A stretch of DNA of 64,000 bases from Xestospongia bergquistia (Eukaryota > Porifera > Demospongiae > Haplosclerida > Petrosiidae): the NCBI GenBank assembly GCA_963965975.1, contig OZ014412.1, positions 9,281,849-9,345,848 of the forward strand, written 5' to 3'. The translations under genes were made by a program, and so were the position numbers. This document shows positions 1-64,000 of the stretch, piece by piece. Positions within the stretch are counted from its first letter, which is position 1. Each line of letters opens with the position of its first letter. The notes beneath the pieces were generated by a model. The model was not told the origin of the DNA, made no database searches, and saw only the letters and a program-made list of their open reading frames with translations.

Positions 1-486
1 GAAAGTATCCTATCATTATGGAGAAGTAACTTAGCTATTTACAGTATATTCTTTCCACTCTGCCTATGTTATGTTCTTAAGTTTGCTTCCACGGACAAAA
101 TTAAATCTACTTTTAATGAAGAAATAACATTGCAATAGTGGTGTGTCATTTTAACACATGTTGTATTGGTTTCCTTATATTAATTTATTACTTGTCTAAA
201 CTAATTCTTTTAAACACTATGTACATTCCATAACATGGATTCTAATTATGAAATTTTATTCCATATATGGCTATATGCTAGATATGTAGTTAGTTAATGT
301 ATGGTAGTACATTAAGTACATATTTGATATTAATTAGAAAGTACTTGCATGTATGCAAACAGCTGCTGGAGTCCTTTCTCTTTGTTTTGTCTGTTCTCTT
401 GACTACACTTGTACACATCTAGCTAATGATATGAAAATTACTGGGAACGGCTGTATATTTAATATAATGGTTTAATTAATGTTTAT

Positions 487-752
487 GAAAAGACTCTTTA
501 ATCTGACTGTGTCATCAGATCATATCGAGGCTTTGTCATCTCATGTATTGGTATCATTATATATTGTGGATGTTACTTTGAATTGGTTTTATGATATATT
601 TAAACCACTTGTATTAGAAGATGATACTGGTATCATTCTGACCTTTATACTAGCTTAACCATTAGTGCCGGTCTTGTCTTATATCATATTGATACCATTC
701 AATGAACATATGATGATGATAACAGAAGAGGTTGACAAATACAAGGAGTTAT
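487..752 (+). pseudogene. ADP/ATP carrier pseudogene fragment
   Basis: About 265 bp align with the middle-to-C-terminal part of the intact ADP/ATP carrier at 25736-26647, but in the opposite orientation. Recognisable stretches include [11 protein letters not shown], then GCYF, then TISAGLV and a decayed IDTI before the position of the RRRMMM signature. In-frame stops and small deletions break the frame, and the signature itself is lost. No flanking exons or splice sites are visible. It is either a processed copy or part of an inverted duplication. It marks the left edge of the monooxygenase cluster while the intact carrier gene marks the right edge. Confidence 0.85.
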
Positions 753-1170
753 CATCAGTTAGTAGTTGTTACTTTGTCTGTTCATTGATAATAACATTTA
801 TATTTGATGTTTATATACTCAAGTATGTCATATGCTTTTATCATTATCATTACTATATTTATCAAGTACATATATATAGTATTAAAACATGTAATTACAA
901 TTAATATAAAATTGAAAGATTTATCATTACAATTTGTACTGTTTTGCCATTATAATAATTAATTTGATGGCTATCCATATAATAATAGATCAGAACTAGC
1001 TGGATGAAGCAGTAGTATCACTCTTTGTAACCATTGACAATTTTACATAAATTATGACATAAGAAAGTAAGAAATATTCATCAAAAAAGAATTACCACAT
1101 ATCAAAACTAAAAATTAGAGCACAAATAACTAAGTAACAAACACTTCACACATACAGCATTAGAATCAGT
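753..1170. other. Intergenic, 3' flank of monooxygenase copy A
   Basis: No coding signal. The block around 960-1170 is the 3' flank of copy A and is repeated downstream of copy B (about 9155-9396), downstream of copy C (about 19005-19250) and beside the relic near 7670. It therefore duplicated together with the genes. Confidence 0.6.
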
Positions 1171-3494
1171 TCAGTTTATGATGAAGGTTATCAGGGACAA
1201 GACAAATGAAGCAGACACTCCAACTACAAGAGATCCTGCTCCACTTGGTGTCATCAATGAGTCAGGACACTCCAATGTTTTATTGGGTTCATTGTATGGA
1301 CAATTGATGGAAGGAAGTTTACCATATGTATAGTTATATAATTGCTAAAGATATATTAAGAATAAAAGTAAGTAGAGTTATATACACACTATAATTTTGC
1401 ATTTAAAATGAATTGAGAACTGTTGCTCTGATCTCATAATAACAATATCGCTACTAGCAAAGAATTTTTGTTGGTCATTATATAGATATAGTAAAATTTA
1501 CATGCTAATAGAACATTAAAATATATCTCACATTTACCCCATTGCCATATATATCTGCTGTGAAACTACAGAAAGAAACCTGTTCTGAGTTTAGAAGTGA
1601 TGATTCTAAACCATTGATCTGATCAGGAGTCCAGTCAAGTCTGTTGAAAGTCTCAGCTATTGTTTGACTATTGATCCCTCTTTGAGGCAAAGAAGCAAAG
1701 TATCCTTGTAGAGCTGGCCTATATGTATAAAAGTTATAATTATACAAGATTGTAGGGTATCTTACGGAACATCATTTATAACAAATGAAGTAAAGCTTTT
1801 AGCACCAGGACCACTAACACAATTTGAGATATTACTACGTGGATAGTAGATTGGAAATGATAAGCACATTTCTTCTCTAGTACTATCTCCTCCCTATATA
1901 TATATATATAAGTAAAACAAAGTGTTAATATAATGATAATTAATATAGACACATACCAAAGTGACTCCACTGCGACTCTGACTATTATAGGTACAAGCAA
2001 CTACCAGTATATCACCCTGTGAAAGAAGAACATAAACGTTATCTAAACTTTATTAATAAAAAGTAAACCTTATCAAGAGTGTATTTGGGGGGGGGAGGGG
2101 GGGGGGGGAGGGAGGTACTTCTAATTGATTGGTCAATAATAATATAATAATCAATAATAATTTGCAGCAATATAAATATTATACATATAAAAAGTGGTAA
2201 ATCATTAATCAAATCTCTTAAAATTGGTTAAATACAACAGATAAAGGAGCTGCATTGAAGATTGAAATGACAACCCTACCCACTGATATATATTAAGCTT
2301 TCACAATTTCATCAATTGTCCTTCTCTTGAAACTAAGTTTCATGAACTAATCATTCCTGTGTACATTATTAAAGTATAGACCTAATTAACTAAATCCTGA
2401 GAACTAATCTAACATTCTAACAATAAGTATTAGTAATGTTTATGATACTATTCCTCACACTTTGCTTGTTATTACAATGCAACAATTAAGTAATTATAAA
2501 TATAATGCATATTTAAATTATTACAGTAGAAATTTAGCAATCATAAAACTAATCACAAATTGATTCTGACTATTAATGATTATTCTGGTAAAAAATTGGT
2601 TATAAAGTATGCCTTTTAAATTGGACCAGGTTGGTTTTAGACAGACCAGTGGCTTTAAAGTGGTCCTTAACTTAATTATACATAATCCACTAACCAAATG
2701 TAATTATAAAAGTACTTTTGAAAGTTCTGTGCATTGATCTTTAAATACATGTATATCATAGTGTCCACTTACTGGTTTAACAATTACTTCATCAATGTGT
2801 ATAGTTTGTTGGAAATTAAAGTCATACTGTAGATTTTTATCAATTGGTTTCAACTCTTCAATCTGTTCTCCATCACGGCATTGTTCAGAACGTCTTAAAT
2901 GTAGAAGTTCAACTTTTGTACCTAAAAAAATAGTAACAATAACTACTGAAAACAACAAATATATATATATATATATAATGTGTGTGCGTGTGTGTGTATA
3001 TATAAAGGATTGATTGTTCAGCTTGTTTCAATTAAATATATATCAGCAACGAAAAGAAATATCTGGCTTGCATAAAAAGAGACAAGTTTATAATATTAAT
3101 AAGTATATGTTTCTATTAAATTAATCAAATGTAGAACTGAAGGTAGAAACTTTATTTTGAGGTGTAAAACTGACTTCTTATGAGTAGTCTTCTTTGACTA
3201 CATAACTATCATATTCATAAGCCTGAAAATCAAGTCATTTTATTGGTCAGTTCATTACAAGTGTGGTAAAAACATTTATTTTTACTTTCTATCCTGTCCT
3301 AGAAAAAATGAACTTTATAGCATTGGCAAAGTAACATTTATGTACCTAGATTCTAACTTATCCTTTGATCCCATTCAATGACTATCACACTAAATCACTG
3401 TCTACATTCCACTGCTCTGTGCTTTCTTGTGCACCAAGTAATGCTTTCTTTGTGACACACACACAAACTAAGGTGGCATTGTCCAGATAATAAA

Positions 3495-3553
<59 letters not shown>

Positions 3554-6500
3554 CCAGTAATAGCTACCATTACTACATGAAGACAGTGTATATATGCATA
3601 TCAGCAATAGCTACTACTATATATACATACATCAGTGGTAGTGTATATTATACTTTATACTATGACATGCGAAATGGAATGTATTTCTTACTATTGAGTA
3701 AAATTAGTCAATACCTGCTTAAAATATTAATACTTACCCAATAGATGAGTATGTAAAGTGTTGGCAAAGATGTGTATGCCTTCTGGAGGAAAATACTAGA
3801 AACAAGAATAAAATATAAATTAGTTTTACGAACATATTTTTATGCTACATTTTTATTTCACTGTAAAAATGGTCAACTATGTTGCATACAATTCAGGATA
3901 AGAGGGTGAAATAGTAAACATCATACTATTTGTATTTCTAATATAATATGTGTGTGTGTGTGTGTGTACTAATAACATGTAATTATACAGTGTATTATCA
4001 GAGTCATGAAGATTCTGTTTAACATTTGAGTAGTTCAACAAAGTTATCATGAGTGCTAAACCATATGGTATAGGCTGTTACTATAGAATTTATGGTATGA
4101 CAATTCTAAATATAACACAGCTTTTTTGAGAAGTTATAGTTCGTTGAGCTACAATTCTGTAGTAATTAGTAATCAAAGTATGTTTATGTAAGGAGGCATG
4201 CAATCTATGTGAGTATTTTAAATGTACTATAATTATAGTATTTTATACCTGAGTACATGATGGAGAACAATATCCATAAACAGTATAGTTCTCAGCTTTT
4301 GGAGGTATAATCATGAGTGGAGACAAAAAATGTCCAACTTGCAATATACCAGCATCATATTGACGTGGTGTATCAATGTAATAGAATGTCATACCAGAAC
4401 TATCAACAACACCTATGAGAATGAGAGAGATATTATAGTTACAGAGCCACACTATTATATATATTGTGAATATTTTGTTATTATCACATAATTATGTGAG
4501 ACATGATGTTTATATTATAATGTAATGATACTACATAGAACTCTCACCTGACACTCTATGTGGGTTATCATAATGCAGTTGAATAACAGCATAGCGATAA
4601 TTATTGCCTCCAATAGGGTAGGCAACATCAGATGGATAGATAAAGTCCTAACAAAATTATATAAATCCAACAAAGTAGTAGATTTATTGCTAAATAATAT
4701 AATAAATTATTGCATTAGCAGTTTGCATATTGCTACATATTATTATGTTCATATCAGTAGTATCTTAATGTCTAATAAATAATCTGATTGCAGTAAACAC
4801 TTACTTCAGCCCTTACAGTCCAAGCACCAAATAGTAATCCAGTAAGACAATTTCTCAAACTACCACTGACTGTATCACATGGACCATCTGGCGCAGTAGT
4901 GTTAAGTTCATCACATAGATATATCAACATGTGATGAACATGTGCTTCATTCCCTTCATTAACATGTGGTGAGAACTGTAGGAATAAGGAAGATAACTTT
5001 ATTTTGTGTTTTCCTAATTCATTAATAGTATTCTACTAGTATTCCAAACTGATTCCAAACCTGAACTATTAGTATATTAGTAGTAGGAATCTTTTTAATT
5101 TAATAATATTATGACAACTATATAATTATTGTGTTTATTATAATTTCTGAATTATAAAATTTAATTTTAGCAAATAAAAACTGTAAGTGTGTACATGCAA
5201 TTAAGGATTGATAGTAATCATCATTAATTTGTTTAATTTATAATGCAACAAAATAAATAATAAATCAACAAATAAACAAACAACAATTAATATTACCCTG
5301 ATAATGTATCTTTCTTCATCTTGAATAGTTTGGGGTAGCTCAACTCTAGCACACCAGTAAGTAGTATCTGAATTAGGAATAGTCACCTATGTCAATAGAA
5401 TAAAATAATGTAACTTAAAACTCTAGACTATTATTATAATAAACTAGTCTTACGTAACTGACAGTCGAATGCTTGCATGCCAAAAAAAATGAGACTGGTT
5501 ATATTGACTATAAGCCTACTACAATGACATTAGAGGCTATTGTAATTGATTGTATGAAAAAACATAGTCTCATCCTGAGGCTGCTGTACCCCTCACATAG
5601 GGGCGTGGCAGTCTGGAGGTGAGTCTAAAGTAAAATAAGAGGGAGGCTAAGACCTGTAGCTGGAGAGTTATCATAAGCTATGGTGTGGTAATAATCATGG
5701 TAACTGATAATATACATACCTGGTCTACAGCAAGAGTAAAGGATTGAGTTCCTGGTGGATCACTAGGTGGATTTAGTAAACCTCCAAGTAAGTTAACACT
5801 TCTTGATCCTTTATAATCATGAGCAGTAAATGTTCCTTCAGCTCCATTAGGAGGATCTTCATCTTTAAAGCTCCACACAATACGAGATGTACTAGTCTAT
5901 TATAAACAATGGGAAAAGCTAACATGACAAGGGATATATATACTATTACAACAACACAGGACATTACTAATGTAACTGAACCGTAAAATACAAATAGCAA
6001 AACATTGAATTCCAACCACATAACTGAATTATTACTTGTTATATTTTGCTGACAGATAAAAAGATAGTATTTGGAAACATACACACCTATCTTACTAGAA
6101 ATTACTCATTACTCTTGTAAATGATTTCTAATGCAAGTGTTGGTCAATTTCTTCTTTCAATCTATATGTGGCTTGTCTGCTTTAATTAATTATATTATGG
6201 ATTAACAGAAAAGGATAGAAAATGTTTGGTACATATACAAATTAAATAGTATACTATATATATATATTTATAAATTCAAGCTAAAGCTAATTTGTATTAT
6301 TAAAACATACATTAGCTACACTCACTTTATCAATATTTAGATCTTCATTATTTGGATCACATGAAGTGTAGTTTCTAGTAAATTCAAGTGTAGTGTGGCC
6401 ATTATTCTCTTCAGAATTAGTCAGTATCCAGTCTTGACTTTCATCAATTGGAGGAGTTGAACGTTGGACAGCAAAACGATCCTATAACACAAGACAATTA

Positions 6501-6866
6501 TGATAATTACTTGATACACTAATAAATATCACTATAATACATTAATTTTAATGCAAAATCCATTTAGTCTATATGTATGATTCAACTTACATTAAAGTAA
6601 GCACTACCATTTTGCACCCATCCAATCACCACATCAGATCCAGGCATTTGTCCATTAGGAGAGAGACCAAAACCAATCCAACCTGTAGTCCGAACTCTAA
6701 CTGCAAAAGAAATGTTCTGCAGTTGTGGGTTGTAGGTCCAGTAGAGAGTATATCTCTCATGGAGTGTCAAGTTAAACTGATACTTATCAGACAAGTCATG
6801 ATCAGACATACAAGATGGAACAATGTAAAGAAGGACAGCCAAATAAAACGACCAGTTTATAGCCAT
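1171..6866 (-). CDS. MOXD1-like: DOMON / copper monooxygenase (MOXD1/DBH-like), copy A
   Basis: Thirteen exons (transcript order): 6591-6866, 6326-6481, 5720-5896, 5297-5386, 4805-4975, 4548-4647, 4249-4412, 3738-3795, 2773-2921, 1957-2016, 1766-1893, 1538-1718, 1171-1344. All junctions are GT/AG and the phases agree, giving 627 aa. Order: signal peptide (MAINWSFYLAVLLYIVPSC), DOMON domain (about 25-145, with GWIGFGLSPNG), Cu2 monooxygenase N-domain with HVHHM and QLHYDNP, C-domain with HTHLLG and EEMC, then a hydrophobic C-terminus after PSGAGS that looks like a GPI signal or membrane tail. In PHM/DBH these motifs hold the CuH (His-His, His) and CuM (HxH, Met) ligands, so all copper ligands appear present. 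Family role: ascorbate-dependent hydroxylation in the secretory pathway; the substrate is unknown. The start is chosen by homology with copies B and C; an in-frame ATG at 6986 exists upstream but lies before the signal peptide. Confidence 0.92.
2085..2117 (+). repeat. Poly-G tract in copy A intron 9
   Basis: A nearly uninterrupted run of G broken only by single A residues. It could form G-quadruplex structures on the plus strand. The matching introns of copies B and C have only short G-rich remnants (about 10199-10212 and 20192-20204). Confidence 0.8.
3498..3553. repeat. (AT)n microsatellite
   Basis: Pure or nearly pure AT dinucleotide repeat in intron 8 of copy A. Short open frames across it are repeat artefacts. 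Confidence 0.9.
5566..5632. repeat. Small foldback element, copy A intron 3
   Basis: Imperfect hairpin: TAGTCTCATCC at one end, GGTGAGTCTA at the other, with a CCCCT/AGGGG inner stem around a 5-nt loop. The same element sits in intron 3 of copies B (12949-13017, where the ends pair best) and C (23834-23905), so it predates the gene triplication. Confidence 0.6.
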
Positions 6867-6970
6867 GTCGCAACTGTACGATAATGCGAACAGTACGCTT
6901 TTTACAATTGTAGAAGAGGGTTGGGCTAGATTATCATGTCTGTAGCAAGACATATGGTCGTCATAGCAAC
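6867..6970 (-). promoter_or_regulatory. Shared upstream region of copies A and C
   Basis: Immediately upstream of the copy A start, the minus strand matches the same position upstream of copy C (25497-25570). Shared words on the plus strand are GTCGCAACTGTACGATAATG next to the start and ATGGTCGTCATAGCAAC further out. Copy B has a different upstream sequence. This is a candidate core promoter/5'UTR. No TATA box is evident. Confidence 0.5.
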
Positions 6971-6986
6971 AACTTTCATAATTCAT

Positions 6987-7429
6987 ATATCAATTTTTTA
7001 AATCTATTTTATAATACGGGATGCTATCAAGTGTAGCATATGCTTTTTTCGGTTTTGGCTGAGAACCTGACATTATCCTGACTTTGTTTAAGAATAAAGT
7101 GATTAATAGTATTTAAAAACATCTAATAATTGCAGTTAATAGTTAATATTAAAATTTTTATCATTAAAATTAATCTGTAGTATATATGCAATTTATAATT
7201 ATATTATACAGTAAAATATAATATTACAATCTATACTGATGAACTGCCAGCATTAATCCATTGCTTCTCAGTTGTGTACATGTCCTCTTCTTCCACAATA
7301 TATTGACTGAGAACAATGATTGCTGTAACTATAACTTACTGTACTAGCATTTGAAAAACATTAGTTTCATCTATTCTACCAGTATCAAGAGATTGTATGA
7401 TAGAGAAGCATACCATAAACAGGGGTGGA
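6987..7429. other. Intergenic spacer
   Basis: AT-rich with no convincing exon on either strand. A region near 7250-7400 shares words with the spacer at about 8990-9120, suggesting it duplicated with the gene cluster. Confidence 0.4.
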
Positions 7430-7557
7430 GACAGCTACTGAAAAGTGGGGGGGCCAAGTACTTAGTGAAGAATCAGATAGATGTAAATGAAAATCTTATT
7501 TTAAAAAATTAACTAAAAATTACCAAAGTGAGGAGTGCAATTCGTCATGCATACTTG
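7430..7557. mobile_element. Internally deleted hAT end (relic)
   Basis: Starts with the same CAGGGGTGGAGACAGCTACT as the hAT element at 30729. About 95 bp later it jumps to sequence matching the right sub-terminal part of that element (compare 7531-7557 with 32501-32522). The right terminal repeat is missing. It is a non-autonomous deletion derivative. Confidence 0.75.
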
Positions 7558-7639
7558 TATAAAATAATACTATTAAATAGTATTATTTTCAGTTAAAGTC
7601 ATACATATATAATGTTACATTGGTACCAGTCAGCTAAAT

Positions 7640-8590
7640 TTGTAATGAGAGTGATGTCTAGTTCTGAGTTGATGGCCATTCATTCATAATAATTATAGTA
7701 CAGACTTTGTCAGATATTTGTTTTAAATTTAAACTACCATCAAAATCAACTTTGTTTCTCAAGAGACAGACTAACATTATGAAAAGTTATTGACTGATTT
7801 AAGAGAGCAATGTTATATTAACAATAACAAAACTAAAATTGGAGACTGAATTAATTAAGATACATACATACTGGCAGACGTTAACAACTTAGATGCAAAT
7901 AAATCAATGACAAGAAATTAGTTAGTTGTGTTAATTGAATCCTATTGTCAGGGACAACAGAAATACAGCCAAAAGGACACCACTCCATTGTTTTATCAGG
8001 TTCTGTGTATGAGCAATTGATGGAAGGAAGTTTGTCATATGCTAAATGCTAGAGTACGTAAAATAAAATTAAATCAAATCAGGAAAATACATGGTCCTAA
8101 ACTATTATCTCAGTCATATTAATCAAGTAGCTTGATTGAAAAGATCAGAAATTTATGACTTTACCATAAGTATATCTTCAGTGAAAGTACACAAAGAATA
8201 TTGGCTTGAATTTGACAATGATAAATAAATTTTAAGCCATTGATCTGATCAGGAGTCCAGTCAAGTCTGAAAAAAGCATCAGAGCAATTCCTTAGAGATT
8301 GACTGAATAAAGTCCAGCCTATCAGCAATAACTACAACTAAATAGTATACAGTGTAATTCCTACATTATTCTTGTTTACTATGAATGCTTAATTATATTT
8401 CATATCTGTTGATTGTTTTGATTGTTCAGCATTTGTTTATTGACAGAACATCATTATTATTACTACCACATACATTGCATATTATGTTGCATATCATATT
8501 ATATTTAATAGTGTCACTATTAATGCTGTAGTATTATGTATATGTATATAGTCTATCATTATCATTACTTTGTATATATATTTTATCAAG
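7640..8590 (-). pseudogene. Relic of a fourth monooxygenase copy
   Basis: Between copies A and B there is a decayed 3' end of the same gene. A degenerate last exon (about 7950-8056) matches exon 13 around the CPYNEPNKT-coding part. A degenerate exon 12 (about 8166-8305) matches copy B exon 12, with a stop and a small deletion. It is followed by sequence (about 8315-8590) otherwise found inside intron 8 of copies B (from about 11090) and C (from about 21330). The intervening exons are missing, so an internal deletion removed exons 9-11. It shares more with copy B than with A. Confidence 0.8.
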
Positions 8591-9396
8591 TGGATGTACA
8601 GTATTGAAAAACATATAATTGCAGTTAATATAAAACTGAAAGATTTATCATTCAAATTTTGCACTGACTTGTGATTACAGTAAATAATTTTACTTAAACT
8701 CAACTAACTCCAAACAATAAATTATGATACACAATCATACATGAGACATTCTAACATATTTAACCACATTGTATGAATAATTATATATGAATATTAATAA
8801 TAACTAGTTACCAGTATGTAATTAATATCTGTATCATACATATTAAATTATGTACAGTATAAGACCAAATATCACAATATCTATATATATAATGAACTCA
8901 AAACATTGAATCTGTTACATAGTTCCTGAGATAACATCAAAGTGATGACATGATCTCAATTTCAAGTCTTGTAATTACAGCATGCTGTGTCCTCTACGTA
9001 TTCAGTGATATAGTCTGAGCATAGAACACATTGATTGCTATAGTTATAATCTACTGTTACTAGCATTTACAAGACATTAATATTTCTACTATTCTACTAG
9101 CAATTAGATTGCATGATTGAGGAAATGTTGGTAATTGCAACGAATGTGTTATGATTTGATGGCCATTCATATAATAACAGTGAAGGCTTACCTAGATATT
9201 AATAAAAGGTCTTAGTACTAAGCATTTTAATCAACCAATACGATTACTCATTGTAACCATTTATAATTTTACATAAATCATGAGAAATAAGAAAGCAAAA
9301 AAATCATCAAAAAAGAACTACCACATCTTAAAACTAAAAGTTAGAGAACAAATAACTAAGTAATAAACACTTCACACATACAGCATTAGAATCAGT

Positions 9397-11765
9397 TTAG
9401 TTTATGATGAAGGCTATCAGGGACAAGACAAGTGAAGCAAACACTCCAACTACAAGAGATCCTGCTCCACTTGGTGGCATGAATGAGTCAGGACACTCCA
9501 ATGTTTTATTGGGTTCTTTGTATGGACAATTGATGGAAGGACGTTTGCCATATGTTACTTTCTAGGGTGCATGAAATAGAATTAAATCATAAAGTGTTCC
9601 TAAATGAATATCTCTATCATATTAATCAAGTTAGGTTGGTCAAAAAAAGCAGAAATTTATGACTTTACCGGAGGTATATCTTCAGTGAAAGTACACCAAG
9701 AATACTGGCGTGAATTTGACAGTGATAATTCTAAGCCATTGATCTGTTCAGGAGTCCAGTCAAGTCTGAAGAAAGCATCAGAGCGATTCCATAGAGGTTG
9801 ACTGAATAAAGTGAAAAAATTAAATTAATTAAATTAATTAAAATTAAATGATAATATTGATCATGCTTACGGGACATAATTCTGATAAAATGAAGCAAAA
9901 CTCCGAACAGCAGGACTACTAAGACAATTTGAGATATTACTACGGGGATAATAGATTGGAAATGAAAAACACATTTCTTCTCTAGTACTTTCTCCTCCCT
10001 ATATATATGTGTAAGTACATAAAGTGTTAACAACATAATACAATGATAATTTATATAGGCACATACCACAGTGATTCTACTACGACTCTGACTATCATAG
10101 GTACAAGCAACCATCAGTATATCACCCTGTGAAAGAAGAACATAAACTTCATCTAAACTTTATTAGTATAAAGTAAACCTTATCAAGAGTTGTATCTGTG
10201 GGGAGGGGGAGGTGCCTGGAGTGTACAAGCACCTCCATGTTGTTTGATCAAATATATAACAATAATTTGTGGCAATGTCTATATATTACATATAAAATGT
10301 AGATAATCATCAAACAAATTCTTTGAACATAAATACAACAGAATAATGCCTAAGAAATGGTTGAAGCTGTTTTTGTAGAACTGCATTGTAGATTGGAATG
10401 ATAATCAGCCCCACCAATTGACATACTCGGATTGTGTGGGCATTTCATAATGCATCAAATTGTTAGAACTACACTTGAAGGACTAATCATTCCTGTGTAC
10501 TTTACTAAAGTATAGAGCTGGTTAACAAAATCCTGAGAAGTAAATCTAACATTCTAACAATAAGTAATAACAATGTTTATAACCATGATCGTCAAAATAT
10601 AATTATAGGAGGAAGTTCTGTGCATTGATCTTTAAATACATGTATATCATAGTGTCCATGCACTTACTGGTTTAACAATTACTTCATCAATGTGTATAGT
10701 TTGTTGGAAATTAAAGTCATAGTGAAGATTTTTATCAATTGGTTTCAACTCTTCAATCTGTTCTCCATCACGGCATTGTTCAGAACGTCTCAAATGTAGA
10801 AGTTCAATTTTTGTACCTAAAAATGTACTAGTAATATATAACAAAATTTTTGAAGATTATACAATATATATATATATTTATACATACTTAATAGCTCTAG
10901 ATGCCTTCTAAGCACCTTTCATTCCTCTAAATTTTATTGCTCTTTGTTTTCTTAACTTGCTTAGCCAAACATCAAGTAATGTTTTCTTTGTCACATGACA
11001 TCACAACACCCACCCACACACACAAACTAAGGCAACATGTTGGCATATTATACAAACAATTAAAAGCATATATACTAGCAATAACTACCACTAAATAGTA
11101 TACAGTGTAATTCCTACATAATTCTTGTTTACTATAAATGCTTATATTTCATATCTGTTGATTGCTTTGCTATCAGTCATTTGTTTATTAACAGAACATC
11201 ATCATTATTACTCCCACATATGTTGTATATCATATTATATTTAGTAATGTCACCACTACTATTGTCAATATATTTAATAAAAGATTGTGTATATCGGTCT
11301 ACACTTTCTCTGTAATGAAATCACATCAAAGTCACATTATAGTTTATTTTTATAAAATTCAATACTTTATGAACACTTATTTTTTATTCCTAATAGGGAA
11401 GCTAAGTAACATGATATTTTAATGCACTATACAATGACAATGTATATTATACTTCGTACTATGACATTCAAATTGGAATGTATTTCTTATTATTGAATAA
11501 CAATTTAGTTAATACTTGCTTAAAATTTTTAAACTTACCCAATAGATGAGTATGTAAAGTGTTGGCAAAGATGTGTATGCCTTCTGAAGGGAATTGCTAG
11601 AAACAAGAACCAAATATAAATTATTTCCATAGACATAAAATTAGAGTAATAATGTTTGCATTAAGAAATTATGCAATGAATGTTTAAGTGTCCACATATT
11701 TGAATACAATTAAAATTTTAGTTTATTAATACAATTAGCATCTTGGATGTTAAACCATTATGCTG

Positions 11766-11796
<31 letters not shown>

Positions 11797-14252
11797 ATTA
11801 TGTGAGGGGTGTCACTATAGAATTCATGATATGACAACCCTAAATACATCACAATGTTTTTGAAAAGTTATACTTCGTTGAGCTATAATTCTATAGTAAT
11901 TAGTAATCAAAGTATGTTTATGTAAGGAGGCATGAATCAATGTGACTATTTTAAGTGTATTTTATACCTGAGTACATGATGAAGAACAATATCCATAAAC
12001 AGTATAGTTCTTAGCTTTTGGAGGTATAACCATCAGTGGAGATACAGAATGTCCAACTACCAATATACCAGCATCATATTGACGTGGTGTATCAATGTAA
12101 TAGAATGTCATACCAGAACTATCAACAACACCTATGAGAATGAGAGAGAGAGAGATTATAAAGCTACTATTCTAATTTCTTACATGTAGTATGATATTAT
12201 TTTTACAGGTAACAGGTAATGATAGAACAGATAACTCTCACCTGACACTCTATGTGGATTATCATAATGCATTTGAATAACAGCATAGCGATAATCATTG
12301 TCTCCAATAGGGAAGGCAACATTATGTGGATAGATGAAGTCCTACAAAATTATAAAAATTACAACAAAGTAGTAGAATACATATTGATTTCCTTATATTC
12401 TATATCAGCAGTATCTTTAATCAATATTTGATAACTTATCTGATTACAGTAAACACTTACTTCACCCCCTACAGCCCAAGCACCAATTAATAGCCCAGAA
12501 AGACAATTACCCAAACTTTCATCAACATCATGACATGAACCATCTGGTGCAGTAGTATTGAGTTCATCACAGAGATAGATTAACATGTGATGAACATGTG
12601 CTTCATTCCCCTCATCAACATATGGTGAGTACTATAGTAATGAAAACGTTGTTGTAATATTGTGGTGTCTTAAGATATCAATTTACCCTGATAATGTATC
12701 TCTCTTTATCCTGAATAGTTTGGGGTAGCTCAAATCCAGCACACCAGTATGTAGTATCTGAATTAGGAATAGTCACCTATGACAATAAAATAAAATAATG
12801 TTAACTTAAAACTCTAGACTATTATTATACTAAACTAGTCTTACGTAACTGACAGTCGAATGCTTGCATGCACACATGAGACTGGTTATATTGACTATAA
12901 GCCTACTACAATGACATTAGAGGCTATTGTAATTGATTGTATGAAAAAACATAGTCTCATCCTGAGGCTGCTGTACCCCTCACATAGGGGTGTGGCTGTC
13001 TGGAGGTGAGACTATAGTAAAACAGGAGGGGGGCTAAAACCTGTAACTGTTATCATAAGCTATGGTGTGGTCATAATCATGGTAGCAGACAATACATACT
13101 TGGTCTACAGCAAGTGTAAAGGATTGAGTTCCTGGTGGATCACTAGGTGGATTTAGTAGACCTCCAAGTAAGTTAACACTTCTTGATCCTTTATAATCAT
13201 GAGCAGTAAATGTTCCTTCAGCTCCATTAGGAGGATCTTCATCTTTAAAGCTCCACACAATACGAGATGTACTAGTCTATTATAAACAGTGGGAAAGTTA
13301 ACATGACAAGGGTTACTATTACAACAACACAGCACATTAATAATGTAACTAAATCATACAAATACAAGAAAAACATTGAATTATAACCACATACTTAATT
13401 ATTGTTTGTCATATTTTGCTAACATGTACAGATAAAAGGAGATGAAAGGATTGGAAACATATATGCCTATATTACAAGAAACACTACTTATTAGAGTTGT
13501 AAATGATTTATAATGTAAGTGATTTTGTTGATCAACGTCTTTTAATCCTTAAATGGCTCCTCTGTTTTAATTATATGCATTAACACAAATGATAGATAAT
13601 GTTTAGTACATATACAACTAATACTATCAATATATACACTTGTATATAATATTATATTTATAAATTCAAGCTAAAGCTAATTTGTATTACTAAAACATAC
13701 ATTAGCTACACTCACTTTATCAATATTTAGATCTTTGTTATTTGGATCACATGAAGTGTAGTTTCTAGTAAATTCAAGTGTAGTGTGGCCATTACTCTCT
13801 TCAGAATTAGTCAGTATCCAGTCTTGACTTTCATCAATTGGAGGAGTTGAACGTTGGACAGCAAAACGATCCTATAACATAAAACAATTATATTATGATA
13901 ATTACTTGATACACTAATAAATATCACTAATACTTTAATTTACTGCAAAATCGATTTAGTCTATATGCATTCAACTTACATTAAAGTAAGCACTACCATT
14001 TTGCACCCATCCAATCACCACATCAGATCCAGGCATTTGTCCATTAGGAGAGAGACCAAAACCAATCCAACCTGTAGTCCGGACTCTAACTGCAAAAGAA
14101 ATGTTCTGCAGTTGTGGGTTGTAGGTCCAGTAGAGAGTATATCTCTCATGGAGTGTCAAGTTAAACTGATACTTATCAGACAAGTCATGATCAGACATGC
14201 AAGATGGAACAATGAAAAGAAGGACAGCCAAATAAAACAACCAGGTAGCCAT
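9397..14252 (-). CDS. MOXD1-like: DOMON / copper monooxygenase (MOXD1/DBH-like), copy B
   Basis: Exons: 13980-14252, 13716-13871, 13100-13276, 12687-12776, 12461-12631, 12242-12341, 11968-12131, 11539-11596, 10668-10816, 10067-10126, 9871-9998, 9669-9801, 9397-9561. Phases agree throughout: 607 aa. Domain order is as in copy A: signal peptide (MATWLFYLAVLLFIVPSC), DOMON, copper N-domain (HVHHM, QMHYDNP), copper C-domain (HTHLLG, EEMC), hydrophobic tail. Exon 12 is 48 nt shorter than in A and C and differs in sequence (QPLWNRSDAFFRLDW in place of the GYFASLPQRG region). The start of the last exon also differs. The 3' end of this copy is therefore the most diverged of the three. Its upstream region is unlike those of A and C, so its expression may differ. 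Confidence 0.92.
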
Positions 14253-15404
14253 GACTGGAATTATATATTAGTAGCAGACAGAAACTACTGCTTTACTATA
14301 GTCTAGCTAGCTAGACCCTCCTCCTTTTTGATAAGTTGAAGGGCGGAGTAGGGTCTAGCGAACTGCTCCATTGTACCGCAATGTTTACATAGTGGTTATA
14401 AACTGTTATTACAATTGCCACATGAGTTCTTTTCTTTCTGTGTTTGTTGTCCTTCCAAATTGGAAGCTGAAATGCCACACTATCGACTCTACACCCATGA
14501 AAAGAATGGAATGAGCGATTTGAAGACAGTCTAATCCAAATTGAATTGCAAGTATCAAATAATAACAAGCTAAACCAACACATAATCTTTAGATGACAAA
14601 TTGTAAATTATGTCTACAAAACTTAAAAATAATGGCTATAGTCCCAAAAGTGGACCTATATCTTACATTGTTTTAGTGTTTTCCATTAGAACAGCGCGAC
14701 TTTACTAACATAAAAATAGTCTAAACCATGTGTTCTTATTTGTTCTAAATAATTCGTCTTTTAGTGGTAACATTGCTGTGAGAAGAAATAGCTACAAAAG
14801 TATTTTTAGTGCCATTTTCATCGTAAAATAACTAAATTAAAAGTGAATGTCTGTATTATTGACTATTTTTAATAATATAATATAAAGAAAAATATATAGT
14901 CAATATGTTGATAAATAAAAATAACACTAATTAATGTCTTTATAGAGTAATACAATACAGGTAAGAGTGTACAAGGTCAAGTTGTAGACTAAGTAACCGG
15001 GATTGGAAACGGATCATGTGATCCATAAAACTGGGTGAACACACTCCGTGTCCAAATAAATCAATTAATTTTTATTCCTGGCATTGTAAACTGGACACAC
15101 CAGTATTGTAATAATAATACAGACATTCAGATTAAGTATTTAAGACTAACTGGTAAGAGTATAGACATTGTAAATTATTTTAATGTATATAGAATTATTT
15201 TTGTAACTGTTTTGAAATGGTAGTCTGTTAGCATTGTGTTTTAAAATATATAAACACCAGTGTATGATCAAAGTATAAGAGGTTATTAAACAGATTTTGT
15301 TTACAGGTAATGGAAAAATTATAATAGATCTGTTGTGATTCTTGTTGTAATTGTACTAACTTTATATATTTCTTTTTTATTATTGTATCTTTTATTTCCC
15401 TCAG
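14253..15404. other. Intergenic; possible upstream exon of the beta-helix remnant
   Basis: No clear gene. A plus-strand open stretch at about 15035-15223 contains VNWTHQYCNNNTDIQIKY, which could be a decayed beta-helix exon upstream of the remnant at 15405. I could not define its splice sites. The minus-strand open stretch at 14311-14583 looks like chance. Confidence 0.3.
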
Positions 15405-17577
15405 TTTAATTGCAAATAACTCTGGTAGCAACAGTATTGTCTGTATTACTTCTAATATAGTGAAGATAGCTGGCAAAAACAGTTTCATAGGAAATAATGG
15501 ATCAGCACTCAGGGTAAGTATTAATACTAATTAATTGATTCAATTGATGGAGCAGCACTCTACTTGCTGTCTTTCTCTCATGTTTGTCTATTTAATGATG
15601 TTCAGTTACTGTTCATGGGAAACTCTGGAAGGTAGGTGAAAATTTTTACTTCTTGATCATTTTAGCAAACATGTAGGCTATTAAAATAATAATAGTACAA
15701 ATGTAGTGTGTTTGTATTAGGAAGTTGTAATCTAAAGTAATTTAGTTTAATTATTAATGTAGTCACATAACATATGGTTATGACCATATATGTTTATCCA
15801 TACTCTAATTGTGGAGCATAACATGATTGTGTACAAATAATATGTACATGTTAATTACTTGAGATAAATATATATGAATAGAAAGGAAATACTTATTATG
15901 TCACTTTTGTTATCTAATTGATATGGTGCTAGTATATTAGTGTCTGCTGTATCATTACCTCAAACTTTTCAAAGGCTACCTTATAATAATCACTGTTTCC
16001 TTATACTAGAAACAAATTCCACATTACCGCCACCACTTTGCAAACAGGTAAGACAAAAGAATGTGAAAAGGAAGAGGAGGGTTGAATATGACTGTTACTG
16101 CACTCTTTATTAATACAATGATATGTCTTTACAAAATCATCAAATTGATATTGTAAATTAACATGTACATGTAATTTGTACACAATCATGTTATGCTCTA
16201 CAATTAGAGTATGGATAGACATATATGGTCATAACCATATGTTATGTGACTACGTTAATAATTAAACTAAATTACTTTAGATTCAAACTTCCTAATATAC
16301 CTCAATAAGATGGAAACAAATCAATTAGAGTAAGTCATGGAACTTGAAATATTAGAACCTACTTAATCAATTGAATGTGGATTTCTAAATTTACTGTGCT
16401 ACTTTATTGTTCTTACACAGCAATGGTACTTTAGTGGTGAGACCGAATGTTTTATTACAACTAGCCATTTATGGCTCACTATACTGTCTCTCTTTGTTCT
16501 ATTTCTCTCTATATTGTTAATACTAGTTATTATCTCAATGACTTACATTAAGAAAAGAGTAAAGGTATACCTTCTCTGAATGATAAATGATAACATTGAT
16601 CAATAACTGTCTAATATCATAATTTGTTTTATAAAAGTATTATTTTATGAAGAAGATGGGTTTAGCATTTATGAAGCCTTTCAGAAAACACTTTGGATTT
16701 TGGTGTGGAATGGAGTTAATTCAAAGGTCTTTCTTGCTAGTTTTGATCATAGCTTTACCATATCATCCAGTAAGTCATATTAATTTCACGTATACACTAG
16801 ACACACTAGGAGTAGGACAATCAGATATTCATTATTCTTCTTGCTGGTGATTAAAATTTAAAATATCTCCTTGTCCTGTATGTTGTTCAAAAATAGTAAT
16901 AATGTTACTTCAACCATTTAATATAATTATTACTGATCATTCTCATTACTACACAGATTATTCTTTTACTATATTTGGTAGTACTTGTTGGTTATTTAAC
17001 TCCATATAAACAACAGTTAACTAACTGGTTAGAATTGGCAACATTGACATGGTTTGCCATTCTAATCATGTTACTATATAACCCACTGTTACAAGATACT
17101 TTGACCACTACTTCAGAGTTCACTTTCAATATTCCTCAATGTGATGGTGCTAGTACAGTTGTCACTATGTTTGCTCTACTCTTAGCAGTGTTCTATTATA
17201 TACCAGTACTTGTGGCACTGGTTTGTACAAGTGTGTGGATAATAATAAATATGTAAGTCATTTGCAATAGTTTTAGTTATGACAATATTTGTTCTACAAA
17301 TACACTCCTGGCATTATGTATGTATGCTAAATACTAATACATAGATCATTTTAAAGATATATTTTATAAATTAGAATGTATCTATGTCAGTCATTTGCCT
17401 TTCTTTAGACTAAAGATGATAAAGAAATATCAAACAATAGCTTTGCAACAAGTAAAGAAAAGTGCTGACCTCTATGACCATGCACTTATTACACATTACT
17501 TGATGGTAGAAATAGAGCCACTTCAACAGATATTATTATTGCTGATCCTACAGAATGAGAAGGATACAATAATTTGA
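15405..17577 (+). pseudogene. Beta-helix / multi-pass membrane protein, 5'-truncated remnant
   Basis: Exon-like blocks: 15405-15513 (NSGSNSIVCITSN...FIGNNGSALR), one ending at 15631 (GAALYLLSFSHVCLF...FMGNSGR), 16421-16564 (one strong TM helix, SLFVLFLSILLILVIISM), 16638-16769 (FMKPFRKHFGFWCGMELIQR), 16957-17252 (three hydrophobic segments), 17409-17577. The first two read like parallel beta-helix repeats. The rest is a multi-TM C-terminus. Phases are consistent from 16421 onwards. The start of the protein is not visible, a MITE sits between the second and third blocks, and the last exon reads more naturally in the +1 frame (TSTDIIIADPTE), suggesting a frameshift. I remember proteins with this architecture as a large family in sponge predictions, but no function is known to me. 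Confidence 0.55.
15717..16296. mobile_element. MITE with long terminal inverted repeats
   Basis: Inverted repeats of about 135 bp: left 15717-15855 starts TTAGGAAGTTG, right 16150-16296 reads in reverse complement TTAGGAAGTTTG. Both continue through a shared stretch containing GTCACATAACATATGG. A TA dinucleotide flanks each end, compatible with a Tc1/mariner-type target duplication. No transposase reading frame lies inside. The element interrupts the beta-helix remnant. Confidence 0.8.
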
Positions 17578-19250
17578 TTCAATAGAATCTAGTTATTCAG
17601 TGACATGCCATGTTTTGCTATGAATTTATAAGTATTATAAGAACAAAGGGGTGGTGTAGCTATAGTAGACTATGAAATGAACTTTAAAGTGAGAGTGCAG
17701 GAGAACACAGTTTAGATGATCAGCTTACAGGTAAGAAAAGGATTGATATTACTACTAATTAACATACTGTCTGTTTTCAACAAATAATCGTGTTTCATGA
17801 ATATGGTGAATGACTGACTCAATTAAAATATTTCATATTTAATCAACACAAGTCATATAATTTCTTAGCCACACTTTCTTCATTTCAGTACACACTTTAC
17901 ATTACTACTGTGCATAATCCATTCACAGAACTAGCTATGGTTTAAAAAGATGTCTGGACTACATTGTTTTGTATCTACACTCAACCAAGATTTATTCTAA
18001 CAACTATACAGGTTTGAAATGTTTAGTGTCACTAATTAATCTAATCCATTTTGTCAAGAATGTTTGATTTAGTGGTTACTCGTAAAAAATGAAACCTGAA
18101 ATGAGAAGGAATGGATGAATCAGTTTTGTACATGCACAAAATATCCACGTTGTGGCAAAGTGGCTAAGTCTACTGTAAGACGAAGCAGATATCTTAGAAA
18201 TTCACTTTCTGTTTTAGCTTCCAAACTTGAAAATGGCTGGTTTAGATAGTGTAGCATTCCTATCTTCAGAAGAAGAAGATGCTGACAATGATAGAAGGAA
18301 ATCTAGTAAATATGCTTAGTGAGAGTTTTACTCATACTAAAAATAATCAAAGGTAGTTAATAAGCAATAATTATATTGATTACCTATTAATTTTGAATTT
18401 CGTTATAGATTGATCCTTGATAATTTTAGTGGCAAAGATTGTTTTGTCTCTACTCTGCTTTTGAAGGATGATTCCACTTCTAGTTACTAATCAACAGTAG
18501 AAGTGGCAGTTGTAAATCTAAAATGTATACTAAAAGTATTGACGTTTTTTAAAAGCTTAATGTATCTTCCTTAATAATAGAAAGAAAATCACCTTTTCTT
18601 CTGACTATGATCCAGATGAAAAGACTGAGGAACCACTTATAATAGATGATCAATTTGTACTTTTATGTTAACACATTTTGGACCAAATATTTATGTCATT
18701 GCAAAATATAATAAAGAAGGTACATTATCAATTTAGCTGTACATATTATGCAGTGTATTATTAACTATAATAACAAAGGCAATAGTATTTAGAACCCATT
18801 GAACTATTATAGAATTTGTGAATTCTCAAGAGGTCCTTGCTCTCTTTTATTAATGCTAGAAATTATGCATTAAACAGAGGTGCCTTGATGGTACGATTAC
18901 TGGAGATGCCAAAAAAGAACAGAGCTATACATGCAATGAATAAAAATTATAAATATAACCCAAGATGATGAACTATTATCTTATAATGAGAGCAATGTTA
19001 AGTCATGATTTGATGGCCATTGATATAATAACAGTGAAGGCTTACTTAAATATTAATAAAAGGTCTTAGCACTAAGCATTTTAATTAAACAATATGATAT
19101 CTCATTATAACCATTTAGAATTTTACAAAATTATGAGAAATAAGAAAATAAAAAAATCACCAAAAAAGAACTACCACATTTAAAAACTAAAAATAAGAGG
19201 CACAAATAACTAAGTAATAAACACTTCACACATGTAGCATTAGAATCAGT
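17578..19250. other. Intergenic with exon-like scraps
   Basis: Several short plus-strand pieces look exon-like: 17690-17730 before a GTAAGA donor; 18230-18318, with MAGLDSVAFLSSEEEDADND; 18580-18680, with SSDYDPDEKTEEPLIIDDQF. They cannot be joined with consistent phase, and I do not recognise the protein. The block from about 18940 is the 3' flank of monooxygenase copy C, shared with copies A and B. Confidence 0.35.
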
Positions 19251-19985
19251 TCAGTTTATGATGAAGGCTATCAGGGACAAGACAAGTAAAGCAAACACTC
19301 CAACCACAAGAGATCCTGCTCCACTTGGTGTCATCAATGAGTCAGGACACTCCAATGTTTTATTGGGTTCTTTGTATGGACAATTGATTGAAGGAATTTT
19401 ACCATATGTATAGTTATATAATTGCTAGAGTATGATATATATGAATAAAAGTAAGTAGAGTTTTATACACTCTATATTTGCATTTATAATAAATTGAGAA
19501 CTGGTCCTTAATCTAAGAAACTATTGCGCTCATATTAACAATGTTGCTATGCAACTAAATGTTTCTGTTGGTCATTATAGATATAGTAAAATTTACATGC
19601 TAATAAAACATTAAAATATATATCACATTTACCCCATTGCCATATATATCTGCTGTGAAACTACAGAAAGAAACCTGTTCTGAGTTTAGAAGTGATGATT
19701 CTAAACCATTGATTTGATCAGGAGTCCAGTCAAGTCTGTTGAAAGTCTCAGCTATTGTTTGACTATTGATCCCTCTTTGAGGCAAAGAAGCAAAGTATCC
19801 TTGTAAAGTTGGCCTATATGTATTAAATGATAATTATACAAGATTGTAGGGTATCTTACGGAACATTATTTATAACAAATGAAGTAAAGCTTTGAGGATC
19901 AGGCCAACTACGACAATCTGAGATATTATTACGTGGATAGTAAACTGGAAATGATAAACACATTTCTTCTTCAGTACTCTCTCCT

Positions 19986-20020
<35 letters not shown>

Positions 20021-21999
20021 TACACAAAGTGTTAATATAATGATAATTAATATAGACACATACCAAAGTGACTCCACTACGACTCTGACTATCATAGGTA
20101 CAAACAACTACTAGTATATCACCCTGTGAAAGAAGAACACATAAACTTTATCTAAACTTTATTAGTATAAAGTAAACCTAGGTGTATCTGTGAGGAGGGG
20201 GAGGTGCCAGGAGTGCACAAGGACCTCCATATTGTTTGATCATATATATAACAATAATTTGTGGCTATGTCAATATATTACATATAAATCATTAAACAAA
20301 TTCTTTCAAGATAAGTACAACAGAATGAAGCCTGTAAAAGTGACTGAAGCTGTTTTGTAGAACTGTATTGTAGATTGATATGATAATCAGCCCCACCAAT
20401 TGACATACTTGGATTAGGGAGCTTTACATAATACATCCAATGACCTTCTGTTGGAACTACGTTTGAAGGACTAATCATTCTTATATACTTTATTAAAGTA
20501 TAGACCTGGTTAACTAAATCCTGAGAACTAAATATAACATTGTAACAATAAGTAATAATGATGTTTATAACCATACTATTTGCACTTTGTTTACTTTGCA
20601 TGTTATTACAATGCACCAATTATCCAATTATAACTACAATGTATAATTAAATTATTACAGTAGCAATTTAACAATCACAAATTAATCAAAGAACTGATAG
20701 CAATTTAACAATCACAAAATTAATCAAAGAACTGATTATTCAATAGACCTACTACTAACGATCATTACATTTTCTAATATAAAAATTGGCTATAAAGTAT
20801 GCATAGGTGGGCTCTAGACAGACCAGTGATTTTTAAATGATCCTTAGTTTAATTATATATAACACTCTATTAAAAATATAATTATAGAGGTACCTTTGGA
20901 AGTTCTGTCCATTGATCTTTAAATACATGTAAATCATTGTATTCACTTACTGGTTTAACAATTACTTCATCAATGTGTATAGTTTGTTGAAAATTAAAGT
21001 CATACTGTAGATTTTTATCAATTGGTTTCAACTCTTCAATCTGCTCTCCATCACGGCATTGTTCAGTTCGTTTTAAATGTAGAAGTTCAATTTTTGTACC
21101 TAAAAATGTACTAGTAATATATAACAGAATTTTTGAAGATAATACACACACATATATATGTATACTTAATAGCTTGAGATGCCTTCTAAGCACCTTTTAT
21201 TCCTCTAAATTTTATTGCTCTTTATTTTCTTAACTTGCTTGGCCAAGTGTTTTCTTTGTGACATGAAACCACACACCCACTCACACTAAGGCAACATTTT
21301 GCTATATTGTCCAAACAATGAAACATATATACCAGCAATAACTACCACTAAATAGTATACAGTGCAATTCCTACATAATTCTTGTTTACTATAAATGCTT
21401 ATATTACATATCTGTTGATTGTTATGTTATCATGTATTGAGAGAACATCATTAACCATATATATTGTATATAATGTTGTATATCATATTATATTTAGTAA
21501 TGCCACCACTACTATTGTCAATATATTTAATAACAGATTGTGTATATCTGTCTACACTTTCTCTGTAATGAAATCACATCAAAGTCACATTATAGTTTAT
21601 TTTTATAAAATTCAATACTTTATGAACACTTCTTATTTATTCCTAACAGGGAAGCTAAATAACATGATATTACAACACATTTTACAAAGGCAGTGTATAT
21701 TATACTATGACATGTGAAATGAAATGTATTTCTTACTATTGAGTAAAACTTAGTCAATACTTGCTTAAAATATTAATACTTACCCAATAGATGAGTATGT
21801 AAAGTGTTGGCAAAGATGTGTATGCCTTCTGGAGGAAAATACTAGAAACAAGAACCAAATATAAATTATTTTTATAAACATATAATTAGACTAATAATAT
21901 TAGCATTAATAAATCACATAATGACAATTTTAAGTGTCCACATACTTGTATACAATTAAAATTTCAGTTTATAAATACAATCAGCATCTTGGACGCTAA

Positions 22000-22062
22000 A
22001 CCATTATGCTATTATTATTATTATTATTATTATTGTTATTATTATATTATAATTATAATTTA

Positions 22063-22093
<31 letters not shown>

Positions 22094-22333
22094 GTTATTA
22101 TTAATATAAGTTCATTGGTTCTCATATGATACCATCCTCCGATGGTAACTGAATGGGTACTCTTGAGGCCCACATACAGGCATTGCCTCGCCATAAAGTG
22201 ATGGACAGCCGTTGGAACAAATGGGAGATGGAGTGAGAGGGGGGGGCAAACCGAGACGATGGGCTCGAAGCTTTCCAACTTCTTTAATTACATTAGCAGC
22301 CTCCCTGCTCCAGCCTCCAAATGACTCAACCAC

Positions 22334-22395
<62 letters not shown>

Positions 22396-22425
22396 TATGC
22401 GAGGGCTGCCATTATAGAATTATTA
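22000..22425 (-). mobile_element. Retroelement 3'-end fragment in (ATT)n, copy C intron 7
   Basis: A roughly 220-bp coding relic (about 22110-22333, minus) is sandwiched between long (ATT)n tracts. It contains VVESFGGWSREAANVIKEVG, a tail motif I associate with the C-terminus of reverse-transcriptase-type mobile elements. Related relics with the same motif lie in intron 4 of T1 and T3. Copies A and B lack the coding part at this position; B has only a short (ATT)n tract near 11769. Confidence 0.65.
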
Positions 22426-22619
22426 TATAGTATTTTATACCTGAGTACATGATGGAGAACAATATCCATAAACAGTATAGTTCTCAGCTTTTGGAGGTAT
22501 AATCATCAGTGGAGATACAGAATGTCCAATTTCCAATATACCAGCATCATATTGACGTGGTGTATCAATGTAATAGAATGTCATACCAGAACTATCAACA
22601 ACACCTATGAGAATGAGAG

Positions 22620-22642
22620 AGAGAGAGAGATAGAGAGAGATT
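22620..22642. repeat. (GA)n microsatellite
   Basis: Short GA-rich tract just after the 3' splice region of exon 7 in copy C. It is a longer version of the tract at 12139-12155 in copy B. Confidence 0.7.
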
Positions 22643-24528
22643 ATAAAGTTACTACTCTAATTTCTTACATGTAGTATGATATTTTTATAGGTCATGTGAT
22701 TATACATATAAAAATAATTTATTATTGCATAATGATGTGAGATAATAATCATGTTAGATAAACCCAGATATTACATGTGAGATATAAATCATGTAAATTA
22801 TTATGATGTAAGTTATGTGAGACATAAAGTCAAATTATAATATTATAATAGTATAGACAACTCTCACCTGACACTCTATGTGGGTTATCATAATGCATTT
22901 GAATAACGGCATAGCGATAATCATTGCCTCCAATAGGGTGGCAACATTATGTGGATAGATGAAGTCCTACAAAATTATAAAAATTACAACAAAGTAGTAG
23001 AATACATATTAATTTGATTATATTCATATCAGCAGTATCTTTAATCAATATTTGATAACTTATCTGATTATAGTAAACACTTACTTCACCCCCTACAGCC
23101 CAGGCACCAATTAATAGCCCAGTAAGACAATTACCCAAACTTTGATCAACATTATGACATGGACCATCTGGTGCAGTAGTATTGAGTTCATCACAGAGAT
23201 AGATTAACATGTGATGAACATGTGCTTCATTTCCTTCATCAACATGTGGTGAGTACTATAGTAATAAGAAAGAAAAAATTATTGTAATATTGCGGTTTTC
23301 CTAAGATATCAATAGGATTTTGTTATAGTATTCTAATCTGATTCCAAACCTGAACTACTAATATATTAGTAGAAGGAATCTGTTTAATATAATAATACTA
23401 TAACAACTATACAGTTGTGTTTATTATAATTTCTGAATTATGAAATTTAATTTTAGCTAATAATAACTATATTTAGTGTATGTGTAATTAAGGATTGATA
23501 GTAATCATCATTAATTTGTTTAATTTATAATACAATAAAATAAATAATAAATCAACAAATAAACAAATAACAATTAATATTACCCTGATAATGTATCTCT
23601 CTTTATTCTGAATAGTTTGGGGTAGCTCAAATCCAGCACACCAGTAAGTAGTATCTGAATTAGGAATAGTCACCTATGTTAATAGAATAAAATGATTTAA
23701 CTTATTTAAAACTCTATTATTGTAATAAACTAGTCTTGTGTAACTGACAGTCTCTTTGCATGCACACATGAGACTCAGACTATAATCCAAATACAATGAC
23801 CATAAAAGTCTGTTGTAATTAATTGGATGTAAAAACAGTCTCGTTCTGAGGCTGCTGTGCCCCTTACCTAGGGGTGTGGCAGTCTGGAAGTGAGACTATA
23901 GTAAAACAGGAGGGAGGCTAAGAACTGTAGCTGGAGATTTACCATAAGCTATGGTGTGGTCATAATCATGGTAGCAGATAATGCATACCTGGTTTACAGC
24001 AAGAGTAAAGGGTTGAGTTCCTAGTGGATCTCTAGGTGGATTTAGTAAACCTCCAAGTAAGTTAACACTTCTTGATCCTTTATAATCATGAGCAGTAAAT
24101 GTTCCTTCAGCTCCATTAGGAGGATCTTCTTCTTTAAAGCTCCAGACAATACGAGATGTACTAGTCTATTATAAACAGTGGGAAAAGCTAACATGACAAG
24201 GGGAAACTATTACAACAACACAGGACATTACTAATGTAACTGAACCATAAAATGCAAAGAATAGTAAAACATTTTGTTTAAAACTTTTCACATTTTGCTG
24301 ACATGTACAGATAAAAGTAGAGGAAAAGAATTGGAAACATACAGACCTATCTTACAAGAAACACTACTTATTAGACTTGTAAATGATTTATAATGTAAGT
24401 GGTCAACATCTTTCAATCCCTACATGGCTCCTCTGTTTTAATTATTTGCACATGTATTAACACAAAATGATAGATGATGTTTGGTACATATAGAACTAAT
24501 TATAATACTATCAATTTATACTACATAC

Positions 24529-24535
<7 letters not shown>

Positions 24536-24593
<58 letters not shown>

Positions 24594-24600
24594 CATATAT
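24536..24600. repeat. (AT)n microsatellite
   Basis: Long AT dinucleotide repeat in intron 2 of copy C. It marks the start of a block (about 24536-24955) that is absent from the same intron in copies A and B. Confidence 0.9.
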
Positions 24601-24915
24601 ATACTCATTTAAAAACACCAATTCAATTCAGAATATCTAAATATTTAAATAGAAGGTGAGTCTGTAAACTTTCCCCTAATTAATATTCATCATATTTATT
24701 ATTCATAGCGCATCATTTCAATTGCAAGATCAGAAACATGTTATTAGGTACAGCTTTGTGAGGTGATTTTGCAAGAATTTGCTATGAATATATAGTTATG
24801 TCCCCAGACATCCAATTGCTACTGCCTTTTTTGGCATTAGTGATAGGTGTTGGAGCACAAGACCATGAATATATTTAAAATAATTATTGATCATGAACTT
24901 ATTATAGAATATAAA

Positions 24916-24940
24916 AGAGTGCCTTTGTCTCAGGCACTCT
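24916..24940. repeat. Perfect 9-bp hairpin in copy C intron 2
   Basis: AGAGTGCCT and AGGCACTCT pair perfectly around a 7-nt loop. It lies at the end of the copy-C-specific block, about 40 bp from exon 2. Confidence 0.7.
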
Positions 24941-25496
24941 CCTAGATCAATCCTTGAAAACATACATTAGCTACACTCACTTTATCAATATTTAGATCAG
25001 TGTTATTTGGATCACATGAAGTGTAGTTTCTAGTAAATTCAAGTGTAGTGTGGCCATTACTCTCTTCAGAATTAGTCAGTATCCAGTCTTGACTTTCATC
25101 AATTGGAGGAGTTGAACGTTGGAAAGCAAAACGATCCTATAATATAAAACAATTATTTGATACACTAATAAATATCCCTTAATTTACTGCAAAATCTAGT
25201 TAGTCTATGTGCATTCAACTTACATTAAAGTAAGCACGACCATCTTGCACCCATCCAATCACTACATCAGATCCAGGCATTTGTCCATTAGGAGAGAGAC
25301 CAAAACCAATCCAACCTGTAGTCCGAACTCTAACTGCAAAAGAAATATTCTGCAGTTGTGGGTTGTAGGTCCAGTAGAGAGTATATCTCTCATGGAGAGT
25401 CAAGTTAAACTGATACTTATCAGATAAGTCATGATCAGACATACAAGATGGAACAATGAAAAGGAGAGTCAAATAAAACGACCAGATAATAGCCAT

Positions 25497-25735
25497 GTCG
25501 CAACTGTACGATAATGCAAATTATACGAGTGGGTGGGGCTCCGTGTAGATGCAATGGTCGTCATAGCAACTATACCTTTCGCTTTTCTAATAAATAATTT
25601 TATTACATTTTAACAATACATAATGTTACAGATTTGTAAAAGTACAAGTGACTAAATTATTCTTAATGCATGCACAAAAAGCCAATACTATAAGAACCTA
25701 TTCATAAAGCATGCCTACACCATTATGGATTATGT
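25497..25735 (-). promoter_or_regulatory. Upstream region of copy C and 3' flank of ADP/ATP carrier
   Basis: The part next to copy C (25497-25570) matches the region upstream of copy A, including the shared words noted there. The remainder is the 3' untranslated region and flank of the ADP/ATP carrier. The two genes are in the same orientation, only about 240 bp apart. Confidence 0.5.
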
Positions 25736-26647
25736 TTATGTTAGACGCCAGCTAATGTACAACTCCTTAAACTTGTCAAAGCCAGCTAATACACCAGCAC
25801 CAGCTACACCACGAAGAATATTAGCACCAGCTCCTTTCATAAAGGACATAGCTCCCTCATGTTTCAAAATCTGAACTGCACAATCGAAAGAACCTTTGTA
25901 TTTGACTGCTTCTCCTGATGTCATCATCATACGTCGTCGAATGGTATCAATAGGATAGGAGACAAGACCGGCACTAATGGTTACAATGTAGCCTAGTATA
26001 AAGGATAGAATGACACCAGCATCATCTCCTAATACAATTGGTTTAAGTGTATCATAAAAACCAAAGTAACATCCACGATATACAATGATACCAATACACG
26101 AGATGACAAAGCCTCGATATAATCCGACAAAACCATCAGATTTAAGGGTTTTACGATAAACATCAATTAAACCATTAAATTGACGAGGAGTACCACCTTT
26201 TCCAGCAGCTTTGGTATCGTTAGCTAGACGAGTACGAGCATAGTCGAGGGAATAGACAAAACAAAGAGAAAGGGCTCCAGCAGCTCCACCTGATGCAACG
26301 TTCTTTGCAAACTTTACTCCATAGGCGTCGGTTTTCTTCATTTTAAACATAGCTTTGATTTGGTCCTTGAAAGCAAAGTTTAAAGCTTGTGTCGGAAAGT
26401 ATCGGATACAATTGGCCAAGTTACCCCTCCAGAATGGTAGAATACCTTCAGTACGAAAGACACGAACAGTACAGTCGACTACACCTTTATAGGGCTCTGT
26501 TAGACGGCCACTTTTTAACATTTCATCTTGGTTTTGAACCAAAAGTTTGACTCGCTCGATGGGGGCGGCGGCAGTTTTTGAAATGACGGCTGCAGCTCCA
26601 CTTAGCGCGAAGTTCTCACCAAACCCAAGCTTTCTTTGGCCACTCAT
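25736..26647 (-). CDS. ANT: ADP/ATP translocase (mitochondrial carrier)
   Basis: Uninterrupted 303-aa frame, the usual length for this family. Three homologous carrier repeats of about 100 residues are visible, each with a P-x-[DE]-x-x-[KR]-x-[KR] type motif ([16 protein letters not shown] in the degenerate second, PIDTIRRR). The nucleotide-carrier signature RRRMMM is intact near residue 235. It exchanges ADP for ATP across the inner mitochondrial membrane using six TM helices. There are no introns, in contrast to every neighbour, which fits either a retrocopy that kept function or ancestral intron loss. Base composition is visibly less AT-rich than the surroundings. A decayed inverted fragment of the same gene is at 487-752. 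Confidence 0.97.
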
Positions 26648-27151
26648 TATGTGTAGTCTAGATAGAGTAAGGACCTGTGGTGGAAACTAATAGAATCAAG
26701 ACACAAACCACGAGACAGCCCTTCTTTGTCAATGCCGGAAAGGTCACCACTCAAAACCGCTACTATGACCACGACTTATTTCGTCACGACCACACCCTAA
26801 GTAATTATAATAACTGTTAATAATAATTATTAATTAATACATGCATATATTATTATATTATTAGCAGATTGTCACAACATATCTATAGTTATAGTCTCTT
26901 GGTTATCTCTGTGAAGCATGATAACTAGATGGGAAAGAGCCTAATATGACACCATCTTATACTGTGACTAAAAGTTTAGTACAAAAACATGGAGTTTAGA
27001 CTATTAGTAGAGTAGTATCATTTATCTCAAGTTTGTATGGTTGGAGATCACAAGACAACTAAGCACCTACCTATGTCCCTATAATAATTTACTAATATTA
27101 AATATTAATATGATTTTAAATATGATAAGCTAAAATGGTAATACAAATAAG
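26648..27151. other. Intergenic between RBM42 and ADP/ATP carrier
   Basis: Upstream region of the carrier gene. The first 150 bp are relatively GC-rich, which suits a housekeeping promoter. No other gene is seen. Confidence 0.5.
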
Positions 27152-27524
27152 TCATTTTAGTCCGGCCTTTCTCTTTTCTTTTTCCTTTTTCTTTACGTCT
27201 AGAAAAGATCGATCTTTCCATGTGCTTTTTTTTAATCGAACTGGTCTACTACCAATGTATTTTCCTACATAGATGATAAGAACAAGATCATTATTAGAAC
27301 ATTGTTTATTTGCATAAATTGTACTTACCATTCATCTCTCTCATTGCTTGCATAAAATCGTGTGAGTCTTTAAAACTAACAAAACCATAACCTTTTGTTT
27401 TCTTTGTCCATTTGTCACGTATTACTTTGGCCTTCATAAAAGTGGGATATTTCATGAAAGCTTTAGCAAGTGTGTCATCATTTACATCATTTCCTAAGTC
27501 ACCACAAAATATTCGATAATCATC

Positions 27525-27592
<68 letters not shown>

Positions 27593-30260
27593 GAGTGTGT
27601 GTGTGTCAGAACAGACAAGACACAAATGTACTTACTAGGGTCCCATTCATGTAAGGTGTGGTCTTCCCAGACTTGCCCTCCACCTATTCTTAATTTTGAA
27701 AGATCTTTAGTTTTCTTTTTTCCTTTAGATTTTTTTGTTCCACTAACCATAGCTTCAGCTATAGACAAAATAACAATGAGTAAAAGGACAGCAAGAGTTA
27801 GCCCAAATCTCTCAACAACTACATGATTTGACTACCTATAATATTTCATAACTGTTACATAATATATTATAGTATTACAGCTTTATCTAAAGGGTTTAAT
27901 AATTTTTGTAGATAATATATGATGGCAAGCAGTCTACACCAAACTGCTAGCAAAGGCTATATATAAGTTATGGGTAGACAGCATGTATGAAGGACACCAA
28001 TCTAACTAACAGAGGGACAATATAGACTTGATATCAATAGTACCTGCTCGATCTTCATGACTTTTAATAACTGATTGTATTCCAAGAAGAGAGACAGGTG
28101 TAGAAGATTGATATGGAAGAGTGATCATTTGAGGAACTAAAGAAAATAACAATATAATATAATTTGAAAAGAATGTGTATATTTTATACAACATTCCTTG
28201 CCCTGTATCAAAATCACTATAATAAGTTATACTGATGATTTAATTGTCATGACACTATGACAGTGGTATAGTCTAACATAATTCAATAGTTAGTAATTCT
28301 GTTGTCAGCGATAAGCTATATCTTAGTTATTAGCAAAAACAGTTCTTTCAGCAATCAAAGGTTATTTTTGCTAATCAGATTCAGAACCTGTGCTTTGTAG
28401 CCAGTCAACCATATTAGTATATGTAGCCACACCCACAAAGCATTCTTTGAGGTTATGGGTTATGAGACGGATTCCTAAGCATGATATAGATAGATAGACA
28501 GATATATTCCCCATGGAACAATGATAGCAATTCGTGCCTTGTCTCCAGGTTTAGAATTATATGAATCACTATTTAAAATTGTGAGTGATAAAAGCTTTAA
28601 TAAATCATTCTTCATTTTCACTCTATACAATCATAGAACAAACCCAAAAATAAAGTGATAAAGGTCTCAGTTCTCTAACTCATGATATAATTCTATTGGA
28701 TTCTGTCGTTACCAATAACTAGGATCAATTGAATACCACACGGGCCCAGCTAAGCAATTTATAAATTTGTCTGAGTGTACATTTACATAATTAGAAAATC
28801 ATTATTAAAATGTGACCACTACACTTCAAAACCCCTTGAACTATATAGACAATTATGTAATGAGGAATTGGTGCCATTTTGCCTACTCCCATTTCGCCTA
28901 CTAATTGACGACCAGTGCCATCTTGCCTACTCATGCAAAAAGTGATGAAAATGATAGAAGTGTGTAAGAAAATAAAAAAGGTTAAAAATCATCTAATAGT
29001 ATTAAGTTCCAACAAAACTATGTAAACACATATAGTTCAAATGGCAGTATGAGCAGAAATTCCTCTAATATACTCTTCTAAACTAATTTGATCAAGTCTA
29101 CTTTTTAGTTCTCCTATTTTATTGTCTTTTTCAACAGACTTCTTAGCTCTTTTAGGCGGCTGGGATCCTGCTTCAAGTTGAGCAATGCTGACTTCAGTGC
29201 TTGATTGTTCTTGCTTGAAGATTTCGACGAGTTCAAACATATTGGGGTGGGCTTTCCTTGCAATTCACTTCAACTTGTTGTGCCATCCTTCAAGGTGGTT
29301 GTTGGTCCTAGGGCTGCTGGCATCTGAGGAGAAGATGTTCCATAGTCTAGGACCAAAGTTGCCCACCAACCATGTCTCTTCAAAGTAGGTCACAAGCTCG
29401 TCCATTTTTTCAACATTTGGAACTTGCATCTTGATACCATGCAAAGCAAAGCGAACAAATCGTTGAGGCACAAATGCTAGAGCAACTGTCTTCCTAACAA
29501 ATTTGCTCACATCAGGATTTTGTCTGTAAGCTTATTTGCAGACCAAGGGTGGCTATTTTTCTATTTAAATCTTGTGCAAAATGAAAAAAGCACCCTTTAA
29601 CCTCTGTAGTTGGAAATGTCAACTCTACTGCTTGAATTATAGCTAGTTCAAAGTCAGTGAGGACTTCTGCTGGGGCAAGTGTGTAGCCTAGGTCTTCTGA
29701 TTTTTGCTTGATAATCTCAAGGGCTCTCAGATAAACCGCACGAGATTTTCCTGGTAGCAAACAATAAACCAAAGGGAACTGCCTAGTGCCTACCATACCC
29801 TTAGGTAACACCCTTTTTATGTGAAACTCACATCAAAACCATCATGTATTTATGGTATTCCATGAATTGTATAGCATTTTGCATGAGTAGGCAAAATGGC
29901 ACTGGTTGTCAATTAGTAGGCAAAATGGGAGTAGGCGAAATGGGACTAACCCGTAATGAGTACAGTATTACACCACACCCTATGTTACCATGGAAACAAA
30001 ATATCGGGACTTACTTAGCTCAACAGGTTTAGGTGGAAAGAGAGGAGTAGGTGGAGCAGAGACTGTGACTGTTACTGGCCGAGGTCGTGGAGGTGCAGAT
30101 GCTGCTACACCTAACACTTCTTGCTCAAACCTACATTTAAAAAATTAAGTAACAAATAATATCATGCTATTAATATAAGTATTATTAACACTATCCCTTT
30201 AAGGTTGTACCTGGCCATTTCTTGAGCTAGGCGATCGTTTTCCATCTTTTTTTGAGCCAT
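27152..30260 (-). CDS. RBM42: RNA-binding protein 42 (RRM protein)
   Basis: Six exons: 30211-30260, 30015-30130, 28044-28136, 27636-27758, 27329-27523, 27152-27264. Phases agree: 229 aa. The N-terminus is a short helical, proline-rich part (MAQKKMENDRLAQEMARFEQ, then a PAPPRPRP-type stretch). The C-terminal half carries WEDHTLHEWDPNDYRIFCGD followed by an RRM with RNP1-like KGYGFVSF, and ends in a Lys/Arg-rich tail. The WED..L.EWD..D.RIFCGDLGN context is specific to RBM42, a spliceosome-associated RRM protein that also binds hnRNP K in vertebrates. It is about half the length of the human protein, mostly from a short proline/alanine-rich middle. Intron 2 is unusually long because it holds a MULE. 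Confidence 0.92.
27524..27605. repeat. (GA)n/(GT)n microsatellite
   Basis: A GA tract of about 65 bp ending in GTGTGTGTGT, in the RBM42 intron before the RRM exon. Read on the minus strand it lies as (CT)n right at the polypyrimidine tract and acceptor of exon 5. Length changes could influence that splice site. Confidence 0.9.
28865..29952 (-). mobile_element. Mutator-like element (MULE), deletion derivative
   Basis: Imperfect terminal inverted repeats of about 75 bp (28865-28940 and 29880-29952), each carrying two TGCCTACT-type units. The two ends read GAATTGGTGCCATTTTGCC and, in reverse complement, GGGTTAGTCCCATTTCGCC. The element is flanked by an 8-bp direct repeat GTAATGAG (28857-28864 and 29953-29960), a target-site duplication of the size typical for MULEs. 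Inside is a decayed transposase core. At about 1.09 kb it is too short to be autonomous. It lies in RBM42 intron 2 in the same orientation as the gene. Confidence 0.92.
29037..29811 (-). pseudogene. MULE transposase core, broken
   Basis: Three successive open stretches on the minus strand. 29512-29811 has PAEVLTDFELAIIQAV and GCFFHFAQDLNRK, the DDE-type MULE catalytic region with the downstream C..H motif. 29265-29510 has RTNNHLEGWHNKLK, the usual transposase C-terminal motif. 29037-29240 is a Lys-rich tail. A frameshift near 29515 and a stop near 29255 separate them. The N-terminal DNA-binding part and the first catalytic Asp region are missing. Confidence 0.88.
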
Positions 30261-30728
30261 TATTGCTACTCACAGGAACGTCACAGGATCGTAGCTATGT
30301 GCATTAATTAGAGTTCTTATAATGACAATGACTCCACCCATTAAAAGACTAATTACTTTAGGTGGGTCAGTTGTTATACATTTGAGAGCGCTATTAGCGG
30401 AGTAGCCTTAACACGTTTGCTCAATACTGGCCCACGTATACGCAAAACCAAGCTTATTCCTTCATGCTATAGTATTACAGCCTCCTGGTATCTATCACCA
30501 ACACAGCTAGCAATTGCTATGCTAGTAGTGTACTCCAGTTTCTGATGAATCATCCTATTTTTTTTAATTCCTCTTATCAACCAACTTGTTGTTAATATAC
30601 AAAATCAGATATAATAATATATTATGTATTAATTTTAAGTTAAAAAAAATTTTAAAATTATATCAACTTATGCTGTCACACAGGAGTATGCTTACTGAAA
30701 GTATTACTAAACTTGTACAGCATGTACA
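30261..30728. other. RBM42 upstream region
   Basis: The first 200 bp carry several CG-containing words and are less AT-rich; this is probably the RBM42 promoter. The rest is AT-rich with no gene visible. Confidence 0.4.
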
Positions 30729-32600
30729 CAGGGGTGGAGACAGCTACTGAAAAGTGGGGGGGGGGGGGGCAAGTGCTTGGTGAAGAAGCAGATAGATGTA
30801 AATGAAAATCTTATTTTAAAAAAAATTACCAAAGTATTTAACCTGTTCAATCTGTTGCATGAATAAATTCTTTTGCAATGGATGTAAGTCTAAATCATCT
30901 GTTAAGTCTTTGTGGACATGCAGCAGGAACCAATTGTTGTATGTTTTTTCAGTCATCTTAGAGCATGTGTAAGTCATGAGCCGTCGCAGAGTAGAAAATG
31001 TTCATTCAGATGTTGCCGATGTTATAACCAACGTTAAGTACAGACGCAGAAGTCGATGAACTGTCAGCAGCATTTCTTTAATAGCACTACTAGTATTCAT
31101 TGCTTCACAAATGGTATTAATTGATGTTACCTTTTTAACTCGAGGAAGTTGTTTGTTGATGATATCTGGAAGTAATAGTAAATGTCTATTCAAGTCGGAT
31201 AAATTGATATCATCTTTGTAATATGATTTCATGAATTCTTCAATACAGCTTTGGAAGTAATCACCATTTGCAGCCTTGAGGAGTGTTTGTTCAATGGCTA
31301 TTGCTGGGGAACATAGTTCATTTTGGAATCTGTCATTTAGTTCAGTATATAAAAGGTCGCAAGCTTCATAATACTGGTGGCGATGGTAGTATTTCGGTGT
31401 TGTGTATCGATGTTGTTAACTCTTGTTTTCAAATCATGAAGGACGTTTTCTATATCGTGGTAAGACTGGCTGATTAATGGAATGTTTTTCAGCAAGACTG
31501 GTTGACTCATCATAAAATCTATTGAAAGCTTCATCTGATCGTATTCGTTTATAGTAAGATTTTTGCTGCTTCCACTGCAGTAAAAGCGTCTTGAAGGTTT
31601 ATCTTTTTTTGGTGAGTTAGTGAAAGCTGTTCTGCCATGCTGAATAAGAGATGGCAAAGCTGAAGGCAAAACAAGCTGTTGAACTTCTCCAAGCTTTGCT
31701 GTAAACTACCAACTTTCATTCCAAATTCGTCATTGGTGGATTGATGCACCTCTTCCAGAGTCTCAATAAGAAAATCATAGTCCTTTAAAATGGTATCTAT
31801 AGCAGCTGTTCTAGCAGTCCATCTTGTTGGACACAATGGCTTTAGAGTTACACCACCTTCTTCAGAACATTGAAGTTTTGTTGAGAAAAGATGAAGCCTT
31901 TTAGGTGAATAATGGATAAGGTTACTGATCTCTCGTACTGTTTCCAATGCATCTCTCACATACACCAACTTTCTACTAGCATCCTGGAGGCAGAGGTTTA
32001 AACAGTGTGCTCTCAGTATTTGGAGTCTCTTCATTGTCATTGGGAAGATTGTAGGCAGTACTCACGTTAATGTCATCCACCTGATCACGAAGTTCATCAT
32101 CATGAAGATCGAGTTGCTGTTCACCACTCAGGTTTTGGATTTCTGATGCAGGAGAGCCATAGTTGTCTTCATTGCCCTCAGATCTTACCCTCTTGTCAGA
32201 CCAGACAGAAAGCAAACTTTGTTGTCTTTACCTTTTTGCCATTATATCTCTCAGTCATTCTTTAACTTAGCCAGCTGCCTTCTAATAACCACATGTGATA
32301 GCATAATGTATAGTGTAAATGGTTCATCCCATGAGATCACTTTGAAAAATTATTAAATAATGTCATACTCTCTTAACAATTGTCACACTTAGCTTCTTTG
32401 AGCAATTAACTTTAGCATATCAAATCATGATTGTCATTGATTCATATACAGCTGGTTGATCATTTGATTAATCAAATTATTTTTCACCCAGTTTGTTAGT
32501 GAGGAGTGGAATTCATCATGCAAGGGGGCAGAGCCCTCCGCCACTTTCAAAAGTGGGGGGCTCCAGCCCCCCTGCCCTCCCCCCTAGTTCTCCACCACTG
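30729..32600 (-). mobile_element. Degenerate hAT-type DNA transposon
   Basis: Ends are inverted: CAGGGGTGGAGACAG on the left and CAGTGGTGGAGAACTAG in reverse complement on the right, with G-rich sub-terminal stretches at both sides. It contains a broken hAT transposase on the minus strand. No matching 8-bp target duplication is found (CATGTACA versus TTTATTAA), so one flank has probably been rearranged. The right end abuts a copy of the 3' flank of the D genes. A deletion derivative of the same family is at 7430-7557. Confidence 0.8.
31002..32215 (-). pseudogene. hAT transposase (ZMYM-type), broken
   Basis: Overlapping open stretches in different frames. 31549-32040 has HCLNLCLQDASRK, VREISNLIHYSPKRLHLF, LKPLCPTRWTAR and YDFLIETLEEVHQ, a pattern typical of hAT transposases related to vertebrate ZMYM1-like proteins. 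31337-31669 and 31002-31232 continue towards the C-terminal dimerisation part. 31976-32215 is an upstream acidic stretch. Frameshifts between these blocks rule out a full-length product. Confidence 0.85.
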
Positions 32601-32985
32601 TTTATTAACAATTTATTTCTCTAACAAAACTAGTAGACAATAAAAATAGAGCAGTTTTGCTTGACACTTACTTCTCTAACGTCGCACTTTTTTGTCTTTC
32701 TCTTTTTTGGTTCCTTTTTTGGCACTTTTTGCTCTCTGACAGCTGGTCATTTAGCGCAAGTAAATAATTACTTATGGGTGTGGCCTCATTTTTAACCCGT
32801 TTATGGAGATTTTGTTTGCTGACTTTCTGAAGCGAGTTTGAAGAAAAGCATTCTTTAACAATTTTCTTAACTACTTAGAGAACCCAACACCTCTTTTCTT
32901 ATTTTCAAATGAGATAGAAGACTACACATTAATAATATAACTAGACTAATAAGGTCAGTCAAATTGATCAAGTTATAATTAAACA
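32601..32985 (+). repeat. Copy of the D-gene 3' flank
   Basis: Directly after the hAT end, the sequence matches the region downstream of D1 (about 38651-38905) and of D2 (about 57080-57330). Landmarks are AACAAAACTAGTAGACAATA and, later, ACTACACATTAATAATATAA. No LRR exon precedes it. It is the trace of a further D gene that once lay upstream of D1. Confidence 0.8.
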
Positions 32986-33059
32986 CTTTTAATAAACTAT
33001 GATAGATAGATATAGAGGTTATTTAGTGAGCATGCATGTTTTTTAAAAATCTTGAGTAG

Positions 33060-33275
33060 CAAGAAGTAATCATATAATGAAGAAATGTCATAGTTTTGAG
33101 AGAAAGGCAATTTTTGTGCTGAACAATTTAAAGCTTTATCTTCATAGCAAAGTATATGTTTCACTAAAGAACTCTTACCTACTCCTAATGGCGGCAATAT
33201 ACAATATCAACATGTATTTTATAATACCTGTATCTTCTAGAACAATAACTTTAACTTTCCTAATATTGTCTGAAG
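33060..33275 (-). pseudogene. P-loop GTPase-like fragment
   Basis: On the minus strand, a piece ending at 33228 (KVKVIVLEDTG) and a piece starting at 33184 (VGKSSLVKHILC) join across a 43-bp GT..AG gap, with consistent phase, into a Walker A-like region. The first glycine of GxxxxGKS is replaced by Glu, and there is no switch region or G4 motif downstream before stops appear. It resembles the N-terminus of a Ras/Rab/Roc-type GTPase, but only about 45 residues survive. Confidence 0.4.
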
Positions 33276-33368
33276 CTTGACATAAAGGGTTAAAAATATC
33301 AAATGGCTGTGGTTACACGAGCTCACCCATAGGTCACCAGTAGATGTGCTGTTTCTGATGAAGAAGCA

Positions 33369-36300
33369 ATGGCTGCAATAAATCTTTCTTTTCAAAAGAT
33401 ATTAGAAGAGAAACCAGCTCTTGATGAATTATGTGAACATATTCACATTGGTAGTAAATGGTATCAGTTTGGTATCCTGCTTAAACTTGATTCCAAGAAG
33501 TTGGATGATATTCGTAGACAACCTGATGATTCTACTTACAAGACATTAAAAATGTTTGAGTTGTGGTTAGATACCAACCCTAATGCTACCAGAAGACAAG
33601 TATTAGATACTTTGAAGAAGAAGATCATTGAAGAAAACACTATTGCTCATGAGTATGAGCTGGTCCTATTAAGAAAATGTTGTATCTCTGCTGGTGAGTG
33701 AATCTGGTTGATAAGATAGTATGTGTCATTATTTTTATTACAGGAATGGACTCCTTAGCTACTGAAGCCATTATTATTCTTTATCATCATAATGATACAT
33801 TATCACAGTCTTTGATCAATCCTGTAAAAATGTCTCAGCTCTTATTTAGTGAGAGATGTATTAATGAAGATACACTTGATAAGATGGAGACAATGGAGGG
33901 TATTCTGGATGAAAAGAAGACAACTCTGTTATCTGCTATACATACAGCAATATCTTCAGACCACAAGAAGTTGAAGGAATTAGCAACAGTACTGTCCAAG
34001 TTTGAGGAGACAAAAATTCTATCTGAGATAATTATCAGTGAATATAGTGAGAGATCGTTTGGATTAATAGTGGTATTTTCTCTTGAATATCTACAGCTCA
34101 GATATATGACCAGATGAAGACTAATATTGCTCAAGAGAAAGTAACAACAAGTCATGATGATGCAATGGAGATTACAGAATCTGAAAATTGGATTACATCA
34201 GAGGACATTATTTATAAGGTTATTATTATAGTATAGTGTTCTACTAAATGTTATTATGATTTCATAGGAATCTAATGTGATGGCAAAATGGGATATATTA
34301 AATTCAAGTGGAAAGAGACCACTAGAAGATAAAGAGATATCAGATGAGGACTTAAAAAGGAAGAAGGAAAGACATCATTCAGAACCAACATCTGATTATA
34401 ATGGTACATGATAATATACTGTTCACTAACTGAAGTGTATTTATATATTTTATTATAGTCCATGCCAGTGACATTTTACGTTGTCATTATGGTACTCTCT
34501 CTCAATCTCTCCAATATCCAGTTCAAGTAGCAGAACTACTTCATGGAGAAGGAGTCATTTCAGATGATACTCTAACTATATCTACTCAGCCATTAATGTC
34601 ACTATTAAAAGCTGTACGTGGTGCTGTCCATAGCAACTATCGTAACCTAAAAGTGTTTGCCAGTGTACTTCAAAGATTCACCGATAATATTAAATTAGGT
34701 GATGTCATAATGAGTGACTATAGTAAGTTATAAATTTTATTACATAATGTAATTTTAAAATATTAAAATTATAGAGCAATCATTTGAAGATAGAACAACA
34801 CACACTAAACCACTACTACTCAGTGAAGGTATATTGTGTTAATATTAATATTATTATCATATTATATCTCTTATTGTAGGATCTACTCATAGTCTATCTC
34901 ATATAAACAATGAGTCTGTTCAAGGTAATATCCTTTATATTCATCTAATAATATTTACTACATCATAGATGGGATTTTTGTTCCACGAAGTATGAGTCCT
35001 ATGTTTAATTCAATGAGACTAGAATTTGGAACAACCTTTAATAAAATCCGAGATGCTATTAAAGAGACTTCTGTAACTTTAGAAAAGTTAAAAACCTTCC
35101 TCCGAGATTGTTATCCCGACCTCAGTCCTCAGTTAGCTCATACCAGCAGTAATACACTAGATGACATACTGGAAATTGTTAAAGAGAAATGTACATTAAT
35201 TGACATTGGTATTTTAAAAGCTATTGCCAAACGATTTGGTATTACAAAAGCTGATGTTCACATTAAAACTTATGAAGATGCTATTGAGGAGTTTTGTTCC
35301 ACAGTAACAACACGTCTAAGCCTCCAGGAATCTCTTGTGGTGTCAACCAGTTCTCCTCTCAAATGTGAGACTGCTAAGTTTGTTCTTGAATGGGATCCTG
35401 ACAAGACTTCACTGACTGACATTAAAAACCTTTTGTCAGTTGCCTTTGAAAAGTTAAATAAAAGAGTTAAAGTAATTATTGTGACTGAGGGTAACTCCAT
35501 CATTGTGACCTGTACCTTTCCACTCAGTATGACAACTTTATTTATTGCCAGAGCTCAGGAGACTCTTGAATCAGTTAAAATGAGAGGATTACTCCAACTT
35601 ACAATTGGTCATTGTACCATTTATGATCACAGAAGAGACAAGGTAAGAGATGAGTAGTATTAGACAACAGTTACTACATGTGTTGTTTATTGATATATAG
35701 GAGATTAGAACTATTGTAGAAGAGAGTACAAAGGAGTTGAGAAGTTGTCTGGAACTAGAACAAACCATCCGGAAAAAGATGACCATCCAAATATCATCTA
35801 TTATCAGACAAAATGAAGGTATATTGTGTACAGCTATTGTTTTATTTAATAACTGTCTATTATATGATATATCTGATTAATAATTTAATGTTCCTTTATA
35901 TAGAAACAAGAGAAATGAAAGAAAAGACAATTGAAGATTTAACATCACTTGTGAAAACAAAAGAAGGTAAATTAATACAACATCAATCAAAAGTCCAATG
36001 TTGTCAGTATTTTACATAATATATTAGTGATCAATTTTCTTCTCATTTTAAATATAAAGCTATTGAGAAGAATATACTGTCAGTGTCTACTGAGAGACAG
36101 AAAGAGCTAGAGAAACTACAAGAAATCATAACATCATTGACTTTACAAGTAAGAGAGAGAGACCAACAGATTGAGGAGTTAAAACAGAGTTTGAAAGGTA
36201 ACTGGTATTAGTGACTTCTCATTATATGACATTGTTACTAGATCTAGCATTCATACCAAAGGTTCGTAAACCATTAACCAAAGACAGTTCCTTACCTCAT

Positions 36301-38578
36301 CTAAGTAGGTTGCACAAAGTCATAATGTTGTCAGTAATAATATATTGATAATCTAATTACAAATATTAAACTTATTGACCAATAGAGTCTTCAGATGACA
36401 TATTGAAGGATTCTGATGATAAAGAGTCAATCAAAGGTATGTATCTTTGAATATATGTCATTGTTAGTTATGATAAATGCAAACAAGATCACAATTATTA
36501 TAAAAATGACATCCTATAATTGTGATGTTAACAGTTATTTCTTGATAGCTGTAGACTTCTCTCATAAGACAATAACCTCTAACATTTTCACAAAATGTCT
36601 ATGAAAAATGGTTGCTTCTTGTATGCAGTTAATTGCAGTCTAAAAATATAAGTGAACAAAACTTACTAAGTGTCTATGGAGACTTTGCAGTTCCTTACTA
36701 GACACCCACCCACTCACTTAATGCGAGAAAAGGTGTCTGGTGACTTTAGTCCAATTCCTTGTATTTAAACCACTTTTTTGGCTCACCAATCAGAATAATC
36801 CTAGGTCATGATGTTGTGAATGTCGCTGTTAACAATGGAGAACAAAGTATGGATATCTAGACTCAAAGATGTTGTTCTTTTAAAAATATTTTCAAAGGAT
36901 TCAATTTTTGGTACTCAGAATTAGTAAACCAATTGTTGATCAAAAGAGAAAGCTTTTTGTCAATTTTTAGAAGATAGAAATGTCTTCATTATGTTTTATT
37001 TTGATGTTAAGGCATTATTTTCTAGTATTCTTTGAAACAAAGACTTCAGCTCCTTAGTGTACAACTTGTAATGTAACCAGTTATCTTTTCATCTATTGTA
37101 ATAACACATTTCAATGATGACATCATCCAATAGTGCAATACAAGGGAATGGACTAAAATCACCAGTCACCACCCTTTCTTGCAAATAAGCAAGTGAGTGT
37201 CTGGGAATGAGACTATTTTAAAATAAAATTCATAATAATATTCTAAGCAAACTGTACCCTAAAATTTATTTACAAATATTTCATAATTATACTTCATTAC
37301 AAACTAAAACTTAATTCATAGCCTTTTTAAATAGCTGCTGATTATTATAGACAAGATATTTTTTCATTTACTAATTCTTAAAACAATCTGCTTGTCTTTC
37401 TTCTATCAATATCTTAACTAATAAGTTTCATCAGATCATTTCATTATTTATAGACTCATTATATCTAGTCAGTTAGTAAACTCTACGATTCACAAGTCTC
37501 AAATTGATATATTAATACCTGATATCTAGTGATGTGTTCTGTTAATATGATAACAATGATAGAATTATATTTATTGTTCCTCTATAGCTATATCAACACT
37601 CTGTCTAGTTAGCAAAATTTGATAAGCCCCACCTTCTCATAAACTCTTGCCATCGTAACCATATTCAATAAACAGTAATGGCTTCCTTTCTTCTTCAGTG
37701 TATTGTCTGTATATTGTAGTGTGTTATAGTATATATTACTATGTGTGTACTATACTATATACTAACTCTGTTTTATAACAGGAGACACTGGAAGTGTTCA
37801 GTGGAGAGATGATGACAATAGTGTTAGTCTCATTAGACCAAGTATAGTAGAAAGTGAAGATGTTATAAGTAAATTAATAAAAGTACAACAAACAGGAAAA
37901 GAATGGAGTATTCGTCTCATCTCATCATCTCCTGAAAGTACTGCAGTTATTATAAACAATCTTAATAAGTGTACAGTGAGGAGACTTCATATATTCAACA
38001 CTTCATTGGACAGTAAGTGTGTATCGATATTATCAGAGATACTAAAAACTAATAAAACAATAAAGATACTACAGATGAACTCCTCTTCACTTACTAGTGG
38101 TATCAAACAAGTCAGTGATAGTCTCTTTAATAACAAAACACTTGAGGAATTAACGTTGTTAAATGTTACTGGTATCACAGATGAAGATATGACTAGCTTA
38201 TCTACTATGTTAGCAAGTAATACAACTTTAAAAGAGCTATATCTCTCCAACTGTAACATCACTGATAATGGAGTCCAGTATATCTGTGAAGGACTTACTA
38301 AAAACCAAACATTGACTACATTGGACATCGGAGGTAATCCTGAGATCACTTCAGTTAGTACCAGTACAATAGCAGATCTAATACAAACAAGTACATCATT
38401 GACAACACTATATCTCCACTATACTTCGCTAAACAATGATGATATCAAGACAATATGTACATCACTTAATAAAAATACTACAATATGGACAGTACACTTA
38501 TCAAAACAATATGAAGAGTATTGTAAGACCTTAGACAGTTATCAAGTTATTAAAGACAGACTTGTGTTCTGGTATTAG
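33369..38578 (+). CDS. D1: Death domain / CARD-like / coiled coil / LRR protein
   Basis: Fourteen exons: 33369-33693, 33744-34046, 34097-34218, 34268-34403, 34459-34722, 34775-34828, 34880-34924, 34969-35642, 35701-35818, 35904-35966, 36060-36197, 36242-36304, 36386-36436, 37782-38578. All junctions are GT/AG with matching phase: 1050 aa. Layout: Death domain (about 10-100; WYQFGILLKL, WLDTNPNATRRQVLDTL); two related helical modules (about 112-209 and 296-383) sharing TLSQSL and a L..a...F..vL pattern, reminiscent of CARDs; a 225-aa domain (417-641) that I recall only from sponge predictions; a coiled coil (about 641-760); ribonuclease-inhibitor-type LRRs (about 840-1040; LKELYLSNCNITDNG). 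Nearly all introns are phase 1. Architecture suggests an intracellular signalling/innate-immunity adaptor without a NACHT ATPase. The function is inferred only. Confidence 0.82.
36695..37214. mobile_element. MITE in D1 intron 13
   Basis: Inverted ends of about 65 bp: the left around 36701-36768 contains GTGTCTGGTGACTTTAGTCC, the right around 37137-37205 contains its reverse complement with changes. The right terminus reads TAGTCTCATTCCCAGACACT in reverse complement, clearly the same family as the MITE in T1 intron 3. No coding capacity. A copy is at about 55131-55650 in D2. Confidence 0.75.
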
Positions 38579-39329
38579 TTGTTTATTCTTAATCTATTTC
38601 TCACTCACTTTTATTTTCTTTTTAAATTTCTCTTAACATTATCTTCTCTTTTATTAACAATTTCTTTCCCTAACAAAACTAGTAGACAATAAAAATAGAG
38701 CTGTTTTACTCAACATTTACTTCTCTAACATCGCACTTTTTTTCTCTTCGAGGAGGTAGAAGAAAACATACTTTAATAATTTTCTTAACTGCTTAGAGAA
38801 GTCAACACCTCCTTTCTTATTTTCAGATGAGGTAGAAGACTACACATTAATAATATAACTAGACTATTGAGGTCAGTTCAATTGATCAAGTTACAATTAA
38901 TTTTATATATCAATTGTTACAGTTCAACAATAGATATTTCTGAGATAGAGAAGTTTGCTCACTTACATAACGAATGTTGTAATGATATTAATGGACCGCA
39001 ATATACTCTATATTCTATGAACAATGTACATATCACTATTGTAAAGGAGATTATATTGAGGACAAAGAGAGGAACAATTTGTATATAAGCCTTTAACCTT
39101 TAACTGGATACAATATATTAATGTGGAGTATTATGTAAAGTGAGTTAAAGTAATTGGAAGCAATTATTATCCTCTCTCTCTCTCTCTCCATATATCAGCC
39201 ATTAAGGTAGTGACATCATATCATATATATTATAATGATGAGGTAATAATTACATCATTAATATGACAATGTCTCTTAAGATAGAGTATAGGAATTATCT
39301 CATTTTAATATATCTGTTATAGTCTAAAT

Positions 39330-39754
39330 TATTCGTATTAGAGTTTTTTCACCAAACAAAAAAGAGATAAATTAAGCCAAATATTTTGATAGACTACCTT
39401 CATCAGTGTCTTAAATATATAGAAATAAAAGTGCAAAAAACAGTCCTATTTATACTAAAGCTGAAGGACGAAATGAGGATAATTCTCTGCCGGAGGAATG
39501 GATGGTGGGCAAGGATAGATGGTTTTCCCAATTGATCTTATATATGACCAGTCTGGCAAACATGTTCAGACAAGGCACTAGAGAAGGAATCCAGCTTTTT
39601 TACTGCTCTTTGATGTTCTTCCAAATGTGATAAGTTTATTCCACTTTGTCCAATGTATGTTGTGTTACACTCTTGGTAAGGTTTTTTTGATAAACCACAC
39701 CTGAGTCCTGTAGTCCTGTATTTTTTGATATACCTACAGGCTACATTGTACAAG
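39330..39754 (-). mobile_element. Penelope-like (GIY-YIG) retroelement fragment
   Basis: Minus-strand coding relic with PYQECNTTYIGQSG and HVCQTGH, the arrangement of the GIY-YIG endonuclease that ends Penelope-like reverse transcriptases. It is 5'-truncated at 39754, where an LRR fragment begins. The sibling copy at 57770-58185 is truncated at the same base but continues into an FKBP-type TPR relic. Confidence 0.75.
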
Positions 39755-40149
39755 ATGAAGATATAACTCACTTATCTACTATGTTATCAAGTTATACAAC
39801 TTTAAAAGAACTAGATCTCTCCTACTGTAACATCACTGATAATGGAGTCCGATATATCTGTGAAGGACTTACTAAAAACCAAACATTGACTATTTTGCAC
39901 ATTGGAGGTAATCCTCAGATCACTTCAGTTAGTACCAGTACAATAGCAGATCTAATACAAAGAACTACATCATTGACAGAACTATATCTCTACGATACTT
40001 CACTGAACAAGGATGATATCAAGACAATATGTAAATCACTTAATAAAAATACTACAATAAGGGAACTATACTTATCAAGACAACACGAAGAGTATTGTAA
40101 GAAGTTAGACAGTTATCAAGTTATTAAAGACAGACTTGAGTTCATGTAA
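39754..40149 (+). pseudogene. D-type LRR C-terminal fragment
   Basis: An open frame of 131 codons plus stop, highly similar to the last 130 residues of D1 (LKELDLSYCNITDNG, NPQITSVSTSTIADLIQ, HEEYCKKLDSYQVIKDRLEF). It begins exactly at the end of the Penelope-like fragment, in the middle of the LRR exon, with no promoter or upstream exon. About 130 bp of D-type 3' flank follow it. It is the tail of another D paralogue, cut off by the insertion or by recombination there. Confidence 0.85.
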
Positions 40150-40279
40150 TAGTAAGTAGTTTGTTGTTTATTCTTAATTTGTCTTCTCGCTCACTTTTAT
40201 TTTCTCTTTAAATTACTCAAGACATTATCTTCTTTCCTTTTATTAACAATTTCTTTCTCTAACAAAACTAGTAGACAAA

Positions 40280-41765
40280 CTAGGTATAGCAGTGGTACAA
40301 CAACACTTCAATCAGAATTTCTTTTTCAATTAAAGAGAAAAATACAATAAATATCAGAGCTTATTATTTTGAACAGATACACATGACATGAATCATTTGT
40401 TTCTGGTATATACCAAGATGCTCATGAGTATTACATCCAACTAGTTAATAATTTAACTGAATTATTTGATGAAAGGTAAGGCCTTGTATTATATTTTAAA
40501 TGGTTTATTGTTGACTATAGGACAAAACAAGTATAAGAACAAATTTTTTTATAAATGGATGGAAACAGTTTACAATTCAGTAATCTACTCATTCTACTTG
40601 TGTTAGTAGTTTTTTTTCTTACAGAGGACATTGATGAGTCAGTGTGTATATTTAGTCCTGACACATATCCACATCAGAGACAACTTTATCAGTTATGTGA
40701 TCTACGAGATGACACACTTCAAGCTATTAAACATAGCAGTGATGGAAGAGACCAAATGTTATGTAATAAGTGTTTACTAATAAGACATTATGTCATTGAA
40801 TTGGAGAAAAATCACACAATCTGTCAAGGTAGTTTTTCCGTTGATGCTAACTGAATCTTATTTCCATATTAAGAAATAACTGGATGGTGTGGAGAGGATA
40901 CATATGATAAAATGCACAAAAGAATGATTGACTTGATAATAACTAAAGCACAAAGAGAAGGTATGTCTGGAGACCCAATACAGTAACTGATCTATCACCT
41001 GTTTCTTTCTGCATGAACACGCCTCCTTAATTTTAATATACAAAATGAGAAGGCAAATGTTGGGCTTGTAGGATAATTGTTAAAATTAAGGAAGACAAAT
41101 GTAGAGGCACACTATATATTGTAAAGATGAATGCCAATTGGATATTTTTAGCTAATACTATTCTATTTAATTGTTTAGTTTTGCTATACATTTGAACATA
41201 ACATTGAGAAGCCAGTTACAAAAGAGAAAATGGATCCAGATCTATCTGGTATAGTAGCAGAACTGGACCCATGCATAGTCTCTATAACAGTGACATCATG
41301 TATTTAGATCATATTTCATATTAAGAATTTCTTGCTACAATGTAACTTGGGACTTCATTGAGAGCAATGTGTCAAGTTCTTGTTTTATTTTCTTCTCATT
41401 GATCAGTGGGCTGGGTCACAGAATTATAGACTGTCAGCTGACCAACCAAGCAGATCAAAAAGGCTACATTGTCTTGTTAGCTGTTGACTGATATTTATAA
41501 TCATCACTGAATTTATATAATTCTTCTTTCAATTATAATCATTTGTTTCAGTCAACATCATTAGACATTATATTACAAAGATAAACTGTTATAGTTGTTG
41601 TTAATTGTGGGGCTAGAATAGATAAAGTAGTGTAATATTTGATATATTTAGAAGACATTAAAATTTTAATTAATTATTCATCAGATCAATTAAAAATTAA
41701 CGAACGACACCTCCTCTCTTCCTAAGTATAGTAGGATCTTGAGCCTACTACACAGTCTTTTAGGT
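40280..41765 (+). other. Spacer with unidentified exon-like pieces
   Basis: Open pieces bounded by plausible splice sites: about 40428-40482 (EYYIQLVNNLTELFDE), 40625-40830 (SPDTYPHQRQLYQLCDLRDD, CNKCLLIRHYVIELEK), 40872-40961 (GWCGEDTYDKMHKRMIDLII). Codon content looks protein-like, but the intron phases I can assign do not fit and I do not recognise the protein. Nothing coding is seen from 41000 to 41765. Confidence 0.3.
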
Positions 41766-42299
41766 TTCTAAAAAGTGAAACTTATGTGATGTCACACTTC
41801 TTTATCTTCAATAAATGATGATATTTTGGGAATAGATTTCTTGCTTATTTGAAACACCTACAACCTAATTTCTTTGTCTAATTAATGCACACTATTACAC
41901 ATTGGCAATACACTGCCAATCTTAAAACTTTCAAGGAAAGTATACTTCTGGCAATAAATTGGCTATAAAATTGGCACTCAAGTTTTATTAAATATCATAT
42001 ATCTCTGCTATACTTCCATTTATGATAATAAAACCAAAACTAATACATGGAGGTGGTTGTGAACTTTCTCTCAATACAAGCGTTGCTATGATCTAACACA
42101 CAGTGGTCGAGAAAAATTGGCCAAACCGTTATTTTTAACCAATATTTTATATTAAAACATATCTGTGAAAAAAATTAAGCTTAAAAAATATTTTTGAATA
42201 TATTTTCTAAAACCTTAATCTATATGTCATATTGTAAATGACTACAAAGCTTCTACAATATCCAACAGTTACTAAAATAAGACCATTTACTTACCACAC

Positions 42300-42410
42300 T
42301 CGCCATCTTTACCCCATGGAGACAAACGGAAATGACGTTTATACATAAGCTTATACTTTATTAGCATCCGGTCGAATTCATAATCTCATATCGTATCTAT
42401 CCTCCGACTA
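42300..42410 (+). promoter_or_regulatory. Conserved T-gene upstream block
   Basis: About 100 bp before the T1 start are conserved before T3, including CGGAAATGACGTTTATAC, which combines an ETS-like GGAA with an ATF/CREB-like TGACGT. The truncated T copy used in the chimera (51050) lacks this block and has unrelated sequence upstream. Assignment as promoter is inference from position. Confidence 0.4.
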
Positions 42411-45400
42411 ATGGCCCTCAATATTTGGTTTTATCTGAAACTGTTCCTTCTGACAGGACTAGTAGCTGTAGTACCTTTTTATGGATGGAAATTATGTAAA
42501 CTAGTGTTTAAGGTATGATCTTAACAAAACATTTATGTAAATAATATTTTCTTTTACGTAGACATTTAAGGAGTTCTTTGTTATGTGGTCTTTACTTGAA
42601 GGAGAGAGAAGGTATGATTAATGTAGAATGAAGTTAGAAAATACTTTGAATTTTGCTACAACAATGTCTCTCTAAAAGAGTTTCTCAATACATAACTGTA
42701 GTTTCTTATAGGGCTAAGTGAATCTTAATTGGATTAAGAGTAATTAATTTCATACCACAATCTTGTAATAAAATTATGTAATTGTTCCATATATGGTCTT
42801 CTCTTCCTGTTAGTTCTGATCGTAGACAAGTTAATGTACATACAAAGCTACATCCATACATATGTGAAACTGATATCCTTGATGAAGTAAGTAAACTATA
42901 TAATTTCTATTAACATGAAGTAGCTTTTATAGTGAATACTATGACAATAGGTGCTAGGTACCTCCCTCCCTGTGTAGATAAAGTTTTTTTTGTCTTCTAT
43001 ATAGCATTATGATATGTTGTTTGTAGCTTCTTAGGAACTCTTAGCCTCATTCCCAGACGTTCACAAAAGAAAAGAATGTCTGGTAGCTACTGTTTGTGCA
43101 TGTGTTTAATTTCCACAGATTTCTTGGAAAATAGTATACTTTTAGGAATCCTCCATCAACTATGACGTCAAAATTCCTTTTACCGCGATGTCAAACTGTG
43201 ATGGCTACTTGTAGTACTAATAGAAACTTATCTGTTGCTCTACTCTATGCTCTAAAGCAGCTAGGAAGCCCAAATCTATCTCTTTAAAAAAAGAGCAACT
43301 CTTGTCCGTTGAAGCTATATATGATGGAAAAAATGTGGTCTTGTATCCCAACAGCATTAAATAAGTTTGTCGCTCTTTTTTTTTCAACTAAATCTTTGTA
43401 CAGCTGACAAACTCGACTAGCCATGCTTTAACTCATGTAGTGAATGAAATGTCATCAATATAAACCCAGCCCATTTATTCATCATTTAATTTAATATGTT
43501 GTAATTTGTTGTCACTATATTGCATAAATTATAATAATTAAACGCATGCACAAGCAATAGTTACCAGGCGTTCTTTTCTTTTACAAATGCCTGGGTATGA
43601 GACTAAGGAACTAACTACTATTTTAAAATCTAGCAATAGTGTTTATTGCCTTCTTGAAAATGATGACTTTTTAACAGGTTAATGTTAATGAGATGTTTGA
43701 GTATAGCCGCCAATTCTTTGATATGGAATACAGGTATGTTCCTATAATAATAATAGTAATAATAATAATAATTCCTCTCATGGCTGTGTGTTATTGTCCC
43801 TGTAACGGAGAAAGAGCTCGTTGTGTTAGAGAACATAGAAAGTTTTGTACACATCTGGAAAACTGTTTAGCTGCCGGTGTCCCCTTTGTTCCTCTGGTGG
43901 TTGAGTCTCTGGGGGATGGAGCAATGAAGCAATTAATACCCTCAGGCTAATTCGCAAACAATAAGCTCAACCTATAGGTCTCTCATTATCTTACTCAACC
44001 AATCATCTTTTTGTAATGCCTCTCCGTTGCTCTTTGACACGGGAATGCCTTCATGTGGGCATCCCACATACCCATCATCAGAAGATGGATTGAATGATCA
44101 ATTTCATTCACATAATAATTATTGTTGTTGATAATAATAATAATAATAATGAGCCACACCCACAAGCAATAATAATTAATTTCATAATTTCATATTATAA
44201 AATATTAATAATAATAAAAATTAATAATACTAATAATAACAATAATAAAAATATTTGTTATTATATGTTGTATTTATTTTAATTGCAGTGTTACAGATGC
44301 ACATAAAAATCTTCTTGCTCATAGTCATGTTGTGTTACTACGTGATCGTTTAGCTGGTAGTTTACGAGGATTAATCTTGTTGAATTTTATCAGGAAAAAG
44401 AAGTATACTATATTTAATGTTAGCAGTAACCATGACAACTATATTTTAAGTAACGTTACCTGTTTAAGAATAATATTGACAGAAATAGAGTGATCAAAAT
44501 TTGTAAGATTATAGAAGATTCATTTTTTTACTTTTTAACTAGTACAATTTCTACCACTATTTTATCCAAGTACTGTTTCTTTAACTACTGTTCTTACATG
44601 TACATTTACATGTATGAATTTTACATGTACATGTAAAATTTGTTACATGTAGTTCTATAATACAATAATTTACATAGTATTATTATATTATATTATATTA
44701 AAAATTATTTCATATTATTTCTCTTTATAGGTAGGCACTACTATTATTGATCATCAATACCGTGGTGGTCCATATATTCACATACCTACTGCTTATCTTG
44801 TATTGAAAGGTATTTTAAAAATTAGCATGTGATATCGTCTATTTTTATTGGTTTTCTATAGAACTTATTCGACATCCATTCACTCCTATCTACCTTATTG
44901 GAAAGACCTTTAGTTATAAGAGCTATGTGGTAAGATGGATACAATATAAATGTAATTGCTTATGACTAGAGGATGATTATTTTATTACCTTGAAATATTA
45001 ATAATGATGTCATTGTTGTTTTGGTGTTATATTAAAGACTTGTTTCTACTTGTGCAGACAAAGCATTTTAGTGAGCCCTGTAATCACAATCAACTACACC
45101 CATCATCAAATGCTTGCAGTAGAAACTATTTGTTACTATGTGCATTACCAGTTATAAGATGCAGTTATAATTTTAATTATTGCCCTGCTTTGTAGTAAAA
45201 ACAATGAAAACAAAGCACTTATTACATAACACAAGTCTAAAAACACTTTAAAATCTCTATTTATTTATATTTTAGCAGTTTTGTAGTCTCTCATTATGTT
45301 TTATTAGTTTTTAATTCTCAAAAGTCTATGTTATATTGTGGTAGTATCATATTATAGGATAATGATTTTGTAATTATATACACGGTTTGACCATGTGACA

Positions 45401-47209
45401 CACAGTATTGGGCTAACTCACGTGGTCACATGGCAATGGTTTCATTTCTCATGGAAATTTTGCCTAAGTCTGTGGCCACACCCAAATGTGCACGTGTACG
45501 TGCTACACGCACACATGATGTGTGAAAGCAGCATGATCGAACATTTGTCTGTGCAGAGCTTTTGTCTGTGTTTTGCTATTCCTATTTCAGATTTGCCAGC
45601 AATTGCACTGCAAAACGATTACGTATGGCTAGATTTTATTCCAAAAGAAAACTCTGGAGCTACTATGTACTCATCAAAGTTTAACCCTTTCATTACTCTA
45701 GCTGAATTAATGAGATTCATGAGCAATAAATATGAATATTAATAACTCACACTGTAGCCTTCCCTGAGAGGTCTGTATATATAGTGTAAAAATTAATATG
45801 TTATTTTTACCAAACTAATTTATAGCTTACATGAGTGGATTACTATGGAATCCAAAATTCATTTGAGTTACTCACTGCAGTACAATTTGTTGTTATGTAA
45901 TAGTACAACATACTAACAAACTATACAGCGAGTAATTCACAGAATTCTAGATGTAAGCTACAAATTAGTTTGTTAAAATGAGATATTAATTTATAGTGTA
46001 GTCTTGTTCTAGTTTAGTTTAGAACTTTGTTATATTAATTAATGTAATATTCCACAATATACATATGTAAAATTTTAATGATTTAAGTCTTAAAGATACT
46101 AACTATGAGTGTTGCATACCCTAACTATGAGTGTTGTAATGTTCTAAATAATTCACCGCGAGTGGTGTGGTTTTCTAAATAATGTTATAGCATGTCAAAA
46201 TATTAAAATTTAGCATAACTATTCAATCTCCATTTATAATTAATATTTCCTACTAAAATTAGAAACATTCATTTTTACATACTTTGTAAATTCCACAATA
46301 TACATATGTAAAATTTTAATGATTTAAGTCTTAAAGATACTGTAAATATAAATGTTGTATAACATCATTATGATGTAATGTTAATACTTATTATTAACCC
46401 TTTATACTCTTCTTTTATATGTAGTTTGGAGTAAAATTATGGCCGGAATTTTATCCATGTTATAATAGAAAAATGCCAGATCATTTGAAGAGGTCTTGAT
46501 CATCAATCTATCTATCTGATATTGTATATATCCATTCCCTTTCATATCGTCCATCCATCATCTCTTCCTATATAGCATTGTTGATGAATTTGCTGAAACA
46601 TTACTCCGTAAAGATGAGACGTATGACAAAGAGAGATTTATTATTAACAAAAAGTCTGCTCGCATGAAGGTATCAATAATGTATTCTAAAATAAAAAAAA
46701 GCTGTTTAATACAAATTACTAGGAATTTGTGGCATCTGTTAGTGAAGAAGATCTTCGTGATCCACACATTAAGTTCTTTGTAGAAATGAATCCTGGATGG
46801 AAAGAAGTTAGTATTAGTAACTTAATAATTTGAATGTATATTCTCTTAGGGTAATTGTATGGTGGCTATTGTAGTTCTTACTTGGTATGATGTTTTCAAT
46901 ACTTTATACAAAGGTCTTATTAGATTTAAAAAAGTGAGTTGACCTCTATCCTGTTCCTATTTTATACATCCATCCATTGTCTGTTTATCAGTCTATTAAA
47001 TTCTACTGTATATTAAGCCATCTCTTTATTAATCCTCCTATCTATCCATTCCTGGGAGGACTGACACACAATGGAACCATTTATTCAACTATTAACACTT
47101 TCATTTTTATTTTTCACAGAAAAACAAACGACCCCTACTTCGTGTTCCTTCTCGTCCTACCAGACAAGTTTCTTTTATAGAGAACAGCTCAGGAAAGTAC
47201 GGAATGTAA
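42411..47209 (+). CDS. T1: membrane-anchored protein with GNAT-like body
   Basis: Twelve exons: 42411-42512, 42562-42611, 42814-42886, 43678-43733, 44289-44418, 44731-44809, 44862-44929, 46425-46492, 46576-46669, 46723-46806, 46850-46933, 47120-47209. Phases agree: 325 aa. The N-terminus is one hydrophobic helix (about 5-27, FYLKLFLLTGLVAVVPFYGW). The body (about 95-300) has VVLLRDRLAGSLRG, VGTTIIDHQYRGGPYIHIPT, PFTPIYLIGKTFSYKSYV and FFVEMNPGWKEGNCMVAI. The order strand / Y-R-G turn / helix / late N-P-G-W reminds me of GNAT-fold acyltransferases, but I cannot name the family and catalytic residues are not evident. The donor of exon 5 (AAT|GTTAGC) is weak. An alternative last exon at 47999-48154 joins in frame from a GTACGG donor inside exon 12 and would extend the tail (YHVPRSEIDIGHETCKS). 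Confidence 0.65.
43040..43607. mobile_element. 568-bp MITE in T1 intron 3
   Basis: Terminal inverted repeats of about 50 bp: CTTAGCCTCATTCCCAGACG at left and CTTAGTCTCATACCCAGG in reverse complement at right. GAACT is duplicated at 43035-43039 and 43608-43612. The matching position in the chimera's T part (52250-52254) has a single GAACT and no element, i.e. the empty site. T3 carries the same insertion at 62532-63099. Confidence 0.92.
43740..44165 (+). mobile_element. Retroelement 3'-end relic with (AAT)n, T1 intron 4
   Basis: A coding relic (about 43780-44100) contains HREHRKFCTHLENC-like and VPLVVESLG(G)W motifs. It is related to the relic in monooxygenase copy C (22110-22333) and flanked by (AAT)n on both sides. 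The frame is broken after about 60 codons. The same relic is in T3 intron 4 (63239-63685), where the (AAT)n tracts are longer. Confidence 0.65.
45781..46001. mobile_element. Small MITE in T1 intron 7
   Basis: The first and last 55 bp are inverted copies. The left contains CCAAACTAATTTATAGCTTA and the right contains its reverse complement with one change (GTAGCTTA). The total is about 220 bp and non-coding. Confidence 0.7.
46050..46342. repeat. 51-bp direct repeat in T1 intron 7
   Basis: TTCCACAATATACATATGTA and the following 30 bp occur at about 46051-46101 and again at 46292-46342, nearly identical. The 190 bp between them contain two ACTATGAGTGTTG units. Confidence 0.8.
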
Positions 47210-47318
47210 TAGTAACTCTCTAATTATCATGCACTGAATCTTGTACCTCTAACACACTGTAACATTGTACACAATATTACATGTTGGTATAGTAAACTCT
47301 TCCATTAGTTATAGTCTC

Positions 47319-47659
47319 CAGGGTTGGGGTCAATTACATGAGAATGATTACAATGTGATTATGCAAGGTGATTATAATTACAATTATAAGGAAAAAGAAG
47401 CATGATTTCAATTATGATTATGATTACAGAGCTATCCAAGGTATAATCAGTCTAATTACATGTTCCTTCATGCATCATTTCATAAATATACACTAGCAGA
47501 TGCTACTTGTTTCATGTACTACTTGCAAAGGCTACTGTAATTGATGTAATTACTAGTGATTACAGTAATTACTTTGTCTGATTATAATTACGATTACAGC
47601 AAAAAATTGTAATTGAATGTAATCAATTATGATTACAATTGTAATCAGCCCCAACCCTG
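47319..47659. mobile_element. hAT-type MITE downstream of T1
   Basis: Inverted ends CAGGGTTGGGGTCAATTAC and CAGGGTTGGGGCTGATTAC (reverse complement) enclose 341 bp of GATTACAATT-type simple sequence. The flanking octamers ATAGTCTC (47311-47318) and ATAGTTGC (47660-47667) match at six of eight positions, consistent with an aged 8-bp hAT target duplication. Confidence 0.75.
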
Positions 47660-47998
47660 ATAGTTGCCCCTGACTATCAACTCCCAATGAAGCAATACAA
47701 AGCTTTCTAATTGTTAGTATGTCTCTTAATGATATAGGCCAGTTAAATTCAATAGACAAGCCTTAGCCTTACTTGTTAGACTTCTCCATTTTATCTCATG
47801 TATTAATGTGATTTCTTTTCTAATCCTTTTCCCATTTTTATCTATATACATAATATATATGTTGGCAGAGTAACTTAGTAAGCAAGGGGTTAAAATTAAC
47901 AATCACCGACTTGCAATGTAGTATATTTCAGATGCACTGTATTAATGTACTGTATTATAGGGATATATCCTGCTTATGACATTAGTATATTGTATTAT

Positions 47999-48154
47999 AG
48001 GTACCATGTTCCTCGTTCTGAGATAGACATTGGCCATGAAACTTGTAAATCAAATGAAGTTCGAAAATCTTCTGCGATTATTATTGAGAAACCCTCTCTC
48101 TCTACTACGGTAACTCAATCTGATCTATTTAAGTCAGTTGACCTGGACTGTTAG
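47999..48154 (+). CDS. Possible alternative last exon of T1
   Basis: After an ATTATAG acceptor, an open stretch encodes YHVPRSEIDIGHETCKSNEV followed by a Ser/Thr-rich tail, and ends in TAG. It would be in frame if exon 12 of T1 used the internal GTACGG donor shortly before its own stop codon. It could equally be an exon of an older, longer T gene that is no longer used. Confidence 0.35.
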   Translation, partial: RYHVPRSEIDIGHETCKSNEVRKSSAIIIEKPSLSTTVTQSDLFKSVDLDC

Positions 48155-48823
48155 ACCTATTACCCTCGGTTTTTTTTGTCAAAATGGTTTTATTTCTTAT
48201 TGTATATTAAATTAATTCATTAGTATTATAGCCAGACTTAATACTGGGTGAGACTAGTGTTACCATGGTTACTTATAAACCATCATTAGTTACATGTAAA
48301 TGGCATGTGCTGACCAAAGTTAGTATGTTATAAAAGGTAGAACTCTTATCTTAATTGACATCACATCTTGTCTCAACATTGGATGTATCATTGTTGGATA
48401 GCTCATCTCTTTGTGGGATGTGGGATCACTCATCATTGGATAACTTGGCTCCTTCTTGGACTGATTTCTCATGTATTGTAAGACACTCATCTATTCATCA
48501 GATGTCTCATTTCACTTACATAATAATATATTCTAAAGTAAGAACATCATCTATATTGAACTCTCCTCAGTGTCCTAATTGAGTCCATATCCCAATCTGT
48601 CCACTACAGAGAGGGTAACAACTTAAAATTATGTGTTCATTATAGGCATTTTTAACACCTTATCTTTTTTGGATATATATCCTTTACCCTCTAGTCCATA
48701 TATGAACTAGACCATACTACTACTTACATATACATGTACTTACTTTCTAATCTATCTATACTAAGTGTTCATCCCCCAAGAATGTTCTAAGACATATACA
48801 AATGTTTCTTGTCATGCTAAGAG

Positions 48824-49239
48824 CTAACCAAGCAGCCAGTTGAGTGCTTTGTTAACCATTAGTAATGTAGCAGAGATCGTTGCTGTTCCAATCAATACAT
48901 AAAGCCTATAGGAAAGAAGAATGGATACCATGGTATTAAGATTCAAAGAAACTCTATCTTTAGGATTATTGTTCTATATTCTAATTCTGTACTCTATACC
49001 AAGTACTCCTTGACTCTACTATAAGAACACTCATTGATAAAACCAAAGTTACTGTATTCTACCTATATTCTGATAATATATGGGTGACTGTGTGATCTAA
49101 CGAGACATTCACATACCTTAAATTATGTTGCTTAGTAAACAATGTAATGTATCTGTTGTTGTCCCCAATAAAGCTAGAATCAACAATGTTAAGGCTAAAG
49201 AGAGCAGAATAGAGAAGATATTGATAGACAAACAGTGTT
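48824..49239 (-). pseudogene. C-terminal exons of an unidentified membrane protein
   Basis: Two minus-strand exons, 49117-49239 and 48824-48905, join in phase and end at a TAG. They encode LFVYQYLLYSALFSLNIVD, DNNRYITLFTKQHNLR and a TM helix LYVLIGTATISATLLMV. Upstream exons are not visible beyond a doubtful piece near 49330-49390. I do not recognise the family. It may be a real gene whose 5' part I missed or a fragment. Confidence 0.4.
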
Positions 49240-49534
49240 CTATAATAGAAAAAATATATATGTACAAAATAAAATGATTATATCGAGAAGATATCTGTCA
49301 CTAGAGCTATCTCTGAGAGTGAGTGACAACATGTTACAATACAACTCTTGTTGGTTCTGGCAATATCAAATCTGAAGAAAAAATTCAGTGTCATCATGTG
49401 ACTATCACATGCATGTACGTACAGTGGAGCCTATCATAAAGACACCATTAATTTAGAATATCTAACCAGTATTATTTATATTCTGTCTAAATTGAACATG
49501 TGTTATTATTATTTACATGTCTAATGTACATTAG

Positions 49535-49768
49535 ATGAAGAACACCTTTGGGCCGATGTAACAGCATCAATGATGTCTGATGAGGAAGCTGTTGAAGATG
49601 GATCCATGAAACGAAGACAACCTGAATGGAGGTCACAAGTTTTTAATGAATTTATGGATAGATTAAATGAAAGGGCTACAAACTCAAAATTTGCTAGGAA
49701 GAAAAGGGTAATTGGCACACCAGTGAAGTCAGATTTCCCTGCAAACATCAAACCATGGATGATATGAT
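49535..49768 (+). pseudogene. Transposon-associated small ORF fragment
   Basis: An open stretch after an acceptor-like AG: WADVTASMMSDEEAVED, KRRQPEWRSQVFNEFMDRL, ARKKRVIGTPVKSDFP, then stop. The acidic patch followed by RRQPEWRS and a basic tail resembles short ORFs I remember as repeated in sponge and cnidarian genomes. No transposon ends are seen nearby. It is probably not a host gene. Confidence 0.4.
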
Positions 49769-49799
49769 AATTCAGTATGTGACAAACATCAGCACAAAT

Positions 49800-51049
49800 A
49801 TTACACATATTATCATTTATGTATTCATATTATCACTTATCTGTACAAATTTTCTGTTATCACTTATTAATAGAAATTCTGTTTTCATTTATTTTTGAGT
49901 CCAATCATCTTTTCATGTGAATTAATGATACAATAATTTACAAAAATAATTCTAAAATGTAAAGGAAGTTATACAATAGAATATACAGTGGTGAGTATTT
50001 CACTAGGGGAGCTATACATCTGATATACAAGTATTTTACTACCAATATACAGTATGAATACACAAGTGTATAACATGGAAAATACTTTAAGAATACAATA
50101 GTATGTAAACTGTTCCAATACATATATAATACATAGCATGTATTTCATGTGTATACTATAGAATACATAATAATGTAAAACAGTAAAATACACAATGTAT
50201 ACAGTAGAGTATAACAGAGATCTAGCACAGTGAAATGTAGTGACAAATATACTTGATAACAAGAACAGGTAGACTCAATATAATCCTAATGGGAAAGGAT
50301 GATAATATTCTAATAATATCACATGTCCATTGGTATGTTGACTGATTAAATAAGCCACTGCAGTATCTCAGAGAGAAATACCTCATGATAAAAAGGATCA
50401 AACAATAATGTATGTCATTTATCTGATAGAGTAATGATGAATAGAGACAGATGATAAAAGTTATAGTGCATAGATGAATTGATGTGGAGAGTGGATGGAT
50501 ACCTATTGCAGATGAGTATGTTGGACATTAGATAGATGTATTAATAGATAATATCTATACCTGCCACTGACTGCCAGTAGTCCATGTCTAATTATTGTAG
50601 TAGTTCTAATAAACACATTAACAGTCTATACTAATATAGAGTAAGTAACACATAGTAATAGAAGAACTTACTGAGGAAAACTTTGTACTAGTTATATCTC
50701 CTCCATTAAATTATCATCAGTGTATTTATCTCTGCCTCTTATTAGTGTTAAACAAATGAAATGTCCAGTACCTTATATTATAATATTGAACTAAATGTCT
50801 TATTGGTTATCAATACATATATTCTTTTTATGTCATTGGAAATTAGTATTAAACTAAATAGTTATGTGTTATTTATTATACATATCTGGTTGCTGTTGGT
50901 AAATGGCATGAACCTCAGTCAATTTATCTTGTTCTGTCTCATTTACATTACCTTGTTTATTACCATCCTTAGCCTCGTAAGTATTAAGTGATCAGGCGCC
51001 TGGTGCGGTATTACCGTATTACTCACGTGGGATTAAATTTTTCCGCCTA
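49800..51049. other. AT-rich spacer upstream of the chimera
   Basis: No convincing exon. Long minus-strand open stretches at 49938-50262 are products of a TATACAGT-like biased composition. About 80 bp at 50775-50860 recur at 60900-60985 (shared word ATTGGAAATTAGTATTAAAC), another trace of duplication. Confidence 0.5.
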
Positions 51050-54000
51050 ATGGCCATCGACATTTGGTTTTATCTGAAACTGTTCCTTCTGACAGGACTA
51101 GTAGCTGTAGTACCTTATTATGGATGGAAATTATGTAAACTAGTGTTTAAGGTATGATCTTCACAAAACTTTTATGTAAATAATATTTTCTTTTACGTAG
51201 ACATTTAAGGAGTTCTTTATTATGTGGTCTTTACTTGAAGGAGAGAGAAGGTGTGATTAATGTAGAATGAAGTTAGAAATTACTTTGAATTTTGCCACAA
51301 CAAGTAGGCCAGTCTAAGGTTTTAATTTTTATGGTGAATCTGAAAAATGTGCAACAGTTTCTCTGCTTTTTAAGAGAAGCATTGAGTAACATGATTCTGT
51401 TGAATTTCACATTAACTAGAGAACTTTAAGCTATTATTAGTATGAATGTTGTCATTGGTAGTATCACAATAAGATATACCCTAATCACCATTTATTACCA
51501 TACAATACTATACAATACAATATGTAATAATTGATTTAATTATAATAAATAAAACTAACTTACTCTTATTAACAACCTTTGTACATAATAAAGAGATCAA
51601 TAGATTGTAAATTATAGCTTCTGAATAGCTTCCTTCTTTCTTGGCTTTGATAACATGATATAATTGAACTCAAATTTTACTAGACTAAAATCCTATGTTC
51701 TGACTTCTGATACAAGAATTTAATAGGACTCTGTGATATTACCACTTGAAATCATAGAACATTTTTATAATTTGTAATGTTATTCTCAGAAGTAATTTTT
51801 ACACGATTATATTAATCTAAATTGTCCTTTGAAATGTTATATCAACATAATGATGTAATGAAAGTCTCTCTTAAAGAGCTTCTCAATACATTACTGTAGT
51901 TTCTTATAGGGCTGAGAAGAAATCTTAATTGGATTAAGAGTAATTAAATTATATAATTTCATACCACAATCTTATAAATTATGTAATTGTTCCATATATG
52001 GTCTTCTCTTCCTGTTAGTTCTGATCGTAGACAAGTTAATGTACATACAAAGCTACATCCATACATATGTGAATCTGATATCCTTGATGAAGTAAGTGAA
52101 CTATATAATTTCTATTAACATGAAGTAGCTTTTATAGTGAATACTATGACAATAGGTGCTAGGTACCTCCCTCCCTATGTAGATAATGTTTAAAGTACTT
52201 CTTTCTTTGTCTTCTATATAGTATGATATATTTTGTTTCACAACTTCTTAGGAACTCTCTACTATTTAAAAATCTATCAATAGTGTTTTACTATGCCATT
52301 GCCTTCTTGAAAACAACTATAGGATAATTTTATAGTAATAATAATAATGTCTTTTGTAATAACAGGTTAATATTAATGAGATATTTGAGTATAGCCGCCA
52401 ATTCTTTGATATGGATTACAGGTATGTTCCTATAATAATTCTATCTGAGATAATTATCAGTGAATATAGTGAGAGATCATTTTCATATTATCTGGATTAA
52501 TAGTGGTATTTTCTCTTGAATATCTACAGCTCAGATATATGACCAGATGAAGACTAATATTGCTCAAGAGAAAGGAACAACAAGTCATGATGATGCAATG
52601 GAGATTACAGAATCTGAAAATTGGATTACATCAGAGGACATTATTTATAAGGTTATTATTATACTATAGTGTTCTACTAAATGTTACTATGATTTCATAG
52701 GAATCTAATGTGATGGCAAAATGGGATATATTAAATTCAAGTGGAAAGAGACCACTAGAAGATAAAGAGATATCAGATGAGGACTTAAAAAGGAAGAAGG
52801 AAAGACATCATTCAGAACCAACATCTGATTATAATGGTACACGATAATATACTGTTCACTAACTGAAGTGTATTTATATATTTTATTATAGTCCATGCCA
52901 GTGACATTTTACGTTGTCATTATGGTACTCTCTCTCAATCTCTCCAATATCCAGTTCAAGTAGCAGAACTACTTCATGGAGAAGGAGTCATTTCAGATGA
53001 TACTCTAACTATATCTACTCAGCCATTAATGTCACTATTAAAAGCTGTACGTGGTGCTGTCCATAGCAACTATCGTAACCTAAAAGTGTTTGCCAGTGTA
53101 CTTCAAAGATTCACCAATAATATTAAATTAGGTGATGTCATAATGAGTGACTATAGTAAGTTATAAAGTTTATTACATAATGTAATTTTAAAGTATTATT
53201 AAAATTATAGAGCAATCATTTGAAGATAGAACAACACACACTAAACCACTACTACACAGTGAAGGTATATTGTGTTAATATTAATATTATTATCATATTA
53301 TATCTCTTATTGTAGGATCTACTCATAGTCTATCTCATATAAACAATGAGTCTGTTCAAGGTAATATCCTTTATATTCATCTAATAATATTTACTATATC
53401 ATAGATGGGATTTTTGTTCCACGAAGTATGAGTCCTATGTTTAATTCAATGAGACTAGAATTTGGAACAACCTTTAGTAAAATCCGAGATGCTATTAAAG
53501 AGACTTCTGTAACTTTAGAAAACTTAAAAACCTTCCTCCGAGACTGTTATCCTGACCTCAGTCCTCAGTTAACTCATACCAGCAGTAATACACTAGATGA
53601 CATACTGGAAATTGTTAAAGAGAAATGTACATTAATTGACATTGGTATTTTAAAAGCTATTGCCAAACGATTTGGTATTACAAAAGCTGATGTTCACATT
53701 AAAACTTATGAAGATGCTATTGAGGAGTTTTGTTCCACAGTAACAACACGTCTAAGCCTCCAGGAATCTCTTGTGGTGTCAACCAGTTCTCCTCTCAAAT
53801 GTGAGACTGCTAAGTTTGTTCTTGAATGGGATCCTGACAAGACTTCACTGACTGACATTAAAAACCTTTTGTCAGTTGCCTTTGAAAAGTTAAATAAAAG
53901 AGTTAAAGTAATTATTGTGACTGAGGGTAACTCCATCATTGTGACCTGTACCTTTCCACTCAGTATGACAACTTTATTTATTGCCAGAGCTCAGGAGACT

Positions 54001-57000
54001 CTTGAATCAGTTAAAATGAGAGGATTACTCCAACTTACAATTGGTCATTGTACCATTTATGATCATAGAAGAGACAAGGTAAGAGATGAGTAGTATTAGA
54101 CAACAGTTACTACATGTGTTGTTTATTGATATATAGGAGGTTAGAACTATTGTAGAAGAGAGTACAAAGGAGTTGAGAAGTTGTCTGGAACTAGAACAAA
54201 CCATGCGGAAAAAGATGACTATCCAAATATCATCTATTATCAGACAAAATGAAGGTATATTGTGTACAGCTATTGTTTTATTTAATAACTGTCTATTATA
54301 TGATATATCTGATTAATAACTTAATGTTCCTTTATATAGAAACAAGAGAAATGAAAGAAAAGACAATTGAAGATTTAACATCACTTGTGAAAACAAAAGA
54401 AGGTAAATTAATACAACATCAATCAAAAGTCCAATGTTGTCAGTATTTTACATAATATATTAGTGATCAATTTTCTTCTCATTTTATATATAAAGCTATT
54501 GAGAAGAATATACTGTCAGTGTCTACTGAGAGACAGAAAGAGCTAGAGACACTACAAGAAATCATAACGTCATTGACTTTACAAGTAAGAGAGAGAGACC
54601 AACAGATTGAGGAGTTAAAACAGAGCTTGAAAGGTAACTGGTATTAGTGACTTCTCATTATATGACATTGTTACTAGATCTAGCATTCATACCAAAGGTT
54701 CGTAAACCATTAACCAAAGACAGTTCCTTACCTCATCTAAGTAGGTTACACAAAGTCATAATGTTGTCAGTAATAATATATTGATAATCTAATTACAAAT
54801 ATTAAACTTATTGACCAACAGAGTCTTCAGATGACATATTGAAGGATTCTGATGATAAAGAGTCAATCAAAGGTATGTATCTTTGAATATATGTCATTGT
54901 TAGTTATGATAAATGCAAACAAGATCACAATTATGATAAAAATGACATCCTATAATTGTGATGTTAACAGTTATTTCTTGATAGCTGTAGACTTCTCTCA
55001 TAAGACAATAACCTCTAACATTTTCACAAAATGTCTATGAAAAATGGTTGCTTCTTGTATTCGTTAATTGCAGTCTAAAAATATAAGTGAACAAAACTTA
55101 CTAAGGGTCTATGGAGACTTTGCAGTTCCTTACTAGACACACACCCACTCACTTAATGCGAGAAAAGGTGTCTGGTGACTTTAGTCCAATTCCTTGTATT
55201 TAAACCACTTTTTTGGCTCACCAATCAGAATAGTCCTAGGTCATGATGTTGTGAATGTCACTGTTAACAATGGAGAACAAAGTATGGATATCTAGACTCA
55301 AAGATGTTGTTCTTTTTAAAATATTTTCAAAGGAATCAATTTTTGGTACTCAGAATTAGTAAACCAATTGTTGATCAAAAGAGAAAGCTTTTTGTCAATT
55401 TTTAGAAGATAGAAATGTCTTCATTATGTTTTTTTTTGATGTTAAGGCATTATTTTCTAGTATTCTTTGAAACAAAGACTTCAGCTCCTTAGTGTACAAC
55501 TTGTAATGTAACCAGTTATCTTTTCATCTATTGTAATAACACATTTCAATGATGACATCATCCAATAGTGCAATACAAGGGAATGGACTAAAATCACCAG
55601 TCACCACCCTTTCTTGCAAATAAGCAAGTGAGTGTCTGGGAATGAGACTATTTTAAAATAAAATTCATAATAATATTCTAAGCAAACTGTACCCTAAAAT
55701 TTATTTACAAATATTTCATAATTATACTTCATTACAAACTAAAACTTAATTCATAGCCTTTTTAAATAGCTGCTGATTATTATAGACAAGATATTTTTTC
55801 ATTTACTAATTCTTAAAACAATCTGCTTGTCTTTCTTCTATCAATATCTTAACTAATAAGTTTCATCAGATCATTTCATTATTTATAGACTCATTATATC
55901 TAGTCAGTTAGTAAACTCTACGATTCACAAGTCTCAAATTGATATATTAATACCTGATATCTAGTGATGTGTTCTGTTAATATGATAACAATGATAGAAT
56001 TATATTTATTGTTCCTCTATAGCTATATCAACACTCTGTCTAGTTAGCAAAATTTGATAAGCCCCACCTTCTCATAAACTCTTGCCATCGTAACCATATT
56101 CAATAAACAGTAATGGCTTCCTTTCTTCTTCAGTGTATTGTCTGTATATTGTAGTGTGTTATAGTATATATTACTATGTGTGTACTATACTATATACTAA
56201 CTCTGTTTTATAACAGGAGACACTGGAAGTGTTCAGTGGAGAGATGATGACAATAGTGTTAGTCTCATTAGACCAAGTGTAGTAGAAAGTGAAGATGTTA
56301 TAAGTAAATTAATAAAAGAACAACAAACAGGAAAAGAATGGAGTATTCGTCTCATCTCATCATCTCCTGAAAGTACTGCAGTTATTATAAACAATCTTAA
56401 TAAGTGCACAGTGAGGAGACTTCATATATTCAACACTTCATTGGACAGTAAGTGTGTATCGATATTATCAGAGATACTAAAAACTAATAAAACAATAAAG
56501 ATACTACAGATGAACTCCTCTTCACTTACTGGTGGTATCAAACAAGTCAGTGATAGTCTCTTTAATAACAAAACACTTGAGGAATTAACGTTGTTAAATG
56601 TTACTGGTATCACAGATGAAGATATGACTCGCTTATCTACTATATTAGCAAGTAATACAACTTTAAAAGAGCTATATCTCTCCAACTGTAACATCACTGA
56701 TAATGGAGTCCAGTATATCTGTGAAGGACTTACTAAAAACCAAACATTGACTACATTGGACATCGGAGGTAATCCTGAGATCACTTCAGTTAGTACCAGT
56801 ACAATAGCAGATCTAATACAAACAAGTACATCATTGACAACACTTTATCTCCACTATACTTTGCTAAACAATGATGATATCAAGACAATATGTACATCAC
56901 TTAATAAAAATACTACAATATGGACAGTACACTTATCAAAACAATATGAAGAGTATTGTAAGACCTTAGACAGTTATCAAGTTATTAAAGACAGACTTGT

Positions 57001-57013
57001 GTTCTGGTATTAG
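51050..57013 (+). CDS. T-D chimera: membrane segment fused to CARD-like/coiled coil/LRR
   Basis: T-derived exons: 51050-51151, 51201-51250, 52019-52091. Composite exon 52366-52468 runs T exon 4, 15 nt of former T intron, then the tail of D exon 2 (FDMDYRYVPIIILSEIIISE). D-derived exons: 52530-52651, 52701-52836, 52892-53155, 53211-53264, 53316-53360, 53405-54078, 54137-54254, 54340-54402, 54496-54633, 54678-54740, 54822-54872, 56217-57013. If the composite exon is used whole, phases agree to the stop: 950 aa. The product would have T's N-terminal TM helix (about 5-27), then D's second helical module, the 225-aa domain, coiled coil and LRRs. The Death domain and first helical module are absent. 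Caveat: the old T donor (AG|GTATGT, 52421) is still present. Using it would frameshift into a stop in the next exon. If the chimera is not made, an internal ATG in the 52530 exon could start a shorter D product. Confidence 0.55.
51303..51865. repeat. Insertion in chimera intron 2
   Basis: About 560 bp present here but absent from the matching intron of T1 (42612-42813) and T3. It is AT-rich and non-coding. I see no clear inverted ends, so its type is unknown. Confidence 0.6.
55131..55650. mobile_element. MITE in chimera intron 13
   Basis: Duplicate of the MITE at 36695-37214, at the equivalent position of the D-derived part. It was therefore inserted before the D duplication. Confidence 0.75.
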
Positions 57014-57769
57014 TTGTTTATTCTTAATCTATTTCTCAATCACTTTTATTTTCTTTTAAATTTCTCTTAACATTATCTTCTCTTTTATTAACAATTTCTT
57101 TCCCTAACAAAACTAGTAGACAATAAAAATAGAGCAGTTTTACTCAACATTTACTTCTCTAACGTCGCACTTTTTTTCTCTTTGAGGAGGTAGAAGAAAA
57201 CATACTTTAATAATTTTCTTAACTGCTTAGAGAAGTCAACACCTCCTTTCTTATTTTCAGATGAGGTAGAAAACTACACATTAATAATATAACTAGACAA
57301 TTGAGGTCAGTTCAATTGATCAAGTTATAATTAATTTTATATATCAATTGTTACAGTTCAACAATAGATATTTCTGAGATAGAGAAGTTTGCTCACTTAC
57401 ATAACGAATGTTGTAATGATATTAATGGACCGCAATGTACTCTATATTCTATGAACAATGTATATATCACTATTGTAAAGGAGATTATATTGAGGACAAA
57501 GAGAGGAACAATTTGTATATAAGCCTTTAACCTTTAACTGGATACAATATATTAAATGTGGAGTATTATGTAAAGTGAGTTAAAGTAATTGGAAGCAATT
57601 ATTATCTTCTCTCTCTCTCTCTCCATATATCAGCCATTAAGTTAGTGACATCATATCATTTATATTATTATGATGAGGTAATAATTACATCATTAATATG
57701 ACAATGTCTTTTAAGATAGAGTATAGGAATTATCTCATTTTAATATATCTGTTATAGTCTAAATTATTC

Positions 57770-58185
57770 GTATTAGAGTTTTTTCACCAAACAAAAAAGA
57801 GATAAATTAAGCCAAATGTTTTGATAGACTACCTTCATCAGTGGCTTAAATATATAGAAATAAAAGTGCAAAAAACAGTCCTATTTATACTAAAGCTGAA
57901 GAACGAAATCAGGATAATTCTCTGCTGGAGGAATGGATGGTGGGCAAGGATAGATGGTTTTCCCAATTGATCTTATGACCAGTCTGGCAAACATGTTCAG
58001 ACAAGGCACTAGAGAAGGAATCCAGCTTTTTTACTGCTCTTTGATGTTCTTCCAGATGTGATAAGTTTATTCCACTTTCTCCAATGTATGTTGTGTTACA
58101 CTCTTGGTAAGGTTTTTTTGATAAACCACACCTGAGTCCTGTAGTCCTGTATTTTTTGATATACCTACAGGCTACATTGTACAAG
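57770..58185 (-). mobile_element. Penelope-like (GIY-YIG) fragment, second copy
   Basis: Same relic as 39330-39754, with PYQECNTTYIGESG, HVCQTGH and a following WENHLSL stretch on the minus strand. Truncated at the same base. Beyond it lies an FKBP-type TPR relic instead of the LRR fragment. Confidence 0.75.
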
Positions 58186-58217
58186 GGACAAGTGATTATA
58201 TAAAGACAAATACTCAC

Positions 58218-58653
58218 TTGCCCCTTTCTGAAGTGAGCCTTAACATTAGCAGTGTTTTCTTCTAAAACCTGTTGTTTGTAAGAGAAACAATTGGATATTA
58301 CTAGTTGTAAAATCTGTGTCATTCACAGTGAGGTCACACTGGGTCCTAGATTTTTTCTACTGGGTCCTATCAATACTTACTTTATCACATTGCTCTTTAA
58401 CTTCTATAGCCTCATCTAACTTGAGATGGCAGGCAGCCATGTTAAGAAGAAGTAAAAGACGGACATTTTTAGTTTGTTCCTTTTCTTCATCTTTATAAAT
58501 GGAGATTTTATCTACTAGACCATATCCTCATTTATAAACCTTTAGTGCTAACTTGTATTTTCCTGCTTTAAAATAAACAGTGACTTTCTCTTTAATAGTT
58601 GTAGCATCAGTAACTCTGTCTTCTATTTCATCATATTCATATGAACTCTTTGC
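58218..58653 (-). pseudogene. FKBP4/5-type TPR fragment
   Basis: Two minus-strand exons, 58381-58653 and 58218-58268, with good splice sites and matching phase. They encode IKEKVTVYFKAGKYKLALKV, NMAACHLKLDEAIEVKEQCD and VLEENTANVKAHFRKGQ, the TPR region that follows the FK506-binding domains in FKBP52-like immunophilins. An in-frame TGA sits in the first TPR, right after KVYK. No FK506-binding domain is seen upstream (58654-59600), and the next TPR exon is replaced by the Penelope-like fragment. It is a broken piece of an immunophilin gene. Confidence 0.75.
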
Positions 58654-61258
58654 CTATAATGTAAAAAAGAGGATGACCCTTTTAATTAAAACAATAATTT
58701 TGGACATAATAAGTTGTATTCAGACAACAGTAGACTCTGAAAACCATCTATTTATAGAGTGGTATCTACAATATTGTGGTTAATATAGAACTAGTTATTA
58801 GGTGTCTATGAAATAAATGTCTTCCTTGTGCTTTTTTGAAAGGTCTTCCAATATTTTTCTCAGGGAGGCTTTCTTTTTGCTAGTTTTATTATTGTAGATA
58901 CTTCTTTCTTTATAGAGTTAGAGCAATTCACTATGTATTGTCTGGTACATGTAGACATTACACACAAACCAAGTACTATAACCCTCTCATAAGGGTTAAT
59001 AATAAATCACTATAATGAATGGACAATTACCTCTACATCAAAATCTGAAAACCACTATACCATCGAAAACAACAAACAATTTGTCATAAAACAACAAACA
59101 ATTTGTCAAAATTACCATAAACAATACAAGGAATGCAACTTTTACACAAACAAGTACACATGTATATGTCTTTTCAATGTAACAATGTGTAAACATATTC
59201 ACTTTGTTATAAGTATATTAACTCTCGCTTGAATAATACACCAGTAGAGCAATCAAATGTCCCTATGAAGTCACTTAATGTTGGGAATGAGGAAAATATT
59301 CCATGAAGTAAAAGTCTTAGGGAAATACACTACAACAGCTGCCATGAAAGAAGAGATACAGAGAGATATGGATCATCTCATACCTTATTAGATCAATGTA
59401 CAGATGAAGATATCCTGCAATAAACAATATAAGAGCAACATTAAATCTTGTTGAAGTAAATATAATATAGACATCATCTAGATTTAAACAGGCTATCAAA
59501 TGAACCAGCAAACAAAGCATTATCTCCACAAAAATCATTCTTTTCAACTTGAAAACATTGTAAAACTCTATCAACAAAAATCATTGAACCAATCACTACC
59601 AAAAACATGAGCTAAAACAGTCACTTCAATCAAAACTCTAATTATTCAATTTACCTAAGACATCTATAGGTAGGTAGTATCTTATAATGTTTATTTTCAA
59701 TAAACATTGTATACACATATATTTTATATGAGATAATGAGCTTAAAATTGTAATCAATGAAAAGCTGTTGTACATGTATAAAACTTTGATGTAATACTAC
59801 AGTAGTGACAAAGAAATATCAAACCTTGTCACAACTTGGACAACTAATTAGAACAAATAACCTTTTAACATCATTACCAGATGAAATCATTGACAACACC
59901 ATTAATGATGTGAAGAACCATTTCATTTCTGGTATGAATTATTGCAGAGAAGTATATCAAAATATATATTGTAAAGAATTATTTTACATGTTTTTGGTAT
60001 AAGAAATGAAAAGAATGCATGTGAATGGTCCTGTATATTATACAACAATGAATATGATACAACGTGACTTATGTTAAGAGTGGTATCACTGGTATGTTTA
60101 TCAAGACAAAGATACAATTACAATAATTTCACTTACATTTAATTTGGATTATTCACTGATATTTTGACACTTCTCAATTCTCTGATAGTTTGGACTATTC
60201 ACTGATATTTTGACTGTCATGCAGTTCTCTGATTATCTCTGATGTTCTCTGGATGTAAAAGGTGAGTTGCTGTCCTGCCTGGTCTCTTCTGTCTTCTTCC
60301 TTCAAGCCTTCTTTCCTCTTTTAATTTTTTTTTTTATTTTGGGCTCTCCAGCCCAGAAACACTATACACACATTCATACAAACCCTATTAATTATCTCTC
60401 CCCTGCCGGCCTAAAAAATTTTTTCAAAATACCCTAGGCCGCCAGGTGGCGGGGGAGAGCTCTGATCTTCTAGGGTGTGTGTGTGTGTGTTGGTGGTCCT
60501 TTTTCACTTCCTCTGTTTCTCTTCACTCTCTATCCATTCATTGTCACCTTCAGTTAATAACTACTCTTTTTCTTTCCCTGCAGGAGCAGCACTGGTGAAA
60601 AAGGTGAGCTATCTCTCCATCCATCCATCCACTTTTCATCCATTCAGTTGTTATTCTCTCTTTCTTCCTCTATGTTCTCAACTTTTGGACTGACTGGACT
60701 CTTGGGAACTCTCTCTCTCTCTCTTCTCAATCGCTGGATCGGAGACCTTCACTGGACTTCTTGGGGACTCTTCTACTGCAGAGACTGTCTTATTTTATGT
60801 TTTAAAAAAAATTAAACTGTCATTTTTAACTTTTTTCACTAAAATTTGTCGAAATTATTTTAAGCTGTCATTTTTAAAAAAAAACCTTTTTCACTACAAT
60901 TAAACTAAATGTCTCATTGGTTAACATTATCAATATATTCTTTTTATATGTCATTGGAAATTAGTATTAAACTAAATAGTTAATTCAGACACCATTTCAA
61001 GCTATAGCATAGGAAGTAAAATCATTTTCTCTAGAGTGAATAGTGCTACAGAATGAGGAAGATATATCTTTATTCACAGTAGTACAGAGAGATACCCTCC
61101 CTGATATTGAGCCATTTGTTAGAATTGAAACATGACAAAATTATCACAGCAACACAAACATGTAACATACAGTGACAAGAGGATTGTGAGCCATTGATGT
61201 TGTGCACAACTGTCTTTTAGGAACACGTCCTATGTGCTTTTTTCTCCACAGTCTCTTA
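58654..61258. other. Spacer between chimera and T3
   Basis: No gene I can support. A short plus-strand open stretch at 59805-60002 (LLTSLPDEIIDNTINDVKNH) is unrecognised. 60240-60830 is markedly pyrimidine-rich with CTCTCT and CCATCCATC runs and a GC-rich foldback at about 60380-60460. 60900-60985 repeats part of the spacer at 50775-50860. Confidence 0.4.
60380..60460. repeat. GC-rich foldback
   Basis: TCTCTCCCCTGCCGGCCTA is followed after about 25 nt by TAGGCCGCCAGGTGGCGGGG and AGA, which can fold back on it with an internal bulge. This is unusual in such AT-rich DNA, and there is an oligo-A/T run in the loop. The function is unknown; it could be the end of an unrecognised repeat. Confidence 0.5.
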
Positions 61259-61902
61259 TTCTAAAAAGTGAAACTTATGTGATGTCACACTCCTTTATCT
61301 TCAATAAATGATATTTTGGGAATAGATTTCTTGCTTATTTGAAACACCTACAACCTAATTTTTTTGTCTACTGCACACTATTACACATTAGTAATACACT
61401 GCCAATCTTAAAACTTTCAAGGAAAGTATACTTCTGGCAATAAATTGGCTATAAAATTGGCACTCAAGTTTTATTAAATATCATATATCTCTGCTATACT
61501 TCCATTTATGACAATAAAACCAAAACTAATGCATGGAGGCGGTTGTGAACTTTCTCTCAATATAAGCTTTGCTATGATCTAACACACAGTGGTCGAGAAA
61601 AATTGGCCAAACCGCTATTTTTTAACCAATATTTTATATTAAAACATATCTGTGACAAAACTTAAGATTAAAAAAATATTTTTGAATATATTTGCTAAAA
61701 CCTTAATCTATATGCCATATCGTAAATGACTACAAAGCTTCTACAATATCCAACAGTTACTAAAATAAGACCATTTACTTACCATACTCGTCATCTTTAT
61801 CCGTAATTTGCCGTAAAACGCATAGAGATAAACGGAAATGACGTTTATACGTAAGCTTATATTTTATATTAGCATCCGGTCGAATTCATGTCGCTCCGAC
61901 TA

Positions 61903-63234
61903 ATGGTTCTCGACATTTGGTTTTATCTGAAGCTGTTCCTTCTGACAGGACTAGTAGCTTTAGTACCTTTTTATGGATGGAAATTATGTAAACTAGTGTT
62001 TAAGGTATGATCTTAACAAAACATTTATGTAAATAATATTTTCTTTTACGTAGACATTTAAGGAGTTCTTTGTTATGTGGTCTTTACTTGAAGGAGAGAG
62101 AAGGTATGATTAATGTAGAATGAAGTTAGAAAATACTTTGAATTTTGCTACAACAATGTCTCTCTAAAAGAGCTTCTCAATACATAACTGTAGTTTCTTA
62201 TAGGGCTAAGTGAATCTTAATTGGATTAAGAGTAATTAATTTCATACCACAATCTTGTAATAAAATTATGTAATTGTTCCATATATGGTCTTCTCTTCCT
62301 GTTAGTTCTGATCGTAGACAAGTTAATGTACATACAAAGCTACATCCATACATATGTGAAACTGATATCCTTGATGAAGTAAGTAAACTATATAATTTCT
62401 ATTAACATGAAGTAGCTTTTATAGTGAATACTATGACAATAGGTGCTAGGTACCTCCCTCCCTGTGTAGATAAAGTTTTTTTTGTCTTCTATATAGCATT
62501 ATGATATGTTGTTTGTAGCTTCTTAGGAACTCTTAGCCTCATTCCCAGACGTTCACAAAAGAAAAGAATGTCTGGTAGCTACTGTTTGTGCATGTGTTTA
62601 ATTTCCACAGATTTCTTGGAAAATAGTATACTTTTAGGAATCCTCCATCAACTATGACGTCAAAATTCCTTTTACCGCGATGTCAAACTGTGATGGCTAC
62701 TTGTAGTACTAATAGAAACTTATCTGTTGCTCTACTCTATGCTCTAAAGCAGCTAGGAAGCCCAAATCTATCTCTTTAAAAAAAGAGCAACTCTTGTCCG
62801 TTGAAGCTATATATGATGGAAAAAATGTGGTCTTGTATCCCAACAGCATTAAATAAGTTTGTCGCTCTTTTTTTTTCAACTAAATCTTTGTACAGCTGAC
62901 AAACTCGACTAGCCATGCTTTAACTCATGTAGTGAATGAAATGTCATCAATATAAACCCAGCCCATTTATTCATCATTTAATTTAATATGTTGTAATTTG
63001 TTGTCACTATATTGCATAAATTATAATAATTAAACACATGCACAAGCAATAGTTACCAGGTGTTCTTTTCTTTTACAAATGCCTGGGTATGAGACTAAGG
63101 AACTCACTACTATTTTAAAATCTAGCAATAGTGTTTATTGCCTTCTTGAAAATGATGACTTTTTAACAGGTTAATGTTAATGAGCTGTTTGAGTATAGCC
63201 GCCATTTCTTTGATATGGAATACAGGTATGTTCC

Positions 63235-63267
<33 letters not shown>

Positions 63268-63636
63268 TCCTCTCATGCATGGCTGTGTGTGGTTGTCCCT
63301 GTAACGGAGAAAGAGCTCATTGTGTTGGAGAGCATAGAAAGTTTTGTACACATCTGGAAAACTGTTTAGCTGCCGGTGTCCCCTTTGTTCCTCTGGTGGT
63401 TGAGTCTCTGGGGGGATGGAGCAATGAAGCAATTAATACCCTCAGGCTAATTGGCAAACAATAAGCTCAACATATGGGTTTCCCACCATCTCACTCAACC
63501 AATCATCTTTTTTTAATGCCTCTCCGTTGCTCTTTGACATGGGAATGCCTTCATGTGGGCATCCCACATACCCATCATCAGAAGATGGATTGAATGATCA
63601 ATTTCATTCACATATAATAATTATTGTTGTTGTATA

Positions 63637-63688
<52 letters not shown>

Positions 63689-63728
63689 CCACATCCACAA
63701 GCAATAATACTTAATTTCATATTATAAA

Positions 63729-63781
<53 letters not shown>

Positions 63782-63934
63782 TGTTGTATTTATTTTGATT
63801 GCAGGGTTACAGATTCACATAAAATGATTCTTGCTCATAGTCATGTTGTGTTACTACGTGATCGTTTAGCTGGTAGTTTACGAGGAGTAATCTTGATGAA
63901 TTTTATCAGGAAAAAGAAATATACTATATTTAAT
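61903..63934 (+). CDS. T3: third T gene, partial at window end
   Basis: Exons 61903-62004, 62054-62103, 62306-62378, 63170-63225 and 63805-63934 match exons 1-5 of T1 with the same phases, and no frame-breaking change is seen. The first helix reads FYLKLFLLTGLVALVPFYGW. Exon 5 contains HVVLLRDRLAGSLRG as in T1. An in-frame ATG 15 nt upstream (61888) could extend the start by five codons; the start matching T1 is preferred. The remaining exons would lie beyond the window. Confidence 0.7.
62532..63099. mobile_element. 568-bp MITE in T3 intron 3
   Basis: Same insertion as at 43040-43607, with GAACT on both sides. Shared by T1 and T3, absent from the chimera's T part. Confidence 0.92.
63239..63785 (+). 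mobile_element. Retroelement 3'-end relic with (AAT)n, T3 intron 4
   Basis: Same relic as in T1 intron 4, here with an uninterrupted VVESLGGWSNEAINTLRLIG stretch that is broken in T1. Long (AAT)n tracts at 63239-63270, 63640-63685 and 63733-63783 flank it. Confidence 0.65.
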
Positions 63935-64000
63935 GTTAGTAGTAACCATGACAACTATATTTTAAGTAACCTTACCTGTTTAAGAATAATATTGACAGAA

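Follow-up and report, generated by a model that had tools for sequence, protein, structure and literature searches.

Chimeric genes generated by tandem duplication are already described: a study of 15 D. yakuba lines reports 76 of them, 24 of which show raised expression across at least half of the duplicated exonic sequence (PMC5460883). The locus analysed here, from the sponge Xestospongia bergquistia, likewise appears to be the product of a duplication that placed the 5′ part of one gene ahead of the 3′ part of a second. It differs in phylum and in the genes involved, and in that its junction lies within what would be an exon, on the 3′ side of a splice donor that is still intact. A literature search of open-licence papers found no described match for the chimeric gene.

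The gene that contributes the 5′ part belongs to an uncharacterised sponge family, here termed T, with an N-terminal hydrophobic helix and a predicted GNAT-like fold. Its relatives comprise a C14 paralogue and 64 database matches, one of them identical to C14, with Amphimedon and Oscarella among the named ones; N-terminal hydrophobicity is similar in 48 of the 64. Exons 1–4 of the chimera correspond to the N-terminal ~90 residues of this family, and the GNAT-like region (model residues 52–288) is mostly missing, the junction cut falling within the predicted domain.

The gene that contributes the 3′ part, D, encodes 1050 residues with Pfam matches to Death (E 2.2e-7) and LRR_6 (E 5.7e-9). A Pfam scan of native D to E 1 returned Death, LRR families and, below the cut-off, DUF3764; it found no NACHT domain, the domain looked for as the sign of an NLR (NOD-like receptor). 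The four best homologues are Amphimedon queenslandica proteins (29–36% identity), and a fifth, weaker match, to a fish NLR-like protein, covers 13% of the query. Two of the Amphimedon proteins, P0002 and P0003, align with native D over 99% of its length at 29–30% identity and, read by eye, share its order of a Death-like region, helical modules, a coiled-coil-like stretch and an LRR end; compared with them, the chimera has no Death-domain exon and lacks most of the first helical module. Exons of the D type abound in this genome: the 150 Death-type exons (best 150 of 799, some of which may lie outside D-type genes) and the 150 helical-module exons (best 150 of 482) that we scored all pass E 1e-3, a few of them with stops. 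A close Death exon is present in all nine D paralogues examined, and the three helical-module loci first listed without one all have a diverged Death-like exon upstream. No other N-terminal swap was found in these three, taken from 20 candidate loci selected by eye. Structure prediction for four D-family sequences gave a mean pLDDT of 45.9, and we base no fold claim on it.

The window, the whole stretch of 64,000 nucleotides analysed (C2:9281849-9345848 of a 146-Mb, 21-contig genome), contains these genes in one orientation, in the order D-T1-Tx followed by D′(3′ part)-T2-T3, where D′ is the D-derived part of the chimera and Tx its T-derived part:

33369..38578, + strand: native D, 14 coding exons, with the Death domain in exon 1 (33369-33693) and the LRR in the last exon
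34015..52439, + strand: first copy of the repeated unit, comprising D from inside exon 2, a spacer, T1, and Tx to intron 4
42411..48241 (3′ end approximate), + strand: T1, a T-family paralogue by sequence
52437..64000, continuing to window-equivalent 72332, + strand: second copy, comprising D′ from inside exon 2, a spacer, T2 and T3
58151..58816, + strand: D-family 3′ flank behind the chimera, up to 90% identical to D-family 3′ flanks on C4
61903..64000, + strand: T2, a T-family paralogue by sequence, running past the window end

Self-comparison reveals a collinear repeat that pairs 34012-39754 with 52434-58185 (98.5%) and 41748-52439 with 61244-72332, so that T1 is matched with T2 and Tx with T3. 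The T-family starts lie at 42411 (T1), 51050 (the chimera), 61903 (T2) and ~6.5 kb beyond the window end (T3). Each breakpoint interrupts a gene, D within exon 2 and T within intron 4; these genes are neighbours and share the + strand. Elsewhere in the array each parental gene continues across its breakpoint: native D is open from exon 1 to its stop, and T3 has later T exons past the place where Tx breaks off, as a single event predicts. The two spacers, 39754-41748 and 58185-61244, have no mutual BLAST match and carry different dispersed repeats, and native D's own 3′ flank diverges from the D-family flank after 39754.

The D-T1-Tx and D′-T2-T3 halves are collinear and in the same orientation, and the chimera therefore sits, as we read the layout, where the two copies of an 18.4–19.5 kb tandem duplication meet, one breakpoint lying in D exon 2 and the other in T intron 4. 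A unit with these ends must, at the joint between its copies, read T 5′ and then D 3′. The earlier note had placed a recombination junction between T intron 4 and D exon 2 at about 52437, a position borne out by the limits of T and D identity; its treatment of the junction as an isolated recombination gives way to the boundary of the collinear repeat.

The assembly contains T sequence up to 52439 and D sequence from 52437. BLAST against the window and further loci extends T identity to 52439 (T1 43672-43751, T2 63164-63243, and T3) and places D identity from 52434 on (34012-39569 against 52434-58000, 98.5%), with exact identity from 52437 when the alignments are read by eye. The homology to T and D at the junction exceeds chance. 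The shared AAT sits within an AAT repeat of T intron 4. The features of the chimera, under a model that reads straight through the junction, are as follows:

51050..51151, + strand: exon 1 (T exon 1), with the start codon and the N-terminal hydrophobic helix, from translation and hydropathy
51201..51250, + strand: exon 2 (T exon 2), from frame, splice sites and by-eye similarity to the C14 paralogue
52019..52091, + strand: exon 3 (T exon 3), from tblastn with the C14 paralogue
52366..52468, + strand: composite exon 4, comprising T exon 4 (52366-52421), 15 nt of T intron 4 and the end of D exon 2 (52437-52468)
52419..52427, + strand: T exon 4 donor CAG/GTATGT, intact and identical in T1, the chimera, T2 and T3
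52437..52439, + strand: junction, with 3-nt AAT microhomology between T intron 4 and D exon 2, four T copies read directly
52466..52474, + strand: D exon 2 donor ATA/GTGAGA, needed by read-through, 4/9 consensus, U1 duplex -4.6 kcal/mol
52530..57013, + strand: exons 5–16, D-derived, ending in the LRR exon 56217-57013 and stop, from translation and LRR_6
52530-52651, 52701-52836, 52892-53155, 53211-53264, 53316-53360, 53405-54078, + strand: exons 5–10
54137-54254, 54340-54402, 54496-54633, 54678-54740, 54822-54872, 56217-57013, + strand: exons 11–16

The read-through model comprises 2853 nt, or 951 codons including a single terminal stop, for a product of 950 residues with LRR_6 at its C terminus (E 1.1e-8). 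Translation agrees with the earlier note on this codon count, and on a composite exon that runs 15 nt past the T exon 4 donor, stays open and ends in phase 1, matching native D exons 1+2 (325+303 nt). The 15 coding exons that it counted are 16, four up to and including the composite exon and then 12. It had also described a swap of the Death domain and first helical module for an N-terminal membrane helix, which holds in part. The Death-domain exon upstream of the helical modules is absent, and a hydrophobic helix is gained (Kyte–Doolittle 19-residue maximum 1.96 at residues 3–21, against 1.54 in native D), but the swap is not clean: the chimera also carries ~45 residues of a truncated, predicted GNAT-like domain from T, and the junction cuts D's first helical module near the module end, so that most but not all of it is lost. 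The open frame is in itself unsurprising, because, when joins between the first 60 nt of T intron 4 and D exon 2 are simulated, 5961 of 18120 (33%) keep the frame and stay open.

Splicing bears most directly on whether this frame would be expressed. The T exon 4 donor, 15 nt upstream of the junction, matches 8 of 9 consensus positions, the best match count of the donors scored, and forms a U1 duplex of -8.3 kcal/mol. That T genes use it is supported by the intronless C14 paralogue, in which the protein sequence runs on into what is exon 5 in T. The donor of D exon 2 matches the fewest consensus positions of all 13 native D donors, and its GT is kept in all nine D paralogues examined. By U1 duplex, three native D donors (-10.0, -9.5 and -8.7) are stronger than the T exon 4 donor, and the D exon 2 donor is itself stronger than two that are used (-4.1 each). 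Joining the T donor to the next D acceptor (52421 to 52530) is predicted to shift the frame and reach a stop after 97 residues. The intron thus implied is 108 nt, longer than 12 of the 13 native D introns, and the 61-nt alternative is of typical length. An in-frame mini-intron of 39 nt from the T donor (52422-52460) would keep the frame, but was rejected as the shortest intron in the D models is 44 nt. Judged on donor match, in-frame expression is unlikely as the main outcome.

The two copies of the unit differ little, and unevenly. Between D and D′, non-coding divergence is 42/3183 (1.3%) and the summed total 65/5737 (1.1%); a global alignment has six gaps, none in coding sequence, and BLAST counts nine gap openings. 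The stretch 48500-51000, five of the 22 T-block bins, chosen as intergenic, differs from its copy at 35/2471 positions (1.4%). The T block as a whole differs at 317/10375 (mean 3.05%), with bins ranging from 0 to 11%, and the 5′ gene regions differ by 12/1349 (0.9%) between T1 and T2 and by 50/1387 (3.6%) between Tx and T3; the other four of the six T pairs compared in this region were misaligned and excluded, as were the T1 and T2 coding readings. Divergence this uneven calls either for gene conversion at a later stage or for several events. We read the history as one event followed by patchy conversion among T copies, with a two-step history as the alternative.

In coding sequence, 15 nonsynonymous and 8 synonymous changes separate D from D′ (NG86 dN 0.0075, dS 0.0148). 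Polarising them with up to nine outgroup loci at a site (between 4 and 9 where counted; outgroup states were mixed at several sites) assigns 11 changes to the chimera branch (8 N, 3 S) and 11 to the D branch (7 N, 4 S), with one left over. The chimera branch shows no measurable constraint and nothing disabling either. Selection was dropped as evidence of function, the changes being too few to decide either way. The intact T donor is equally uninformative about selection, because a donor mutation is not yet expected at such divergence.

A functional new gene, in which read-through transcripts encode a membrane-anchored, Death-less D protein, perhaps serving as a decoy or tethered sensor with cytosolic LRRs, would account for several of these features: the open 951-codon frame with native phases, a D-derived coding part free of gaps and stops, the N-terminal helix, and the persistence of the GT in the weak D exon 2 donor across the nine paralogues. 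A predicted Amphimedon relative, P0005, also appears by eye to combine a D-family N terminus with a later hydrophobic stretch. We nevertheless consider such a gene unlikely, for the intact T donor must be skipped, at the junction a truncated GNAT-like fragment abuts an incomplete helical module, the chimera branch shows no measurable constraint and one in three simulated joins would look as open. An older duplication of T1-Tx to T2-T3, followed by the arrival of a D 3′ copy in Tx that deleted the rest of Tx, would fit the higher average divergence of the T block over D/D′. We consider this history unlikely: it requires an extra insertion and deletion, BLAST finds no remnant of the Tx 3′ half between 58185 and 61244, and the intergenic stretch and the 5′ parts of T1 and T2 are as little diverged as D/D′.

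The array might also be an assembly artefact in which two haplotypes of a single D-T-T locus were joined in tandem, since ~1.3% divergence could equally be heterozygosity and one assembly is the basis here. Against this stand the absence of any N in the window, the distinct repeats of the spacers and a clean 3-nt microhomology junction inside genes; assemblers are not generally known to make joins across a 3-nt overlap. We regard an artefact as very improbable.

We therefore favour a tandem-duplication boundary, and take the locus to be most probably a young by-product of copy-number change in two gene families, with little or no productive output. The duplicated unit runs, by sequence, from inside D exon 2 to inside T intron 4; given these limits, D′ is without its upstream region, the Death-domain exon and the greater part of exon 2, and it is T's upstream region and exons 1–4 that now precede it. 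Transcription from the T promoter would then run through those exons into D′. With the T exon 4 donor intact and a D acceptor 108 nt downstream, most transcripts would be expected to join 52421 to 52530, leave the native frame and reach a stop codon after 97 residues, and a minority may read through to encode the 950-residue fusion. An in-frame, membrane-anchored protein from this locus is thus possible. That skipping of the T donor is frequent enough to make it a working gene, yielding a membrane-anchored, Death-less LRR protein as a decoy or sensor in one step, is quite unlikely in our estimate.

The origin of the chimera is ordinary, and the locus is probably a young, non-productive chimeric duplicate. 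It shows cleanly how duplication can give rise to a chimeric locus, and it warns that, where the old splice donor persists, a chimeric frame that stays open says little in favour of a new gene. If the fusion is translated, it would be a single-event case of the large early-animal Death/LRR repertoire gaining new cellular locations.

The T family, which is uncharacterised, includes T1, T2 and T3 on the contig that carries the window (C2) and a paralogue on another contig, C14 (L039:1922-3013). An N-terminal hydrophobic helix is a feature of the family. The C14 copy has no introns, whereas the copies on the window's contig have several. Database relatives of the family amount to 64 matches, few of which are named, and those that are named all come from sponges. 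Pfam gives no match above cut-off for the family, and its fold is predicted to be GNAT-like.

Other features of the window are as follows.

1017-25517: a unit several kilobases long, present in tandem as three diverged copies (about 81-93%)
6585-6989, minus strand: open frame with a DOMON domain, within the 1017-25517 tandem array
25739-26686, minus strand: 316-residue open frame that matches mitochondrial carrier proteins (Pfam E 9.9e-66)
39748-40278: incomplete additional copy of a D-type last exon, lying behind native D, the Death-domain/LRR gene (88% to 38172-38689)

The mitochondrial carrier match consists of three stretches, and dispersed repeats follow the partial D exon. Death-type exons and helical-module exons that resemble those of D are very numerous in the source assembly, each kind scoring at 150 or more places; both kinds occur on C4, C3 and other contigs, with most places, as judged by eye, on C4 and C3.

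In Amphimedon, the predicted protein P0005 has an N terminus of the D-family type, with approximately 330 residues identical to P0004, another relative of the D protein, followed by a hydrophobic stretch and then a Death domain at the end of the protein. Either this architecture of P0005 is a natural variant, or the gene model is a fusion.
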